NCBI RefSeq assembly: GCF_037076455.1
Contig: NZ_AP028679.1
Coordinates: 2,433,501-2,497,500, forward strand
Length of the DNA: 64,000 nt
Source of the DNA: Desulfoferula mesophila
Lineage (GTDB): Bacteria > Desulfobacterota > Desulfarculia > Desulfarculales > Desulfarculaceae
Direction of reading: 5' to 3'
The notes below the pieces were generated by a model. It was not told the DNA's origin. It ran no database searches and saw only the letters and a program-made list of their open reading frames with translations. Shown one piece after another: positions 1 to 64,000 of the stretch. The position numbers and the translations under genes are program-made. Position 1 is the first letter of the stretch. Each line of letters begins with the position of its first letter.

Positions 1-552
1 GTTGCCGCAGCAGTAATCCAGGCCGGGCACAAAGGCGTAGCCGCCGTCCAGTTGGGCCATGACATCCATGGCGTTGAGCAGCTTTTCTGGCTGGTAGTAC
101 ACGTTGCAGCCCGCGAAGAAGACGGTTTCCGCCCGCGCCTGGGGCGAGGGAGTCATGATGCGGCGATACTCTTCCGTGGTTATCTGGATGCTGGCCAGCA
201 CCCGGTGCACCAGTTCCGGGTCCTTGGCATCCCAGGGGGGATACTCTACCAGGCCCGCCTCGAACATTTCCTTTGCGCATATTTCCAGAGTGCGCAAGGG
301 ATTGAGGCCCTCGGGGCACATTTTGCTTACGCATCTATAGCACTTCATGCAGGATTTTAGGCGCTCCCTCAGAATCGGGCTGTCCTCGCCCCGCATTAGG
401 AAGTCCAACACCGAGCGCTGCACCTCCTGCGGCTTGATTTGCGCCAAGCCAGTGTGAGCGACGATAGGGCACTTTTTGACGCAGAGCCCGCATGCTTTAC
501 AGTTATCAATGACTCGCTGTTTTTCCTGTTCGAAGAACTGGCCAAGGTTCAT
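1..552 (-). CDS. HdrD/GlpC-like iron-sulfur (CCG-domain) oxidoreductase subunit, partial
   Basis: The first 184 codons are visible and the gene runs off the left edge. Residues 18-29 form a ferredoxin-type 4Fe-4S motif (CKACGLCVKKCP). A second cluster motif at 68-80 (CMKCYRCVSKMCP) has four rather than three residues before its last Cys. Near the edge a GCN...YCCGN pattern matches the first half of a CCG domain, as in heterodisulfide reductase HdrD and the GlpC family. Such proteins pass electrons between cytoplasmic donors, quinones or disulfides; the partner cannot be named from this fragment. An AAAGGA ribosome site lies 8 nt before the ATG. It faces outward from the accessory region and is the only obviously metabolic gene at this end. 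Function within the family is inferred. Confidence 0.8.
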   Translation of the reverse strand, partial: MNLGQFFEQEKQRVIDNCKACGLCVKKCPIVAHTGLAQIKPQEVQRSVLDFLMRGEDSPILRERLKSCMKCYRCVSKMCPEGLNPLRTLEICAKEMFEAGLVEYPPWDAKDPELVHRVLASIQITTEEYRRIMTPSPQARAETVFFAGCNVYYQPEKLLNAMDVMAQLDGGYAFVPGLDYCCGN

Positions 553-1035
553 CTTTCGCGTCCTTTATGGGTCTGCTCGTGTGCTCAATTAGTGGCAGTA
601 ACTTTAGTTCTCAAGATTTTTTTGTCGCATAAAAAGACATATAGCAAAGTACTCTTGGCTGCCATTCTCATTATCTAACTTTCGCATTGCGAAACAGAAT
701 GTACATGGCCATCCCTACACCCAGTTGTGTGCTACGGTCTCTGCTAAGGATGGCGAAGGGATTGACCTGGCCTGAGGTGCTACCCGTTTCGGGTCCAGGT
801 GAGATGAGAGATTCCGAGGCTTTGAGGTGCTACCCGTTTCGGGTCCAGGTGAGATGAGAGATTCCCAGGTTTGCTTCTTTGGAGATGGAGGCCTGGGGGA
901 GGCCATGCAGGGGGCCGCACAACAATAGAATTACGAGCAAGTGGTGAGCGCTGCAGGGGTACACTGGCATTTTATGATTTAACTTATTGTTATAATTTAT
1001 AAATATGTTGAAGCGATTGATATGGGAGGATCATT
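553..1035. other. Intergenic stretch without a convincing gene
   Basis: AT-rich up to about 690, then a short GC-rich part carrying the tandem repeat at 773-865. The open frames here are short and contain the repeat itself, so I do not call them genes. The divergent arrangement means that promoters for the iron-sulfur gene (leftward) and possibly the transposase (rightward) should lie here. No clear -10/-35 pair stands out. Confidence 0.6.
773..865. repeat. Two tandem 43-bp direct repeats with hairpin core
   Basis: An identical 43-bp sequence occurs at 773-815 and 823-865, giving a 50-bp period with a 7-bp spacer. Each copy carries ACCCG-TTT-CGGGT, a short perfect hairpin. The copies are identical, so the duplication is recent or maintained. 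It lies about 170 bp upstream of the decayed IS5-type transposase. Whether it is a protein-binding site, an RNA hairpin or the footprint of a past insertion is not visible. Confidence 0.8.
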
Positions 1036-2078
1036 TTGGCTAATAGTTTCGACAAAAAGGGCGGCTTCGCCGATATGGCCGCCATCAAGCGTAAACGCAG
1101 CTAGACCACGCCTGAAAAGATCGATGAGATTATCGACTGGCGCACCATCCAGAAAATTCTGGACAGGAAGCTGGAAAGAAAAGCCAATGCAGTGGGCAAT
1201 CCGGTTTATCCCGCCCTAGGCATGTTTAAGGCCATGCTACTGCAGTCCTGGTATAGCCTTTCTGACCGAGAGTTATCGGAAAATCTGGAAGATCGCATTT
1301 CCTTCAGCCACTTCTGCGGATTTTCCCTGCATCATCAGGTCCCGGACAATTCCACCATTTGCCGTTTTCGCAATGAGATTCATCAGAAGGGTTTGGCCAA
1401 GCCTCTTCTGGACATGATCAACGCTCAGATAGAGGCCGGCGGGCTAGAGATCAAGGCGGGAGTCATCGTGGACTCCAGCTTGCTGGAGAGCGCTCGGCGG
1501 CCCAGGAAACAGCAGGATGTTTTCCCGGTCGATGAAGATGGCGATGCATCAGAATCCCAAACCAGCGGCGGCTACAATGTGGAGACCACTTACTCCGATG
1601 ATTCCGAGGCTGCCTGGACGGTCAAGGGCAAAAAGTTTTGTTATGGATACAAGGCCCATATCGCGGTGGATGCGGAGCATGGCTTTATTTTGGCTGGCCA
1701 CGCCACCCCGGCAAACCGGCCTGATTGTAAAGAGATGATGACTGTAGTCAGGGCTGTAGTCTGCAAGCAGGGGCTCCGGTCTTTGCGGAAAAGGGCTACA
1801 GCGGCCAGCAATATCGACATGAGCTGGAAGCTGCTGGGTATTTCGATGGGATCATGTATAAAGCCGCCCGCAACCGGCCCCTTTCCGAGCCCCAACGCCT
1901 GGTCATTCGAGCCATCAGCCGATTCCGCTGCAGAGCGGAGCGGGCCTTCGGCACACTGAAGAGAGATCATCGAATGGCCCGTGCGAGATATCTGGGGGCG
2001 GCCAAGGTAGGGCTGCAGCTACTCCTGGACGCAATGGCCTTCAACCTCAAGAAGGCAGTACGAATGGCTAATACATAA
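1036..2078 (+). pseudogene. IS5-family transposase, broken (amber codon plus frameshift)
   Basis: Reading from TTG at 1036 (GGGAGGA just upstream) gives an N-terminus, then an in-frame TAG at 1102-1104. The same frame continues through the typical IS5-family N-terminal region (SLSDRELSENLEDRISFSHF) and the first catalytic Asp (VIVDSSLLES). Between about 1750 and 1779 the frame shifts. The remainder (VFAEKGYSGQQY, then AERAFGTLKRDH with the catalytic Glu) continues in another frame to 2078. In the second DDE block the usual ADKGY is AEKGY, so the second catalytic Asp is replaced. Stop, frameshift and lost Asp together say the gene is dead. I could not define terminal inverted repeats. Confidence 0.85.
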
Positions 2079-2205
2079 GGAATGGTGCGCCTCAGGAGCG
2101 GCATCTACCCCAGAATGACCCCGGGCAAGTGGCAGTAAGGGCTATCCCAGATCAAAAACGGGGCCTAAAAAAGAGCGAAAATCTTTGATTGGCACGGCGG
2201 AGAGG

Positions 2206-2436
2206 TCAAAAATCAATGCCGGGAATTACGCAGCAGCCTCCAGTCTTACGGTCCCAGCCGTCATATTCTTCATAATTCTTGACCTGGAAGTAGCCGAAGC
2301 CACGTATCTCGACCCGATCTCCCTGGGCAAGAGCCTGCTCGATGGACTTGAAAATGGTGTTCACCGCACTTTCGGCGTTTTTGAGAGTGAGGTCTTCTTT
2401 CTCGGCAAGCATTCTGATCAGGTCGGATTTGTTCAT
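2206..2436 (-). CDS. Truncated HU/IHF-type DNA-binding protein
   Basis: The first ~50 residues are a clear IHF-beta/HU match: MNKSDLIRMLAEKEDL, a dimerisation helix, and GDRVEIRGFGYFQVK. After KTG the similarity ends and the protein stops at 76 residues, against about 90-95 in the family. The RNPxTG tip of the DNA-intercalating arm reads WDRKTG, so the intercalating Pro is absent. The final strand and helix (normally ending GKELKERV) are missing. A good AAGGGG ribosome site precedes the ATG. The broken IS5-type element ends within about 130 bp of its 3' end, so an insertion or deletion there is a likely cause. A full family member would bend DNA; this one probably dimerises but may bind DNA poorly. 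Confidence 0.75.
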   Translation of the reverse strand: MNKSDLIRMLAEKEDLTLKNAESAVNTIFKSIEQALAQGDRVEIRGFGYFQVKNYEEYDGWDRKTGGCCVIPGIDF

Positions 2437-2909
2437 GGATGGGTTAACCCCTTGAGGAATTTATATTTTAGCGTGATCGTAGGTGGTTGAGATATTCATG
2501 TCAAGCGGGTTGGCTTGCCTACCCAGGAACCCGGTCATTTCCCAGAGTATGAATCGCAGGATGCATTACAACTTGAGCCAGTAGCTTCTGATTTGGCCAG
2601 AGGTCTACAATTGGCGAAAACCAATACTTGCCCCATAGCCTTTGATGACAACACTTAAAGTAAGTTCCGTCCCGGGCTGACTATATAACGTCAGCGAAGA
2701 CTGTATTTAGTCCGAATGGCTAAATGGCAGTCAAGTTCGCTTTGTCGTATCCGGGCAAAAATCCTTCATATCACGCTAGTTAGCAAAATTACGTGCCGCC
2801 AGTAGGCTTGGTATATTTTTTGCGATTATCTAAGTGCATGATGAGGATCCATCTCTGCCTCTGCCTTGCTAATAATAGCAGGGACCCCTTACAGACAGGA
2901 TAGAACTAA
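2437..2909. other. Intergenic region upstream of the DUF1254 gene
   Basis: 473 bp without an open frame that looks coding on either strand. It separates divergently transcribed genes and should carry promoters for both. The composition is mixed and AT-rich near 2800-2840. No hairpin followed by a T-run, no tRNA and no repeats were seen. Confidence 0.5.
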
Positions 2910-4445
2910 ATGCGCAAGTTATTATATTTATTAATAATAACTGTTTTTGCGGCACTGCTTGCCCCAGGGCTTGCAAGTGCCCAGCAACTCACCGGCCCCC
3001 CGGCTAACCCCCAATACAAATTCTCAACACCACAAGCCCCGGGCATAGCCATACCGGACAAGGTCGAGACCCGTCTTGGCACCCTGCACTTCTTCGATGG
3101 TTTTCCAGACGAGGCGACCGCCAAGAAACTGTGGGACAACCTGGATTTCCAGCGTGCCGTTCAGGCCTATTTGCTAGCCATCCCTGCCGTGAGCCAAGCC
3201 GCCGACCGCAACGCCTGCCTTACCCTGGGGCCGGTGAACCGCACCGTGCCCATTTGGGAACAGCTAGTGGACTCGCGAACCACAGGGCTGACCTTCAATG
3301 ACAACACTGTTTACAGCTGGGCCTGGATTAACCTTAAGGATGGTCCGTTAGTTTTAGAACTCCCGCCCAAGGTGCTAGGCGCTGTTCAGGACATGTGGTT
3401 CCGCTGGGTGGTCGATCTAGGTCTCACCGGCCCCGACAAGGGCAAGGGGGGAAAGTACCTGCTGCTGCCGCCAGGCTACAAGGGCGAGATCCCTCCCGGT
3501 TACTACGTAGTAAAGTCTCCAACCTTCAATGCATGGATACCTTGGCGTAGCTTCCTCGTGAATGGTGACCCGAAGCCGGGTGTCGACATGGTCAAAAAGT
3601 ACACCAAGATTTACCCGCTCGCGGATGCCGCTAAGCCGGCGCCAAAACTCAACTACGTGGATATTTCGGGCAAGCCCTTCAACATCGTCAATCCGGCCGA
3701 TTATCGCTTCTGGGAGTTACTCAACCAGGTGGTGCAAGAGGAACCGGCAGAATCCCTCGACCAGATCCGGATGGGATATTTTGCTGCGGTCGGTATCCAG
3801 AAAGGCAAGCCTTTCGCCCCGGACGAGCGGATGAAAAAAATCCTCACCGAGGCGGCTGCCGTTGGTGATGCGACTGCGAGGACGATAGCCTTCCACCCAA
3901 GGGAGCCTGAGACCTTCTATTACAAAAACAGTGCGTGGCAGCTCCCGTTTGTCGGAGGGTACTTATTCCAATGGCGTCCCGGCGTATTGAATCTGGACGC
4001 CTATAGCTACTACTACTGGCTGGCGACCGGTGTAACCCCAGCCATGGAAGCAAAGATGATTGGCAGGGGCTCTCAGTACGCCTGGGCCGCTCGCGACTCC
4101 CAGGGCAGACCGCTTGACGGTGGTAAAAATTATAAGCTGCACCTGCCGCCCAACATCCCGGTCAAGGAATTCTGGTCGGTGATTCTCTACAGCAACCAGA
4201 CTCGCTCCATGATCCAGACCGACCATCGATTCCCGAGTCTAAGTAGTCAAAACAAAGGAACCCAGATTAATCCTGACGGTTCGGTGGATATTTACTTCGG
4301 GCCGAAGCCGCCAGCGGGGAAGAAAAGCAACTGGGTGCAGACTATCCCAGGCAAGGGCTGGAATACCCTTCTGCGCCTATACAGCCCGCTGGAGCCATGG
4401 TTCCACAAGACCTGGCGACCTGGTGAAATCGAATTGGTTAAATAA
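2910..4445 (+). CDS. Exported DUF1254/DUF1214 domain protein
   Basis: 511 residues with an N-terminal signal peptide: basic MRK, a hydrophobic run, and a likely signal peptidase I site after LASA near residue 24. The N-terminal half matches DUF1254 (an early DFQRAVQAYL stretch, then NRTVPIWEQLVDSRTTGLTFNDNTVYSW). The C-terminal part matches DUF1214 (HLPPNIPVKEFWSVILYSNQ; DGSVDIYFGPKPP; WNTLLRLYSPLEPWF). Members are periplasmic and of unknown biochemistry. An AGGA site lies about 9 nt before the ATG. The following genes on the same strand are also exported, so they may form one envelope-related unit, although the 118-bp gap could hold a separate promoter. The family call is firm; the function is unknown. 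Confidence 0.88.
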   Translation: MRKLLYLLIITVFAALLAPGLASAQQLTGPPANPQYKFSTPQAPGIAIPDKVETRLGTLHFFDGFPDEATAKKLWDNLDFQRAVQAYLLAIPAVSQAADRNACLTLGPVNRTVPIWEQLVDSRTTGLTFNDNTVYSWAWINLKDGPLVLELPPKVLGAVQDMWFRWVVDLGLTGPDKGKGGKYLLLPPGYKGEIPPGYYVVKSPTFNAWIPWRSFLVNGDPKPGVDMVKKYTKIYPLADAAKPAPKLNYVDISGKPFNIVNPADYRFWELLNQVVQEEPAESLDQIRMGYFAAVGIQKGKPFAPDERMKKILTEAAAVGDATARTIAFHPREPETFYYKNSAWQLPFVGGYLFQWRPGVLNLDAYSYYYWLATGVTPAMEAKMIGRGSQYAWAARDSQGRPLDGGKNYKLHLPPNIPVKEFWSVILYSNQTRSMIQTDHRFPSLSSQNKGTQINPDGSVDIYFGPKPPAGKKSNWVQTIPGKGWNTLLRLYSPLEPWFHKTWRPGEIELVK

Positions 4446-4563
4446 ATGGTATGAACCTGGTAATTGATCAGCGGGAGAGAGCCCAGTCAAAAGGCCCCAA
4501 CCTTCTGGATCGGTTCGCCCGCATACTTTTCAACCACAACTTCAACTGGGGATAACGGGATCA

Positions 4564-5229
4564 ATGGCAATGCAACTAATGAGGAAAAAATCCATCGGTA
4601 TTAGTCTGATGGTGCTGGGGGTTATCGCCGTGTTTGCCGTTTCGGGCTGCGCCGGAAACGGCGGTGTGTCCACCATGACCGACACCACCAAAGGCGGCAT
4701 AATCGGCGGAGCCGGCGGGGCGGCCATCGGAGCCATCATCGACCATTCCAACCCGTGGGCCGGTGCCTTGATCGGGGCCGCCGGCGGAGCGCTCACCGGT
4801 GCCGTGGTGGGGCATTTCATGGACGACCGCAAGAAGGACCTGGAAAAAGCCCTGGCGCCCCAGATCAATGCCGGAGAGGCTTCGGTGCAGATTCTGGCCG
4901 ACAACGCCCTGCTGGTGACGGAGACCGGCTCCACGGCGTTCGCCCCCGGCTCGGCGGTGGTCAATTCCGGTTTCATACCCACGCTGCAGACGATCGCCAA
5001 CGTGGTCAGCACCTACGGCAAGACGACGATCGTGGTGATCGGCCATCCCGACAGCACCGGTACCCAGGCTCAGAGGCAGACGCTGGCCAACCAGCGGGCC
5101 GAGGCGATCCGGACCATGCTGCTGGGGATGGGGGTTGCGCCCGTGCTGGTGACGGCTTCCGGCAATCCCAACAGCCGCTACATGGATGGCAGGGCCGAGG
5201 TGGTTATCCATCCCGTGGTCTCCTCCTGA
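4564..5229 (+). CDS. Glycine-zipper OmpA-family lipoprotein
   Basis: 221 residues. The N-terminus is a lipoprotein signal with the lipobox VSGC; Cys29 would be acylated. Residues ~44-85 are very rich in Gly/Ala (GGIIGGAGGAAIGAII, then ALIGAAGGALTGAVVG), a glycine-zipper segment typical of YiaD-like proteins that insert in or line the outer membrane. The C-terminal ~110 residues are OmpA-like (GHPDSTGTQAQRQTLANQRA), which in family members binds peptidoglycan. No basic charge is visible after the lipobox. Predicted to be an outer-membrane lipoprotein facing the periplasm. Shorter starts at 4570 and 4579 are possible. It lies between two other exported proteins. Confidence 0.87.
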   Translation: MAMQLMRKKSIGISLMVLGVIAVFAVSGCAGNGGVSTMTDTTKGGIIGGAGGAAIGAIIDHSNPWAGALIGAAGGALTGAVVGHFMDDRKKDLEKALAPQINAGEASVQILADNALLVTETGSTAFAPGSAVVNSGFIPTLQTIANVVSTYGKTTIVVIGHPDSTGTQAQRQTLANQRAEAIRTMLLGMGVAPVLVTASGNPNSRYMDGRAEVVIHPVVSS

Positions 5230-5470
5230 TACGCACGAACGGTTGAGCGTTTTTACAGGGCGGCATCGGCGAAATCCGACTCCCGGCTTTTTTGTAGCCG
5301 ACGAAATCGGAAATCTGATATGCGGTGCCGGATCGTTCTCTTAATGTTTGTTGTCAAGGTCCCTAGTTGTAACTTGGAGTTGATCTCTCTTGAGTTTCAT
5401 AGGTTTTGACAACGTAACATCTCATTTTAGGCAACGAAGATGGTCATCTCAAAAGCGGAGGGCTAATTCG

Positions 5471-6280
5471 ATGGAGAAGGTTATGACAAGATTGGCAAAA
5501 GCATGGATGGCCATTATGGTTGCTGTGATGTGTACCATGATGGTCGGACTTTACACGCCATCAGGGGCACGAGCTGATGCGCAAGATGCCAAAAAAATCC
5601 TTAAATCCATGTCTGATTACTTAGCGGCGCAGAAGAAAATTTCTTTTGCCTATGACAGCATTTTGGAAGTCGTCACGACAGATCACCAGAAAATCGCCCT
5701 GGCCGCTTCTGGCACGGTTACCCTGAACCGGCCGGATAAAATTATTGCTACCCGCATAGGCGGTTTTGGCAATATTGCAATGTTTTTTGACGGGAAGGTG
5801 CTAACTCTCTTAGGTAAAAACCTTAATGCCTATGCGCAGATAAAGGCACCTGGGACAATTGACCACCTCATCACGGAAATGAGGGACAAATACAACAGAC
5901 CCCTACCGGCCGCCGATCTGCTGACCTCAAATGCCTATGATTACCTGATGGTTGATGTGACCGATATCAAGGATCTCGGCAGCGGAGTAATCGGTGGAGT
6001 GGAGAGCGATCATTTCGCATTTCGCGCCAAAGAGGTCGATTGGCAAATCTGGATCGCCCGGGGGAAGAGCCCTTATCCTACTCGATTTTCCATCACCTCG
6101 AAACTCATTGTCGGTGGGCCGCAATACAGCATCCAGATCCGCGACTGGAAGGCTGGTGACGCAGTCAAGGCAACCGATTTCAGCTTTAAGAACTCCACAA
6201 ACGCCAAAAAGGTTGACCTGAAGGATATTGGTGAACTAAGCGATTTGCCAAGTAATTTTACAAAGGGAGGTGCAAAATGA
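5471..6280 (+). CDS. Exported DUF2092 domain protein
   Basis: 269 residues from the ATG at 5471. This start is preferred over 5390 because a GCGGAGGG ribosome site lies 8 nt upstream and the protein then begins with a normal signal peptide ending near ARA (residue ~36). The mature part matches DUF2092 (MSDYLAAQKKISFAYDS; TVTLNRPDKI; FFDGKVLTLLGKNLNAYAQI; DHFAFRAKEVDWQIWI). It has the look of a beta-rich LolA/LolB-like periplasmic protein. The resemblance is inferred from the pattern and the function is unknown. Its stop overlaps the next gene by 4 nt (ATGA), so the two are almost certainly translated together. Confidence 0.85.
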   Translation: MEKVMTRLAKAWMAIMVAVMCTMMVGLYTPSGARADAQDAKKILKSMSDYLAAQKKISFAYDSILEVVTTDHQKIALAASGTVTLNRPDKIIATRIGGFGNIAMFFDGKVLTLLGKNLNAYAQIKAPGTIDHLITEMRDKYNRPLPAADLLTSNAYDYLMVDVTDIKDLGSGVIGGVESDHFAFRAKEVDWQIWIARGKSPYPTRFSITSKLIVGGPQYSIQIRDWKAGDAVKATDFSFKNSTNAKKVDLKDIGELSDLPSNFTKGGAK

Positions 6281-6477
6281 GCGCATTGAAAAAAATTGTG
6301 GTTCTGCTGATAGTCGGAGTCACGTGCCTAGTCGGTTTGGAGCTTGGAGAACAACTTTCGATTCCTGGTGCTAAGACCTTTGTCTCATCCGCACAGGCAA
6401 TAGTCGGTCGTCCCCTGACGCCTGTGAGCTATGCCGGGGTAGCGCGGCGCTCAGTGAGACGGGGATTATACTACTAA
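6277..6477 (+). CDS. Small exported protein coupled to DUF2092
   Basis: 66 residues. It has an N-terminal hydrophobic export signal (KKIVVLLIVGVTCLVGL) and probable cleavage after SAQA near residue 41. This leaves a short basic tail with VGRPLTPVSYAGVARRSVRR. I recognise this tail as recurring in small proteins next to DUF2092 genes, though I cannot name a characterised member. The start overlaps the upstream stop by 4 nt and GGGAGG sits just before it. Low-complexity Arg and Tyr at the end may contact membrane or nucleic acid; this is speculation. Confidence 0.75.
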   Translation: MSALKKIVVLLIVGVTCLVGLELGEQLSIPGAKTFVSSAQAIVGRPLTPVSYAGVARRSVRRGLYY

Positions 6478-6488
6478 GCAGTCGGGAA

Positions 6489-6713
6489 TCAGCGGGCGTC
6501 AGCAGTTTTCAAGATAGCTTGGCGCAGCGCTTCTTCGTCCAAACCCAGCACGTTAGCACAGAGCTGGAAGGTGAGTTTAGCATCGGAGCCGTTGAGCCAA
6601 GCCAGAGCTCCTTCACTGTGCTCTGGATGCAGTAGGTCTTGGGTGGCCCTTAAGATCATACGACCGGCGAGCTCTTTGATAGCTTCGGTGCTATTTGAGT
6701 GGACGGGTGGCAT
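6489..6713 (-). CDS. Small hypothetical protein
   Basis: 74 residues, convergent with the preceding gene with an 11-bp gap. The C-terminal half (EGALAWLNGSDAKLTFQLCANVLGLDEEALRQAI) follows the pattern of small proteins in which an 'ALxWL' segment precedes a 'CxxLGLDxExLR' helix. These are often found in phages and genomic islands. The pattern match is from memory and no function is known. No good ribosome site is visible, so the true start may differ. Confidence 0.5.
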   Translation of the reverse strand: MPPVHSNSTEAIKELAGRMILRATQDLLHPEHSEGALAWLNGSDAKLTFQLCANVLGLDEEALRQAILKTADAR

Positions 6714-6800
6714 GGATAAATTCTAAAGGTGAGTTGAGTTTTGGTCAATATATGGGGGGTCGATCTTCCCCGCTACTTATCTGCCCTAGTCGAGAATAGC

Positions 6801-8006
6801 GTTGACAGGTTAGGGACCTAGAGGAAGGAGTCATGGCCTTCCGGTTAAGATGGTTTTAGCAAAAGGACCACTTAGCCATAGGAGGAAGGACCATGACTCA
6901 AGCTCAGTATATCATCCACCGGAAGCTCAACATTCTGGAGTTGGGCCAGACCCTGGGCAACATTTCCGAGGCCTGCCGCTAGCTGGGGGTCAGCCGCCAG
7001 CACTATTACGACATCAAACAAGCCATTGAGGATGAAGGTCTGGAAGGGCTCTTGGAGAAGAGCCGCCGGATGCCCAGAATCGGCAATCGCGTGGCTCCCG
7101 AGATAGAGCAGAAGGTGCTTGATTACTCCTTACAGTTTCCCACCCACGGCCAGACCCGGGTGGCCAACGAGCTGAAAAAGGCGGGTATACAGATCAGTGC
7201 CGGAGGCATCCGCAGCATCTGGCAGCGCCATGATCTCACGGTCAGGTCCCAGCGCCTGAAGCGCCTGGAGAAATGGGCGGCGGAAAACACCGAGGTGCTC
7301 ACCGAGTCCCAGGTACAGGCCCTGGAGGCGGCCAAGGAGGAGAAGGAATCCTATGGTGAGGTGGAGAGCCCTCATCCCGGCTTTCTCCTGGCCCAGGATA
7401 CCTGCTACGTGGGCACCATCAAGGGCATTGGCCGCATCTACCAGCAGACGGCCATTGACACCCACAGCAATGTGGGCTTTGCCAAGGTCTATCGGGAGAA
7501 GACGGCCCTGACCGCCGCGGATCTGCTCAACGACAAGGTGCTCCCCTTTTTCGACGGCCACAGCATCAGGGTGCATCGGGTGCTCACCGACAACGGCCCG
7601 GAACTATGCGGTCGCCAGGACAGCCACCCCTATGAGCTTTTCCTGCACCTTAACGAAATCGAGCACACCCGAACTAGGGTCAGGCGTCCCCAGACCAACG
7701 GAGCGGTGGAGCGGCTCCATCAGACCATCCAGGATGAGTATTACCAGGTGGCCTTCCGGAAGAAGCTCTATCACACCATCGAAGAAATCCAGGCCGACCT
7801 GTACGCCTTTATGGAGCAGTACAACACCGAGCGCACCAACCAGGGCCGATACTGCCAGGGGCGCACCCCTTTACAGGCTTTCATGGATGGCCTGAATCTT
7901 TACCAAAGGCATGTCTATGAAGGGCTAGAAACCGACGAGGCAGCGTAGTAACCTAAACCATCTGCCGGAAGGCCAATCTGTAAACGCAATTAGTGACTAG
8001 GACAAC
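6801..8006 (+). mobile_element. IS481-family insertion sequence
   Basis: About 1.2 kb around an IS481-type transposase. Left (around 6831-6858, TGGCCTTCCGG..GATGGTTTT) and right (around 7953-7976, AAACCATC.GCCGGAAGGCCA) internal segments are inverted copies. The outermost ends (GTTGACAGG at 6801; GACAAC to 8006) are only partly matched, so the exact ends are uncertain by several bases. I see no convincing target duplication. Confidence 0.65.
6893..7948 (+). pseudogene. IS481-family transposase interrupted by one in-frame TAG
   Basis: ATG at 6893 follows GGAGGAAGGA. Twenty-nine codons read as an N-terminal helix-turn-helix (ELGQTLGNISEACR), then TAG at 6980-6982. The same frame continues without further damage (LGVSRQHYYDIKQ) to 7948, 351 codons in all. 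The catalytic rve domain is intact: Asp in AQDTCYVG, Asp in VLTDNGPEL, Glu in NGAVERLHQTI. The TAG sits where an Arg or Gln is expected inside the HTH. A later ATG at 7052 could give a 298-residue protein lacking the HTH. Simple decay is the default reading; amber readthrough is the alternative. Confidence 0.85.
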
Positions 8007-8266
8007 TTATCCCTTGGTTACAGGGTTTTCGCCCCTCTAAGCTTGCCGATGATCTGCTCGGCTGAATAGTGCTTCCTGGCTATCATCAACCTACATCTCT
8101 AGCTCCAAATCTTAGCCTAAAAGCTGGACCACTCTAAGGCGGGCAAGTCACTGGCACCAAAGTATTTTTTTAGAAGGGACCAAGATTAAATTTGGTGTGC
8201 GTTAGACATTAATACGATGGCATGTTATTTTTAGAAGATACACTTATAGCAACTTTGGGAAGAATC

Positions 8267-8719
8267 ATGAGGCCTACGAAGTACCTAGTGGTTTTGGTTT
8301 GTATTTTGCTGCAATCATTGTGTTTTGCAGGGAATACCTTGGCTGTTCCAAAATTTAGAGTGCTTTTGTAAGTAACCGGAGACACTAAGTATAAAGGAAA
8401 ATTTGTCAGCAGCATTGAATCCGAATTAAAATCATTGGGAAACGTAGATATCGTTGAAAACGGTTATGACTATGCCATGTTATTAACCCTCAAAGGATAT
8501 GTGTTTAAGGATTCGAAAAAACGTACAGGTTGGGCTATTAGATATGTGTTTTGCGCACTCAAAATAAGTCGTAAATGCAACCTGTTATATATAGACCGAG
8601 TGTATAGTGATGTACTATTTGCAGATGTTGGTGAACTCGAAAATGCAGCCAAAGAAATAGTTCATAAACTTGATAAGGATATATTGAAAATAATGGAAAA
8701 GAGAAAGCGAGCTTATTGA
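8267..8719 (+). pseudogene. Secreted small protein gene with in-frame TAA
   Basis: ATG at 8267 (GGGA upstream) begins a clear signal peptide (basic RPTK, hydrophobic core, ending FAGNTLA). After 34 codons a TAA at 8369-8371 interrupts the frame, which then continues uninterrupted to 8719. The combined product would be 149 residues plus the stop. The second part starts VTGDTKYKGKFVSSIESELKSLGNVDIV and resembles small periplasmic lipoprotein-like proteins, but I do not recognise the family. It is markedly AT-rich compared with the core genes, suggesting horizontal origin. One base change would restore it, so a sequencing error is possible. An internal start at 8435 would lack the export signal. 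Confidence 0.6.
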
Positions 8720-8787
8720 GTTTGAATATTTAAAAGCCCCATTCCGCACGAACACAGGAATGCGGCTATGCGATATCATTCTAACCC

Positions 8788-9141
8788 TTAATCGACAGGC
8801 ACCAGCCTCCAAGCCTTGGACTTACCCCGAGGTTTCTCCAAGGTGAACTTAGCTCCAGGTTTGGCACCCGATTTTTCACCAAAATCGCCCACGGTCAGTC
8901 GACCCTTGGCGGTGACAGAATAGGTAGTAGGCTTGGCTTTCGCCTTGCCACCAGTTGCTGCTTGCTTGATCTTGCCGGATTCAACCATGGCCATCTTTAA
9001 CTGCTGCGCGAACTCAACCGAGGTCATAGCTTTTTTCTTGTAAGCCAGCGTCTCCCGAATTTCTTGCTCTGATACGCCATCGTTGACCATCTTGATAAGT
9101 TTCTTGCGGTCTTCCTCATTCCATTTCGAGGTCCTGGCCAT
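8788..9141 (-). CDS. Small basic protein, possible DNA-binding
   Basis: 117 residues. I chose the ATG at 9141 because AGGAG lies 8 nt upstream and the product then begins MARTSKWNEEDRKKL; a longer frame begins at 9183. The N-terminal half is helical and charged with a possible helix-turn-helix (DGVSEQEIRETLAYKKKAM). The C-terminal ~45 residues (TYSVTAKGRLTVGDFGEKSGAKPGAKFTLEKP) look like a small beta-barrel reminiscent of AbrB-like 'switch' domains. Lys-rich and Ala-rich linker. It may be a regulator carried by the accessory element. The fold assignment is a guess. Confidence 0.6.
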   Translation of the reverse strand: MARTSKWNEEDRKKLIKMVNDGVSEQEIRETLAYKKKAMTSVEFAQQLKMAMVESGKIKQAATGGKAKAKPTTYSVTAKGRLTVGDFGEKSGAKPGAKFTLEKPRGKSKAWRLVPVD

Positions 9142-9604
9142 AGGTATTCTCCTGTGCATTGGGAGGGATAAAATTTCGACCAATTTGATTATTACTAGTC
9201 TTACAAGCTCACAAGTATAAATTGCAAGGATTTTTTTATAAGACGTACTGGCAGGTTAATGTGTGGCATTAAAAGCATCTGAAATGCTTCGCACGCAACA
9301 TTATTCCTTGTAATCCTTTATAGACAGGTATGTAATTCCAGTTAAATATCCACAAGTCACTAAAGTCCAGCTTCGCCACCCTTCGCCAGGTAGGGAGAGG
9401 GGAAGTATTGTTGATCAATGTTGGTTATTGATAACTTCATGAGGAATGTCCTCAAGAATACTTTCAGTGTCCACCAGGTAATGTAGGGTATGTATGGTTT
9501 TGTATATTCTTTTGTCTTATTCTTTTTCTTTATATATTTTTTGAAAAACAATAGTATAACCCTACATACCCTACATACTAACCACTGGCGAAAGGGACTG
9601 CTAG
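9142..9604. other. AT-rich intergenic region
   Basis: About 460 bp between the small basic protein gene and the primase gene. Apart from the iteron structure near 9480-9575, I see no gene. A 63-codon frame on the minus strand overlapping the iterons is made of Lys/Ile/Thr runs from the AT-rich core and is unlikely to be coding. Confidence 0.6.
9482..9575. repeat. Head-to-head iterons around an AT-rich core (candidate origin)
   Basis: A perfect 13-bp inverted repeat (TGTAGGGTATGTA at 9482-9494; its complement at 9563-9575) brackets a 68-bp, strongly AT-rich segment. Each arm contains near-tandem copies of a short unit; on the right arm CCCTACATA occurs twice in a row. It lies directly downstream of the primase-helicase gene. 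P4-type primases bind short iterons at their origins, so an origin or replication-control site is a reasonable inference. A transcriptional role is also possible. Confidence 0.6.
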
Positions 9605-11998
9605 CTATTTCAAGCCAACATCATGATAATAAATTCCATCGGTTTCCCTTTTTTTCTCAAACAGCTTAGAGAACTTCATCCCGAACTCGGTTGAGGAATC
9701 TGCCTTGATACTTTTGTCTTTACACCATTTCTGGTAAGCATTGTATGCGTCAATTGCTTTGAGCTTCGATCCTGGTGATTCAAAACAACATTTCTCAACA
9801 AACCGACCTACCACATCTTTACTGGCGAAATACCTCTGGGTGGCTTTCACTACTGCAGGACATTCAGGTAACTTTTTGTTCTTGCCGTATATCAAAGCGC
9901 CCTGCACCAACCAGGCAAGGATATGGGCGGTATCTTCTTGCAACTTGATAATTAAATCAGGATCTTTTCGGTGATCATTGGGTCCCTTTGGATCGTCTAC
10001 ATACCGCTGGTCAAAAGGCACCACCTTTATGCGCTCCCTTAGCGCCGCGTCACTTATATCCAGATCTGGAAGTCTGTTGGTGAGCATGAATATGGTGTGG
10101 GTCGGTTTGAATGTGGTTTGTGCCCCGTAGAGACTACGGGCGGTTAAAAGGTCGCCACCGGTGAGGCGCTTTACCTCGCTGGAGCTCAACTTACACTCCT
10201 TATCCGATTCCGGGCTCCATACCATTCGTTTGCTTTTTAAAGCCATCAGAGCGGGGCTGGCTGCGTCTGCGGATCTGTTGTGGACATGCTGCAGAAGCAG
10301 TTCCACGTCGATCGGACCAGCAAGATTCCCCAAGACATGCCACAGGACATTGGTGAGGGTGGTCTTACCATTACGGCCTTCAGATCCATGAAGCATGAAA
10401 AAGTTATGTTCGGTCACTCTGCCGGTTAGGGCATATCCGAGGATGACTTGGAGGTATCTCACCTGATCTTGATCACCACCACAGATATCCTGCAGGAACT
10501 TTCTAAAGCATGGGCCGTTAGCTAGGTCATTAAGATCGCCGATGCCGTAGGAGCCATTTCCCCCGGGCCAGGGTGTCGGGATGATATTCCTGATGAAATC
10601 ATCTGGCTGGGAGGGTCTGAAGACTACAGTTGTGGCTTGTCGGTCAAATTCCAAAACTCCATTGGATACCCCCAGTAGGTCAGTATTGGCATCCCACTCC
10701 TCGCCGGTGATGGCCAGGGAGTCTGCGCCGGTAGCGGCCTGATCGACCACGTTCTTCTGCCAGGGAGATTTCCCGAGATTACTGATGCGCTCTCTGAGTC
10801 TCTTGATTAAACGCTCGAGGTCCTGCGCTGCACTCTTTTCTCCAACTGATCTCTTAGCATTCGCTTCAATTTGTTTGAGTATCAGAGCCTCTTGATAGAT
10901 TTTCTCCACATCATCAAGGCGTCTTTTGTGTTCACCCTTTTTGTCTTCCATCCAATGGGACCCGGTCCACAGGAACCACTTGCCAGAGGTTCGATCCAAG
11001 CAGAGTTGACCACGCTGCTCTTCTATGAAAAGCTCGGCGTCCCCTTTTTGGCTGTGTGCCAGGTAGTGATTGATGCGCTCGTTGCTCAGGGGTGTGCGAG
11101 GGTTCCTTTTGCCAGCTTCCAGGGCGCTGTTCAGCGTGTCTGCGATTTCCTCGGAACCAAGACCAATCATCTTGGCGGTTTCAGAGAATTGCCTCCGCAC
11201 CATATCTTCATCCAGCTCACCGGAATCCAGAATACGGCCAATGTAATAAGCTCTCTTGTTTAGTTGATCGTTTCTTTCGCCCTCAGAAACTTTCGCCAGG
11301 GTTTTCAACTCATACTCCAAAAGGGCACCCGCCCCCTCGAACTTTTCGGCGCTTCTGGAAGGTTTCCCTTGGCCGGCACCTGATTTCCGAACAGGGCGTG
11401 GCTGTTTTTTGGATTTGACCTTGTCGATTATCCATTGCGGTGCCTCTGCGGGTTCCAGATCGTCGGGATGATGATTCTCATCCCAAGCGTAGACTCCACC
11501 TGAAGCATGGATAGAGGGAGGTGCCACTATTTGGCCTCGATCCCCTCGAATATCTAATCCCGGGCCAAGACGACTGGCTGAATTGCCGATATCGCTTCCC
11601 AAGGGATACTTGAACAAAATGTGCCTCCCACCACCGCCAGTATTGGAGATAACGGTCGAAGGCAGCGGACCGTGCTGCTGTTCAAGTTGGGCGAGGGCTT
11701 CATCACCGCCGTTCTTCGGGTCCACGTCCAGGACGAAGATCCCGCTTGCAGCTCCCGTCAGGATTCCTACATTGGCATCCGGCCATTGGCTCCACCACTC
11801 CTCGATCTGGTGAGGATCATCGGTGGCGACATCTGGCCAGTTTTTTTTGATAATGGGATTTTTGCCATGACTGTCGCAGTCAGGTTCACCACACGCACAT
11901 CGGCCATTTATAACTGAATGTAACGGTAACACCCTCCAGCCTAAGCGGGCATAGGTAAGTGCTGCTTCCAAGTTTTTTTGGGTATTTTTAATGGGCAT
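9605..11998 (-). CDS. P4-type phage/plasmid primase-polymerase and helicase
   Basis: 797 residues. The N-terminal ~200 residues are a bifunctional primase/polymerase domain: a metal-binding CACGEPDCDSHGKNP at 34-48, catalytic DVD at 91-93 and GGGGRHILF at 121-129. The middle (about 330-500) fits a D5_N/P4-primase linker. The C-terminal part is an SF3-like helicase with Walker A GSEGRNGKTT at 538-547, followed by LLLQH and a sensor-like MLTNRLP. Proteins with this layout start and unwind replication of phages, satellites and integrative elements. Upstream (same strand) are two small zinc-ribbon genes, probably in the same transcript. An AT-rich iteron site lies just downstream. No frameshift is seen, so it looks functional. 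Confidence 0.92.
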   Translation of the reverse strand: MPIKNTQKNLEAALTYARLGWRVLPLHSVINGRCACGEPDCDSHGKNPIIKKNWPDVATDDPHQIEEWWSQWPDANVGILTGAASGIFVLDVDPKNGGDEALAQLEQQHGPLPSTVISNTGGGGRHILFKYPLGSDIGNSASRLGPGLDIRGDRGQIVAPPSIHASGGVYAWDENHHPDDLEPAEAPQWIIDKVKSKKQPRPVRKSGAGQGKPSRSAEKFEGAGALLEYELKTLAKVSEGERNDQLNKRAYYIGRILDSGELDEDMVRRQFSETAKMIGLGSEEIADTLNSALEAGKRNPRTPLSNERINHYLAHSQKGDAELFIEEQRGQLCLDRTSGKWFLWTGSHWMEDKKGEHKRRLDDVEKIYQEALILKQIEANAKRSVGEKSAAQDLERLIKRLRERISNLGKSPWQKNVVDQAATGADSLAITGEEWDANTDLLGVSNGVLEFDRQATTVVFRPSQPDDFIRNIIPTPWPGGNGSYGIGDLNDLANGPCFRKFLQDICGGDQDQVRYLQVILGYALTGRVTEHNFFMLHGSEGRNGKTTLTNVLWHVLGNLAGPIDVELLLQHVHNRSADAASPALMALKSKRMVWSPESDKECKLSSSEVKRLTGGDLLTARSLYGAQTTFKPTHTIFMLTNRLPDLDISDAALRERIKVVPFDQRYVDDPKGPNDHRKDPDLIIKLQEDTAHILAWLVQGALIYGKNKKLPECPAVVKATQRYFASKDVVGRFVEKCCFESPGSKLKAIDAYNAYQKWCKDKSIKADSSTEFGMKFSKLFEKKRETDGIYYHDVGLK

Positions 11999-12067
11999 TA
12001 ATTTTCTCCTTTTTTTAATTAGGTGTGGGCCATACCTAGGGCAGGCCCACGCATTAAATGTTAAAAT

Positions 12068-12499
12068 TTACTCATTCATGTCTTTACCGGTCTCTACATC
12101 GATTTTAAAATCATTTTCTTCGGCAAGTTGAACCAGAACTTCTATGCACCGGAGCGCAGATTTAAGGCGTACCTCCATGTCTTTTAGGCGATAAGACCTG
12201 TGCATACGGCCATACCTAATAAATGCATCCACAAATTCCACATGAGCAGCCATAGCTTTAAAATTGGCCATATAAACCTCTATATTTTTTTGCTTGGTAA
12301 CATCCTCATCAATGTTGTTCTCGTCCAATTCCTTTAATTTCCACATTGCGGCTACCACTGGTTCAGGGTCTTCGATTTGTTCTGGGTATGAATAGCCACA
12401 CCAGGGGCACAAGAGATGAATTCCAGGGTACGGAACGGGAAGTACAGGGTAATGGCAGTGACATTCAGGACATTTAGTTGTACCTATTTCCATTTCCAT
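12068..12499 (-). CDS. Zinc-ribbon hypothetical protein
   Basis: 143 residues from the ATG at 12499, chosen because AAGGAG lies 8 nt upstream within the end of the preceding gene. A longer frame to 12535 has no such site. Cysteines at 10, 13, 31 and 34 (CPEC ... CPWC) form a zinc ribbon. The rest is a helical domain (VYMANFKAMAAHVEFVDAFIRYG). It lies between the 56-residue zinc-ribbon gene (2-bp gap) and the primase gene. It may assist the primase or regulate the element; no characterised homologue is recognised. Confidence 0.7.
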   Translation of the reverse strand: MEMEIGTTKCPECHCHYPVLPVPYPGIHLLCPWCGYSYPEQIEDPEPVVAAMWKLKELDENNIDEDVTKQKNIEVYMANFKAMAAHVEFVDAFIRYGRMHRSYRLKDMEVRLKSALRCIEVLVQLAEENDFKIDVETGKDMNE

Positions 12500-12500
12500 T

Positions 12501-12671
12501 TTAATTTTCTCCTTCTTTTTGAGTAAATGTTTCAACGCTCAGTTCATCAATCTTTGGTTGGGTATTACCGCATCTCCGGCAAATGAACCAAGTCTCTCCA
12601 CTTGGAGCTTCTATAAAATCGTTGTAGCTCCCGCATCTTTCACAAATGTTGACCAATTCAGTTTTTTTCAT
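12501..12671 (-). CDS. 56-residue zinc-ribbon protein
   Basis: A short gene with a strong TAAGGAG site before ATG at 12671. The product begins MKKTELVNICERCGSY and carries CxxC pairs at 10/13 and 31/34 (CERC ... CRRC), a compact zinc ribbon. The ribosome site of the next gene lies inside its 3' end, so translation is coupled. The Cys positions are the same as in the downstream zinc-ribbon protein, suggesting duplication. It is probably the first gene of the primase operon. Confidence 0.7.
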   Translation of the reverse strand: MKKTELVNICERCGSYNDFIEAPSGETWFICRRCGNTQPKIDELSVETFTQKEGEN

Positions 12672-12889
12672 TCCGTTCTCCTTAATTTTAAAAGTGGCAA
12701 ATATTGGTCCTCATATAGTTTGTTAAATTTTTTAGAGCTCGAACTTGCTAAAAATGACCCTTTTGTGGTATATCTCCCAGAAAATACGGCAATAAATAAT
12801 ATTAGTGCATCTAACCGACGAATTTGCTCTTTAAGACTTTTTACGCTTTATTGGAGTCTTGGAAGGAGGCCGAAAGGATTTTCTAGGCT

Positions 12890-13203
12890 ATGGCATGCCC
12901 AACTTACACCGTAAAAGAACTTACCGCTCGCGCATTGGAAATTCGCGACTTACAACGCCGATTCGATACTGTAGTAATAGCCAATATTGTTATTTTTACG
13001 GCATTACTTGCTCTTAAGAGGAGTCAGGTTCTTAATACTCGTGTGCGCCAGGTAATGGGCATTAACGGGATATTTTCTAATCCTATCGTACATATAAAGG
13101 GGGCATACCAGTACCATATTAGGCGAATGCCATTACCATTGGAATACAGGATAAGGATGCAAGAGTATCTATTTTACCTTAAAAAAAGGTATCCAAACTT
13201 TGG
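12890..13203 (+). pseudogene. Tyrosine-recombinase-like gene, 5' part (cut by IS21-type element)
   Basis: ATG at 12890 follows AAAGGA by 11 nt. The frame reads a helical segment, then LLALKRSQVLNTRV, the place where tyrosine recombinases have TGLRxxEVLxLRW, then HIRRMPLPLEYRIRMQEYL, like the 'R.IPLP...L..YL' block. The IS interrupts it after codon 104. Joining 12890-13203 to 15736-16045 gives exactly 208 codons with the frame kept (NFG|PNMHLFPN). The catalytic Arg position appears to be Lys, so even the intact protein may have been inactive or divergent. The family assignment is from pattern only. Confidence 0.6.
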
Positions 13204-13305
13204 TGTGAATGGCGGAGTAAGTGCGGGACAGTTGGCGGTCTAAAACCGTGACACTTGTTTTAGAGATATAGTCCTGTTGTTCATGCTGTCAATCATGATC
13301 TTGCC

Positions 13306-14082
13306 TTAGTTGGTTTTGGGCTTTGCCTGGGATCGTCTTTTGGCTTGGCGGAGCCGGTAGCTTTCTCCATTGGCCTCGATGATGTGGCACCTATGGGTCA
13401 GTCTGTCCAGCAGTGCACCGGTGAGTCTTTCGGAGCCGAAGACCTCCGTCCATTGCTGGAAAGGGAGATTGGTGGTGATCATGAGGCTTTGTTGTTCATA
13501 TGCCCTACCCACCACCTCGAATAGCATTTGAGCGCCTATCTTGGAGAAGGGCACATAGCCCAGTTCATCGATGACCAGCAGGTGTAGGCGCTGGAGCTGT
13601 TTCTGCAGGCGTTGCAGACGTCTTTCCTCGCGGCATTCCATGAGCTCTGTGACCAGGGCGGTGGCGCTGTAGAATTTCACCTTGCTTCCCTGGGCGCAGG
13701 CCGCAAAGGCCATGGCGCTGGCCAGGTGGGTCTTGCCGGTGCCGGAGTTTCCGATCAGGAGCACGTTTTCCTTTTTGGCGATGTACTCGCCCCTCATCAG
13801 CTCCCTGACCAGCTGCTGATTGATGGAGGGCTGTGCCTTGAAATCAAAGGTGTCCATGGTCTTGATCACCGGAAAGGCGGCTTGCTTGATGCGCCTTTCG
13901 GCTGCCCGCTTCTCGCGGTCCAGAAGCTCCCGCTCGGTCAGGCGCAGCAGGTAGGTCATGTAATCGGAGCGGTCTTGGCTGCAGACCTTGGCCATGGCCG
14001 CGTATTCCCGGAGAATGGTGGGCAGCTTCAGCTTTTTGAGGTGGTACTCCAAGAGCACGGTGGGTTTGTCCTGGTCCTTCAT
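13306..14082 (-). CDS. istB: IS21-family ATP-binding transposition helper
   Basis: 258 residues, the normal IstB length. Walker A GNSGTGKTHLA, Walker B LLVIDELGYVP, sensor region MITTNLPFQQW, and C-terminal RLTHRCHIIEANGESYR, all typical. IstB is an AAA+ ATPase related to DnaA/DnaC that selects the target and stimulates the IstA transposase. Its start overlaps the istA stop by 4 nt (ATGA), giving coupled translation. Confidence 0.96.
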   Translation of the reverse strand: MKDQDKPTVLLEYHLKKLKLPTILREYAAMAKVCSQDRSDYMTYLLRLTERELLDREKRAAERRIKQAAFPVIKTMDTFDFKAQPSINQQLVRELMRGEYIAKKENVLLIGNSGTGKTHLASAMAFAACAQGSKVKFYSATALVTELMECREERRLQRLQKQLQRLHLLVIDELGYVPFSKIGAQMLFEVVGRAYEQQSLMITTNLPFQQWTEVFGSERLTGALLDRLTHRCHIIEANGESYRLRQAKRRSQAKPKTN

Positions 14083-15641
14083 GACAGCGCCCCTCCCTGC
14101 GCGAGGAGGGAGTCATAGACTGTGATATCGGGCCCGGCCACGCTCACTCGGCCCAGGTGCTCACGACCGTCCAGCAGGAAGGTGGCCGCGGGCCCTGATG
14201 ATGGCGGCTCCAGCAGGTGGACAATGGCCTCCGGGGCATAGGCTCCCGCGTACAATGCCTGCTCCACCGCCCGCTTCAGTCTGGCCATGGAGTGGTCCTC
14301 CAGCAAACGTAGGACCTTTATGTATTTACGGGTGCCCTGGCCAGGCATGTCTTCCCCGGCCACCAGCCGCCGCCTCAAGACCTCAAAGCACTCAGACAGA
14401 TCTAGGTCAGCCAGGGGGCGGGCGTGGTCCAGGGAGCCAGGCTTGCGCTCCAGCAAGGGCAGATAATGCCGGTAGTCGAAAAACACCCCTTCCTTGCCCC
14501 AGGATCGGGAGTGGCGGGCCACCACCACGTCATGGTGGCAGAGCACCACCCGATCCACATAGCCCTTGGCCACAATTTCATGGTGGGCACAAGCCACCGG
14601 CACCGAGTAGTCATTGTCGTCGAAGCGGACCAGGGACAATGAATTGGCCCGGGTAGGCTGTTTGCGGCAGGCATCGAAGCGGGAGGGAGGCAGGGGGACA
14701 AAGGCTGTCTGGTCTTCCTGCAAAACCTCGGCCTTGCTACCGCCCTTGCCACGCAAACGGCGCTTCATGTCGTCGCGGCACTGCCTTAAAAGCATGGCAT
14801 TGAGCTCGGCCAGGTCCTTCACCTGGGGCACTGGCACCAAAAAATTCTGCCGGGCGTACTTGACCACCCCTTCCACCACGCCCTTCTCGTTTGGACGCCG
14901 CACCCGACAAAAATGCTCCCGAAAAAGGTAATGGCTCTGCAGCTTGAGAAAACCATCGGTCAGCTTGCGCTCATGAGGCCCTATGATCTTGGAAACCAGG
15001 ACCTTGCTATTGTCGTAACTGATCCGGTGGGGCACCCCACCGAAAAACTCGAACGCCCTGGCATGCCCTTCCCAGTAGCTCTCGCTGCACTCCTTGTCGA
15101 AGGCCGCCACGAAAAAGGCATCGGAGTACGGCAAGGCCATGATAAAAAGCGCTATCTTGCGAAGCTCCCCGGAAACCTTGGCCAGGGCATAGCCAAAGTC
15201 CACCTGCGCCTCGCCGGGACGATGGACCAGGGGCATGTACACCTCCTGGCTCACGCGCTTGATTGCGCGCACCGCCTCCTTTACCTGGGTGTACTTGCCC
15301 TGATAACCCGCCTCCTTGATGCGGTGATATATGCGCGTGGCCGTGTGCCTTTGCTTCTTGGGAACCTTTTTGTCCTCTTTTATGATCCGGGCGATCAACT
15401 CAAGGTAGGGGCCAAGCTTGGGCTTGGCTCGGGGGGTGCTGAGCCGGTATCCGGGAGGCTCGGGAAAATTCTGAATCTTTTGCAGGGTATCCCAATGGAT
15501 GCCCTCTCTACGCATTAACTCGCGCTTGCTCGCCTGGCCATCGCGCAACTCAAGTCTGATCCGGGCCCATTGATCCATGTCCGTGTACACCCCTTCCGCT
15601 CCTCCAGAGAGTCCTGGCCTGGAAGCCACCATGGCCTCCAT
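14079..15641 (-). CDS. istA: IS21-family transposase
   Basis: Up to 520 residues. An N-terminal HTH (ELMRREGIHWDTLQKI) is followed by the rve integrase domain, with Asp in GEAQVDFG, Asp in RISYDNSK and Glu in NEKGVVEG, matching the DDE triad. A C-terminal beta-rich domain (NDYSVPVACAH) completes the IstA layout. The longest frame starts at 15641, but a GTG near 15584 after GGAAGGGG or an ATG at 15578 (MDQWARIRL) fits family starts better. No damage is seen. Confidence 0.94.
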   Translation of the reverse strand: MEAMVASRPGLSGGAEGVYTDMDQWARIRLELRDGQASKRELMRREGIHWDTLQKIQNFPEPPGYRLSTPRAKPKLGPYLELIARIIKEDKKVPKKQRHTATRIYHRIKEAGYQGKYTQVKEAVRAIKRVSQEVYMPLVHRPGEAQVDFGYALAKVSGELRKIALFIMALPYSDAFFVAAFDKECSESYWEGHARAFEFFGGVPHRISYDNSKVLVSKIIGPHERKLTDGFLKLQSHYLFREHFCRVRRPNEKGVVEGVVKYARQNFLVPVPQVKDLAELNAMLLRQCRDDMKRRLRGKGGSKAEVLQEDQTAFVPLPPSRFDACRKQPTRANSLSLVRFDDNDYSVPVACAHHEIVAKGYVDRVVLCHHDVVVARHSRSWGKEGVFFDYRHYLPLLERKPGSLDHARPLADLDLSECFEVLRRRLVAGEDMPGQGTRKYIKVLRLLEDHSMARLKRAVEQALYAGAYAPEAIVHLLEPPSSGPAATFLLDGREHLGRVSVAGPDITVYDSLLAQGGALS

Positions 15642-15735
15642 CGCACCAAAACACCTGAAGAAAACTGAATCGGTGTGTCACGGTTTTCAACCGCCACTAA
15701 AATCGTCTCGCTTTTGGACCGCCATTTACATTTGG

Positions 15736-16045
15736 TCCTAATATGCATTTGTTCCCGAACAAAAAAGGTAAAAAGTATGATACAGGCAAATTAACTAGAC
15801 ACATGAAAGCAGTTGTTGGTCTAACCCTGGGGGACATTAAAAATAGTGGCATTTGTTATTATTATCAATTTCTTATTAATAATAGATATCTTGAGTGGGA
15901 CGCAACTAGTATCACCGCTGCCTTCAGCGGTGATCAAGAACGGAAGATAAAAGACCACATTCGAGGTTGTGGCCAACCACCAGGAGATGGATGCAGGGTA
16001 CGTAGGGCATCGATGGTCAATTACACGGGGCCCCCGTCTGTCTGA
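15736..16045 (+). pseudogene. Tyrosine-recombinase-like gene, 3' part
   Basis: Continuation of the gene cut at 13203. It reads HLFPNKKGKKYDTGKLTRHMK, matching the 'LFPxxxG...lxrxlk' block before the second catalytic box of tyrosine recombinases. Then comes LTLGDIKNSGICYYYQFLINN, where 'LHDLRRSGxxxY' is expected. The canonical HxxR and terminal Tyr are not clearly present. A stand-alone start at 15743 has no ribosome site, so the fragment is unlikely to be expressed. Confidence 0.55.
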
Positions 16046-16092
16046 CACCTCGCTCTAGGCAGTAAAACACAAAAAATGGGGCAGGCCGATGT

Positions 16093-16159
16093 GGTGTAAG
16101 GGTGTAAGACGATAAATAGTACAAAAAAATTAGCTAGTCAAAATCTTACACCATTACAC
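16093..16159. repeat. Second iteron pair around an AT-rich core
   Basis: GGTGTAAG occurs twice in perfect tandem at 16093-16108. The 16-bp sequence 16094-16109 is repeated inverted with one mismatch at 16144-16159, with a 34-bp AT-rich spacer between. The design is the same as the site at 9482-9575, although the unit sequence differs. A protein-binding site for replication or recombination is inferred. Confidence 0.6.
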
Positions 16160-16336
16160 GCATTCAGTTCGGGGTTCTGTTGTACAGGGGCTCAGCGGGG
16201 ATCCTTTTCCCGCCGGGTTCGCTTGAAAGGGACTACCTCACCCGGCTCCTCGAAGAACGCCTGATCAAGGCTCGCCATGGGACTCCCACTGAAGCATTAA
16301 AAACCATGACAAAAAGCACTAAACTATGATATAGTA

Positions 16337-16368
16337 TTTGTGTGAAAGGTACAAGGTTTTCACACAAA
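16337..16368. promoter_or_regulatory. 11-bp perfect inverted repeat (operator-like)
   Basis: TTTGTGTGAAA and its exact complement are separated by 10 bp, so the arms are centred two helical turns apart. This suits a dimeric regulator. An AT-rich TATGATATAGTAT stretch lies immediately upstream and could be a promoter -10 region. No T-run follows, so it is not a usual terminator. No gene starts nearby on the plus strand. Confidence 0.45.
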
Positions 16369-16445
16369 CCTAGGATTCGATAGATTGGACATAGGTTAAT
16401 TTAGATAGCAGTATCAGGTATTTGCAGATCAGTGTCGAGTGTAGC

Positions 16446-16468
16446 TCCGACTCTCCCCTTCGGCACCA
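16446..16468 (+). other. tRNA-Leu 3'-end remnant, probable attachment site
   Basis: The 23 bp read as a T-loop (TCCGACT), the T-stem 3' strand (CTCCC), the acceptor 3' strand (CTTCGGC), the discriminator A and CCA. The acceptor would pair with GCCGAAG, a 5' end typical of bacterial tRNA-Leu. The 5' half of a tRNA is not present upstream. Elements that integrate in tRNA 3' ends leave exactly such a fragment at one border. Confidence 0.6.
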
Positions 16469-16478
16469 ACAGCAAGAT

Positions 16479-16517
16479 CAAGGGGCGGGCTCATAAGAGC
16501 CGGCCCCTTTGATTTTT
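16479..16517 (+). terminator. Strong terminator after the tRNA remnant
   Basis: Long GC-rich hairpin (CAAGGGGCGGGCTC / GAGCCGGCCCCTTTG, one mismatch and one bulge) with an ATAA loop, followed by ATTTTT. It reads rightward and would end transcription of a tRNA located here. It is therefore probably the native terminator of the interrupted tRNA-Leu gene. Confidence 0.75.
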
Positions 16518-16541
16518 AGCGTCACTAACGCACATAAAACA

Positions 16542-16568
16542 CCAACCCCGGCCCGGGGTTGGCGTTTT
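16542..16568. terminator. Hairpin terminator at the DUF1847 gene end
   Basis: CCAACCCCGG/CCGGGGTTGG stem at 16542-16562, followed by CGTTTT on the plus strand. On the minus strand it is followed by TGTTTTA. It can end the leftward DUF1847 transcript and also insulate it from rightward reading. Confidence 0.65.
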
Positions 16569-16597
16569 GTTTGTGGGGCGCGTGGGGGTTGGCCGCC

Positions 16598-17302
16598 CTA
16601 TTCCGGCTCCTCGCCCTGCTTGAGCTTGGCGTAATAGACGTCGGCCAGGTAGACCGCGGCCAGGGGGTTGTGCCCGGTCACCCGGTCCTTGACCGCCAGC
16701 ACCGTGGTGGGGGCCTTGGCGTGGGCGAAGAACAGCGAGTCGTGGCCCACGCACAGGCCCAGCAGCACGTTCAGCTCGGTGCCCGCCCGATTCATCAGCT
16801 CGGCCTGGAACACCGGGTTGCACACCGATTCGAAGCCGCCCTGGCGTATCTTGTCCTCGTCGCCCAGGCCCAGCATCTCCTTGGGCGTGGCCCCTGCCTT
16901 GCACAAGGCTGAAACCACCTCCAGCCCATGCTCCTGGAATATCTCCTCCACCTTGGCCGCCTCCTTGACCAGGCCCAGGCAAAAGGCCAGCCCCACCTTG
17001 CGATAGCCCATGCGCTGAGCGAACTCCCATATCTCTTGGATGCGGGTCTTGGAGGGCTGCAGCACATAGGGCCGCTGGTGGCGGTTGGCGTAGCAGGACG
17101 CCTCTTGCAAGGAGGCCTGGCGGGCGAACTCCTTGAGCTTGGGATCGTCGTACTTGGCGTTGGCCGCCTGCAGAGCCTCGGCCTGCTCCTGGGTGGGACA
17201 GGCCGGCCCGCCAACCCCGCCGGGGGTAACACAGGCCCGTTTGGCGGTGGCCACGTGACAGGAAGCGCAGGCCGGTTGTGAGGTTTTTTTATGGTTATCC
17301 AT
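16598..17302 (-). CDS. DUF1847 cysteine-rich protein
   Basis: 234 residues. Cysteines 12, 15, 24 and 35 at the N-terminus look like a metal site. The body carries the family blocks FCLGLVKEAAKVEEIF, SALCKAGATPKE, SVCNPVFQAELMNRAGTELN, LCVGHDSLFFAHAKAP and VKDRVTGHNPLAAVY. DUF1847 proteins occur mainly in anaerobes; a metal-binding or redox role is suspected, and none is proven to my knowledge. It has no signal peptide, so it is probably cytoplasmic. It is transcribed alone, divergently from prpE, and closed by a terminator. Confidence 0.9.
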   Translation of the reverse strand: MDNHKKTSQPACASCHVATAKRACVTPGGVGGPACPTQEQAEALQAANAKYDDPKLKEFARQASLQEASCYANRHQRPYVLQPSKTRIQEIWEFAQRMGYRKVGLAFCLGLVKEAAKVEEIFQEHGLEVVSALCKAGATPKEMLGLGDEDKIRQGGFESVCNPVFQAELMNRAGTELNVLLGLCVGHDSLFFAHAKAPTTVLAVKDRVTGHNPLAAVYLADVYYAKLKQGEEPE

Positions 17303-17636
17303 GGATGATTCTCCCCTGGCCCAAGGTGGACGGTGGCTGCTCGGCCCGCAAAGCCCTGCCCGACCCGGGACGTCTTTGCTATGATGAAGATCTGGCCGTT
17401 CGTTGACCTCCCCACCTTAGCACACGTCGTCCGCCAGGCCAGGCAAATTGGGGGTAGGGTCTTCACCCGCCGAATTGGGGGTTACCCCCCATGGCCAGGA
17501 GGAAAGGCCTTTATCTACAATTTTTACGAGCCTTTCAGCGCACTCAGCTCCCGCCGGCCCCGGGCCGGGGAGAAGGGCCGTGCTTCATATGATGTCAGCC
17601 AGCGTCGCCCAATAGGCGGCGGGAAAGGATCGGACG
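17303..17636. other. Divergent promoter region between DUF1847 and prpE
   Basis: 334 bp with no credible gene. A GGGGG-TTA-CCCCC mini-hairpin lies at 17477-17489, and CAAATTGGGGGTA / GAATTGGGGGTTA occur as near direct repeats around 17445-17484. These could be regulatory, but no regulator box is recognised. Confidence 0.45.
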
Positions 17637-19535
17637 ATGGCCACCTATGAGGAGGTGTTCCGGCGCAGCTTGGAGGATCCCAACGGATTTTGGGGGGAGG
17701 CGGCCCAAAACATCACCTGGATAAAAAAGTGGGACAAGGTGCTGGATGACAGCAACAAGCCCTTTTACCGCTGGTTTACCGGGGGAGAGTTGAACACCTG
17801 CTACAACGCCGTGGACCGTCACGTTTTGGCGGGCCGGGGCGATCAGGCGGCCATTATCTACGACAGCCCGGTCACCGGCACGGTGCAGAAGATAACCTAC
17901 TCCGAGTTTCTGGACCAGGTATCCCGCCTGGCCGGGGGCCTGCTCTCCCTGGGGGTGAAAAAGGGCGACACCGTGGTCATCTACATGCCCATGGTGCCCC
18001 AGGCCCTGGTGGCCATGCTGGCCTGCGCCCGCATCGGGGCCGTGCACTCGGTGGTGTTCGGTGGCTTCGCGCCCAAGGAGCTGGCGGTACGCATCGACGA
18101 CGCCAAGCCCAAGGCCATGATCAGCGCCTCCTGCGGCATCGAGGGCAAAAAGGTCATCGCCTACAAGCCGCTTTTGGACCGGGCCATCGAGCTGGCGTCC
18201 CACAAGCCGGACAAATGCATAATCCTCAAGCGGCCCCAGGTTGAGGCGCCCCTCAGCGTCGGGCGGGACGTGGACTACGACGAGCTGCTGGAGCGCTCCC
18301 AGCCCGCCGACTGCGTCACCCTGGCCGCCACCGACCCCCTGTACATCCTCTACACCTCGGGCACCACCGGAGTACCCAAGGGCATCGTGCGCGACAACGG
18401 CGGCCACGCGGTGGCCATGTATTGGACCATGAAAAACATCTACGCCGTGGAGCCCGGCGACGTGTACTGGGCGGCCAGCGACGTGGGCTGGGTGGTGGGC
18501 CACTCCTACATCGTCTACGCTCCGCTCATCTACGGAGCCACCACCATCGTCTACGAGGGCAAGCCGGTGGGCACCCCCGACGCCGGGGCCTTCTGGCGGG
18601 TCATCGATCAGCACAAGGTGAAGGTGCTGTTCACCGCGCCCACCGCCTTCAGGGCCATCAAGCGCGAGGACAGCAAGGGCGAGCACCTCAAGAAGTACGA
18701 TTTGTCGAACTTCGACGCCCTTTACCTGGCCGGAGAGCGCACCGACCCGGACACCTACCAGTGGGCCGCCGACCTGCTTGAGCGCCCGGTGATCGACCAC
18801 TGGTGGCAGACCGAGACCGCCTGGGCCATCGCGGGCAACTGCCGGGGCATCGAGCTACTACCCATCAAGCCGGGTTCGGCCACCAAACCGGCCCCCGGCT
18901 ATGACGTGAAGATCCTCTCGCCCGACAACGAGGAGATGCCCCGAAACCAGCCGGGCGTGGTGGCGGTCAAGCTGCCGCTGCCGCCGGGCACCCTGCCCAC
19001 CCTGTGGCAGGCGGACCAGCGGTTCCTGGATTCCTACCTCAACCCCTTCCCCGGCTACTACTTCACCGGCGACGAGGGCTACATCGACGATGACGGCTAC
19101 GTGTTCATCATGGGCCGGGTGGACGACGTGATCAACGTGGCGGGCCACCGCCTGTCCACCGGAGCCATGGAAGAAGTCATCGCCACCCACCCGGACGTAG
19201 CCGAGTGCGCGGTCATCGGCGCGGCCGACAACTTCAAGGGCCAGCTGCCGGTGGGCTTCGTGGTGCTCAAGGCGGGGGTGGACCGCCCGGCCGAGGAGCT
19301 TCAGGCCGAGCTGGTGCAGATGATGCGCGACCAGATCGGCGCGGTGGCCTCCTTCAAGAAGGTGGCCGTGGTGGCCCGTTTGCCCAAGACCCGCTCGGGC
19401 AAGATCCTGCGGGGCACCATGCGCAAGATCGCCGACGGCGCCCAATACACCGCGCCCTCCACCATCGAGGACCCGGTGAGCCTGGATGAGATCGGGGTGG
19501 CCCTCAAGGGCATCGGCTACCCGCCGCCCGCCTAG
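17637..19535 (+). CDS. prpE: Propionyl-CoA synthetase (acyl-CoA synthetase, PrpE type)
   Basis: 632 residues, the usual length. It makes acyl-CoA from propionate (or acetate), ATP and CoA through an acyl-AMP. P-loop YTSGTTGVPKG near 238-248, WWQTETAWAI, YFTGDEGYIDDDGY, and the C-terminal RSGKILRG with the catalytic Lys near 589. The hinge sequence TGAMEEVIATHPDVAECAVIG is closer to PrpE than to acetyl-CoA synthetase (which has TAEIE). An AAAGGA site lies 7 nt before the ATG. Monocistronic, with a terminator after it. Substrate is inferred from family. Confidence 0.92.
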   Translation: MATYEEVFRRSLEDPNGFWGEAAQNITWIKKWDKVLDDSNKPFYRWFTGGELNTCYNAVDRHVLAGRGDQAAIIYDSPVTGTVQKITYSEFLDQVSRLAGGLLSLGVKKGDTVVIYMPMVPQALVAMLACARIGAVHSVVFGGFAPKELAVRIDDAKPKAMISASCGIEGKKVIAYKPLLDRAIELASHKPDKCIILKRPQVEAPLSVGRDVDYDELLERSQPADCVTLAATDPLYILYTSGTTGVPKGIVRDNGGHAVAMYWTMKNIYAVEPGDVYWAASDVGWVVGHSYIVYAPLIYGATTIVYEGKPVGTPDAGAFWRVIDQHKVKVLFTAPTAFRAIKREDSKGEHLKKYDLSNFDALYLAGERTDPDTYQWAADLLERPVIDHWWQTETAWAIAGNCRGIELLPIKPGSATKPAPGYDVKILSPDNEEMPRNQPGVVAVKLPLPPGTLPTLWQADQRFLDSYLNPFPGYYFTGDEGYIDDDGYVFIMGRVDDVINVAGHRLSTGAMEEVIATHPDVAECAVIGAADNFKGQLPVGFVVLKAGVDRPAEELQAELVQMMRDQIGAVASFKKVAVVARLPKTRSGKILRGTMRKIADGAQYTAPSTIEDPVSLDEIGVALKGIGYPPPA

Positions 19536-19560
19536 GCGCCGCCATTATCGACCAACCCAC

Positions 19561-19593
19561 CGCCCCGGGCCGCCGCGCCCGGGGCGTTCTTTT
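19561..19593 (+). terminator. Rho-independent terminator of prpE
   Basis: CGCCCCGGG / CCCGGGGCG stem with a short loop, followed by TTCTTTT. Confidence 0.8.
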
Positions 19594-19674
19594 GGGCCGC
19601 GCCTTGCGTCCTCCCTGCCCCGGTCCTATGCTATTAGGCATCGTGGGTTTCAACCGTTTCAGCCGGGGTAGAGC

Positions 19675-20589
19675 ATGCAGCGCATCTGGAATTTACTTCG
19701 CGACCGCAATTTCGTCTTCATGGCGGCCCTGGTGTGCGGCCTGGCCGCGGGCCAGGGAGCGGCCTACACCCAGCCCCTGGTGATTCCCTCCCTGGCCATG
19801 GTCATGACCCTGGCCACCTTGTCCATTTCGGGGTCGTTGTTTCGCCAACCGCGAAGGCTCATGCGTCCGGCCGTAACCGGCATGCTGTTGAGTTATTTGG
19901 TGCAGGGCGGGGTGATCCTGCTCTTGGCCTGGTGGCTGGTGCCGGAGCCGGCCTATTGGCAAGGACTGGTGGTGCTGGCCGCGGTGCCGCCCGCGGTGGT
20001 GGTCATGCCCCTGGCCGTGTGCCTGGACGGCGACCCGGACTACAGCCTGGTGGCCATGTCCGGGGCCTATGTGGGGGGGCTGTTGCTGATACCCCTCATC
20101 TTCCTGGCCTTCTTCGGGGGTGAGCATCTGTTCCGCCCCGAACTTTTTTTCATCATCCTCACGCTCATCGTGGCGCCCATGGCCATCTCGCGCCTCATCC
20201 TGTGGCGCGGCTGGGAGGGGCCCATCCTGCGCTGGCGGGGCGGCATAACCAACTGGGGATTTTTCCTGGTGCTCTACACCATCGTGGGCCTGAACCGCCA
20301 GGTCTTTTTGCACGAGCCATGGCAGTTGTTGCACCTGATCTTTCTGGCCCTGGCCAGCACCCTGCTCGTGGGCGAAATAGTGCTGTGGGCGGCCCGCCGC
20401 CGGGGATTGGACCCGCAACGAGCCAAGGCCATGATGCTCATCGCCAGCATGAAAAACTACGGCCTGGCCTCTGGCTTGTGCCTGGCCCTTTTCGGCCCCA
20501 CCGCCGCGGTGCCCACCACCGTGGCCACCATCGCCTTCGTGCCCTATCTGCTGTGGCTCAGTTGGCGCCTGCGCCCGGCCCGGGCCTAG
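19675..20589 (+). CDS. BASS-type (bile acid:sodium symporter-like) membrane transporter
   Basis: 304 residues, almost entirely hydrophobic, with about nine to ten predicted membrane segments. The region IASMKNYGLASGLCLALFGPTAAVPTTVATI resembles the conserved ASxxNxG / GPxxAxP region of the bile acid:sodium symporter superfamily. VPPAVVVMPLAVCLDGD would be the corresponding first crossover region. Family members move organic anions such as steroids, pantoate or pyruvate with sodium. The substrate here is unknown; the position after prpE might hint at a carboxylate, which is speculation. The family call is moderately firm. Confidence 0.7.
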   Translation: MQRIWNLLRDRNFVFMAALVCGLAAGQGAAYTQPLVIPSLAMVMTLATLSISGSLFRQPRRLMRPAVTGMLLSYLVQGGVILLLAWWLVPEPAYWQGLVVLAAVPPAVVVMPLAVCLDGDPDYSLVAMSGAYVGGLLLIPLIFLAFFGGEHLFRPELFFIILTLIVAPMAISRLILWRGWEGPILRWRGGITNWGFFLVLYTIVGLNRQVFLHEPWQLLHLIFLALASTLLVGEIVLWAARRRGLDPQRAKAMMLIASMKNYGLASGLCLALFGPTAAVPTTVATIAFVPYLLWLSWRLRPARA

Positions 20590-20591
20590 AA

Positions 20592-20620
20592 AAAGGCCGG
20601 AGCTTTTGGCCCCGGCCTTT
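20592..20620 (+). terminator. Hairpin after the BASS transporter
   Basis: Perfect 9-bp stem AAAGGCCGG/CCGGCCTTT with an 11-nt loop, 2 bp after the stop codon. The T-run is limited to the stem end, so termination may be partial. Confidence 0.55.
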
Positions 20621-20658
20621 GCGACATCCAAAATTTAAGTTTCCCCTCGGAGGCACAT

Positions 20659-20751
20659 TCAGCCGACGGCAGACAAGGCGTCTGGCGAGAGAGAGTCGCA
20701 GGCGTAGTTCAAGCTACGTCGAGGCTTGAGCGAAGCCAGCAACGCAGCCAT
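20659..20751. repeat. Palindromic intergenic repeat, copy A
   Basis: About 93 bp: CAGCCGACGGCAGACAAGGCG at the left, GTAGTTCAAGCTACGTC at the centre and AGCCAGCAACGCAGCC at the right. The two halves are imperfectly complementary, so it can fold into a long hairpin. It is nearly identical to copy C. Confidence 0.8.
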
Positions 20752-20780
20752 AGCCTAATCGGGGGGTGGCTCTTGCGGCG

Positions 20781-20873
20781 CAGTCAGAGACCGCAGGGCA
20801 AGGCGGCAGGCGAACGAGGAACGCAGGGGTAGTAGACCTACCCCGAGGACTGAGTGATGCCGACAACGCCACC
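20781..20873. repeat. Palindromic intergenic repeat, copy B
   Basis: A more diverged copy with the same frame: CAAGGCGGCAGGCGAACGAG, centre GGGGTAGTAGACCTACCCC, then GACAACGCCACC. The central stem is changed on both arms (GGGGTAG/CTACCCC), so pairing is preserved. This suggests that the structure matters. Confidence 0.7.
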
Positions 20874-20901
20874 AGGGGTCTCCCGCGCTGTCCCTGCGGC
20901 A

Positions 20902-20997
20902 CAGTCAGCCGCCGGCAGACAAGGCGTCTGGCGAGAGAGAGCCGCAGGCGTAGTTTAAGCTACGTCGGGGCTTGAGCGAAGCCAGCAACGCAGCCAT
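20902..20997. repeat. Palindromic intergenic repeat, copy C
   Basis: Nearly identical to copy A (same GGCAGACAAGGCGTCTGGCG left part and GAAGCCAGCAACGCAGCCAT right part), separated from it by about 150 bp that contains copy B. Confidence 0.8.
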
Positions 20998-21016
20998 GCG
21001 GCCTCTGACGAAGCCG

Positions 21017-22300
21017 CTAATCCCACTTGCGGCGGTCGTCGATAACCTTGCACCCCTCGGGCAAACTGCCCGGTTCCTGGAAGTTCACCTGGCCCTTGAC
21101 CCGCAGCACTTCCTTGATTTCTTTTTCCAGGCCGCTCCGCAGCATCTCCCGGTCCGCGCTGGGGTCGGCCAGCTCGCAGGCCAGGGTCATGACGTCCTGG
21201 TTGGCCTCGCGGGTAACCACCAGCTGATACATTTTGACCTCGGGGAACTTGGCGGCCACCTGTTGCACCCCAGAGGGATGCACGAACATGCCCCGGACCT
21301 TGGTCACCTGGTCCACCCGACCCAGCACCCCGGTCATCTTGGGCGCGGTGCGCCCGCAGGCGCAGGTGTCGTAGGTCAGGGAAGTGAGGTCGCCGGTGCC
21401 CAAGCGGATCAGGGGATAGGTCTTGTCAAAGATGGTGGCCACCACCTCGCCCACCTCGCCGGGCTCCACCGGCTGGCCGCTCTGCGGGTCCATCACCTCC
21501 ACCACGCAGTCCTGGGCCAGGTGCATGCCGCCCATGTGCTGGCACTCGAAGCTCAGGCAGTTTAGCTCCGCCGTGCCGTAGCTCTGGCGGATGACCATGC
21601 CCAGGCGCTCCTGCAAGGAGGTCCGCAGGCTCTCGGGCAGCATCTCGGCGGCCACGAAGGCCACCTGCAGGTTGAGGTCCTTGTGCAGGTCATAGCCCAA
21701 GGCCTCGGCCTTGTCGGCCAGGGCGGCCAGGAAGCTGGGAGTGCCCAGGTAGCCTTGCACCTGGAGGTCCTTCATGATCTGCACCTGAAGCTCGGTGTTG
21801 CCCACCCCGGCGGGAATGCTTACGCAGCCCAGGCGGTTGAGAGACTCGTCCAGGTTGAAGGCAAAGGGCACCAGGTTGAAGTTGAAGGTCACTTGGGCGA
21901 TGTCGCCCGGCCTGAAACCTCCGGCGTAAAGGGCCTGGGTCCAGCGGTCATCGGCATAGGCCCGGTCGCCCGGCTCGTAGATGGGACCGGGAGAGACATA
22001 GATGCGCCGCACGTGAGACATGTCTCCGGCCATGAGCCCGCCGAAGGGAACATCGGCCTGCTGTATCTTGACTAGATCGCTTTTTTCGGTGATGGGCAGC
22101 CTGGCCAGGTCGGCCACTTTGGTCACGTCCCCGGGTTGGGCCCCCACCGAATCCATTTTGGCCTTGAAGCCGGGCGCGTGGGCATAGGCGTGGGCCACGA
22201 TCTCGGCCACCTTGCCGTCCAGGTATTCTTGGCGGGCCTGAGGATCGCTGGTCTCCAGCTCCGGCCGCCAATATCCCGTGGTGCGATCTATTTCCCCCAT
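21017..22300 (-). CDS. Phenylacetate-CoA ligase-like AMP-forming enzyme
   Basis: 427 residues from the ATG at 22300, chosen because AGAGGGG precedes it and because the longer frame to 22405 reads through a repeat copy. It shows the PaaK layout: YAHAPGFKAKMDSVG early, P-loop-like IYVSPGPIYEPGDRAY, RQSYGTAELNCLSFEC, RLGTGDLTSL, and the zinc-binding CACGRTAPKM with GRVDQVTKVRGMFVHPS. Such enzymes activate aromatic or other organic acids to CoA thioesters. The usual Thr-Gly-rich P-loop is changed (SPGPIYEPG), as in several PaaK relatives. It is the last gene of the liv-type operon, so it may activate the imported acid. Confidence 0.85.
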   Translation of the reverse strand: MGEIDRTTGYWRPELETSDPQARQEYLDGKVAEIVAHAYAHAPGFKAKMDSVGAQPGDVTKVADLARLPITEKSDLVKIQQADVPFGGLMAGDMSHVRRIYVSPGPIYEPGDRAYADDRWTQALYAGGFRPGDIAQVTFNFNLVPFAFNLDESLNRLGCVSIPAGVGNTELQVQIMKDLQVQGYLGTPSFLAALADKAEALGYDLHKDLNLQVAFVAAEMLPESLRTSLQERLGMVIRQSYGTAELNCLSFECQHMGGMHLAQDCVVEVMDPQSGQPVEPGEVGEVVATIFDKTYPLIRLGTGDLTSLTYDTCACGRTAPKMTGVLGRVDQVTKVRGMFVHPSGVQQVAAKFPEVKMYQLVVTREANQDVMTLACELADPSADREMLRSGLEKEIKEVLRVKGQVNFQEPGSLPEGCKVIDDRRKWD

Positions 22301-22325
22301 GTTTCCCCTCTTTCTCAAATCGTCT

Positions 22326-22414
22326 CGGCCGGCGGACAAGGCGTCCGGCAAGGCGTGGCCGTAGACGTAGCTTGAGTTACGACGAGGCCGGACCGCTGCC
22401 GGCAACGCGGCATG
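22326..22414. repeat. Palindromic intergenic repeat, copy D
   Basis: A fourth copy between the ligase and livF: GGCCGGCGGACAAGGCGTCC, centre GACGTAGCTTGAGTTACGACG, then GCCGGCAACGCGGCATG. Diverged from A-C but with the same arrangement, inside an operon. Confidence 0.65.
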
Positions 22415-22435
22415 CCGGTGGCTGGTTGGGTCTGA

Positions 22436-23239
22436 CTAGGTCAGCCAGCGCTTGCGGCGCTTGTAATGTTTCACGTCGCGGTAGGAGCGCTTGGTGCCCA
22501 CGTCGGTCATGCCCAGGTAAAAGCGTTTGACGTCCTCGTTGTTCTTTAGCTTGTCGGTGGTGTCGTCCAGGACGATCTTGCCGTTTTCCATGATGTAGCC
22601 ATGGTCGGCGATGTTGAGCGCCATGCGGGCGTTCTGCTCCACCAGCAATATGGTGGTGCCCAGATCCTTGTTGAGCTTGACGATGATCTCGAAGATCTCG
22701 CTGACCAACAGGGGGCTGAGGCCCAGGGAGGGCTCGTCGAGCATCATCAGGCGCGGTTTGGCCATCATGCCCCGTCCGATGACCAGCATCTGCTGCTCCC
22801 CGCCGCTCAGGTAGCCGGCCAGGCCGTGCTCGCGCTCCTTGAGCCGGGGGAAGTAGTGGTAGACCTGCTCGATGCGCTTGTCCAACTCGCCCCGGCTGCA
22901 GCGCTGGGTGTGGGCGGCGGCCACCAGGTTTTCCTTGGCCGTGAGGTCCTCGAAAACCCGGCGTCCTTCCATGACCTGGAAGATGCCCCGCTTGACGATC
23001 AGCTCCGGGTCCAGGCCGTTGATCTTTTCCCCGCCGAACTCTATGGTCCCGTCGGTGACCTCCCCCTCTTCGGTCTTTAAAAGGCCGCTGATGGCCTTGA
23101 GGGTGGTGGTCTTGCCCGCGCCGTTGGCCCCCAGGACAGCTACGATCTGGCCCTCTTCCACGCTGAGCGACAGACCCTTGAGCACCAGGATCACGTCGTC
23201 ATAGATGACCTCGATGTTGTTCACCGACAGCAGCGGCAT
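22436..23239 (-). CDS. livF: Branched-chain-type ABC transporter ATPase LivF
   Basis: 267 residues. Walker A GANGAGKTTT, Q-loop in IFQVMEGRRVFEDLT (a LivF hallmark), signature LSGGEQQMLVIGR, Walker B LMMLDEPSLGLSP, and His switch as VEQNA in place of the usual His, normal for this subfamily. It pairs with LivG to drive LivHM. The C-terminal tail (YRDVKHYKRRKRW) is unusually long and basic. It lies directly downstream of the binding-protein gene. The substrate may be a branched amino acid or, given the neighbouring ligases, an organic acid. Confidence 0.93.
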   Translation of the reverse strand: MPLLSVNNIEVIYDDVILVLKGLSLSVEEGQIVAVLGANGAGKTTTLKAISGLLKTEEGEVTDGTIEFGGEKINGLDPELIVKRGIFQVMEGRRVFEDLTAKENLVAAAHTQRCSRGELDKRIEQVYHYFPRLKEREHGLAGYLSGGEQQMLVIGRGMMAKPRLMMLDEPSLGLSPLLVSEIFEIIVKLNKDLGTTILLVEQNARMALNIADHGYIMENGKIVLDDTTDKLKNNEDVKRFYLGMTDVGTKRSYRDVKHYKRRKRWLT

Positions 23240-23302
23240 GGCGTCTTCCTTCCGGCGGTGTTGAAAGGCGGGAGGCCCGGGGGCCCCCCGCCGGTTGCTT
23301 GC

Positions 23303-24466
23303 CTACCAGCCGATATAGGCTTTCTGGCGCGGGAAGTTCACGTCCTTGACCAGGTAGATCTTGCCGTCCTTGACGCCACCAATGGCCATGCTGGTGTTGG
23401 GACGGTGGTCCGTGCTGGTGTAGGTGATGGGGGCGCACAGCCCGCCGGTGTTAAAGTCCTTGATGGTCTCCAGGGCGGCCTTGAGGCCCGGTCCGTTGAG
23501 CTTGCCGGCGGCCTTGGCCTTCTTCAGGCCCTCGACCATGACCATCATGGACACCCAGCTCTTGACGAAGTGCAGGGTGGTGGGCTTGTCGCCGGCCGCG
23601 GCCACCACGTCCTTCATGCCGGGCACGTTGGCCCCAAAGGGCGCCACGGGCAGCATGCCAAAGGCGCGGCCCTCGGCGGCCTTGCCCGCCAGGCGGGGCA
23701 GGTTCTCGTCAAAGCCCCAGCAGTTGATCATGAACTTGGTGCCCAAGTTGTGCTTGGCCGCGTCCTTGATGATCACCGCGGTGGAGGGGGTGGTGCCGCC
23801 GATCCAGGCGAAATCCGGGTTGAACTTCTTCATGTTCAGAAGCTGGCTGGTGGCGTCGATGGCCCGCAGGTTGACGATCTCGTCAGGACCAATCTGCAGC
23901 CCCAGCTTCTTGGCGTAGTCCTTGCCGGCCGGGATGGGGTTCTTGCCATAGGGGTGGTCGGGGTAGATGAAGACCACCTTCTTGGCGCCCTGATCCTTGG
24001 CGTAGATCATGGCCAGGCGGATGGCGGTGGAGTAGCTGGTACCGATGAAGAAGTTGTAGGGATTTTTCTTGGGGTCGGTCAGGTTGCCGTCATAGGAGGC
24101 GCTGAAGAAGACGATCTTGTCCTTGTTGACCAGGGGCCTCAGAGCGTTGGTGTCGCCGGTCCCCCAACCCTGGATCACGAAGACCCGGTCCACGTCCTTG
24201 TACTTCTTGTACAGGTTGACCGCCTCGGGAATCTTGTAGGCGTAGTCGTTGGGGATAAGCTTGAGCATGTCCCCGCCCAGGACGTTTTTCTGGTTCCAGT
24301 ATTTCTCGCCGGCCACCGCTCCGGCGGCGTAGTCCTTGCCCACCGCGCCCGTGGGGCCCGTGATATCAAACAGTCCGCCTACCTTGATTTCCTTGGCCAT
24401 GGCCAGCGGCGTAAACGCCAGGCACAGGGCCACGGCCAGAGCCGTCACCAAAAGTTTCCTCTGCAT
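23303..24466 (-). CDS. livK: Periplasmic substrate-binding protein of the liv-type transporter
   Basis: 387 residues from the ATG at 24466, with GGAGAGG 7 nt upstream; the longer frame has no signal peptide at its start. Signal peptide: KLLVTALAVALCLAFTPLAMA, cut after AMA. The mature part begins KEIKVGGLFDITGPTGAVGKDY, the standard Leu/Ile/Val-binding type I fold start, and contains VVFIYPDHPYGKN and WIGGTTPSTAVIIKDA. It is larger and more like those seen with acyl-CoA ligase operons than like amino-acid LivJ. The substrate is undetermined. Confidence 0.92.
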   Translation of the reverse strand: MQRKLLVTALAVALCLAFTPLAMAKEIKVGGLFDITGPTGAVGKDYAAGAVAGEKYWNQKNVLGGDMLKLIPNDYAYKIPEAVNLYKKYKDVDRVFVIQGWGTGDTNALRPLVNKDKIVFFSASYDGNLTDPKKNPYNFFIGTSYSTAIRLAMIYAKDQGAKKVVFIYPDHPYGKNPIPAGKDYAKKLGLQIGPDEIVNLRAIDATSQLLNMKKFNPDFAWIGGTTPSTAVIIKDAAKHNLGTKFMINCWGFDENLPRLAGKAAEGRAFGMLPVAPFGANVPGMKDVVAAAGDKPTTLHFVKSWVSMMVMVEGLKKAKAAGKLNGPGLKAALETIKDFNTGGLCAPITYTSTDHRPNTSMAIGGVKDGKIYLVKDVNFPRQKAYIGW

Positions 24467-24637
24467 GTGCATCCTCTCCCTTCCCGAGTTACACCTTGGC
24501 CCGCGGCCAAAAGAGCGGCGGGCAAATCCAGCCTTGGCCCCGCCCGTTGCCCAGGCTTCTCGCAACGGGTGCGAGCATGACTTCCGGGCTCCCCAAAGCG
24601 GGCGGGGATATCGGGAGCCGGCGCCGGCCCCCTGCGG

Positions 24638-25699
24638 TTAATAAGAAAACGGCCATAATTTCCAATAGGCCCGGACGGTGTGCCAGCGCGCGGCCAGCCC
24701 GTCGGGCTCGAAGATCAGGAAAATAATGACGATGATGCCGAAAACCATCTCCCTGAGACTGGAGAAGATGACGAAGATGTCGGGATACACGTTGGTAAGG
24801 GCCTCGGCCGGCAGGCGCAGCAGCTCGGGCAGGGTCACCATGAACACCACGCCGTAGATGGAGCCCAGCACCGAGCCCAGGCCGCCCACGATGATCATGG
24901 CCAGGTACTGCACGCTGAGCCACATGGTGAAGTGCTCGTCGCTGATGATGGTGATGTAGTAGGCCCACAGGCCGCCGGCGATGCCCACCATGAAAGAGCT
25001 GATGCCGAAGCTCATGATGCGGTACTTGAACAGGTTCACCCCGATCACCTCGGCCGACAGATAGCGGTCGCGCACCGCCACGAAGGCGCGGCCGGTACGG
25101 GTGCGGGTGATGTTTTTGAGATACATGGTGGCCAGCACCGCAAAGCCCAAGGCCAGGAAGTAGAAGTTGAAGTCGTTGTCAAAGGTGAGGCTGCCGATGC
25201 TGGCCGCGGGCACGATCAGGCCGCTGGAGCCGCCGGTCAGCGAAGACCAGTTGCGCATGGCGTAGTCCAGGATGAATTGGGCGGCCAAGGTGGCGATGGC
25301 CAGGTAGAGCCCGCGCAGGCGAAGCGAGGGGATGCCGAAGATCATGCCCACCGCCGCGGCCATGAGCCCGGCCGCGGGCAGGGCCAGCCAGAAGGGCCAA
25401 CCCAGATTGGCCAGGATGCCCGCCGTGTAGGCCCCCACTCCCATGAAGGCCCCGTGGCCCAGGGAGATCTGGCCGGTGTAGCCGGTGAGCAGGTTGAGTC
25501 CATGGGCCCCCACGATATAGATGAAGATGAGGTTGAAAAGGTTGAGCACGTTGATGCCCAGCCAATCGCTCACCGTCTGGGAGAAAAAGGGAAAGGTCAG
25601 CAGAAACAGGCCCAAGGCGATCATCCAGACCTTGAGCCACAAGGTCGGGAAGATGCTTTCGTCCTTTTGATAAGTCTCGAAGAAAAGGCCGCAGGGCAT
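24638..25699 (-). CDS. livM: Branched-chain-type ABC permease LivM
   Basis: 353 residues with about nine or ten membrane segments. Conserved HGLNLLTGYTGQISLGHGAFMGVGAYTA and the cytoplasmic coupling region VRDRYLSAEVIGVNLFKYR identify LivM. It forms the membrane channel with LivH. It starts 55 bp after the livH end and is followed by the binding-protein gene after about 170 bp. Confidence 0.94.
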   Translation of the reverse strand: MPCGLFFETYQKDESIFPTLWLKVWMIALGLFLLTFPFFSQTVSDWLGINVLNLFNLIFIYIVGAHGLNLLTGYTGQISLGHGAFMGVGAYTAGILANLGWPFWLALPAAGLMAAAVGMIFGIPSLRLRGLYLAIATLAAQFILDYAMRNWSSLTGGSSGLIVPAASIGSLTFDNDFNFYFLALGFAVLATMYLKNITRTRTGRAFVAVRDRYLSAEVIGVNLFKYRIMSFGISSFMVGIAGGLWAYYITIISDEHFTMWLSVQYLAMIIVGGLGSVLGSIYGVVFMVTLPELLRLPAEALTNVYPDIFVIFSSLREMVFGIIVIIFLIFEPDGLAARWHTVRAYWKLWPFSY

Positions 25700-25753
25700 T
25701 TAAGCCTCCCTAGCTCTTATTCTCGCAGCATACTCCGGGTCCCGGCGCACGGC

Positions 25754-26641
25754 CTAGACCCGCTCGATCTCCTTGATGCCGAACAGGCCGTAGGGCTTGA
25801 CCATCAAGATGACGATCAACACGATGAACGGCGCGATCTCCTTGACCCCGCCGCCCAGGTACACGTCCAGATAGGAGCCCATCAGGTTTTCCAGGATGCC
25901 AATGGTGAGGCCGCCGATGATGGCCCCGCCGATGGAATCCAGGCCGCCCAGGATGACCGCCGGGAACACCTTGAGCCCGAAGTCGGACAAGGTGATGTTG
26001 ATGCCGTTGATGTTGCCCACCAAAAGCCCGCCCACCGCGCTGACCAGGGCGCCGATGGACCAGGAGATTGCAAAGACCCGCTTCACGCTGATGCCCATGG
26101 ACTGGGCCACCTGCTGGTCGTTGGCCACCGCCCGCATGGAGATGCCCACCCGGGTGAACTTGAAGAAGGCCGCGAACACCCCCAGGAACAAGAAGGCGAA
26201 GCCGAAGGTCCACAAATAGACCTCGCTCACCAGCACCGGTCCCAGGTGGATGGCCTTCTGGCTGAAGATGGGCGGGGTGAAGACCTTGATCTGGGTGCCC
26301 CAGAGAACGGTGACCAGGGACTTGAGCACCGTGGCCAGGGCGATGGTGATCATGATCACGCTGATGATGGGCTCGCCGATCATGGGCCTGAGCACCAGGC
26401 GCTCCAGCACCACGCCCATGGCCACCGCGATGAGCATGGTGAGCATGAACGACCACAGGATGGGTATGCCCAGCATGGTGTAGAGCCACCAGCAGATGTA
26501 GCCGCCCACCAGCACGAACTCGCCCTGGGCGAAGTTGATGATGCTGGTGGACTTGTAGATCAGGGCGAAGCCCATGGCCACCAAGGCGTACACCGATCCG
26601 ATGACCAGGCCGGTTACGATCAATTGCAGGAACTCGGTCAT
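25754..26641 (-). CDS. livH: Branched-chain-type ABC permease LivH
   Basis: 295 residues, about eight membrane segments. GLVIGSVYALVAMGFALIYKS and NFAQGEFVLVGGY at the N-terminus, and VANDQQVAQSMGISVKRVF as the ATPase-coupling loop, are LivH signatures. It follows the acyl-CoA ligase gene after 13 bp, so co-transcription is nearly certain. Confidence 0.95.
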   Translation of the reverse strand: MTEFLQLIVTGLVIGSVYALVAMGFALIYKSTSIINFAQGEFVLVGGYICWWLYTMLGIPILWSFMLTMLIAVAMGVVLERLVLRPMIGEPIISVIMITIALATVLKSLVTVLWGTQIKVFTPPIFSQKAIHLGPVLVSEVYLWTFGFAFLFLGVFAAFFKFTRVGISMRAVANDQQVAQSMGISVKRVFAISWSIGALVSAVGGLLVGNINGINITLSDFGLKVFPAVILGGLDSIGGAIIGGLTIGILENLMGSYLDVYLGGGVKEIAPFIVLIVILMVKPYGLFGIKEIERV

Positions 26642-26654
26642 GCGCCCTACCCTT

Positions 26655-28673
26655 CTAGTGCACCGGCTTCCAGAACTGCCACCACTTGCGCTCGTCCTCC
26701 AGGGCGTACTGATCCAGAGGCTTCATCTTGCGTATTTGCAAGTCGGTGACGATGGTGGCGGTCTTGCCGTCTTGGTACTTGATCTCGCTCTCCACGTGAA
26801 CCTGGTCCAGATCCTGGTACAGGGCCTCTATCTCCGCCGCGTAGCGCTCGGCGATGAAGCGCCGCCGAAGCTTACGCGTGCGGGTGAGCTCGCCGTCGTC
26901 GGGGTCGAACTCCTTGTAGAGCAGCAGGAACTTCTGGATGCGCGCCGCCTCGGGCAGGCTGCGGTTCACCCGCACCACCTCTTTTTCGATGAGGTCGTAC
27001 ACCTCGGGCTTGGAGGCCAGGTCGGTGTAGGTGGTGTAGCCGATGCGATGCTCCTCGGCCCATTTGCCGGTGTGCTTGTAGTCGATGCAGATGATGGCGC
27101 TGACGAACTGGCGTTCGTGGCCCAGGACGCAGGGCTCGACGATGTAGGGGCAGAACTTAAGCTTGTTCTCGATGAACATGGGCGAAAAACGCGCCCCGCT
27201 GGTGAGCTGCATGAGGTCTTTCACGCGGTCGATGCACACCAGTTGGTCGTTTTCGGTGATATAGCCCGCGTCGCCTGAGTGCAGCCACCCGTCCACGATG
27301 GTCTCGGCGGTGGCCTCGTCGTTTTTGAGATAGCCCACGAACAACGCCGGCGAGCGGGAGACGATCTCGCCCACCCCCTCGGGGTCGGGATCGTCGATCT
27401 TCACCTCGGTCTCGGGGATGGGCTCGCCCACGCTGGTGAAGTCCACCTTGCCCTCGCGGTGGATGCAGGAAATGCCGCTGATCTCGGTCTGGCCGTAGAT
27501 CTGCTTGAGGTTCACCCCGCAGGCGTGAAAAAAGCGGAACACGTCGGGCCCCAGGGCCGCGCCGCCGGTGGAGGCGGAGCGGATGTTGGAGAAGCCCAGG
27601 CGGTCCTTGAGGGCCCTGAAGAGCAGCAGGTAGCTCAGGGCGTACATGAGCTTCCAGTACCAGGGCGGGCTCTTTTTCTCGAAATGGAAGTCGGCCATCT
27701 GGTAGCCGATGGGCATGCACAGACGGTAGATGAAGCGCTTGAACCAGGAGGCGTCCAAATGCCTGACGATCACCGAGCGGGCCTGCTGCTCCCACACCCG
27801 GGGCGGGCTGAACACCACGTTGGGGCCGATCTCGTACAGGTCGGCCATGGCCGTCTCGGGCTCCTCGGGGAAGTTGACCGTGAAGCCGATGGCCAGCGCG
27901 GTGGACACGCTCATCATCTGCTCGCCGATCCAGGGCAACGGCAGGAAGGAGACGAACTCGTCGTCCTGGCGCTTGGGGTCCACGTGGGCCAGGTTAAGGG
28001 CCATCTTGAGCATGTTGCTGTGGGTGAGCAGCGAGCCCTTGGGAAAGCCGGTGGTGCCCGAGGTGTAGGCGATCAGGGCGACGTCCTTAGGGGTCAGGCG
28101 CTCCACCGACTTCTCGAAATAGCCGGGGTTTTGCTCTTCAAAGCTCCGGCCCATTTGCTCCACGTCGGGGAAATAGACCAACATGGGGTCGTCGTAATCG
28201 CGCATACCCTTGGGGTCGGTGTAGATGATCTTCTTGACCCCGGGCAGCTCATGCTTCATGTCCAGGACCTTGTCGGCCTGCTCCTGGTCCTCGGCCACCA
28301 CGAAAGTGGCCCCGGAGTGATCGATGACGTAGGCCACCTCGTTGAGGATGGAGTCCTGGTAGATGCCCAGGGGGCGCCCCTTGAGGCTCTGGGCGGCCAG
28401 CTCGGCGAACACCCACTCGGGCCGGTTGTCGCCGATGATGGCCAGGGCGTCGTCGTCAACGAAACCCAGCGAAGCCAGACCCAGGGCAAAGTATTTGACG
28501 TGATCGTAATACTGTTGCCAGGTGTAAGACTGCCAGATGCCGTATTCCTTCTCTCGGAGCGCCACCTTGCCGTCGCCGTATTTGCGGGCGTTGCGCTGCA
28601 ATAGCAGCGGCATGGTGTCGCGGCCGATGTCGGCTCCGCTGGTCTCGGCTTGCAAAAAGGTCTTCTGGGGCAC
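26655..28673 (-). CDS. Long-chain acyl-CoA synthetase (AMP-forming)
   Basis: 672 residues, the size of the FadD15/long-chain group. P-loop AYTSGTTGFPKGSLLTH, A5 motif QIYGQTEISG, A7 HSGDAGYITENDQL and A8 region RVKDLMQLTSGARFSP. The middle insert (PIGYQMADFHFEKKSPPWYWK) and the C-terminal YKEFDPDDGELTRTRKLRR are typical of this group, which ends without the usual PxxxxGK lysine region in standard form. It activates a carboxylic acid as AMP then CoA ester in the cytoplasm. Being placed between livG and livH suggests that it traps the transported acid. The chain type is not determinable. Confidence 0.9.
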   Translation of the reverse strand: MPQKTFLQAETSGADIGRDTMPLLLQRNARKYGDGKVALREKEYGIWQSYTWQQYYDHVKYFALGLASLGFVDDDALAIIGDNRPEWVFAELAAQSLKGRPLGIYQDSILNEVAYVIDHSGATFVVAEDQEQADKVLDMKHELPGVKKIIYTDPKGMRDYDDPMLVYFPDVEQMGRSFEEQNPGYFEKSVERLTPKDVALIAYTSGTTGFPKGSLLTHSNMLKMALNLAHVDPKRQDDEFVSFLPLPWIGEQMMSVSTALAIGFTVNFPEEPETAMADLYEIGPNVVFSPPRVWEQQARSVIVRHLDASWFKRFIYRLCMPIGYQMADFHFEKKSPPWYWKLMYALSYLLLFRALKDRLGFSNIRSASTGGAALGPDVFRFFHACGVNLKQIYGQTEISGISCIHREGKVDFTSVGEPIPETEVKIDDPDPEGVGEIVSRSPALFVGYLKNDEATAETIVDGWLHSGDAGYITENDQLVCIDRVKDLMQLTSGARFSPMFIENKLKFCPYIVEPCVLGHERQFVSAIICIDYKHTGKWAEEHRIGYTTYTDLASKPEVYDLIEKEVVRVNRSLPEAARIQKFLLLYKEFDPDDGELTRTRKLRRRFIAERYAAEIEALYQDLDQVHVESEIKYQDGKTATIVTDLQIRKMKPLDQYALEDERKWWQFWKPVH

Positions 28674-28694
28674 AGGCGCTTCTCCCAGCTTGCT

Positions 28695-29540
28695 CTACAA
28701 ACCCAACTTGGAATAGGCCGCGTCTTCGGCGCCCAGGTAGGCCTCGATGACGTGGGGGTTCTTGCTTACCTCTTCCGGGCTGCCCTGGGCGATCTTGGTG
28801 CCGAAGTCCAGCACCACCACGCTGTTGGAGATGTCCATGACCACCCCCATGTCGTGCTCGATGAGCACCACGGTCACGCCCCACTCCTCGTTCACGTCGA
28901 GGATGAAGCGGGCCATGTCCTCGGTCTCCTCCAGGTTCATGCCCGCCATGGGCTCGTCCAACAGCAGAATCTTGGGACGCATGGCCAGGGCCCGGGCCAA
29001 CTCCACCCGCTTTTGCAGGCCATAGGGCAAGGTGCCCACCACCTGCTTGCGGATGGCCTCGATCTCCAGCAGGTCGATGATGCGTTCCTCTATCTCGGCG
29101 CGCACCCTCATTTCCTCTTTGCGGGCCTTGCCCAGGTATACGCCGCCGGACAAGAAGCCCGAATGCATGTGTACGTGGTGGCCCAACTTGATGTTGTCCA
29201 GCACCGTCATGCCGCGGAACAGCTCTATGTTTTGGAAACTACGGGCGATTCCCAACTCGGCCACCCTATGGGTGGGCACTTTGGAGATGTCCTGGTCCTC
29301 GAAGATGATGCGACCCTTGTGGGGATGGTAGAAGCGGCAAATGCAGTTGAGGATGCAGGTCTTGCCGGCCCCGTTGGGGCCGATGATGGCCTGGATGTGG
29401 CCCGGCTGCACCTGAAAACTGACTCCGCTGAGGGCGTTCAGGCCGCCGAATCTGAGGTGGATGTCGTCTACGATCAAAAGGGGTTTGCTGGGATTAAAAT
29501 CCTTCCGTTGCTCCTGCCCGGCAGTGCTCGGCAGCGGCAT
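28695..29540 (-). CDS. livG: Branched-chain-type ABC transporter ATPase LivG
   Basis: 281 residues. Walker A GPNGAGKTCIL, GIARSFQNIELFRGMTVLDN (LivG-type Q-loop), a degenerate signature LPYGLQKRVELARAL, Walker B LLLDEPMAGMN, and His switch LIEHDMGVVM. The signature reads PYGLQ instead of SGGQ, which occurs in this family (LSYGQQ). First gene of the operon livG-ligase-livH-livM-livK-livF-PaaK. It has about 20 extra residues at the N-terminus before the ABC domain. Confidence 0.93.
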   Translation of the reverse strand: MPLPSTAGQEQRKDFNPSKPLLIVDDIHLRFGGLNALSGVSFQVQPGHIQAIIGPNGAGKTCILNCICRFYHPHKGRIIFEDQDISKVPTHRVAELGIARSFQNIELFRGMTVLDNIKLGHHVHMHSGFLSGGVYLGKARKEEMRVRAEIEERIIDLLEIEAIRKQVVGTLPYGLQKRVELARALAMRPKILLLDEPMAGMNLEETEDMARFILDVNEEWGVTVVLIEHDMGVVMDISNSVVVLDFGTKIAQGSPEEVSKNPHVIEAYLGAEDAAYSKLGL

Positions 29541-29799
29541 GTCCCCTCCCCGGCCAGACCCGCGGGTACCAGCGGCGTCAGTGTGAAGTTACCTAAAAAA
29601 CGATTGCGACCCGGCTAATCATCCAGACTGGATATCGGTCTTTCATTGTGAATTTTGCGCCAAATGGCACCTTGACCGTGGCTGCATCATAAGCCATCGC
29701 AGGCCCGAGATTCAACCCCAAAAATGGCAAAAATGCCTGTTATCTCAAGGTTTGTGAAATGTCTTGCAAATACCGAGTGAATGGATACTCATTGCCCCG

Positions 29800-29818
29800 A
29801 CTGAGCGCTCAGTTTTTT
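29800..29818. promoter_or_regulatory. Perfect 14-bp palindrome with T-run at the dgt stop codon
   Basis: ACTGAGCGCTCAGT followed by TTTTT (plus strand). It overlaps the dgt stop and sits about 260 bp upstream of the livG start. It can be read as a weak rightward terminator (5-bp stem, GCGC loop) or as an operator of the kind bound by TetR-family acyl-CoA sensors. No -35/-10 pair is convincing. Confidence 0.4.
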
Positions 29819-30999
29819 ACGATATGGGGCACGTTTAGCTTATCGGGCAGGCGCAGGGGCGACACAAGTTCGGCGTGGCGTTTGAGAAAAAAATCGTCGG
29901 TCATGCCCGCCAAAAAGTCTCGCACCACCTCAGGAGGAGAGGTTTCAATTTTGTAATTTTCATCCATGCGGTCCAGGAAATCCCGGTACACCGGGCTCCC
30001 TCGGCGTTCCCGGCGAAGGTCTTGTAGATAGGTATCGAACAGCAGGTCAAAGGCCGCGGAGATTTTGGGGTGCTCGGTCTTGATGGACGGGTTGGTGTAG
30101 ATGTTGACCAGGTTGAATTCCTTGAGGCGGCCCAAGGCCTGGGCCACCGGAGGGCTGAAGGAAATATGGTCTTGTTCCAGGGAGTTGGCGGTTAGATCCT
30201 CCACCAGGCGGTAGACGATGGTGCCGTTGCTCTCGCCCAGGACCCGGCGCACCACCTCGGGTAGCATGTCCCGGCTGACCAGGCCCAGGAGGATGGCGTC
30301 CTCCAGGTCGCGGCCCACGTAGGCGATGGTGTCGGCCACCCGCACCAGGCACCCTTCCAGGGTCATGGGGGTGAGCTCCATGGAGGGGTCTTGCCGCTTG
30401 GCGACCATCTCGGCGTCCAAGGCGGCGAAGTCCTTGTCCCGCTGAGGTGTCAGGCGCACGGTATGCAACTCGCCGTCGTGGGTCAGGACCCCGTCCAATA
30501 CTTGCAAACTAAGGTTGAGTCCACGCCCTCCCCGCTCCAATCGCTCCAAAAAATGCACGGATTGCAGGTTGTGCAGAAAGGGACTGATGCCGTGCTCGCG
30601 GCACTTGCGGTCCAAAAATTTCTCGCCGTCGTGGCCAAAGGGGGGGTGGCCCAGGTCGTGGGCCAGGGCGATGGCCTCGATAAGATCTTCGTTGAGGCGC
30701 AGCAGGCGCCCCAGGCCCCGGGCGATCTTGCTCACCAACTGCACGTGCAGCACCCGGTGGGATATCTGGTCGTTGTCCACCAGGGAGAATACCTGGGTCT
30801 TGTCGATGTAGCGGGTATAAGCCAGGGAATGCAGCACTCGGTCGGCATCCACCGCAAAGGGCAGACGATGGCCCTGCTCGGCCAAGGGGTCGGGGCGGCG
30901 GCGCACGGCCGCCCGGCTGAGACAGGCCAGGGGTGAAAGCCTTTGCGCTTCCTCCTCCTGAAGGCGGCGGCGCAGATCGGCCAGCAAGTGATCCTGCAA
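29809..30999 (-). CDS. dgt: dGTP triphosphohydrolase-like HD protein
   Basis: 396 residues. HD-domain metal ligands: His81-Arg82 (SHRVLH), His114-Asp115 (AHDLGHPPFGHDGE) and a later Asp in VRVADTIAYVGRDLEDA. The N-terminal FAVDADRVLHSLAYTRYIDKTQV is typical of the dNTPase family. It cleaves dGTP (and often other dNTPs) to the nucleoside and triphosphate in the cytoplasm. It reads toward the liv operon but is separated by about 270 bp. It is divergent from the methyltransferase-like gene on the other side. Confidence 0.9.
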   Translation of the reverse strand: MQDHLLADLRRRLQEEEAQRLSPLACLSRAAVRRRPDPLAEQGHRLPFAVDADRVLHSLAYTRYIDKTQVFSLVDNDQISHRVLHVQLVSKIARGLGRLLRLNEDLIEAIALAHDLGHPPFGHDGEKFLDRKCREHGISPFLHNLQSVHFLERLERGGRGLNLSLQVLDGVLTHDGELHTVRLTPQRDKDFAALDAEMVAKRQDPSMELTPMTLEGCLVRVADTIAYVGRDLEDAILLGLVSRDMLPEVVRRVLGESNGTIVYRLVEDLTANSLEQDHISFSPPVAQALGRLKEFNLVNIYTNPSIKTEHPKISAAFDLLFDTYLQDLRRERRGSPVYRDFLDRMDENYKIETSPPEVVRDFLAGMTDDFFLKRHAELVSPLRLPDKLNVPHIVKN

Positions 31000-31123
31000 G
31001 ATGACGGCTCCTAGTTAAACGCCATGCTCCATTGAAACGCCCCGGCCGCCGGGTGTCAAGCGGCGCCCGCTTGGGGATGCCTCTCCCTTGCCAGGCCTCC
31101 CCGGGCATAATAGACTTGCGCTC

Positions 31124-31912
31124 ATGATAGTCGCAGCCGACAACCTCACCACCTCCCGCCCCTCGGTGCGCCGCGCCGTGGATGCGCGCGACGAAGCCTT
31201 TATCAGCGGGCTGTGCCGCGATCTGGAGCGGGCCGGGGCCACCTGGATCGACCTGAACCCCGGCTTTTTGCCCGCATCCCGGCGGGAGGAAACCTGGTCC
31301 TGGCTGGTGAAAACCGTTGAGGCGGCCTCTGCGGCCCAGCTTATCCTGGATGCGGCCGAACCGGCCACCCTGGAGCTGGCCCTGGGCTTTTGCACCCGGC
31401 CGCCGGTGCTCAACATGGCCACCGCCGAGCCGGGGCGCTTGGGGCCGGTCTTGGACATCGCCGCAACCCACGGTCTGGAGGTGATCGCCGCCACCATGAC
31501 CGCCACCGTGCCTCTGGGCGCCGAGGATCGCCTGGCCCTGGCCGCGCTCATCGTGCAGGAGGCCCAGGCCCGGGGCATCGTGGGCGAGCGCCTGATCATC
31601 GACCCCATGGCCATGCCCCTGGCCCTGCCCGGAGGCGAGGCCCACGCCGCGGCGGTGCTGGCCACCCTGCGCGCCCTACCCCAGGTCTTCGATCCGCCGC
31701 CCCGCCGCCTCATCGCCCTGAGCAACCTGGTCACCGCCAGCGCCGGGGCCCGGGCCGATTTCGCGGCCGGGCCCTTTCTGGCCGCCGCCTTTGGCGCGGG
31801 CCTGGAGGTGGTGATGCTGGACGCCACGAACCCGGAGCTCATGCGCCTAGCACGCCTGCTCAACGTGTTCGAGGGCAGGGGTATTTTCGCGCCGGGCGAG
31901 TTCAACTCATGA
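31124..31912 (+). CDS. Pterin-binding methyltransferase-like protein (DHPS/AcsE fold)
   Basis: 262 residues from the ATG at 31124 (MIVAADNLTTSRPSVRRAV). The start parallels the 'IGERINxTxxxVxxAIxxxD' opening of methyltetrahydrofolate methyltransferases. WIDLNPGF corresponds to their 'DVNxG' strand, and LIIDPMAMPLAL to the 'DP(L)' loop. It lacks a cobalamin-binding domain. AcsE-type enzymes move methyl from methyl-tetrahydrofolate to a corrinoid protein in the Wood-Ljungdahl path. Several expected pterin residues (IGERIN, DVNAG) are altered, so the exact role is open. It overlaps the next gene by 4 nt. Confidence 0.72.
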   Translation: MIVAADNLTTSRPSVRRAVDARDEAFISGLCRDLERAGATWIDLNPGFLPASRREETWSWLVKTVEAASAAQLILDAAEPATLELALGFCTRPPVLNMATAEPGRLGPVLDIAATHGLEVIAATMTATVPLGAEDRLALAALIVQEAQARGIVGERLIIDPMAMPLALPGGEAHAAAVLATLRALPQVFDPPPRRLIALSNLVTASAGARADFAAGPFLAAAFGAGLEVVMLDATNPELMRLARLLNVFEGRGIFAPGEFNS

Positions 31913-32451
31913 GCCGCTCCGGGCTCCCGGAAATGCTTAAACCCCTTCCCGGCGCTCCCCACTTCACCCTGGCCGAGCTTACCCGCTCCGACACCGCCCT
32001 GGCCTACGGCCTGGACAACACCCCCTGCCCCGCGGCCCTGGAGGGCTTGCGCCGGCTGGCCCGCCTGGTGCTGGAGCCCCTGCGCCGACGCTTCGGCCCC
32101 ATCCGGGTGACCAGCGGTTACCGCTCTTCGGAGGTCAACTGGTTCGTATCCCTGAACCGCACCAGCCGCCATTGCCAAGGAGTGGCGGCGGACGTGCGGC
32201 CCCTGGCTTTGGGCGCGGACAGCCCCTCCCTGGCCCGCTGGGCAACGGCCAACCTGCCCTGCGGCCAAATCATCCTGTATAATTACGGCAATGGTTGGGT
32301 CCACCTGGATTTAGCGCGAGCCGACTCATGCTCTCCCCGGCTTTACCTTAGCCGGGCGGCGGGCTCATTAGTCCAAATTTCGGCGGACGACCTGAGCAGT
32401 ATGATTGCCGATGGGTATTTGACGAGGGACCGACTTGATGAAACTTGTTGA
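31909..32451 (+). CDS. M15-family peptidase (D-Ala-D-Ala carboxypeptidase-like)
   Basis: 180 residues from an ATG overlapping the previous stop (ATGA). TSGYRSSEVN near 68, then zinc ligands His88 and Asp95 in SRHCQGVAADV, and His132 in WVHLDL. These match the M15 SxHxxGxAxD and WxHxD motifs. No signal peptide is visible, so like phage endolysin-type M15 proteins it might act on peptidoglycan only if exported by other means, or on another peptide. The C-terminal ~45 residues are not conserved in my memory. Translationally coupled to its neighbours; its end overlaps the tatD start by 14 nt. Confidence 0.82.
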   Translation: MSRSGLPEMLKPLPGAPHFTLAELTRSDTALAYGLDNTPCPAALEGLRRLARLVLEPLRRRFGPIRVTSGYRSSEVNWFVSLNRTSRHCQGVAADVRPLALGADSPSLARWATANLPCGQIILYNYGNGWVHLDLARADSCSPRLYLSRAAGSLVQISADDLSSMIADGYLTRDRLDETC

Positions 32452-33211
32452 CACGCACGCTCACCTGGATTTGCTGGACGACCCCGCGGCGGCCTTTGAA
32501 CGGGCCAAACAGGCCGGAGTGGGTCAGATAATCACCGTAGGCATCGACCTGGAATCTTCCCGGCGCGCCGCCGACTTCAGCCGGGATCTGTACGGGGTCT
32601 TCTGCACCGTGGGCCTGCATCCCCACGAGGTGTCCAAGGTGGGTCCCGATCTTTGGGGGGAATTCAAGCTGCTGGCCCTGACCGTCTCGGCGGTGGCCGT
32701 GGGCGAATGCGGCCTGGACTACTACCGCGATCTGTCTCCCCGCCACCTGCAACGCGACGCTTTTGCCGCCCAGATCGAGCTGGCCCTGGATTTGGGTCTG
32801 CCCCTGGTGGTGCACGACCGCGAGGCGCATAGCGACGTGCTCAACATGCTGGCCAAGGGCGGGGCCGAGCGGGTGGGCGGCGTGGTGCACTGTTTCAGCG
32901 GCGACGCCGCGCTGGCCCAGGAGCTGGTCTCCCTGGGCTTCAGCCTGGGCATCACCGGGGTGATCACCTACAAGAAATCAGACGAGCTGCGGGCCCTGGT
33001 TAAAAAGGTGCCTCTGACCAAGCTCTTGATCGAAACCGACTGCCCCTACCTGTCCCCCATGCCCCATCGCGGCAAGCCCAACGAGCCGGCCTACGTGACC
33101 CACACCCACCTGGCCCTGGCCAAGGCCTTGGGCGTAAGCCCCGAGGAAGTGGCCCAGGTGACCACCGACAACGCGCGGCGCTTGTTCAGCCTGCCCTACA
33201 TGGAGGACTAG
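32438..33211 (+). CDS. TatD-family metal-dependent hydrolase
   Basis: 257 residues; ATG at 32438 with GAGGG about 9 nt upstream (a TTG one codon earlier is possible). Metal-site motifs: DTHAHLD, AVGECGLDYYRD, LVVHDREAH, VVHCFSGD and ETDCPYLSP. TatD enzymes are cytoplasmic 3'-5' exonucleases/deacylases. It is 2 bp from maf. Confidence 0.95.
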   Translation: MKLVDTHAHLDLLDDPAAAFERAKQAGVGQIITVGIDLESSRRAADFSRDLYGVFCTVGLHPHEVSKVGPDLWGEFKLLALTVSAVAVGECGLDYYRDLSPRHLQRDAFAAQIELALDLGLPLVVHDREAHSDVLNMLAKGGAERVGGVVHCFSGDAALAQELVSLGFSLGITGVITYKKSDELRALVKKVPLTKLLIETDCPYLSPMPHRGKPNEPAYVTHTHLALAKALGVSPEEVAQVTTDNARRLFSLPYMED

Positions 33212-33213
33212 GC

Positions 33214-33813
33214 ATGTATAGCTTGGCTCCGGGAGTGGGTTTGGTGCTGGCCTCGGCCTCTCCGCGCCGGCGGGAAATGCTGGGCAATCTGGGCCTCACT
33301 TATCGTCTGGCCCCCAGCCACATCGACGAGAGCCTGTTGCCCGGCGAAAAGGCCGAGGCGGCTGCCCAACGCCTGGCCGCGGCCAAGGCGGCGGCGGTGG
33401 CCACCGGGCCCTATGACACGGTGCTGGCCGCCGACACCCTGGTGGTGCTGGGCGGGGAGATCATGGGCAAGCCCCAGGACGCCGCCGAGGCGGCCGCCAT
33501 GCTGCGGCGGCTCTCCGGCGCGCAACACGAGGTCATCACCGGCTATTGCCTGCGCAACGAATCCTGGCACAAGGAGGGCATGGGCCGCAGCCTGGTGACC
33601 TTCCGCGAGCTGAGCGAGGCGGAGATCGCCGCCTACGTGGCCACCGGCGAGCCCCTGGACAAGGCCGGCGCCTATGCGGTGCAAGGCCTGGGCGGGGCGC
33701 TGGTCAAGGAGGTGAGCGGCTCCTACACCAACGTGGTGGGCCTGCCCCTGGCCGCGGTGATCGAGCTTCTCCTGCGCCAAGGCCTTATCCGGCCCGATGG
33801 ACCGGCCTCATGA
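33214..33813 (+). CDS. maf: Maf nucleotide pyrophosphatase
   Basis: 199 residues. LASASPRRREML at the N-terminus, then ADTLVVLGGEIMGKP and GAYAVQGLGGALVKEVSGSYTNVVGLP, all Maf signatures. It hydrolyses dTTP/UTP or modified nucleotides to monophosphates. Stop and next start overlap (ATGA). Confidence 0.95.
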   Translation: MYSLAPGVGLVLASASPRRREMLGNLGLTYRLAPSHIDESLLPGEKAEAAAQRLAAAKAAAVATGPYDTVLAADTLVVLGGEIMGKPQDAAEAAAMLRRLSGAQHEVITGYCLRNESWHKEGMGRSLVTFRELSEAEIAAYVATGEPLDKAGAYAVQGLGGALVKEVSGSYTNVVGLPLAAVIELLLRQGLIRPDGPAS

Positions 33814-34499
33814 GCATCGCCGTTAACCTGGCCCTGATCACCGCGCGCATCGCGGCGGCGGCCAAAGCCTCGGGCCGCAAGCCCGAGCAGGTGCGCCTGG
33901 TGGCGGTGAGCAAAACGCACGGCCCCGGGGCGGTCAAGGAGGCCCTGGCCGCCGGGCAGATCCTCTTTGGCGAGAACTACGTGCAAGAGGCCCAGGACAA
34001 GATACCGGCGGTGGGCCCCGGCCCCTCCTGGCACTTCATCGGCCACTTGCAGAGCAACAAGGCCAAGGTGGTTGCCGAGCTTTTCGACGTGGTCCAGAGC
34101 GTGGACCGCCTCAAGCTGGCCAAGGCCCTGGACCGCCGGGCCGGCGAGTTGGGCCGCAAGCTGGGGGTGCTGTTGCAGGTCAACGTGGGCGGCGAAGCCC
34201 AGAAGTCCGGCTGCGCGCCCGCCGAGGCGGCGAACCTGGCCCAGGAAGTGGCCAAGCTGGAGCACCTGGAGCTTACCGGTCTCATGACCATGCCCCCGTT
34301 CTTTGACGATCCCCAGCGGGCCCGCCCGTTGTTCGCCCAACTGCGCGAGTTGGCCGTCCGCCTGGGCCGGGACCTGCCCGAAGGGGCCATGCGCCATTTG
34401 TCCATGGGTATGAGCGGCGACTTCGAAGCGGCCATCGCCGAGGGCGCCACCCTGGTGCGGGTGGGCACGGCCATTTTCGGCCAACGGGAATATTCCTAG
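33810..34499 (+). CDS. YggS-family pyridoxal-phosphate homeostasis protein
   Basis: 229 residues from an ATG overlapping the maf stop. PLP lysine K35 in LVAVSKTHG, GENYVQEAQDK, WHFIGHLQSNKAK, LMTMPP and LSMGMSGDFEAAI. It binds PLP without known catalysis and buffers B6 and amino-acid pools. It is the last gene of the plus-strand run and converges on rlmB. Confidence 0.95.
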   Translation: MSIAVNLALITARIAAAAKASGRKPEQVRLVAVSKTHGPGAVKEALAAGQILFGENYVQEAQDKIPAVGPGPSWHFIGHLQSNKAKVVAELFDVVQSVDRLKLAKALDRRAGELGRKLGVLLQVNVGGEAQKSGCAPAEAANLAQEVAKLEHLELTGLMTMPPFFDDPQRARPLFAQLRELAVRLGRDLPEGAMRHLSMGMSGDFEAAIAEGATLVRVGTAIFGQREYS

Positions 34500-34544
34500 C
34501 AAATACCACCGCGAATCAATGCGGCACGAGGCTCGGCCGGGCTA

Positions 34545-35300
34545 CTACCTATCGCCCTGGCGCTGGCGCACGATCTCGAACAGCAGGGCTCCGGCGGCCA
34601 CCGAGGCGTTGAGGCTCTCCACCCCTGGGGCCAGGGGCAGACTGGCCTGCATGTCGCACAGGGACATCAGGCGTGGGCCCACACCCTTGTGCTCCCCGCC
34701 CACCACCAGGGCCAGAGGCCGCCTCAGATCGTGCTCCCAGGGCGGCGGGGCCTGGCGGGTGGCCGCGGCCAAAAGCCACAGTCCCGCTTCCTGAAGCTCC
34801 TGGGCGGCGGCGCTCAGGTTGGTGACCCGGGCCACCGGCACCAAAGAGGCGGTCCCGGCGGCGGCCTTGAGGGCGGCCGGGGTCAGGGGGCAGGCCCGGT
34901 CCTTGGGCATGACCAGGCCCTGGGCCCCGGCGGCGGCGGCGCTGCGCAGGATGGCCCCCAGGTTGTGCGGGTCCTGGATGTGATCGGCCAGCACCACCAG
35001 GGCGGCATCCCCGGCGGCCTGGGCCGCCACGATGATCTGCTCCAACGGGGCGTAGTCATAGGCGGCCATGACCAGGGCCACTCCCTGGTGAGCGGCCCCA
35101 CCGGCCAGCTCGTTGAGCCGCTGGCGGGGAGCCCGGCGCACCTTGACCCCGGCGGCGCGGGCCGCCTCGGCCAGGCGGGCCAGGGCCGCGTTCTTGTCGC
35201 CCGCGGCCAACAGCAGCTCGCCGGCCGCCTTGGGCTGCTCGGCCAGGGCCTGGGCCACGGCGTGGCGGCCCACGATCACGCTGTTTTCACTGTCCGCCAA
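34545..35300 (-). CDS. rlmB: 23S rRNA 2'-O-ribose methyltransferase RlmB (TrmH/SpoU family)
   Basis: 251 residues. An N-terminal substrate-binding domain (VIVGRHAVAQAL) is followed by the SPOUT domain. Knot motifs: LADHIQDPHNLGAILRSA, LALVVGGEHKGVGP and LPLAPGVESLNASVAAG. It methylates G2251 of 23S rRNA in E. coli. It is the last gene of the minus-strand block and lies 2 bp from gmk. Confidence 0.93.
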   Translation of the reverse strand: MADSENSVIVGRHAVAQALAEQPKAAGELLLAAGDKNAALARLAEAARAAGVKVRRAPRQRLNELAGGAAHQGVALVMAAYDYAPLEQIIVAAQAAGDAALVVLADHIQDPHNLGAILRSAAAAGAQGLVMPKDRACPLTPAALKAAAGTASLVPVARVTNLSAAAQELQEAGLWLLAAATRQAPPPWEHDLRRPLALVVGGEHKGVGPRLMSLCDMQASLPLAPGVESLNASVAAGALLFEIVRQRQGDR

Positions 35301-35302
35301 GG

Positions 35303-35911
35303 CTAGGTGTCCTGAAACTCGTCCAGCAGCTTAAGATGCCGCGAGGTGCGGCAGCGGCCGGCGATGATGATGGCCTCCACCTGGGCCACGGCCCGGTCCA
35401 GGTCGTCGTTGACCACCAGGTAGGTGGCATTGAAGGCCTTGCTCAACTCGTACTTGACCCGGCCCAGCCTTTGGGCCAACTGGTCCTCGTCCTCGGTGCC
35501 CCGGCCCCGTAGCCGCCGCTCCAACTCGGTGGGGCTTGGCGGCACCAGGAAAATGAAGACCCCGTCAGCGAAGCGCTTGCGCAGGCTCTCGGCCCCGTTG
35601 ACGTCGGTGTCCAGGAAAAGGTCTTGGCCCTGCTCCAGCACCTGGCGCACCATCTTCTCCGAAGTGCCGTAGAGGTTGCCGAAGATCTCCTCGTGCTCGG
35701 CCATCTCCCCGGCGGCGATGCGCTTCTGAAACTCTTCGCGGCTCACGAAGTGGTAATCCACCCCGTCCTTCTCGCCCGGCCGGGGGGCGCGGGTGGTCAG
35801 GCTCACCGAGTAGGCCAAATCTGGCATATCGGCGCGCACCCTGGCGGCGATGGTGCTCTTGCCCGCCCCCGGCGGGCCGGACAGCACGTATATTTGTCCC
35901 TCGCCGTTCAT
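35303..35911 (-). CDS. gmk: Guanylate kinase
   Basis: 202 residues. P-loop [65 protein letters not shown]. It converts GMP to GDP. It overlaps the remA-like gene by 4 nt, and yicC-remA-gmk is a common gene order. Confidence 0.97.
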
Positions 35912-36195
35912 GCGGGCTCCTCTTCACTCAAGGACAGGGTTGATTCGTCAAAGCTGGTGGACTCGTAGCGCTGGGCCATGGTGTCCGGCTGGATGGCCGA
36001 GAGCAGCACGTGCCCCGAGTCGGTGATCACGATGCTGCGGGTGCGCCGCCCCTGGGTGGCGTCCAGCAGGCGCCCCGCTTTGCGGGCCTCCTCGCGCAGG
36101 CGCTTCATGGGAGCCCCGGCGGGATTGAGTATGGCCACCACCCGGCGGGCGGTCACGGTGTTGCCGAAACCCAGGCTCATCAACTTGCCGGCCAT
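35908..36195 (-). CDS. DUF370/RemA-like regulator
   Basis: 95 residues. [29 protein letters not shown] and [23 protein letters not shown] match DUF370, whose Bacillus member RemA is a DNA-binding regulator. It sits between yicC and gmk as in many bacteria. It has an extra acidic C-terminal tail. Confidence 0.93.
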
Positions 36196-36210
36196 GACGC
36201 CTCCCCGCGC

Positions 36211-37089
36211 CTATTCCACGTTCTGGATCTGTTCCCGGATGCGCTCCAGCTCGGCCTTGAGCTCCACGATGGTCTGGCCCGCCTCGGCGTCCGGGGTCTT
36301 GGAGCCCATGGTGTTGGCTTCCCGGTTGAGCTCCTGCATAAGGAAATCCAGTTTGCGCCCCACCGGCTCGGAGCTAAGCAGAAACTGCTTGAACTGCTCC
36401 AAGTGGCTGGCCGCGCGCACCGCTTCCTCGGTGATGTCGGCCTTGTCGGCGATCACCGCCACTTCCATGGCCAGGCGCTGGGGGTCGGGCTCGGTGTCGC
36501 CGGTGAGAAAGGCGATGCGCTCGCGCAGGCGATCCTGATATCCGGCCACCACCTGGGGAGAACGGGCCGCCGCCTCGCTGAACAAGCGCCCCACCACCTC
36601 CAGGCGGGCCCCCAGATCCTCGGCCAGGGCCTGGCCCTCGGCGGCGCGCATGGCCTCCAGCTCGTCCAGGGCCTGGGCCAGGGCGGGCTCCAGCTGGCCC
36701 CACAGGGCCTCGGGGTCCGGGCCCTCCTCCTGGCTGAGGATCAGGTCGCGGTTGTAGAGAAAGGGCATGAGCCCCGGCTCCTGCTCCACGCCCAGCTCTT
36801 GGCGCAGCTCCTCCAGCACCCGGCGATACTCGCGCACCAGGGGCCGGTTGAGCACCAGGCGCGGCGCCGCTTCCACCGCGCCGCTGGCCGCGACGCTGAG
36901 GCTAACCCGTCCCCGGGTCAGACGGGCGCTCACGAACTTTTTGATGCGCTCTTCCAGGGCGGTCAGCCCCGTCGGCAGGCGCAGATGGAAATCCAGGTAG
37001 CGCGAGTTAACCGTCTTTAGCTCCGCCACCCAGGCGCCATCGCCGACGTGGTTTTGGCCCCTGCCGTAACCGGTCATGGACTTGATCAA
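36211..37089 (-). CDS. yicC: YicC-family endoribonuclease
   Basis: 292 residues with a TTG start at 37089, chosen because GAGGAG lies about 8 nt upstream and the product then begins (M)IKSMTGYGRG as in the family. VELKTVNSRYLD-like VAELKTVNSRYLD, and C-terminal RKLDFLMQELNREANTMGSKT and LKAELERIREQIQNVE. YicC proteins are RNases. It overlaps the DUF4416 stop by 4 nt (TTGA). Confidence 0.95.
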   Translation of the reverse strand: MIKSMTGYGRGQNHVGDGAWVAELKTVNSRYLDFHLRLPTGLTALEERIKKFVSARLTRGRVSLSVAASGAVEAAPRLVLNRPLVREYRRVLEELRQELGVEQEPGLMPFLYNRDLILSQEEGPDPEALWGQLEPALAQALDELEAMRAAEGQALAEDLGARLEVVGRLFSEAAARSPQVVAGYQDRLRERIAFLTGDTEPDPQRLAMEVAVIADKADITEEAVRAASHLEQFKQFLLSSEPVGRKLDFLMQELNREANTMGSKTPDAEAGQTIVELKAELERIREQIQNVE

Positions 37090-37628
37090 AGGTTTTCTCC
37101 TCGCGACCGCTCTGCCTTGCCCTGCCACAAAAGGCGGCCGCGCAACAATTCCAGCAGATCGCGTATCTGTTCCCCGGCATAGTCCGGGTAGGTCCAGGGC
37201 AGCGGCCGATAGGCGCCGCCCTGATAATAAAGGGTCACTTCGCCGTAGACGCCCGGGGCCAGCTCCATGCGGTGCCCCGCGAATTTGTGGGTGGCCAACA
37301 CCAGGCTGTCCCGATCCAACAGGCCGGGGTCCAGGTTGACCAGGCGCCGACCCTCGCGGGAAAGCTCGCCTTCCAAGGCCGCGCACTGGCGCTTTATCCC
37401 GACCAGCTCGCCGGGCAGGCGCAACCGCTCAAAGGCGGCCAGGCGGCGGTTGAGGCCAATACCCATCTCCGGGGCGTAGTACTCGCTCCGACTAAAGGGC
37501 ATGGGCTCGGAGTAGAATACCACCGGCCCCAGGAGGATGGCCAGTCGGCCCAGGGCCCGGGCCCGGGGCTCCTCGCGCCCGGCCAACAGGCTCACCACCA
37601 GACGGGCCGGCCGGGCATCGGCTCCCAT
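37086..37628 (-). CDS. DUF4416 protein
   Basis: 180 residues matching DUF4416 (GPVVFYSEPMPFSRSEYYAPEMG; RLVNLDPGLLDRDSLVLATHK; GVYGEVTLYYQGGAYRPLPWTYPDY). Unknown function; found mainly in Deltaproteobacteria and relatives. It is 6 bp from ugd and coupled to yicC. Confidence 0.9.
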   Translation of the reverse strand: MGADARPARLVVSLLAGREEPRARALGRLAILLGPVVFYSEPMPFSRSEYYAPEMGIGLNRRLAAFERLRLPGELVGIKRQCAALEGELSREGRRLVNLDPGLLDRDSLVLATHKFAGHRMELAPGVYGEVTLYYQGGAYRPLPWTYPDYAGEQIRDLLELLRGRLLWQGKAERSRGENL

Positions 37629-37634
37629 GCGCGC

Positions 37635-38939
37635 CTAGGGCCGGCCCACGCTGATATAGGTGAAACCGGCCTGGCGCACCTTTTCGGGCGCGTACACGTT
37701 GCGCAGGTCCACCACCACCTTGCCGCGCATCACCTGTTTCAGCCTGGCCCAGTCCAGGTTGCGGAACTGGTTCCACTCGGTCATGAGCACCAGGCAGTCG
37801 GCCCCTTCGGCGGCGTGGTAGGAGTTGTCGCAGGCCACCAGGCCGGCCATCTTTTCCATGGCCTCGGCCATGCCCGCCGGGTCGTAGGCCCTCACCTCGG
37901 CCCCCCGGCGCATCACGGCCGGCAGAATGGCCAGGCTGGGCGACTCGCGCATGTCGTCGGTGTTGGGCTTGAAGGTGAGCCCCAGGCAGGCCACTACCTT
38001 GCCTTGCAAGTCGCCGCCCAGGGCCTGGGCGATCTTATCGGCCATGCGCCGGCGCTGATCACGGTTCACCTCGATCACCGCCTCCACGATGCGGAAGCGG
38101 TAGTCGTGGTCCTTGGCGATATGGGCGATGGCTTCGGTGTCCTTGGGGAAGCACGAACCGCCATAACCGGGCCCGGCATGCAAAAACTTGGACCCGATAC
38201 GCCGGTCCAGACCCATGCCCTTGGCCACCAGGTTCACGTCCGCCCCCACCTTTTCGCAGATATTGGCCATCTCGTTGATGAAGCTGATCTTGGTGGCCAA
38301 AAAGGCGTTGGAGGCGTACTTGATCATCTCCGCGGTTTCCACGTTGGTGAGCACGAAGGGCGTCTCGATGAGGTACAGGGGGGCGTACAGGTCGCGCATC
38401 ACCGCCTGGGCCCGCTCGCTGCTGGTGCCCACCACCACCCGGTTGGGTCGCATGAAATCCTCAATGGCCGAACCCTCGCGCAAAAACTCGGGGTTGCTCA
38501 CCACGTCGAAGTCCAACGGGGTCTCCTGGTTGGCCCGGATGATCTCGGCCACCTTCTGGCCGGTGCCCACCGGCACCGTGGACTTGGTCACCACCACCTT
38601 GTAGTCGGTCATGGTCTGGCCGATGCTCTTGGCCACCTGCTCCACGTACTTGAGGTCCGCCGCGCCGTCGTTGCCCTGGGGGGTGCCCACGGCGATGAAG
38701 ATCACCAGGGAGTTCTTGATGCCCTCTTCCAGGTCGGTGGTGAAGCTAAGGCGGCCCTCCCGGGCGTTCTTGGCCACCATCTCCTCCAGGCCCGGCTCAT
38801 AGATGGGCACCTTGCCCCGCTTGAGCATATCGATTTTTTCCTGGACCTTGTCCACGCAGACCACGTTGATGCCGAACTCGGCGAAACACGCCCCGGTTAC
38901 CAGCCCGACGTAACCCACGCCAACCATGCAAATGTTCAT
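37635..38939 (-). CDS. ugd: UDP-glucose 6-dehydrogenase
   Basis: 434 residues. NAD site MVGVGYVGLVTGACFAEFG, then FDVVSNPEFLREGSAIEDF and the catalytic Cys in GPGYGGSCFPKDT. It makes UDP-glucuronate, the precursor of uronic acids and of L-Ara4N. It is placed after waaL. No sign of GDP-mannose specificity was recognised, but that alternative exists. Confidence 0.93.
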   Translation of the reverse strand: MNICMVGVGYVGLVTGACFAEFGINVVCVDKVQEKIDMLKRGKVPIYEPGLEEMVAKNAREGRLSFTTDLEEGIKNSLVIFIAVGTPQGNDGAADLKYVEQVAKSIGQTMTDYKVVVTKSTVPVGTGQKVAEIIRANQETPLDFDVVSNPEFLREGSAIEDFMRPNRVVVGTSSERAQAVMRDLYAPLYLIETPFVLTNVETAEMIKYASNAFLATKISFINEMANICEKVGADVNLVAKGMGLDRRIGSKFLHAGPGYGGSCFPKDTEAIAHIAKDHDYRFRIVEAVIEVNRDQRRRMADKIAQALGGDLQGKVVACLGLTFKPNTDDMRESPSLAILPAVMRRGAEVRAYDPAGMAEAMEKMAGLVACDNSYHAAEGADCLVLMTEWNQFRNLDWARLKQVMRGKVVVDLRNVYAPEKVRQAGFTYISVGRP

Positions 38940-38973
38940 ACCCTAAGTCCCGTTACCACCGCTCTCAAGCGGT

Positions 38974-40251
38974 CTAAATTATTTTCCGGGCCCCGTCCTG
39001 GGAGCGCAGCAAGGCCCGGCCTCCCAGAGCCAAGCCGGTCAGCAGCCAGAACATCATGCCCGTATCGTCCACGAAAAAATCGTCAAACAAGTTGCGCAAG
39101 CAGAACCCGGCCACCAAGGCGGCAGTGGCCGCGGCAAAGGCCTGGACTTCTTGCCCCGCACGGGGAGGCGAGTTGGGCCACAGCGCCCACAGCAGCACCC
39201 CCATTATAAGCAATATGGCGACCAAGCCTTGCACCCCCAGTTGCAGGGTCAGATCCACGAAGGTGTTGTGGGCGTGCCACAACAGCGGCTGGTGGGTGGC
39301 CCGGAACTTGGGATAGGCCTTGGAAAAGCTGTGCCGTCCCAGGCCGATGCCCCGGAAGGGATCCTTTTTCACCTGCTTGTAGGAATAGGCCCAAAGGGTA
39401 AGCAGATCTCCGGCGGTGCCCCCGGTCTTGAGGGGGTTACTCACCAAACGGTCCCAGCTTTCGCCATGGCGAGAGCCCGGCGCCATGAACATCACCCCCA
39501 CCGCCAGCAAGGCGGCCAGCCCCACCAAGAGCAGGGTGCGCAGGCGGTGACTGGTGAGCATGACCAGGCACATGGCGGCCTGCAACAACATGGCCAGCCA
39601 GGCGGCCCGGTTGTAGGTGACGTAGGCCATCAAAATCGTGGCCAGCAGCAGGGCCGCCCAGAGCCACCTGGGGCCGCGCCCAGTCCAAAGCAGCGGGGCC
39701 AGCAGCAGATACGGCCACACCAGCACCAAATAGGTGCCCAGGGTGCCGTAGCCGCTGTGCAGCGATCCCGCCCGCACCGCGTGATTGAACAGGGAGCCGC
39801 CTTCGTTGAAAAAGATAAACAGGCCGGCCGAGGTCATAACCGCCAGGCCCGCCAGGATCACCCCCCAGAATTGCTTAAGGTTGTCCGCCTCCTGGATCAA
39901 ATGCACCCCGGCGTAGAAAAACAAAAGGCCTCTGAGAACCTCGGACCGGAGTTCCTTTAGGCTGTAGTCCATGTCCACCGCGGTGAACAGGCTGAACACC
40001 GTGACCGCCACGTAGAAAAGCAAAGGCCAGAAAAGCACCGTGGCCCGAAAACGATCCCCCCCGCGCGCCCACAGGAACAGGACCAGGAACAAGAGCATGC
40101 CCACCATGGCCATCTCGCGGGCCGCGGTGATGGACTCCAGGGGCAAAATAAACACCAGGCTCAGGGCGAAAAGGCGGGCCATCCGGTAAAAGGCGTCGGC
40201 CAAGCCGGGGCGCTCCCATTGGAGCAGGCCGCTCTGGTGCTGCGCGCTCAT
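38974..40251 (-). CDS. waaL: O-antigen ligase/polymerase family membrane protein
   Basis: 425 residues, 10-12 predicted membrane segments. The start overlaps the epimerase stop (TGATG). The wzy_C region is marked by TYNRAAWLAMLLQ and the periplasmic loop DPFRGIGLGRHSFSKAYPKF...HNTFVDLTLQLG. This includes the HxxFxxxxxxxG pattern of WaaL/Wzy proteins. It would join undecaprenyl-linked O-antigen to lipid A-core in the periplasm. A polymerase role cannot be excluded. Confidence 0.85.
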   Translation of the reverse strand: MSAQHQSGLLQWERPGLADAFYRMARLFALSLVFILPLESITAAREMAMVGMLLFLVLFLWARGGDRFRATVLFWPLLFYVAVTVFSLFTAVDMDYSLKELRSEVLRGLLFFYAGVHLIQEADNLKQFWGVILAGLAVMTSAGLFIFFNEGGSLFNHAVRAGSLHSGYGTLGTYLVLVWPYLLLAPLLWTGRGPRWLWAALLLATILMAYVTYNRAAWLAMLLQAAMCLVMLTSHRLRTLLLVGLAALLAVGVMFMAPGSRHGESWDRLVSNPLKTGGTAGDLLTLWAYSYKQVKKDPFRGIGLGRHSFSKAYPKFRATHQPLLWHAHNTFVDLTLQLGVQGLVAILLIMGVLLWALWPNSPPRAGQEVQAFAAATAALVAGFCLRNLFDDFFVDDTGMMFWLLTGLALGGRALLRSQDGARKII

Positions 40252-41210
40252 CAGTCCTGATACCTGCCCTGCCGGGTCAGTTCCACCAGGCGGGCCAGGC
40301 CTTGGCGAAAGCCCACCTTGGGATCGTATCCCAGCACTTTCCGCGAAAGCTCCAGGGAAGCCAGGCTGTGGCGCACCTCGCCGATGCGGGCCGGGGCGAA
40401 AACCGGCTTCACCTCGCTGCCCAGCAGCTCCCGCAAAACCCTGAGCAGGTCCAATAGGGAATGGCTCATCCCGGCGCCAACGTTCAGGGCCAGGCCCGGC
40501 GCCACCGGAGAGGCGCAGGCGGCCAGGTTGGCGGCCACCACGTTGTCCACGTAGGTGAAATCGCGGCTCTGGCGGCCGTCGCCAAACACCGTGGGGGCCT
40601 GACCGGCATGCAAGGCGAAGAGAAACCTGGGCACCACCGCCGCATAAGCGGCCTGGGGATCTTGGCGGGGTCCGAAAACGTTGAAATAGCGCAAACACAC
40701 GGTCTCCAGGCCGTAGACCTGGTAGAACACCTTGCAGTATTGCTCCATGCCCACCTTGCTCACCGCGTAGGGGCTTACGGGGTTGAGCGGCAGGCTTTCG
40801 CTCTTGGCCGTCGTAATCGGCTCCACGTCGCCGTAGATGGAGGAGCTGCTGGCCGCCACCACCCTCTTCACCCCCGCCCCCTTGGCCGCCCACAGCAGAT
40901 TAAGGCTGCCCGTGGCGTTTACCTCGTGGGTCAGCAAGGGGTCATCCAAGGAGCACTGCACCCGCGATTTTGCCGCCTGGTGCAGGACGTAGTCCACGCC
41001 CTCCACGGCCTCGCGGCAGGCTTGAGGGTCTCGTATGTCCCCCTCCACGAAGCTGAACTCGCCCGGCCCCCGGCGCGCGGCCTGCAGGTTGCGCAGACTG
41101 CCGGAGCTGAGGTTGTCCAACACCCTCACTTTGTGGCCCTGGGCGGTCAGGGCCTGGGCCAAATGGGAGCCGATGAAACCGGCCCCGCCGGTGATCAAAT
41201 AGGTGGACAC
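40251..41210 (-). CDS. NAD-dependent sugar-nucleotide epimerase
   Basis: 319 residues. GGAGFIGSHLAQAL, catalytic Ser/Thr region SSSSIYGD, the Tyr-Lys pair in SPYAVSK, and CLRYFNVFGPRQ. It most resembles UDP-GlcNAc/UDP-glucose 4-epimerases (WbpP/GalE type) in RVQCSLDDPLLTHEVNATG. The substrate is not decidable. Overlaps waaL and adjoins hldA by 1 nt. Confidence 0.88.
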   Translation of the reverse strand: MSTYLITGGAGFIGSHLAQALTAQGHKVRVLDNLSSGSLRNLQAARRGPGEFSFVEGDIRDPQACREAVEGVDYVLHQAAKSRVQCSLDDPLLTHEVNATGSLNLLWAAKGAGVKRVVAASSSSIYGDVEPITTAKSESLPLNPVSPYAVSKVGMEQYCKVFYQVYGLETVCLRYFNVFGPRQDPQAAYAAVVPRFLFALHAGQAPTVFGDGRQSRDFTYVDNVVAANLAACASPVAPGLALNVGAGMSHSLLDLLRVLRELLGSEVKPVFAPARIGEVRHSLASLELSRKVLGYDPKVGFRQGLARLVELTRQGRYQD

Positions 41211-42226
41211 TAATTGTTCCTGCGAGTCAGAAAGGCCAGATCCTGTTCCAGGGCCTTGGAAAGCCGTCCCGCCGTAACCGCCGAGGTGCCCACCTCGCCC
41301 ACCACCACTCCGGCGGCCACGTTGGCCATGACCGCGGCTTCGGGCAGTGAGAGCCCGCTGACCAGCCCCAGGGTCAGGGTGCTGATGACCGTGTCCCCGG
41401 CCCCGGTTACGTCGAACACCTGTTTGGCCATGGTGGGCACGTGGTCCATGCCTTCGGGGGTCACCAGGGTCATGCCCCGCTCCCCCTGGGTGATGAGAAT
41501 GGCCCCGGCCTGCAGGTTCTCCAGTAGCATGCGCCCGGCGCGCTCCACCGCGTGATCCCCCTGGGGGCTGATGCGGGTGGCGGCCAGGGCCTCGTAGTGG
41601 TTGGGGGTAACCACCGTGGCCCCGGTGTAGAGCGGCATGTTGGCCACCTTGGGGTCCACGCTCACTACCAGCCTGCCCGAGGCGGCCTGCTGCTGCACGG
41701 TGTCCAATATGGCCCGGCTGATGACTCCCTTGGCATAGTCGCTAACAATGACCGCGTCGCACAGCGGCAGTTCCTTGGCCAAAAAGGCCTGCATGGCCTG
41801 CAAGGAATCGCCGGGGCATTCGCGGCGGCTCTCACGGTCCACCCGCACCATCTGCTGGCTGTGGGCCACCACCCGGGTCTTGACCGTGGTGGGGCGGTCT
41901 TGGCACACGATCAGCCCCTGGTTGGGTACCTCGAGCTGGTCCAAAAGCTCCAGAACCTGACGGCCGGCCCGGTCCTCGCCCACCAGGCCGCAGATGCCGG
42001 CCCGGCAGCCCAGGGCGATGAGGTTGTGCACCACGTTGGCCGCGCCGCCGAGCATGTAGGTTTCACTCTCCACCTCGACCACCGGCACCGGAGCCTCGGG
42101 GCTGATGCGCTCAACGTGGCCCCAGATGAACTCGTCGAGCATCACGTCGCCCAGTACCAGGATGCGCCTGCTGCTGAAACGCCGCACCGCTTGCTGGAGG
42201 CGCTCCAAATCAAAACTGTAGGTCAT
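41210..42226 (-). CDS. hldA: D-glycero-beta-D-manno-heptose-7-phosphate kinase
   Basis: 338 residues of a PfkB-type ribokinase: VLGDVMLDEFIWGHVERISPEAPVPVVEV and MLGGAANVVHNLIALG at the N-terminus, and the anion hole DVTGAGDTVISTL. It matches the kinase half of RfaE/HldE; the cytidylyl half is absent, so a separate hldC is expected elsewhere. It phosphorylates heptose-7-P at C1. GmhB of this same locus would act next. Confidence 0.93.
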   Translation of the reverse strand: MTYSFDLERLQQAVRRFSSRRILVLGDVMLDEFIWGHVERISPEAPVPVVEVESETYMLGGAANVVHNLIALGCRAGICGLVGEDRAGRQVLELLDQLEVPNQGLIVCQDRPTTVKTRVVAHSQQMVRVDRESRRECPGDSLQAMQAFLAKELPLCDAVIVSDYAKGVISRAILDTVQQQAASGRLVVSVDPKVANMPLYTGATVVTPNHYEALAATRISPQGDHAVERAGRMLLENLQAGAILITQGERGMTLVTPEGMDHVPTMAKQVFDVTGAGDTVISTLTLGLVSGLSLPEAAVMANVAAGVVVGEVGTSAVTAGRLSKALEQDLAFLTRRNN

Positions 42227-43326
42227 GAAACCTTATCCCCTGACTCCCGCCCTTGTCCCAGCCGCTCCAGGGAGGCCAGAACCTCCTCGACCTCTATGGG
42301 CTCTATGGGGCCGGTGGCCCCCAATATTTGGCTTTCCACCCCCCAGGGCCGCCAATTGTACAACGGCGTGCTGGACCACAATACCACTTGAGGCTTGTGC
42401 ACTGCCGCCGCGAAATGCATGGGTCCGCCTTCGGGGGTGATAAAAACCCGCCCGGCGGCGATCATGGCGGCAAAGTCCTTGAGGCTGGGCGAACAAAACA
42501 CCGGGGGCTTGGGTTCCAACCCCTGGAGTATGCTTTCGATCCAGGCCTCGTGCCCGGGCGCGTGGGTGATCACCACCCCCCCGGGGCGCCGCGCCAGTTC
42601 CTGGGCCAGGCGGCGATACTTGGCGTCGGGCCAGGTGCATTCCGGGCGGTAGGCCCAGCGGGTGATGTTGAGCACCACCGGCGGCCGCTCCGGGTCCAAG
42701 CCGTAAGTGGCGAACAATTCCGCTACTTTGGCTCTGGAATCCTCGGGTACTTTGAGATACAGCTTGCCGGGGGGGCTGTCAAGGCAGATGTGGCGCAAAA
42801 GGGACATGCAGCGCAGCACTTCGTGGTCTTTGCGGGCGGGCCAGGGTGCTGGAAGATTGTAATAAAAACCCCAGCGTCTTTTCTTGCCCCTGGCTTCGGG
42901 CCCCAGACGCCAGCGAGCCCCGGAAGCGTAGGTAAGCCAAGCCTGAGAATTGGAAAAACTGTCGCGGAAAGCCACGGCCAGGTCGAAACGCCTCCGGCGC
43001 ACCTGGGCCAGCGTGGCGGCCATGCGCCTATAGGACTCCACCTTGGAGTAGTGGCGATGCTTGGCCTTGGGATAGACGAAAAGCTCGTCCAGGGCCGGGT
43101 GCCCCTCTATGGCCGTCTGGCTGAGGGTGCACACCAGGGCGGCCAAATGGGCCCGGGGAAAGGCATCGCGCAGGGCCTGGATGGCCGGGGTGGTGCACAA
43201 CACGTCGCCGATGTTGTCGTTGCGCACCACCAAGATGCTCTTTACCCGCTCGGGGTCTAAGGCACCGGGCCGGTCGCGCAGCGTCCCCAGCACCAGGGGA
43301 TTGATTATAAAAGGTAACCAGGACAA
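42223..43326 (-). CDS. GT9 glycosyltransferase (heptosyltransferase family)
   Basis: About 367 residues. The start is uncertain: I prefer a TTG at 43326, eight bases after the upstream stop and preceded by GAGG. A longer frame from 43419 would overlap the previous gene by 85 bp. RNDNIGDVLCTTPAIQALR is the GT9 N-terminal motif, and ITPEGGPMHFAAAVHKPQVVLW the C-terminal donor-binding block. The acceptor is unknown. Overlaps hldA by 4 nt. Confidence 0.82.
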   Translation of the reverse strand: MSWLPFIINPLVLGTLRDRPGALDPERVKSILVVRNDNIGDVLCTTPAIQALRDAFPRAHLAALVCTLSQTAIEGHPALDELFVYPKAKHRHYSKVESYRRMAATLAQVRRRRFDLAVAFRDSFSNSQAWLTYASGARWRLGPEARGKKRRWGFYYNLPAPWPARKDHEVLRCMSLLRHICLDSPPGKLYLKVPEDSRAKVAELFATYGLDPERPPVVLNITRWAYRPECTWPDAKYRRLAQELARRPGGVVITHAPGHEAWIESILQGLEPKPPVFCSPSLKDFAAMIAAGRVFITPEGGPMHFAAAVHKPQVVLWSSTPLYNWRPWGVESQILGATGPIEPIEVEEVLASLERLGQGRESGDKVS

Positions 43327-43334
43327 AGAACGCC

Positions 43335-44327
43335 TCAGGCCGAAAGCCCCAACATTTCCAGGCTGGTTTCTATGACCATGTCTTCGTGGAGTTGTTCCAT
43401 GCACACAGGATCGAGACAACCCTTGTCCGCGCAGGGATCGCAGGTGGCCGGCACCTTGAGCACCCGGTCCCGCGGGCCCCGGGGGCCCACCTTGGCCGGA
43501 TCGGTGGGGCCGAAAAGGCCCAGCACCGGGGTCTGTACCGCCTGTCCCAGGTGCAAGGGCCCGGTGTCGTTGCTTATCACCAGGTCCAGGCGGCTGAGCA
43601 CCGCGCCCAACAGGCGCAGGCTAAGGTTGTAGCCCTTGTGAAACTCGCGGCCCGCGGCCTCCTCGGCCCGGCGGGCCAGGTCGCGCTCCGAGCTGTCGCC
43701 GATGTGGATCACCTCCACGCCCCGGGAGCATAACGCCTCGGCCACCCTGCCGAAACGCTCCGCTTGCCAGCGGCGGTATTGGGCCGAGGCCCCCAGGACC
43801 AAACCTACCCGCAGACGATCCGGCCGCATGCCCTGCTGGCGCAACCAGCCTTCGGCGTACTCGCCTTCCTCGGGACGCAAAAACATGCGCATGTAGCGGT
43901 CTTGGGTTTGAATCTCGGCCCCGACCCACTGGGCCAGGCGCAGGCGCTCGTCCACCGCGTGCACCTTGGGGTTGCGGGGCAAGGCCTCCAGGCGCAGTTC
44001 GGGGTTCCGCCAGCCCTGGATATTCACCGCAGTCTCATAACGCAGGCGGGGCATGAGCTTTACCAGGTCGTCGTTGGCGTGGAGCACCACCAGGCTCTGG
44101 TAGCGCCGCCCGGCCAGGGCCGCGGCCAGGTAGGCGCGGCTGAAGGCGTTGTTGCGGTAGGGATATAAGCTCCTAATATAAGGATTCTCCTGCAACAACG
44201 GGCGGCGTTTCTGGTGAACCAGGACGTCCACGTCAAAGCAGCGGCCCAAGGCGATCAGGGCAGGGCTGCAAAACATGGTGTCGCCGATGGCCGTGGTGCA
44301 GGCCGCCAAAACCTGGGGTCGGCTCAT
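43335..44327 (-). CDS. GT9 glycosyltransferase (heptosyltransferase family)
   Basis: 330 residues from the ATG at 44327 (MSRPQVLAACTTAIGD); the longer frame to 44399 adds a non-family leader. TTAIGDTMFCSPALIALG, VGLVLGASAQYRRWQAERF, ISNDTGPLHLGQAVQTPVLGLFGPTDP and a C-terminal CDPC..KGC pair, as in WaaF-like proteins. It is preceded by about 160 bp without a gene that may hold a promoter for this and the downstream genes. Confidence 0.86.
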   Translation of the reverse strand: MSRPQVLAACTTAIGDTMFCSPALIALGRCFDVDVLVHQKRRPLLQENPYIRSLYPYRNNAFSRAYLAAALAGRRYQSLVVLHANDDLVKLMPRLRYETAVNIQGWRNPELRLEALPRNPKVHAVDERLRLAQWVGAEIQTQDRYMRMFLRPEEGEYAEGWLRQQGMRPDRLRVGLVLGASAQYRRWQAERFGRVAEALCSRGVEVIHIGDSSERDLARRAEEAAGREFHKGYNLSLRLLGAVLSRLDLVISNDTGPLHLGQAVQTPVLGLFGPTDPAKVGPRGPRDRVLKVPATCDPCADKGCLDPVCMEQLHEDMVIETSLEMLGLSA

Positions 44328-44488
44328 TACAGAATCCCAACTTCCGGTATACCCCTGTGAAACCCCTTGGGTGGAAACGTCCCTCCCAAGGCCCAACAAG
44401 GCTAAAATATAGCACAGCTTAGCTTTTTGGCTAGGCCCGGCGCAAGGCGGCAGGCAAGGGAAATGCCCAATGAGAGGTCATGGGCCGC

Positions 44489-45571
44489 CTAGGCGGCGCT
44501 GTCTTCCAGGGTGGCCATGGTCTCACCGAGCCACTGCTGCTGGCTGGGCACCTGGTGGGCGAATCCCTTGGGTAGGGCCAAGGCCTTCTCGCAGGCCGCG
44601 GCCAATTCCTCCACCTGCCCGGCCGCCGAAACCACCGCCCCGCTGATCCCCTCTTCCACCAACTCCGAGGCCCCGGCCGCGGCGGTGGTCACCACCGGGG
44701 TGCCCGCGTACAGCGCCTCCAGGCAGGCGATGGAACAGGGGTCGTATATGGTGGGCAACACCAGGGCGTCGGCCGCGGCCAGCAGGGGCGCCACCTTGGT
44801 TTGCAGACCCAAGAAACGCACCCGCCGGGCCACGCCCAGCGATTTGGCCTTGCCTTGCCAGGGCCGAATCCCATCCCGGCCGGCCACCAGCAGACGCGCC
44901 TGGGGCAGACGGGCCAGGGCGGCCAGGGCAAAGGCCAGTCCCTTGCGCTCCCAGCCCGAGCCCAGGAACAAGAGCACCGGCCGGTCCTTCCCCAGTCCCA
45001 GCTCTTCGCGCTTGGCGCGCCGGGTGCGGACCTCGCGGGCCGGGGCCAGGTCCGCCTCGTCCACCGCGTTGTAGATGACCTTGATCTTGTCCGGCGGCAC
45101 CTGGTAATAGCGCTGCAGTTCCTCGGCCACCATGCGGCTGATGGCGATCACCCAGCGCAGCTCCGGCGCGTTCAGGGTGCGCCGCTCCAGCTCCAGCAGG
45201 GCGCGGTGCTTGGGGTTGAGGCCCAGGTTCAGGCGCTTGAGGCGGCCCTCGTAGGGGGCGCGGCGCTCCAACCAGGCGGCGTGCACCCCGTCCCCGGCCC
45301 GAAAAACCGGGCAGCCGGGCACCCGCTCCATGCTCAGATAGGAATCCAGGGCCAACCCCTTGGCCTCGGCCAGGGCGGCGGCGGCCCAGGCGGTGGGCTT
45401 GGCCGGGGCTATCTGGTGCAGGCTTACCCCCGAGGGCGCCTGGCCCTGCCAAGCCGAGGTCATCACGTGCACCCCGTGGCCCCGCTGGGCCAAGCCACGG
45501 GTCAACAGGCCCAGCACCCGCTCGGCCCCGCCGGTGAAGTCGTATTTGTAGCGCATCAGACCCAGACGCAT
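44489..45571 (-). CDS. GT4 glycosyltransferase (WaaG-like core sugar transferase)
   Basis: 360 residues with a GT-B fold: MRYKYDFTGGAERVLGLLTRGLAQRGH at the N-terminus and, in the donor domain, LLFLGSGWERKGLAFALAALA and LPTIYDPCSIACLEALYAGTPVVTT (the EX7E region). The opening resembles WaaG (RfaG), which adds the first hexose to heptose II. Specificity is unproven. It is 4 bp from the GT9 gene upstream. Confidence 0.87.
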   Translation of the reverse strand: MRLGLMRYKYDFTGGAERVLGLLTRGLAQRGHGVHVMTSAWQGQAPSGVSLHQIAPAKPTAWAAAALAEAKGLALDSYLSMERVPGCPVFRAGDGVHAAWLERRAPYEGRLKRLNLGLNPKHRALLELERRTLNAPELRWVIAISRMVAEELQRYYQVPPDKIKVIYNAVDEADLAPAREVRTRRAKREELGLGKDRPVLLFLGSGWERKGLAFALAALARLPQARLLVAGRDGIRPWQGKAKSLGVARRVRFLGLQTKVAPLLAAADALVLPTIYDPCSIACLEALYAGTPVVTTAAAGASELVEEGISGAVVSAAGQVEELAAACEKALALPKGFAHQVPSQQQWLGETMATLEDSAA

Positions 45572-45574
45572 GGC

Positions 45575-46648
45575 TTACCCGGTCCTTTGCAGCAAACGAT
45601 CCGTGGCCTCGATCACCCGCCCGGCGGGCAGTTCCACCAGGCAACGGCTGACCTTGGAGTCCTGACACCCGGCCCGGCCGCAGGGATGCTCCCGGCAATC
45701 GCCCACCACCACTTCGCTGGGCACCTGCCAGGGACCCCACATTTGCTCGCCCGAGGGGCCGAAGATGGTGAGCACCGGCACCCCCAGGGCGGCGGCCATG
45801 TGCATGGGCGCGCTGTCCACCCCCACGAAGAGTCGGGCGTTGGCGATGAGCCCGCCCAGGCTGTCCAGGTCCAACTGGCCGCTCAGATCCAGGGCCACCG
45901 CGCCGGGCGCGGCCAGGGCCTTGATGCGCGCCACCATCTCCCGCTCCTTGGCGTCCGGCCCGGAGGTCAGCACCACCCGGTGCCCCAATTCGGCCAGGTG
46001 ATCGAGCAGCGCGGCGTTGCCCTCCGGGGTCCAGGTCTTGAACATCCAGCGGGAGGTGGGATGGACCACCACGTAGCCCCCCGGTTCCAGCCCGGCCTGG
46101 CCCAACAGGCGCGCGGCCTCGGCCCGTCCCCGGGGGCCCGGCTCCAGTTTGAGCGCGGTGTCGCCGGGCTCCAGTCCCAGAGCCCGTACTTGTCCCAGGA
46201 AAGCCTCCACCATGTGGTGCTCATCGTCCCAGCGGGGGGCCAAAACGTGGAAGGCCCGGCCGCGCATCCGGGGCGTCTTGGGCCGGAAACCCACCCGCAG
46301 GCGGGCCCCCGAGGCCCAGGAGAGAAAGGCTCCCCGGTCGCCCTCGGCCAGTTCCAGAGAAAGGTCGTAGTTAGCCCCGCGCAGGCGGCTGAGAAAGCCC
46401 AGATGCCAGGCCGCCGCGGCCAGGGGCCCCGCGTGGTTGCGCTTGAGCGTCAGCACCTGGTTGATCTGGGGATTGTGGGCCACCATGGCCTCGGTGCCGG
46501 GGTTGACCACCAGGTCCACGGCCAGGTCGGGCCAGCGCTCCTTGAGGGCCGTCACCACCGGAGTGGTCACCAGCACGTCGCCGATGTGCCCCAGCTTGAT
46601 CAACAGGGCGCGGCGGGGATTGCTGGGCAAGGCCTTGGGCAAGCTCAC
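45575..46648 (-). CDS. GT9 heptosyltransferase (WaaQ-like)
   Basis: 357 residues from a GTG at 46648 that overlaps the Trm112-like stop (GTGA). LIKLGHIGDVLVTTPVVTALKERWPDL, HPTSRWMFKTWTPEGNAALL and VGVDSAPMHMAAALGVPVLTIFGPSGE resemble the putative LPS heptosyltransferase III group, including the W-FK-W segment. C-terminal CREHPCGRAGCQDSKVSRC is Cys-rich. It would add a branching heptose to the core. Confidence 0.87.
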   Translation of the reverse strand: MSLPKALPSNPRRALLIKLGHIGDVLVTTPVVTALKERWPDLAVDLVVNPGTEAMVAHNPQINQVLTLKRNHAGPLAAAAWHLGFLSRLRGANYDLSLELAEGDRGAFLSWASGARLRVGFRPKTPRMRGRAFHVLAPRWDDEHHMVEAFLGQVRALGLEPGDTALKLEPGPRGRAEAARLLGQAGLEPGGYVVVHPTSRWMFKTWTPEGNAALLDHLAELGHRVVLTSGPDAKEREMVARIKALAAPGAVALDLSGQLDLDSLGGLIANARLFVGVDSAPMHMAAALGVPVLTIFGPSGEQMWGPWQVPSEVVVGDCREHPCGRAGCQDSKVSRCLVELPAGRVIEATDRLLQRTG

Positions 46649-46818
46649 GCCTCCAGAGGCTGGGCCTCTTCCGGCAGCATGATGGGGATGTCGTCTTGCA
46701 CCGGGTAGCGCAGGCGGCACTGGTCGCAGACCAGCCAGGCCCCGTCGTCGCTCAGGCTCACCGGTTGCTTGCACTGGGGACAGGCCAGAATCTCCAACAG
46801 GTCGGGGCTCAGGGCCAT
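46645..46818 (-). CDS. Trm112/YcaR-like zinc-ribbon protein
   Basis: 57 residues. It begins MALSPDLLEILACPQCKQPV and has the CxxC pairs CPQC and CDQC, then LRYPVQDDIPIMLPEEA, the classic Trm112/YcaR pattern. E. coli places its homologue between lpxK and kdsB. Its role may be to help a methyltransferase or other partner. It lies between the epimerase gene (2-bp gap) and the GT9 gene, overlapping the latter by 4 nt. Confidence 0.93.
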   Translation of the reverse strand: MALSPDLLEILACPQCKQPVSLSDDGAWLVCDQCRLRYPVQDDIPIMLPEEAQPLEA

Positions 46819-46820
46819 GC

Positions 46821-47780
46821 TCACACCTCCTGCAGCAACTTGAGATTTTCGCGCACCCAGCGGGCCTCGGCCTCCAGGCCCTGGGCCAGGCCCACCTGGG
46901 GCACGTAGCCCAACAGCTCGCGGGCCTTGGAGCAGTCGGCCTCGGTGTCGCGCACGTCGCCCTTGGCCACCTCCAGGCGATCCACCCGGGCCCTCTGGCC
47001 GGTGATCTCCTCCAGCATGGCGATGACCTGGTTCACGCTCACGCGCGAGCCGCCGCCCACGTTGAACACCTGGCCCGCGGCCTCCGGGGCGCTCAGGGCC
47101 GCGATGGTGGCGGCCACGATGTCGTCCACAAAGGTGAAGTCCCGCGACTGCTCGCCGTCGCCGAACAGACGGATGGTGCCGCCCTCCAGCTGGGCCCGGA
47201 TAAAACGGTGGAAGGCCATGTCCGGCCGCTGGCGAGGGCCATAGACCGTGAAGTAGCGCAGGCTCACCGTGTCCAGGCCGAAGTTGCGGTGGTACAGGCC
47301 GCAGAGGTGCTCGGCGGCCAGTTTGGTCACCCCGTAGGGCGATACCGGCCAGCAGGCGCTGGTCTCGCGCATGGGCAGGTCGCTGGTGTCGCCGTACACG
47401 CTGGAGGACCCGGCGTAGACCAGGCGTCCCAGTCCCAGCTCCTTGCCCGCTTCCAGCAGCCGCTGAGTGGTGAGGATGTTGTTGTGGGTGTAGACGGCGA
47501 AGTTGGCCCCCCAGGAACGGCGCACCCCGGCCTGGGCCGCCAGGTGCACCACCCCGTCGATGCCCCGCAACAGCTCGGCGGGCGGCACGGCCATGATGTC
47601 GGCCTCGATCAATTCGAAATCTTCACTGCCGCGCAAAGCCCCCAGGTTGGCCTCCTTGAGGGGCCGAGGGTAGTAGTCGGTGAAGCTGTCGATGCCCCGC
47701 ACCCGGTGGCCCAGTTCCAGCAACCGCTCGGAGAGGCGCGAGCCGATAAAGCCCGCCGCGCCGGTGACCAAAATGTTCAT
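46821..47780 (-). CDS. NAD-dependent sugar-nucleotide epimerase/dehydratase
   Basis: 319 residues. GAAGFIGSRLSERLLELGH, GIDSFTDYYPRPLKEANL (close to UDP-glucuronate 4-epimerases), GSSSVYGD, Tyr-Lys in SPYGVTK, and LRYFTVYGPRQRPDMAF. The DYY motif favours UDP-glucuronate or UDP-galacturonate interconversion. With ugd in the same locus, this suggests a uronic acid in the core or O-antigen. Confidence 0.87.
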   Translation of the reverse strand: MNILVTGAAGFIGSRLSERLLELGHRVRGIDSFTDYYPRPLKEANLGALRGSEDFELIEADIMAVPPAELLRGIDGVVHLAAQAGVRRSWGANFAVYTHNNILTTQRLLEAGKELGLGRLVYAGSSSVYGDTSDLPMRETSACWPVSPYGVTKLAAEHLCGLYHRNFGLDTVSLRYFTVYGPRQRPDMAFHRFIRAQLEGGTIRLFGDGEQSRDFTFVDDIVAATIAALSAPEAAGQVFNVGGGSRVSVNQVIAMLEEITGQRARVDRLEVAKGDVRDTEADCSKARELLGYVPQVGLAQGLEAEARWVRENLKLLQEV

Positions 47781-47787
47781 GCCTGTA

Positions 47788-48816
47788 TCATCTCCCGGAA
47801 ACCAACCGCAGGGCAGCCTGCGCCGCCTGGTCGGGGCTTATCTGAATCATGCATTGCGCGTCGCCGCAAAAACGCTCGAAACACGGGCTGCAATCCAAAC
47901 CGGCCCTAAGTATCTCGTGTCCCGCGCCACTGGGGCCGGTGCGCCAGGGAGCGGTGGGCCCGAACAGGGCCGCCACCTTGGTGCCCAAGGCCGCGGCCAG
48001 GTGCATCACCCCGGTGTCGGTGCACACCACCGCGTCGGCCAGGGTGAGCAGCGCGGCCAATTCCTTAAGGCCGGTGCGGCCGGTGAGGTCCAACAGCCCC
48101 TCGCCCAACTCGCTGTGCCGCGCGATGAGCCGCCCGATGTTCCGGTCGTCGCGCGAGCCGCTGACCACTAGGCGCACCCCTTGGGCGCCCAAGAGCTTGG
48201 CCAACTCCACCCAAGAGGCCAGGGGCCACAGCTTGGAGTCCCACTTGGCCATGGGGTGCAAAATCACCATAGGCCGCCCGTCGTCCGGCCAGGGCAACAG
48301 GGAGCGGGCCGCGGCCAACTCTTCGGGCCGCGGACTCAGGCCAAACTCTATTTTAGCAGGACGCTCCAGGCCCAGGGGCTCCAGCATGTCCAGGTAGCGC
48401 TCCAGGGCCGGGCGGTCGGGGTCAAAGGGGGCCAGCTTGTGGTTGTAGGCCAGGGCGGCCAAGGGCTCCTTGCCCCCCCGCCAGCCGATCTTGCGCTCCC
48501 CGCGGCTCAGGGCAACACAGATAGCACTTTTCATGAGCCCCTGCAAGTCGAGCACCGCGTCGTAGCGCACCGAGCGCAGCGCCCGGCCAAAGCCGGTGAG
48601 GGGCGACAAGGGCAGGCCTTGGGCCTCGGACATCTCGTGGCGGGGGCTCACCAGCACCCGATCCAGGGCCGGGTGGTCTTGCAGGAGCCCGGCCGAGGGC
48701 CGCTCCACCAGCCAGTCGATCTGGGCCTCGGGCAACTGGCGGCGGATGGCCATGGCCACCGGCAGGCTCTGCACCACGTCGCCCAGGGCCGACAGTTTGA
48801 CGATCAGCACCTTCAT
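47788..48816 (-). CDS. waaC: LPS heptosyltransferase I
   Basis: 342 residues. MKVLIVKLSALGDVVQSLPVAMA is the WaaC opening, then LDLQGLMKSA, KIGWRGGKEP, HPMAKWDSKLWP and VCTDTGVMHLAAALGTKVAALFGPTAP. It adds the first heptose to Kdo from ADP-heptose. The start overlaps the gmhB stop (TGATG). Confidence 0.9.
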   Translation of the reverse strand: MKVLIVKLSALGDVVQSLPVAMAIRRQLPEAQIDWLVERPSAGLLQDHPALDRVLVSPRHEMSEAQGLPLSPLTGFGRALRSVRYDAVLDLQGLMKSAICVALSRGERKIGWRGGKEPLAALAYNHKLAPFDPDRPALERYLDMLEPLGLERPAKIEFGLSPRPEELAAARSLLPWPDDGRPMVILHPMAKWDSKLWPLASWVELAKLLGAQGVRLVVSGSRDDRNIGRLIARHSELGEGLLDLTGRTGLKELAALLTLADAVVCTDTGVMHLAAALGTKVAALFGPTAPWRTGPSGAGHEILRAGLDCSPCFERFCGDAQCMIQISPDQAAQAALRLVSGR

Positions 48817-49394
48817 CAGCGCCCCACCCCTTGAGCCAAGCGGGCCAAAATCCAGCGGGCGGCGGCGTCCAGGCCCGGCAGGGTCGCGGCCGGCTCCTCG
48901 GCCGGGGAGGCCACCGGGTCCAGGGGCATGCCGCTGGTCACCAGCAGGCTGGTCAGCCCGGCCCGGTTGCCGCAGGCCACGTCGATGCGCTTGTCGCCCA
49001 CCATGAAGGAGCCTTCCAAGCTGAGGCTCATCTCTCGGGCCGCCCGCTCCAGCATGCCGATGCCCGGCTTGCGGCAATCGCAGACCATGGCGTAGGGCTC
49101 CACCACCCCCTCGGGATGGTGCGGGCAGTAGTAAAAGGCGTCCAGCGCGGCCCCGGCCTCCTCGCGCAATTGGCGCTCCACCTCGGCCTGCACGGCCAGC
49201 ATCTGCTCCAGGCCGAAGCGGCCCCTGGCTATGCCCGACTGGTTGCTCACCGCCACCACGGCCAGGCCCGCCTCACGCATGCCGGCTATGGCCCGGGCCG
49301 CGCCGGGCAGCAGGCGCACCTGGGCGGGGTCGGAGATGTAGCCCACCTCAACGTTGATGGTGCCGTCGCGATCCAAAAACACCGCCCGCCGCAT
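48816..49394 (-). CDS. gmhB: D-glycero-beta-D-manno-heptose-1,7-bisphosphate 7-phosphatase
   Basis: 192 residues of the HAD family: VFLDRDGTINVEVGY (nucleophile Asp), SNQSGIARG, the zinc-loop YCPHHPEG...CDCRKPGIGML and MVGDKRIDVACGNRAGL. It follows HldA in ADP-heptose synthesis. Overlaps waaF by 1 nt (TGATG). Confidence 0.95.
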   Translation of the reverse strand: MRRAVFLDRDGTINVEVGYISDPAQVRLLPGAARAIAGMREAGLAVVAVSNQSGIARGRFGLEQMLAVQAEVERQLREEAGAALDAFYYCPHHPEGVVEPYAMVCDCRKPGIGMLERAAREMSLSLEGSFMVGDKRIDVACGNRAGLTSLLVTSGMPLDPVASPAEEPAATLPGLDAAARWILARLAQGVGR

Positions 49395-50467
49395 CAGGCC
49401 CCCTCCCCCGCCTGGGCCAACAGGCCGCGCGCGGCCAGAGCTACCTCTTCAGGGCTTATGGCCGTGAAGCACTTCAAATCGCCGCTGGGGCATTGGGGCT
49501 TGAGGCACGGGCTGCAATCCACCGGCGAACGCAGCAAGGCGGTGCGGGGCCCCAAGGGGCCGGTGGTCACCGGGTCGGTGGAGCCGAACACCGCCACCGT
49601 GGGCCTGCCCAGGGCGGCGGCGGCGTGCATCAGGCCGCTGTCGTTGGTGATGAACAGGGTGCAGCGCTCCACCAGGGCCAGGGCCTGCCCCAGTCGGGTG
49701 GCCCCGGCCAGGTTGCGCGCCTCCATGCCCGCCAATCCCTGGGCCACGGCCTCGCAGGCAGCGCTTTCCCCCTGGCTGCCGAACAACAACACCGCGTCGG
49801 CCGCATCGGCCAAGTCGCGGGCCGTGGCAGCGAAGCGCTCGGCGGGCCACTGCTTGGCCGGGCCAAAGGCCGCGCCAGGGGCCAGGCCCAGAAGCCGGGC
49901 TCCTTCCAGGCCCTCGCGCCGCAGATACTCGTTCGCCCATTCCCGGTCCGGGGCCGCCAAAATCAGCTCGGGCCGCACCCCCTCCGGGGGCGGGCTCGCG
50001 GGCAAAAGCCCGGCCTGGTCCAGGATGGCCAGGTAGTAACTGGTCTCGTGCACCCGGCGCAGTTCCGGGGTGAGCGTGGCCCGGTGGGTCAGCAGCAAGC
50101 CCCGGCCGTCGCGGCTATAGCCCAGACGCACCGGGATGCGGACCAGCCAGGCGATTGCCGCCGCCTCGAAGGCGTTCTGCAACAGCACCGCCCAGTCGTA
50201 GCCGCGCGCCCTTAGCTGCCGGGCCAGGGCCAGCATGCCCCCCGCTCCGGCGTGCTCTCCCGCCTTGTCATAGGCCAGCACCCGGCTCACCCCTGGCTGG
50301 GCGCCGTACACCGCCGCGGCCCAGGGCCGGGCCAAGACCTCGATCGCGGCCTGGGGGCAGGCGGCGTGCAGGGCGGCCAGGGCGGGCAGGGTCATCACCG
50401 CGTCGCCCACCCAGTTGGTGGCCCGCAGCAGAATGCGCCGGGGCGCGGCCGGGTCCAAGCACCGCAT
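49394..50467 (-). CDS. waaF: LPS heptosyltransferase II
   Basis: 357 residues. LLRATNWVGDAVMTLPALAAL is the WaaF signature, then LLQNAFEAAAIAWLVRIPVRLGY, LAPGAAFGPAKQWPAERFAA and ITNDSGLMHAAAALGRPTVAVFGSTDP. It adds heptose II to heptose I. Starts overlapping the acyltransferase stop (TGATG). Confidence 0.94.
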   Translation of the reverse strand: MRCLDPAAPRRILLRATNWVGDAVMTLPALAALHAACPQAAIEVLARPWAAAVYGAQPGVSRVLAYDKAGEHAGAGGMLALARQLRARGYDWAVLLQNAFEAAAIAWLVRIPVRLGYSRDGRGLLLTHRATLTPELRRVHETSYYLAILDQAGLLPASPPPEGVRPELILAAPDREWANEYLRREGLEGARLLGLAPGAAFGPAKQWPAERFAATARDLADAADAVLLFGSQGESAACEAVAQGLAGMEARNLAGATRLGQALALVERCTLFITNDSGLMHAAAALGRPTVAVFGSTDPVTTGPLGPRTALLRSPVDCSPCLKPQCPSGDLKCFTAISPEEVALAARGLLAQAGEGA

Positions 50468-51369
50468 CAGCGCTTCTCCCGGGGCCAGGGCTGGAAGGGC
50501 TTGGTCTTCCAACGCTGGTGCAGCCAGAACCACTGCTCGGGTTTTTGGCGGATGATGTCCTCCAGCACCTTGGTGTAGTTCTGGGTGTTCTGCCAGATGT
50601 CCATGGTCTTGTCGCCGGTCTTGACCAGGGGAATTTCCGGGGAGAAGTACACGTCGAACTTGCCGTCGTCGGCCCGCCAGTTGTAGTGAGCGATGACCGG
50701 GGCCTCGGTGGAGCGGGCCAAGAGGGCCAGTCCCTTGTTGGTGCAGGCCGGGCGCCCGAAAAAATCCACCCACTCGCCGTCGTACCAATCCACGTTCTGG
50801 TCCAACAAGAGGCCCAGCATGCGGTTCTGTTTGAGCCCCTTGAGCAGGACCCGGGCCGAGCGGTTCTTGGGCACCACCACGCTGTCCGAGCCCTTGGTGC
50901 GCCAGGAGTTGACCAGACGATCGGCCGGCGGCCAGTCTATGGGCCGGGCCACCACCAGGGCCCCGAATCCCAGGCTAAAAGATCCGGCGATGTTGCCCCA
51001 CTCCCAGTTGCCGAAATGGCCGGTCAACAGGATGAGCCCCTTGCCCTTGGCCATGGCGTTGTGCACGTTGTCCAGGCCGTGGCAGCGGGCCTGGGCCGTA
51101 ATCTCCTCGGGGCTCAAACGCACCAGGCGGGGAATCTCCGTGGCCACCTGGGCGATATGTTCAAAGACCTTGCGCGCGGTGGCCTCCACCCAGGCGGCGT
51201 CTTTTTCCGGGAAAGAGGCGCTTAGGTTGGCCAGCACGATTTCGCGGTGACGCCGGTCCAGGCGCATGGCCATGCGGCCCAGGCCCCGGCCCACCGCCCG
51301 GCTGAGGCCCAGGGGCGGCAGGGACAGGGCCCACACCCCGGCGCGCAACGCCCGTTCGGCCAAACTCAT
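50467..51369 (-). CDS. lpxL: Lipid A acyltransferase (LpxL/HtrB family)
   Basis: 300 residues. The HX4E catalytic motif is present in GHFGNWEWGN. KGLALLARSTEAPVIAHYNW and EQWFWLHQRWKTKP (the W..HRR-like block) match the family. It adds a secondary acyl chain to Kdo2-lipid IVA at the inner membrane. The N-terminal anchor is a hydrophobic segment (VWALSLPPLGLS). LpxM specificity is possible. Overlaps lpxK by 4 nt. Confidence 0.9.
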   Translation of the reverse strand: MSLAERALRAGVWALSLPPLGLSRAVGRGLGRMAMRLDRRHREIVLANLSASFPEKDAAWVEATARKVFEHIAQVATEIPRLVRLSPEEITAQARCHGLDNVHNAMAKGKGLILLTGHFGNWEWGNIAGSFSLGFGALVVARPIDWPPADRLVNSWRTKGSDSVVVPKNRSARVLLKGLKQNRMLGLLLDQNVDWYDGEWVDFFGRPACTNKGLALLARSTEAPVIAHYNWRADDGKFDVYFSPEIPLVKTGDKTMDIWQNTQNYTKVLEDIIRQKPEQWFWLHQRWKTKPFQPWPREKR

Positions 51370-52481
51370 CGCGCCCCCTCCCAACCGGCCAGGACCGTGG
51401 CCAACAGGCGCGGCAAGACTTGGGGACCGTCCATAAACTCCAGGCCCAGGCGGGTGCTCCACACCGGGACATCTTCCGGCAGATCCCGGGGCAGGCGCAC
51501 CGCGTCCTTGCCCGAGCACACCAGGGACCGGGCCGATAGGGTCTGGGCCCGGGCCCACAGCCCGGTGAGTTCTTCCGAGGTGAAGTGGTGGTGGTCGCCA
51601 AAGGTCTCCAGGCCCAGCACGGTGAGCCCGGCCTTGCGCAGGCTGTCCCGGAAGCTCTCAGGCCGGGCCAGGCCGCAAAAGGCGTAAACCGGCTCCCCTT
51701 GCCAGTCGCTCTCATCCAAGGCGCGGCCCTGCCGGGCCAACTCCAGGCCCTCCAGACGATAGCGGCAAGCCAGGATTGGCTTGTCGCCCACCAACCTGGC
51801 CAGCGATTCCCTGGCCCGCCGGGCCTGCAGCGCATCGCGAACCCTGGTCAGCACCACCGCCTGGGCCCGCTCCAGGGCCCCCGGCCCCTCGCGCAAACGG
51901 CCGCGCGGCAACAGGCGCTCCCCGTCCAGGGGATCGGACGCGTCCAGGGCCACCAGGTTCAGGTCGCGGTACAGGGCGCGGTGCTGCAGCAGGTCGTCGC
52001 CCACCAACACCCGCGTCCCGCAATGTTGCAAGAGCAGTTGTCCCGCCTGGAAACGCGAGGCCCCCACCGCCACGGGAACCCCCAGGCGGCGGGCCAAAAG
52101 CAAAGGCTCGTCGCCGGTCTGATCCACCTCGGCCAGCACCCGCTGGCCATCGCTGACCAGCAGGGGCTCGGTGCCCTGGCGGCCGTAGCCCCGGCTGATG
52201 ACCCCGGCGGGCAGGCCCATGTCCTCCAGGGCCCGCACCACAGCCATGGTCAGGGGTGTCTTGCCCGTGCCGCCCACGGCCAAGTTGCCCACCCCGATCA
52301 CCGGCACCGGCAAGCGCCGGGAGGGCTTGATCTTCAGGTCAAAGGCGGCGTTGTTGAGCCACACCCCGGCCCCATAGAGCCAGCTGCCCGCCGTGGCCGC
52401 CGCGCGCAAGGCGCCCAGCCAACGGGGGCCGGGCTCGTCGCCCAGCACCCGGCGCCACAAGGCCTCCGCCCGGCTAGCCAT
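51366..52481 (-). CDS. lpxK: Tetraacyldisaccharide 4'-kinase
   Basis: 371 residues. VIGVGNLAVGGTGKTPLTMAVVRAL is the P-loop, then GVISRGYGRQ and GDEPLLLARRLGVPVAV. The usual DDGxQH motif is represented by GDDLLQHRALYRDLNL, with GD in place of DD; the second Asp is kept. AFCGLARPESF is also typical. It phosphorylates the lipid A precursor. Overlaps waaA by 8 nt. Confidence 0.93.
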   Translation of the reverse strand: MASRAEALWRRVLGDEPGPRWLGALRAAATAGSWLYGAGVWLNNAAFDLKIKPSRRLPVPVIGVGNLAVGGTGKTPLTMAVVRALEDMGLPAGVISRGYGRQGTEPLLVSDGQRVLAEVDQTGDEPLLLARRLGVPVAVGASRFQAGQLLLQHCGTRVLVGDDLLQHRALYRDLNLVALDASDPLDGERLLPRGRLREGPGALERAQAVVLTRVRDALQARRARESLARLVGDKPILACRYRLEGLELARQGRALDESDWQGEPVYAFCGLARPESFRDSLRKAGLTVLGLETFGDHHHFTSEELTGLWARAQTLSARSLVCSGKDAVRLPRDLPEDVPVWSTRLGLEFMDGPQVLPRLLATVLAGWEGAR

Positions 52482-53763
52482 GCCCCCCCTCCAGCAACCG
52501 GGCCGCCGCCGCCACCGCCCGATCCACCGCGCCGTGGTGGGCGCTCACGAACTCCCGCGCCGCCCGGCCCATGGTGCGGGCCTTGGCCGGGTGCTCCAAC
52601 AGCTCGCCCCAGACGCCAGCCAACTCCGCCCCGGTTTCGATGCGCCGTCCCCCTCCGGCGGCTTCCAGGTCGCGGGCCATCTCCAAAAAATTGTGGGTGA
52701 TGGGGCCGAACACCACCGGCACTCCCTGGGCGGCGGGCTCCAAGAGATTGTGCCCGCCCACCGGCACCAGCGAGCCGCCCACGAAAGAAGCCGCGCCCAG
52801 GGCATAGGCCGCGGCCAGCTGGCCCAACATATCCAGGATCACCACCTGGGCGTCCTCCGGGGCCGGCCCCTGGGATAGCCGGGCCGCCCTTAGGCCGCGT
52901 TCCTGGGCCAAGCGGGCCACCGCCCCGCCCCGCTCCAACTCGCGGGGCGCGATGAGCAGGGCCAGGCCGGGCACGCGTTCTTTCAGCCTCTCATAGGCCT
53001 CCAGGCAGGGCTCCTCCTCCCCGGCGTGGGTGGAGCCGGCCACCAGCACGGTGCGCCCGGCTAGGCCCAGCTCCTCAGCCAGGGCGCTACGCTGAGCCTC
53101 GTCCAGGTCCGCCGGGGCGCTGTCGAACTTGAGGTTGCCCCCCACCTGGACCTTGCGGGGATTGACCCCCACGCTGAGCAGACGCTCCCGGTCGGTGGCG
53201 GTCTGCACCAGCACCAGGTCGAAGCCCCGCCACAGCTCCCGGGCCAGGGGCCCCAGGCGGCGGTAGCCCTTGAGGGTGCGGGGGCTCACCCGGCCGTTGA
53301 CCAGCATGCGGGGCACGCCCCGTTCGGCCAGGGCCCATTGCCAGCCCGGCCATAGGTCGCCCTCCACCAGAATGGCCAGTCCCGGCCGCAGATCATTAAG
53401 CACCGGGCGCACGGCCCAGGGCATTTCCAGGGGGCGGATGAAAGCGGCGTCCACCTGGTGGCCCAGTTTTTCGCGCACCGTGGCCAGACCCTGGCCGGTG
53501 CCGCAGGAAAAGGCGATGGGCTTGCCCTTAAAGCGCTCCCGCAGTCCGCGCACCAGAGGCAGGGCCGAGATCGTCTCGCCCACGCTCAAAGCGTGCAGCC
53601 AGATGCCGCCGGCAGGCAGGGCGGGCGGCTGGGCCAGGGGGCCCAGGCCCAGGCGGGCCAGGGTGGCCGCGCGCTTGGGCGGCCGGGCCAGGCGGGCGGC
53701 GATGAACGGCGAAGCCGCCGCCGCTCCCAGGCCCAAGGCCAGGCTGTACAGGGTGCCCTTCAC
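52474..53763 (-). CDS. waaA: 3-deoxy-D-manno-octulosonic acid transferase
   Basis: 429 residues. IWLHALSVGETISALPLVRGLRE, LILVEGDLWPGW-like AILVEGDLWPGWQWALAERG (the usual E..W region), VAGSTHAGEEEPCLEAY, LGAASFVGGSLVPVGGHNLLEPAA. It transfers Kdo to lipid IVA. The conserved block after GHNLLEP is intact. Overlaps arnD by 4 nt. Confidence 0.95.
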   Translation of the reverse strand: MKGTLYSLALGLGAAAASPFIAARLARPPKRAATLARLGLGPLAQPPALPAGGIWLHALSVGETISALPLVRGLRERFKGKPIAFSCGTGQGLATVREKLGHQVDAAFIRPLEMPWAVRPVLNDLRPGLAILVEGDLWPGWQWALAERGVPRMLVNGRVSPRTLKGYRRLGPLARELWRGFDLVLVQTATDRERLLSVGVNPRKVQVGGNLKFDSAPADLDEAQRSALAEELGLAGRTVLVAGSTHAGEEEPCLEAYERLKERVPGLALLIAPRELERGGAVARLAQERGLRAARLSQGPAPEDAQVVILDMLGQLAAAYALGAASFVGGSLVPVGGHNLLEPAAQGVPVVFGPITHNFLEMARDLEAAGGGRRIETGAELAGVWGELLEHPAKARTMGRAAREFVSAHHGAVDRAVAAAARLLEGGHG

Positions 53764-54704
53764 GCCCCGCCCCCGGGCAGGTCCGAGGCCTGCCAGGCCA
53801 CGTCTCCCGCGCGGCCCGGCGCCCTGCCCCAGGCCACCTCGTCAATAGGCACGCCCGAGGAAGCCTCTTGCACGGCCGCGTCCACCAGGCGAGGAAAGCT
53901 CACTCCCCGGTCCTTGAGGCGGGCGATGAGCCCCTCGAGCACCGGAGCCTGGGCCCTGCCCTCCACTTCGCCGTGCAGGGTGTAGACGTTGAGCTCGCCG
54001 GGGCGCACCTGGTCGGCCAGCCAGGCCGCGGCGGTGTCCAGGGTCACCCCGCCGCGCCCCAAAATCTCGTCTAGGGTGGGCAGGGTGGTGGGCAGCTCGA
54101 TCAGGGGCAAGGCCCGGCCGCCCACCAAAGGGCGGAAGGGACGGCGGCCCCGGGCGCAGGAGACGTGGGTGATGCCCATGTCGGCCAGGGCCTGAAAGGC
54201 CATGGGGGTGATCTGCCAACCCGGCGAGGCGAAGGTCTTGGGAGCCATCCCGGTTATCTGCTTGTACAGACGCCAGGCCCGTCCCAGGTGGGAGCGGATG
54301 CGCGCGGCGGGCAGGTGGCGCATGCGGTCGTGCCAGAACACGTGGTCCCAGCCGTGCAGGCCCACCTCGTGGCCCTGGGCCATGAGCTCACCAAACAGGT
54401 GCGGAGCGGATTGGGCGATGATGGGCCCCGGCAGGAGCACGCCGTAGAGCATGGTGGTGAGGCCGTAGGCCCCGGCCGCGCCGGAGCGCAATTGCTTTCG
54501 CAAAAAGCCGGGCTTGACCAGGCGGGCCAGGGCGCGTCCCGAATGGTCGGGCCCCATGGCGATGAAAAAGGAGGCATGGACCCCCGCCCGCGCGAAGATA
54601 TCCATGAGCCGGGGCACCCCCTGGTTCAGCCCCACCTTGGTGTCGACGTCCACCTTGAGGACCAGGCGGGTGGCGGCCGCGGGCTCGGACCGTTCAATAG
54701 GCAT
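53760..54704 (-). CDS. arnD: ArnD-like polysaccharide deacetylase/deformylase
   Basis: 314 residues, NodB-like. LKVDVDTKVGLNQGVPRLMDIFARAGVHASFFIAMGPDHSG is a close match to ArnD, with the catalytic Asp in VDVDT and zinc ligands in GHEVGLHGWDH. It would remove the formyl group from undecaprenyl-phospho-4-formamido-L-arabinose in the periplasmic leaflet. It has no arnA or arnB partner in this window. Confidence 0.88.
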   Translation of the reverse strand: MPIERSEPAAATRLVLKVDVDTKVGLNQGVPRLMDIFARAGVHASFFIAMGPDHSGRALARLVKPGFLRKQLRSGAAGAYGLTTMLYGVLLPGPIIAQSAPHLFGELMAQGHEVGLHGWDHVFWHDRMRHLPAARIRSHLGRAWRLYKQITGMAPKTFASPGWQITPMAFQALADMGITHVSCARGRRPFRPLVGGRALPLIELPTTLPTLDEILGRGGVTLDTAAAWLADQVRPGELNVYTLHGEVEGRAQAPVLEGLIARLKDRGVSFPRLVDAAVQEASSGVPIDEVAWGRAPGRAGDVAWQASDLPGGGA

Positions 54705-54706
54705 GC

Positions 54707-55666
54707 TTACGACCCGGCTTCAGAATCCCTGGTCTCGCGCACCACGAAACGCGGCCGATGGCGAACCTCGCGATAGATGCGGCCCAGGTATTCGCCCATG
54801 AGCCCCACCACCAGGATTTGCAGGCCCACGAAGACGAAAAGAATGGCGAACAGGGTAAACACCCCCTCCACCTCCGGGCCCACCACCAGGCGGCGGATGA
54901 TTAGGAACAGGCCGAAGCCCAACCCCACCAAGGCGATGAGCACCCCCAAGACGCTGACCATCTGGATGGGCAGCACGGAAAAGCCGGTCATCAAATCGAA
55001 GTTGAGCTTGATGAGCTTGAGGATGCCGTACTTGGAGCGGCCCGCCGCGCGCTCGGCATGGGCCACGGGAATCTCGCCCACGCTGGAGGCGTAAAGATTG
55101 GCCAGGGCGGGGATGTAGGAAGACGACTCGTGGGAGGCGCTCATGGCGTCCACCACCTCGCGGCGATAGGCCCTGAGCATGCAGCCGTAATCCTTGAGCT
55201 GCACCCCCACCACCCGGCTGGTCACCTTGGCCACCAGCCAAGTGGGTATCTTGCGCAGCACCGAGTCGTGGCGCTCTTGCCGCCACCCGCTGACCACGTC
55301 GAACCCCTCCTCCAGCTTGGCCACCAGCTTGGGCACCTCTTCGGGAGGGTTTTGCAGGTCCGCGTCCAGGGTAACCACCACCTGGCCCCGCACTTTTTCA
55401 AAGCCCGCGAAGATGGCCATGTGCTGACCGTAGTTGCGGTTGAAGCGCACCAGGCGCGCGTGGGGGTCCTGGCCCTGGATGCGGCAGAGCAGCTCCCAGG
55501 AGGCGTCCTTGGACCCGTCGTCCACGTAGATCACCTCCCAACTCCAGGGGGAGGCGTTCAGGGTAACGGACAGGCGGGCGTGCAGCTCCACCAAATTGTC
55601 TTCTTCATTAAATACGGGGATGACCACCGATAGGTAGGGCTGGTTTTGCGTGACTGCCGGGGGCAT
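54707..55666 (-). CDS. arnC: ArnC-like undecaprenyl-phosphate glycosyltransferase (GT2)
   Basis: 319 residues from the ATG at 55666 (GGAGAGG upstream; a TTG at 55693 lacks this). GT2 motifs: VVIPVFNEEDNLVELHARL, DDGSKDAS, LDADLQNPPEE, and the C-terminal two membrane segments (VSVLGVLIALVGLGFGLF; LFAILFVFVGLQILVVG). It transfers a sugar to undecaprenyl phosphate on the cytoplasmic side. A dolichol-phosphate-mannose-like role with another sugar is an alternative. Close to arnD (2-bp gap). Confidence 0.88.
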   Translation of the reverse strand: MPPAVTQNQPYLSVVIPVFNEEDNLVELHARLSVTLNASPWSWEVIYVDDGSKDASWELLCRIQGQDPHARLVRFNRNYGQHMAIFAGFEKVRGQVVVTLDADLQNPPEEVPKLVAKLEEGFDVVSGWRQERHDSVLRKIPTWLVAKVTSRVVGVQLKDYGCMLRAYRREVVDAMSASHESSSYIPALANLYASSVGEIPVAHAERAAGRSKYGILKLIKLNFDLMTGFSVLPIQMVSVLGVLIALVGLGFGLFLIIRRLVVGPEVEGVFTLFAILFVFVGLQILVVGLMGEYLGRIYREVRHRPRFVVRETRDSEAGS

Positions 55667-55758
55667 GGGCCTCTCCGCCTGGGGTGATGCCAAAACTCGC
55701 TGTTCGCGGGTTTATAATATGGCAGGGCAAAGGGATAAAATCAAGTTGGCCCGGAGTG

Positions 55759-57465
55759 TTAGCCGGGGGGACGGTTGCTGAACAGGGTCTTGTCGCCCAC
55801 CGTGGCCCAGGGGAACAGGGGCAAGGCCTGCTTGCGCTTTTGGGCCAGGGCGTGAAAACGCTCCCAGCGGGGGGTTTCCGCCACCGCGAAAACCCGTTGG
55901 GGCCCGCTCATGAGTTTCATCAAACCCTGGTTGCCGTTCAGGAACCATTTGGCCCGCCCGGGGTCCAGGCGCCGCCCGAAGTCCAGCTCGCCCCAGTTGT
56001 CGGCCACGACCACCCGGCGGCGCGCGTAAAAGGCGGTGCCGTGCCAGTAGTCGCCCAGGGTGGCCAAGAGGTCGTCGGGCTTCAGTTCCTGGGCCAGAGG
56101 AGCGATCATGGGCCCCAGGGAGCGGCTTTTCTCCACCTCGGGCAATAACTGGGCCGCGGTCAGGATCAGGCACAAAAACACCGCCAGGGGGGCGTAGGCC
56201 GCCGCCCAGGCGTGCGAACGCACCGCGTACACCCCCAGGCCCAGCAGGGCCAACGCCAGGGGGCCCAGGAAAACCAGCGCGCCCACCTCCTGAAACTGAA
56301 GGTTTCGGCTCACCCCGGCGAACACCACCAGGCCCAGGCCCAGCAGCAGGCACAAGGTGGCCAGGGCGGTGATGCTGGCCCTGAGCCCGGCCGGGGCCGT
56401 GGCCCCCTTGGGCCAGGACATCACCCCGCTCAGGGGGCGGCCCACCAACAGGGCCAGGGGGGGGAGCATGGGCAGGGCGTAGTGCAGCATCTTGGAGCGC
56501 GAGACGGTGAAGAACACGAAGAAGCCAACGAACCACACCGCGCTCATGAGCCAGGAGCGGGCCTCGGGCTGGCGCCACTGGGCCCGGGGGAAGGTGCGCC
56601 CCACGCACCAGGGCAGGAGCATGGTCCAGGGTAGAAAGGCGCCGGGCACCAGCAGGAAGTAATACCACCAGGGCTCGAAGCGCTGGTGCTGGGTGGTGAG
56701 CAGGCGGCCCACCTGTTCGTCCCAGAAAAAGTAGGTGATGAACCCCTTTTGCAGAATGGCCGCGGCCACAACCCAGGGTAGGCACAGCAAGAGGAACAAG
56801 GCCCAGCCCCGCCAGTCCCAGAGCAGGCGGCGCAGCAGGAGCCACTCCCCGGCCAGCAGGCCGAAGAGCACCACGGCCATGGCCGCCAGGCCCGGCCCCA
56901 GCACCCCCTTGGTCAAGAAACCGATGGCGCAGCCCACCCAAAAGGCGTAGAGCCCCCACTGGCGTCCGGCCCGCAGGCTCCAGGCCCCCCACACGGCCAG
57001 CAGGATGCCGCAGCACAACACCATGTCCACCAGGATAACCCGGCTCAGAGCCAGGAACATCAACGAGGTGGCCAGCACCAGGCCGGACCAGAAACCGGCC
57101 CGGTCGTCGTCCCAAAGCCCTCGGCCCAGGGCGAAGAGGATAAGCACGCTCAGGGTGCCGAACACAGCGGGCACCAGGCGGGCGGCGATCTCGTTGACGC
57201 CGAAGGCCGCGAAGCTAAGGGCGGTGAGCCAATAGTAAAGCGGCGGCTTCTCCAAATAGATGACGTAGTTCAGCCGGGGGATGATCCAGTGGCTGAAGGA
57301 ACCGGACTCCAGCATCTCCCGGCCCAGCTCGGCGTAGCGGGCCTCGTCGCTTTCCCACAGGTAGTGCATGCCCACCTGGGGGAAGAACAACACCAGGCAC
57401 ACCGCCACCAAGAGCAGGAAAAGCAGGCGTCGCTGCCAGTCGGGGTTTTGCAGCAAATTGATCAC
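55759..57465 (-). CDS. arnT: ArnT-type (GT83) glycosyltransferase
   Basis: 568 residues with 11-13 membrane segments. The first periplasmic loop has LWESDEARYAELGREMLESG, including the acidic DE pair essential in ArnT, followed by LEKPPLYYW. It transfers L-Ara4N (or another sugar) from undecaprenyl phosphate to lipid A, reducing its negative charge. Overlaps the following gene by 4 nt. Confidence 0.87.
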   Translation of the reverse strand: MINLLQNPDWQRRLLFLLLVAVCLVLFFPQVGMHYLWESDEARYAELGREMLESGSFSHWIIPRLNYVIYLEKPPLYYWLTALSFAAFGVNEIAARLVPAVFGTLSVLILFALGRGLWDDDRAGFWSGLVLATSLMFLALSRVILVDMVLCCGILLAVWGAWSLRAGRQWGLYAFWVGCAIGFLTKGVLGPGLAAMAVVLFGLLAGEWLLLRRLLWDWRGWALFLLLCLPWVVAAAILQKGFITYFFWDEQVGRLLTTQHQRFEPWWYYFLLVPGAFLPWTMLLPWCVGRTFPRAQWRQPEARSWLMSAVWFVGFFVFFTVSRSKMLHYALPMLPPLALLVGRPLSGVMSWPKGATAPAGLRASITALATLCLLLGLGLVVFAGVSRNLQFQEVGALVFLGPLALALLGLGVYAVRSHAWAAAYAPLAVFLCLILTAAQLLPEVEKSRSLGPMIAPLAQELKPDDLLATLGDYWHGTAFYARRRVVVADNWGELDFGRRLDPGRAKWFLNGNQGLMKLMSGPQRVFAVAETPRWERFHALAQKRKQALPLFPWATVGDKTLFSNRPPG

Positions 57466-59315
57466 AGGGTCGTCTCAACCTCGGCCTTGGGCCGCTCCTG
57501 AGTAGGCGCGGAATTTTCTTGCGGCGCCGGGCTCGGCGAAAGCTCTTCCTTGGGCTCCTGGGGAGGCGCGGCCTGGGGCGCGACGCCCGGCGGGACCGGC
57601 TCCCGGCTCACCGGCGGCGGGGCCTCGCCGCGCCACTGGGCCAGGGCCGTCGGGTTGCCGCCCAAAAGATAGCCCTCCCCCTGGTCCAGGACCACGAAGT
57701 TCGGCGTGGCCGTGAGGCGCTCCCGCAGACCCACCCGGCTGAACACGTACACCGGCCCGGCGGCGGCCAGCTCCTGGGACAAATCCGGCCCCTGGGCCGC
57801 CGGGAGTTGAAGCAGGCTACGCCCAGTATAGTAGACCAGGCTGGGCTTACCCAGGCCATAGGTCAGCACCCGGGCGTCCTCGCCGGCCCGGCGCCCCACC
57901 TCCAGGGCCAGCCGCTTGGCCGGGGCTTGCAGCACCTGGGCCGCCTGGGGCATCAGACCCAGGAACAGCGCCGCGCACAGCAGGGCCGCGCCCCCGCCCA
58001 GGGCCCAGGGCAGCATCCCGCCTCGCCCGCGCCGCGCGGCCCAGGCCGCCAGATACATCCCCGCCCCGGCGACGAAGGCGGCCACCAGAGGCCACAGCAC
58101 CATCATGGGCGGGCGCAGGGGCAAGGCGTAGGGGCCGGAGTCCAGACCCGAGCTCAAGATGGTCTCCCACAGCAGGGGCAGCGCCGCCGGGGTGGCGGCC
58201 AGGGCCAACACCCACAGTCCGCCCGAGATCCACAGGCCCGCCCAAAACACCCAGCGGGCCAGGCGTCCTCCGCCCTCCCCCATGGCCAGGCGGCGCAGTT
58301 GGCAGGCGGCCAGCACGGCCACAAAGGGCATGGCCGGCAGGATGGCGCTAAGTTGCTTGGCCGGGTTCAGGCCGAGCACCAGGAGAATGACCAGCAAACA
58401 AATCGCGGCCAGCAAATGCAAACGGCTCAGGCGGTCCAGTTCCCTTTGCTCACTCGGGTTCTGCAACAGGGCCCGGCCCAACTCGGGCAAGGCGGCGGCG
58501 GCAAAGGGAAAGGCCCCCAGAAAAAGCACGGGCAGATAAAAGGCCAGGCCCGGGCCGAGGTCCAGCCCGGGCAGGGAGGCCGCCAGGGCCTCCAGGAAGC
58601 GGTCGCCCAGCTTCCACCAAACCAACACGTACCAAGGCAGGTTGATGGCCAGGAAGATCAGCAGGCCCCACAGCCAGCGGACGCGGGCCAGGGCATAGCC
58701 CAGGCGCCCCTGGGCCAGGGCGTAGAAGGCCGCGCTGGGCAGCACCAGGGCCAAGGCCAGCGGGCCGGACGTCAAGAACCCCAGGCCCAAGGCGGCCCAG
58801 CCCGCCAGCCACCAGCCGCCCCGGTCTGCCTCGCTCTCCAGAGCCAGGAACCAGGCCAGCAAGGCCAGGGTGGTCCACAGGCTGAGCAGGGCGTCGCCCA
58901 GGCAGGCGCGTCCCGTGAGCACCATCAGGGGGCTGAAGGCCAGGGCCGCGGCGGCCAGGGCCCCCAGGGAGGCCCGCCCCGAGGCGCGCCAGACCAGTAG
59001 GCCCACCGCCAGGATCAGCAGCAGGGCGCTGACAACCGAGGGCAAACGCGCCCCCAGCTCGTCCGCGCCCGCCAGGGCCTGGCCGGCGGCCACGGCCCAG
59101 TAGGTCAGGATGGGTTTTTGCAGTTGGGGCGCGCCCTCATAGGTGGGCACCAGCCAGTCGCCCCCGGCGCGCATGGCGGACACGGAGGCGGCGTAACGGG
59201 CCTCGCCTAAATCTGTGAGGGGTACCTCGCCCAACCAGGCCAGATAAAGGGCACCGGCCGCTGCCAGCACCAACAACAGGGCCAGCGCTCCCCGCAGATT
59301 GCTCTTGCCCTTCAT
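57462..59315 (-). CDS. Second GT83-type membrane glycosyltransferase, altered active site
   Basis: 617 residues, about 12 membrane segments. The loop equivalent to ArnT's reads LTDLGEARYAASVSAM, so the first acid of the DE pair is Gly; QLQKPILTYW follows. A Pro/Glu/Ala-rich C-terminal tail (from about residue 566, e.g. PPPVSREPVPPGVAPQ) extends past the periplasmic domain and is absent in ArnT. Likely to use a different lipid-linked sugar, or to be catalytically weak. Adjacent to arnT and msbA. Confidence 0.82.
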   Translation of the reverse strand: MKGKSNLRGALALLLVLAAAGALYLAWLGEVPLTDLGEARYAASVSAMRAGGDWLVPTYEGAPQLQKPILTYWAVAAGQALAGADELGARLPSVVSALLLILAVGLLVWRASGRASLGALAAAALAFSPLMVLTGRACLGDALLSLWTTLALLAWFLALESEADRGGWWLAGWAALGLGFLTSGPLALALVLPSAAFYALAQGRLGYALARVRWLWGLLIFLAINLPWYVLVWWKLGDRFLEALAASLPGLDLGPGLAFYLPVLFLGAFPFAAAALPELGRALLQNPSEQRELDRLSRLHLLAAICLLVILLVLGLNPAKQLSAILPAMPFVAVLAACQLRRLAMGEGGGRLARWVFWAGLWISGGLWVLALAATPAALPLLWETILSSGLDSGPYALPLRPPMMVLWPLVAAFVAGAGMYLAAWAARRGRGGMLPWALGGGAALLCAALFLGLMPQAAQVLQAPAKRLALEVGRRAGEDARVLTYGLGKPSLVYYTGRSLLQLPAAQGPDLSQELAAAGPVYVFSRVGLRERLTATPNFVVLDQGEGYLLGGNPTALAQWRGEAPPPVSREPVPPGVAPQAAPPQEPKEELSPSPAPQENSAPTQERPKAEVETTL

Positions 59316-59374
59316 GACGCAGACTCCCTAGCCATTTGGGGTTAACTGGGAGGACCAGGGGGCGGGCACGGGCC

Positions 59375-61186
59375 CTAGCTCCCCTCCCCGGCGTTGCTCC
59401 CGGCCTGGGGGGTGATGCCCTCCAGGCCCTGGTCTATGGCGAACTGCATGCGATGCAAACGGGTGTACACCCCGCCCAGGGCCACCAGTTGATCGTGACG
59501 GCCCTCCTCCACGATGCGACCCCCGCTGATCACCAGGATGCGGTCGGCCCGCTGCACCGTGGACAGGCGGTGGGCGATGACAAAGGTGGTGCGACCGGCC
59601 ATGAGGTTTTCCAAGGCCTTTTGCACGTACATCTCGCTCTCGGTGTCCAAGCTGCTGGTGGCCTCGTCCAGGATGAGGATGGGCCGGTCGGCCAACAGGG
59701 CCCGGGCGATGGATAGGCGCTGGCGCTCGCCGCCGGAGAGCAGCACCCCGCTCTCGCCGATCATGGTATCCAGGCCCTGGGGCATCTGCTCGATGAACTT
59801 GGTGGCATAGGCCGCCTCGGCCGCCGCGCGTACCTGCTCCTCGGTGGCGTCGGATCGGCCGTAGGCGATGTTGTTGCGCACCGTGTCGTTGAACAGGATG
59901 GTCTGCTGGGTGACGACGGCGATCTGTCCCCGCAGGCTGTGCAGGCTGGCCTGGCGGATGTCCACCCCGTCGATGCTGATGGCTCCCTCGCTCACCTCGT
60001 AGAAGCGGGGCAGCAGGTTGACCAGGGTGGTCTTGCCTCCGCCGCTGGTGCCCACCAGGGCCACGGCCTGGCCCTTGGGCACGGTGAGGTTGATGTCCTT
60101 GAGCACCGGCTCACCGGGGCGGTAGGCGAAGCCCACCCCGCGAAAGGCGATCTCGTTTTGCAAAGCAGGCATTTCCACCGCGCCGGGCTGCTCGGCTATC
60201 TCCACCGGCTCGTCCAGGACCCGGTACACCCGCTCGGCGGCGGCCAGGCCGTTTTGCACGTCGTTGTTCAGGCTGCTCAGGCGCTTGACCGGCTCGTACA
60301 AGAGGATCAGGGCGGTGAGGAAAGAGAAGAAGGTGCCCGGCGTGGACACGCCGTGGATCACCTGCCAGCCGCCGTAGAACAGGATGCCCGCGATGCCCAG
60401 GCCGCCCAAGAACTCCATGAGCGGGCTGGAGATGGCCCGGGTGGAGATGTCCTTCATGCGCAAACGGAACAGGCGGAAGGCCTCGTCGGTGAAGCGCTTG
60501 GTCTCGTAGTCCTCGCGGCAGAAGCCCTTGACGATGCGGGCTCCGGCGATGGTCTCGTGCAGCAGCACGGTGACGTCGGCCATGGTCTCCTGGGAGCGGT
60601 GGGAAATCTTGCGCAGCCTCCGCCCGAACTTGACCAGGGGGATGACGCACAGGGGGAACACCCCCAGGGCGAACACGGCCAGGAACCAGTCGCGGTAGAC
60701 GATCACCGCGATGAGGCCCACGATGGTGAACAGGTCCTTGAGCACCCCGGTGACCACGCTGCTCACCGCGCCCTGCATCTGGTTCACGTCGTTGGTGATG
60801 CGGCTCATCAGCTCGCCGGTGGGGGTGCGGTCGTAATAGCTCAGGCTCAGGCGCTGCAAGTGGGCGTAGAGGTCTATGCGGTACTGGGTGACGATGCGCT
60901 GGCCCACGAACTGCATCAAATAGGTCTGGCCGTATGCAGACAGGCCCTTGACCATGTAGAGCACGATGATGCCTATGGGCATGAGCATGAGCAGGTCCGC
61001 GTCGCGGGCCACGAAAATCTTGTCCATCACCGGCTTGACCAGATAGGCCATGGCCGAGGTGGAGGCCCCCACCAGGACCATGAGGGCCATGGCCCCGGCC
61101 AGGCGCTTCCAATAGGGGCGCACCATGGCCAGCAGGCGCTTGGCGTGGGCTATGTCGCGTTGACGTTTTTGGGCCCGCTCGGACAA
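59375..61186 (-). CDS. msbA: Lipid A export ABC transporter MsbA
   Basis: 603 residues from a TTG at 61186 with GGAGG 10 nt upstream; the longer frame overlaps lpxB and is unlike the family. Six membrane segments, then the ATPase: Walker [21 protein letters not shown], Walker [13 protein letters not shown], and the His in IAHRLSTV. Half-transporter, works as a homodimer to flip lipid A-core across the inner membrane. It starts 5 bp after lpxB. Confidence 0.93.
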
Positions 61187-61191
61187 ACCGT

Positions 61192-62325
61192 TTACTCCTC
61201 CATCATTTCCAGGGCCAACTGAGCCACCCGGCGGCTGGCTCCCGGCCCGCCCAGCTTGGCGCGAACCTCGCTGAGTCCCTGGATCACCCTCTCCCGGCGA
61301 CTCTCGTCTTCCAGCAAGGACAAGGCCTCGGCGCATACCTTTTGCGGGGTGGCCTCGCCCTGGATCAACTCGGGCATCAGCTCGCGGCCGGCGATCAGGT
61401 TGGGCATGGCGATGTACTCCACTTTAATCAGGGAGCGCGCCACCAGATAATTGAAAGCTCCGGTCTTGTATACCACCACCGACGGGGTCCCGGCCAGTGC
61501 GGCTTGCAAGGTGGCCGTGCCCGAGGCCACCAAAAGCAGCTTGGCCTCCTGCATCACCTGGCGGGCTCTTCCGGCCACGATGGTCAATCCCCGGGGCGTG
61601 TCGTTGAGAAAAGGCTCCACTTGCTCACGCTTGAGCCCGGGAGCCAGGGGCATCACGAAATGCAGGCCCGGCCGCTTTTGTTGCAGACAGCGGGCCGCCT
61701 CCAGCAGCAGAGGGGCCAGCCGGCTGATCTCGGACATGCGGCTGCCGGGCAACAGGCCCACCAACTCGGCCTCCGGGGGCACCGGCAAGGGCTCGTCCCA
61801 TTGCTGGGCCGGGATGTCCAGCAAGGGGTGGCCCACGAAGCTCACCGGCAACCGGGGGGCGTTGACCTCGAAGAACTCGGGCTCAAAGGGAAACACGCAG
61901 GCCAGGCGCCGCACGAAGGAGGCCATTTGCCTGGCCCGCTTGGGCCGCCAGGCCCATACCTGGGGGCTGATGTAATAGAGCACCTTGAGGCCCAGCTTGT
62001 GGGCCGCCTTGCCGATGCGGAAGTTGAAGTCCGGAAAATCCACCAAGATGACCAGGTCCGGCCGGGTGCGCTTAAGGTGGCGCTTCATGCCCCGGATGGC
62101 CCCCAGGATGACCTTCAGCTTGGGCAGCACCTCGGCCACCCCCACCAGGGCCAGATCTTCGGAGCGCGACAGCAGCTCCACCCCGGCGGCCTCCATCTTG
62201 GGCCCGCCTATGCCGCTGATGCTAAGACCGGGCTCCAGGGCCAGCAGTTCGCGGGCCAGACGGGCCGCGTGTTGATCGCCGCTGGCCTCTCCGGCCACCA
62301 GCACCACCGAGTGGCCCCCGGCCAA
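61192..62325 (-). CDS. lpxB: Lipid-A-disaccharide synthase
   Basis: 377 residues with a TTG start at 62325 (AGGAAGAG upstream). VLVAGEASGDQHAARL, GIGGPKMEAAGVEL, LVGVAEVLPKL, VDFPDFNFRIGKAA, YYISPQVWAWRPKRARQM and GSRMSEISRL are LpxB signatures. It condenses UDP-diacyl-GlcN with lipid X. It is 1 bp from the oxidoreductase gene. Confidence 0.95.
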   Translation of the reverse strand: MAGGHSVVLVAGEASGDQHAARLARELLALEPGLSISGIGGPKMEAAGVELLSRSEDLALVGVAEVLPKLKVILGAIRGMKRHLKRTRPDLVILVDFPDFNFRIGKAAHKLGLKVLYYISPQVWAWRPKRARQMASFVRRLACVFPFEPEFFEVNAPRLPVSFVGHPLLDIPAQQWDEPLPVPPEAELVGLLPGSRMSEISRLAPLLLEAARCLQQKRPGLHFVMPLAPGLKREQVEPFLNDTPRGLTIVAGRARQVMQEAKLLLVASGTATLQAALAGTPSVVVYKTGAFNYLVARSLIKVEYIAMPNLIAGRELMPELIQGEATPQKVCAEALSLLEDESRRERVIQGLSEVRAKLGGPGASRRVAQLALEMMEE

Positions 62326-62326
62326 C

Positions 62327-63337
62327 TTACTCTTCCTCTGCGCTCAGGGCTTCCACCCATCGCGGCGAGTCCTGCAAGACGTCCTGGTAGGCGCACAGGC
62401 CCTCTTGCACGCAGGCCTTCACCCGCATGGCGCAGGCCAGGGCCTGGCGTCCCGCCCGGCCGTCCACCCGAGGGGCCTGGCGGCTGCGCACCGAGTCCAA
62501 AAAGGAGCTGAGTTCCTTTTCCAGGGGGTCGCTCTTGGGAAAGCGGGGCCGCTCGGCGGTGACCTTGGGCAGTTTGCCGGGGCGATATTCCACTCCGCTG
62601 ACCACCAGCAGTTTGCGCTTGCGGAAATCCAGGGAAAGATAGGCGTCGGGCTGGAACAGGCGCAGCTTGCGCTCGTCCTTGAGGGCCAGGCGGCTGGCGG
62701 TGACGTTGGCCACGCAGCCGCCGGCGAACTCCAACCGGGCGTTGACCAGGTCGGCGTGGGGGCCCAACACCGGCACCCCCTTGGCCCGGATCTCCACCGG
62801 CTCCTCGCCGTGCATGAGGGCCAGGATGATATCCAGGTCGTGGATCATCAAATCCAGGGTCACGTCCACATCGGTGGCCCGGGCCTTGAAGGGGGCGATG
62901 CGGTTGACCTCCATGAACATGGGCTGGCCTGCCCGCTCGAACATGCCCTCCACTGCGGGATTGAAGCGCTCCAGATGGCCCACCTGCAAAATGCGGCCGC
63001 CCTCAGCGGCCAGGGCGATGAGCTCGTCGGCCTCCTCCAGGGTGGCGGTCATGGGCTTTTCGCACATCACGTCGGACCCGGCGGACAAAAAGTCCTTGGC
63101 CACCGCGTGGTGGGCCACCGTGGGGGTGACCACGCTCACCGCCTCCACCCGGCCCAGCAGCTCGCGGTGGTCGCTGAAGGCGGGACAGCCCACCGCCTTG
63201 CCCACCGTTTCGGCCTGGGCGGGGCTGGCGTCCACCACCCCCACCAGCTCGGCGCTTTTGAGGCGAGCCAATTTTTCGGCATGGAAACGGCCCAAGTAGC
63301 CCACTCCCACCACCGCTATTTTCACCGGCGCGCTCAC
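62327..63337 (-). CDS. Gfo/Idh/MocA-family oxidoreductase (GnnA-like position)
   Basis: 336 residues from a GTG at 63337 with AGGAGG about 5 nt upstream. NAD site VVGVGYLGRFHAEKLARL, MCEKPMTATLEEADELI and QVGHLERFNPAVEGM, plus DLMIHDLDIILALM, match the family. Placed between lpxI and lpxB. GnnA, a UDP-GlcNAc 3-oxidoreductase for diamino-sugar lipid A in Leptospira and Acidithiobacillus, is a Gfo/Idh protein encoded among lpx genes. Whether this one does so is inferred from place, not from a diagnostic residue. Confidence 0.8.
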   Translation of the reverse strand: MSAPVKIAVVGVGYLGRFHAEKLARLKSAELVGVVDASPAQAETVGKAVGCPAFSDHRELLGRVEAVSVVTPTVAHHAVAKDFLSAGSDVMCEKPMTATLEEADELIALAAEGGRILQVGHLERFNPAVEGMFERAGQPMFMEVNRIAPFKARATDVDVTLDLMIHDLDIILALMHGEEPVEIRAKGVPVLGPHADLVNARLEFAGGCVANVTASRLALKDERKLRLFQPDAYLSLDFRKRKLLVVSGVEYRPGKLPKVTAERPRFPKSDPLEKELSSFLDSVRSRQAPRVDGRAGRQALACAMRVKACVQEGLCAYQDVLQDSPRWVEALSAEEE

Positions 63338-63366
63338 GCGGCCTCCTTTTTCTGACGTCCGATTTT

Positions 63367-64000
63367 TCAGCCGCGGCCCAGGATGCAGATGCCCGAAGCG
63401 TCGGCCAGCTTGACGGCCTGTTCCAGGTCGAAAAACAGGGTGCGCCCCGCCTCCACCACCAGGCAGGAGGCTCCGGCCGCGGCCATCACCGCCACGGTGT
63501 CGCCGCCCACCGAGGGCAGGTCGAAGCGGCGGTCCTGGTTCGGCTTGCAGCGTTTGATCACCACCGCGCCCTGGCCCCCGGCCAGCTCGCCGCCCCGGCG
63601 GATGCACTGGTCGGTGCCTTCCATGGCCTCCACGGCCAGCACCGCCCTGCCCCGCACCACCACGCATTGGCCTATGTCCAGCTTGCCCAACTCGGCGGCC
63701 ACCTGCCAGCCCACCTCGATGTCCTCGCGCTCCTCGTCGCCGGGCCCCCGCGCGGTGTACACGCCGGGCCGGGCCAGCAGCTCGGGCATCAGCTCGTGGC
63801 TGGGCAGAATCTCTATGCCCTGCTCGCCCAGGTAGTCGGCAAAGGTGCGCAGAATGCCGTCGTCGGCCATGTGGCGAATCTTTTTGATCAGCCCCAGGGC
63901 CTTGAGGTCCGGCTTGAGGTCGAACATGCGCGGCTTGGTCACCCCGCCGCACATGGCCGCCTGGGTCACGCCCTGGCTCTTGAAGGCCTTCATCAGCTTG
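63367..64000 (-). CDS. lpxI: UDP-2,3-diacylglucosamine pyrophosphatase LpxI, partial
   Basis: The last 211 residues are visible; the N-terminal ~60 lie beyond the right edge. KLMKAFKSQGVTQAAMCGGVTKPRMF, GDEEREDIEVGWQVAAEL, KPNQDRRFDLPSVGGDTVAVMAAAGASCLVVEAGRTL match LpxI (DUF1009). It makes lipid X from UDP-2,3-diacylglucosamine, replacing LpxH. The frame is open to the end of the window, so the ATG at 63993 is internal. Confidence 0.93.
   Translation of the reverse strand, partial: KLMKAFKSQGVTQAAMCGGVTKPRMFDLKPDLKALGLIKKIRHMADDGILRTFADYLGEQGIEILPSHELMPELLARPGVYTARGPGDEEREDIEVGWQVAAELGKLDIGQCVVVRGRAVLAVEAMEGTDQCIRRGGELAGGQGAVVIKRCKPNQDRRFDLPSVGGDTVAVMAAAGASCLVVEAGRTLFFDLEQAVKLADASGICILGRG

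Follow-up and report, generated by a model that had tools for sequence, protein, structure and literature searches.

A displaced tRNA-Leu(CAG) 3' end as the probable right attachment site of a 54.5-kb island with a catabolic cluster

The short tRNA remnant at positions 16452-16469 (plus strand) is very probably the attR of a 54.5-kb island that entered a tRNA-Leu(CAG) gene at its 3' end through recombinase-mediated integration. The window, meaning the whole 64-kb stretch of DNA that was analysed, corresponds to C1:2433501-2497500 of a single-contig genome of 4,479,191 bp (4.48 Mb). In this genome the core of the site exists in two copies, one of which closes an intact tRNA gene with an adjacent integrase gene pointing inward. 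In relatives the same site is found free of the island, and in one of them it is occupied by a second, unrelated element.

The first-pass annotation had assigned the 23 bp TCCGACTCTCCCCTTCGGCACCA at 16446-16468 to the 3' end of a tRNA-Leu, and had predicted an intact tRNA-Leu to the left of the window and a second copy of the core at the other border. By searching the whole genome with this pattern and up to two mismatches, two places were found, both on the plus strand, namely window 16446-16468 and C1:2395423-2395445; the reversed pattern, used as a control at the same two mismatches, gave 0 matches. The copy outside the window has 2 mismatches to TCCGACTCTCCCCTTCGGCACCA and lies at the 3' terminus of an intact tRNA-Leu gene, which ARAGORN called as tRNA-Leu(CAG) at L006:359-445; the same program called no tRNA within the 64-kb window. 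The search to the left of position 1 thus yielded one intact tRNA-Leu(CAG) with the matching 3' end, 54.5 kb away. Uninterrupted identity between the two places covers 18 bp, TCTCCCCTTCGGCACCAA, at C1:2395429-2395446 and C1:2449952-2449969, with flanks that differ on both sides, and comprises the last 17 bases of tRNA-Leu(CAG) and the next base, that is, one base beyond the CCA. This 18-bp word has two exact copies in the 4.48-Mb genome and none elsewhere, both on the plus strand and 54,523 bp apart, with the intact tRNA on the left, and the one at C1:2395429-2395446 is the copy that had been predicted for the other border.

The six bases described as T-loop (16446-16451) belong to the island side, where the match to the intact tRNA is only partial, so the true common core is shorter than 23 bp: the tRNA-Leu tail was recognised correctly, and the length of the exact repeat has to be reduced to the 18 bp at 16452-16469. 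As for the exact base of the cut, it is one that we infer. The incomplete T-loop match would also suit a chance resemblance to a tRNA 3' end, with the change of composition at this point coming from IS elements only. The probability of such a coincidence is very small, as the chance expectation of a given 18-mer in this genome is 1.3e-4 and the position of the integrase, the relatives and the second occupant are all concordant. It is refuted by the two-site search, the intact tRNA, the relatives and the second occupant taken together.

With a remnant that is very probably attR, the island spans C1:2395429-2449969 and extends 38.1 kb past the left edge of the window. Because the core is present in two copies and the integrase points inward, window 1-16451 was identified as the right third of the island (16.45 kb of 54.5 kb), an assignment to which composition and relatives also contribute. 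The earlier view that the first 16.4 kb belong to something larger is therefore sustained by the 54.5 kb between the core repeats and the integrase at the far end. The GC content is 56.9% in the island, against 68.6% in the left flank and 63.8% in the right flank, which agrees with the shift of composition noted at the border.

The tyrosine recombinase gene (C1:2395521-2397308, 595 aa) starts 75 bp past the intact tRNA and is directed into the island. Its product carries the Pfam domains PF00589 (53.4 bits, cut-off 27.1) and DUF6538 (57.4 bits, cut-off 27). A single-sequence scan of the genome-collection contigs with this integrase gave no matches. The integrase was aligned with four relatives from other genomes, and by using this alignment to scan the genome collection 115 relatives were found, the best 80 of which were kept. 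Among these best 80 of 115, ARAGORN placed a tRNA within 1.5 kb upstream of the integrase relative at 55 of 80 loci, on the same strand in 55 of 55 cases, and within 1.5 kb downstream at 0 of 80; a contig end falls within 1.5 kb at 7 of the 25 loci that have no tRNA. The target tRNAs at the 55 loci were Ala (16), Ser (15), Leu (7) and nine further types (17 combined). Since the relatives have a same-strand tRNA just upstream, this integrase family acts at tRNA 3' ends, in keeping with integration at the tRNA-Leu. Viral contigs contained 51 integrase relatives, and protein searches of phage and plasmid records returned distant relatives only, all below 60% identity. Close relatives are absent from all 7 same-genus genomes, with one weak match (E = 4.5e-4) in G004, and a literature search for DUF6538 together with integrase found nothing.

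The DUF6538-type tyrosine recombinase would thus be the agent, and most likely it joined an attP carrying a copy of the tRNA 3' end to the chromosomal tRNA. At the left end (attL), the end of the island would have restored the tRNA-Leu, and at the right end (attR) the original tRNA 3' end would have been displaced rightward together with its terminator. The longest word common to the two island ends is the 14-nt TTTTCACACAAACC, located at 16357-16370 on the plus strand, about 80 bp from the right core, and repeated directly at L006:506-519, about 60 bp from the left one. This length was reached in 0 of 1000 mononucleotide shuffles, and the word is a candidate arm-type binding site of the integrase.

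Both tRNA-Leu(CAG) and the native right-flank gene, which encodes a DUF1847 protein (16598-17302, minus strand; Pfam match PF08901) and lies near tRNA-Leu(CAG) in relatives, are present in 7 of 7 same-genus genomes. In four of these (G001, G004, G005 and G006) they share a contig at a distance of 1.8-2.8 kb, with a conserved left flank as well; the intervals are too short for the present island and were consequently scored as free of it. In G007 the two are separated by 12.2 kb, and in G002 and G003 they are found on different contigs, so that the site call covers 5 of the 7 genomes. The check for an empty site that had been proposed at first pass therefore gave four island-free genomes, one with another element and two with contig breaks. 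As the seven genomes are different species, not strains, the empty site is deduced across species.

The occupant of the tRNA-Leu(CAG) site in G007 is a different, phage-like element of about 10.4 kb (L062:2226-12655). It is bounded by two copies of the same core, at L062:2209 and 12638, with a native terminator after the right copy, and encodes an integrase, a replication-initiation-like protein, an HNH endonuclease, a large terminase, a portal, a head protease and a major head protein. A scan of 10 of its proteins revealed no tail gene. The element resembles a capsid-forming satellite.

Two terminators follow the attR core on the plus strand. Terminator 1 occupies 16472-16520, and the segment 16470-16528 folds at -30.9 kcal/mol (z = -6.9); terminator 2 spans 16530-16567 with its leader GCACATAAA. 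A simple pattern scan listed terminator 2 at 16542-16562 and missed terminator 1, probably because the stem of the latter has a mismatch. The strong rightward terminator reported after the tRNA remnant is accordingly present, with a second one behind it, and its description as native-looking is a fair reading. In the 60 relatives searched, the terminator 1 type was found directly behind tRNA-Leu(CAG) in G010, G016 and G019, which belong to other genera of the family (matches of 78-86%), and behind a tRNA-Glu in G009, but it is missing at four same-genus sites (G004, G005, G006 and the right border of G007). G001 and another locus of the present genome also have matches, with no adjacent tRNA. 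Terminator 2 is similar to what stands immediately behind the tRNA in G004, G005 and G006, and in G007 to what stands behind the right core.

The 60 bp that separate terminator 2 from the core might be a scar, left by an older element or by recombination with another genus, rather than the sequence that this tRNA had originally, since at all four of these same-genus sites the tRNA end is followed at once by the terminator-2 type and terminator 1 is absent. We regard this as a tentative possibility, somewhat on the improbable side. The segment 16470-16529, which has no counterpart in G004, G005, G006 and G007, had at first been adopted as the scar of an earlier element, and was downgraded because three genomes from other genera carry this terminator type directly behind their tRNA-Leu(CAG); given those genomes, ancestral tandem terminators with a later loss of terminator 1 in the other species are about as simple. 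A decayed third core at 16511-16529 was considered and dropped (8 of 19 bases match, p = 0.08). Its last 10 bases, a subset picked after looking, match the core at 7 positions (p = 0.004), and the third core is not claimed because other nearby registers score as well or better.

Beside the border, at window 16568-16597, the genome lacks about 1.8 kb of the native flank still present in same-genus genomes. In G007 a TPR-type gene stands between the terminator and DUF1847, and in G001, G004, G005 and G006 a gene ends just before DUF1847 where the TPR-type gene stands in G007; in the present genome, the TPR-type protein has weak matches elsewhere only (best E = 1.1e-6, 32% identity). The right border that had been proposed for an integrated element is thus upheld, but the native flank behind it is not intact. 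This loss, which includes the TPR-type gene, and the two terminators where relatives have one count against the attR reading.

The island itself is an IS-riddled mosaic that carries a catabolic cluster of 32 kb. From the left it starts with the integrase, a transposase pair with 100% identical copies in L085 and L086, and a transposase fragment, after which the catabolic cluster begins. To the right of this cargo, the window holds DUF1254/DUF1214, OmpA-like and DUF2092 proteins, transposases, a primase-helicase module and an IS21 element. IS elements have entered the island, and the transposase genes of the window include a DDE transposase fragment (1192-1959, plus strand; PF05598 and PF01609) and an rve-family transposase (7052-7948, plus strand; PF13683) with an 81% identical copy in L066. 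The IS21 family genes lie on the minus strand: istB (13306-14082; PF01695) has copies at two other loci that are 99.6% identical in amino acids, and the istA transposase (14079-15641; PF22483) has 99-100% identical copies at L084 and L085. Also on the minus strand is the replication module of the element, formed by a primase-polymerase/D5-like helicase of 797 aa (9605-11998; PF09250 and PF08706; phrog_1156) and two small proteins of 131 aa (8788-9183) and 155 aa (12068-12535). Proteins 86% and 89% identical to the former and 78% identical to the latter are encoded beside the primase in L084 and L085. Taken as a whole (window 8788-12535), the primase-helicase module is present at three places of the genome, including L084 and L085, with primases that are 67-73% identical; in L085 an insertion with a transposase pair splits the primase.

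As the modules in L084 and L085 lie near other tyrosine recombinases, the island could have arisen from two tandem elements at the tRNA, with the integrase and catabolic cargo on the left and the primase-helicase on the right, that were fused by loss of the middle attachment site. Such a history is unlikely in our judgement: no third core is present inside the island, where the next best matches have 5 mismatches in 18 positions, and sharing of modules between elements gives the same pattern.

In the island, the catabolic cluster runs from about C1:2399432 to 2434052, and its right end reaches into the window as the N-terminal part of an Fe-S oxidoreductase subunit (1-552, minus strand; Fer4 matches). 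The cluster matches include a bile-acid-symporter-family transporter, a gamma-carbonic-anhydrase-like protein, an enolase-superfamily dehydratase, GlcD, succinate-CoA ligase alpha and beta, the alpha subunit of a 2-oxoacid:acceptor oxidoreductase, fumarase, a fused TRAP permease, two fumarate reductase/succinate dehydrogenase-like flavoproteins, a UxaA-family dehydratase, a sigma-54 activator and a DapA-family protein. At L007:8348-13165 (C1:2423348-2428165), the iron-sulfur subunit of a succinate dehydrogenase (SdhB) is fused to a Rieske domain and adjoins a cytochrome b-cytochrome c fusion and a fumarate-reductase-like flavoprotein. Among the matches listed from 297 sampled genomes of the phylum, the Rieske part was reached in the own genome, G084, G286 and G303, and a closer look adds G306 to the genomes with SdhB-Rieske. 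Flavoprotein, SdhB-Rieske, cytochrome b-c and fumarase stand together in G286 and G306, and on adjoining pieces in G084; in G303 the first three were found and the contig ends there. Nothing was found in the literature on a Rieske/succinate dehydrogenase complex in Desulfobacterota.

A collinear copy of the cargo cluster over about 32 kb, with 76-82% nucleotide identity, is present in G005:C32 (4289-36589), on a different contig from the tRNA-Leu(CAG) of that genome. The DapA-family gene is at the opposite end of the cluster in G005, in the same orientation (L257:3119-4046; G005:C32:4289-36589). This gene order would fit a circular permutation of that of the island, and movement of one gene would explain it too. 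In G005:C32 the cluster has TniB- and Mu-transposase-like genes to its left and a tRNA-SeC with low-GC DNA to its right.

Within the cargo, a segment of 1,447 bp with the UxaA-family dehydratase (L007:13259-14705) is 99.24% identical to chromosomal C1:664983-666429, whereas the neighbours are at most about 70% identical between the two copies, which suggests recent gene conversion or duplication. The only PDB match of this dehydratase is galactarate dehydratase, an assignment that was rejected because the NCBIfam score, 131.6 bits, is below the cut-off of 730.9. Upstream of the 391-aa dehydratase subunit a small protein of about 94 aa is encoded, and genes for a 2-hydroxyacid dehydrogenase and a malate/L-lactate dehydrogenase are found beside the chromosomal dehydratase copy and near the G005 copy. 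The dehydratase subunits and neighbouring dehydrogenases would tentatively correspond to SuyAB, SlcC and ComC. The ~94-aa protein and the two dehydrogenase neighbours suggest that a candidate sulfolactate sulfo-lyase (SuyAB, encoded by suyAB) is a better guess than galactarate dehydratase. On a wider reading, the island would be a vehicle for a self-contained 32-33-kb respiratory cluster for an organosulfonate, sulfolactate for instance, in which the succinate dehydrogenase/fumarate reductase flavoprotein, SdhB-Rieske and cytochrome b-c would form a hybrid membrane complex. This cluster would travel via a circular form, as the circularly permuted gene order in G005 could indicate. We consider this reading distinctly unlikely.

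Insertion beside tRNA genes is a well-known route of bacterial gene gain. In the present case, a 23-bp observation in raw sequence correctly foretold a 54.5-kb acquired island with its far end outside the window, and the tRNA-Leu(CAG) was found to be a site used by two unrelated elements within one genus. Judging from the cargo, islands of this kind may carry a large respiratory/catabolic cluster from one species, or one place in a genome, to another. Literature searches found nothing on a catabolic tRNA-Leu island in sulfate reducers, or for Desulfarculaceae together with genomic island.

P4-like satellites and other elements combine an integrase beside a tRNA gene with a primase-helicase. 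The present island is similar to P4-like satellites in its tRNA-adjacent integrase and its primase-polymerase/D5-like helicase, the only firm PHROGs matches among the 8 island proteins scanned. It differs from them in its 54.5 kb and its large catabolic cluster, and no phage-packaging genes turned up in the proteins scanned. Catabolic integrative and conjugative elements likewise carry a catabolic gene cluster on a tRNA-inserted element, as the present island does. No transfer genes were seen in the island: relaxase, type IV secretion and conjugation genes were absent among the families matched in the 39 of 50 island ORFs that were compared with at least one library (one ORF partly), a scan that a small gene could escape. 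Conjugation is therefore unsupported. The closest likeness is to the tRNA-gene islands of Islander (PMC4383910), which, in the part of that source used here, are described by a restored tRNA gene, a displaced fragment and an integrase. The present island shares with them an intact tRNA at one end, a 3' fragment displaced in the same orientation at the other and a tyrosine integrase inside, and its site is free of the island in relatives. Nothing differs in principle from the islands as that part of the source describes them (PMC4383910), the present one being a mosaic with many IS elements. The arrangement is thus already known, within the same part of the source, as a tRNA-gene island (PMC4383910), of which the present island is a further example.
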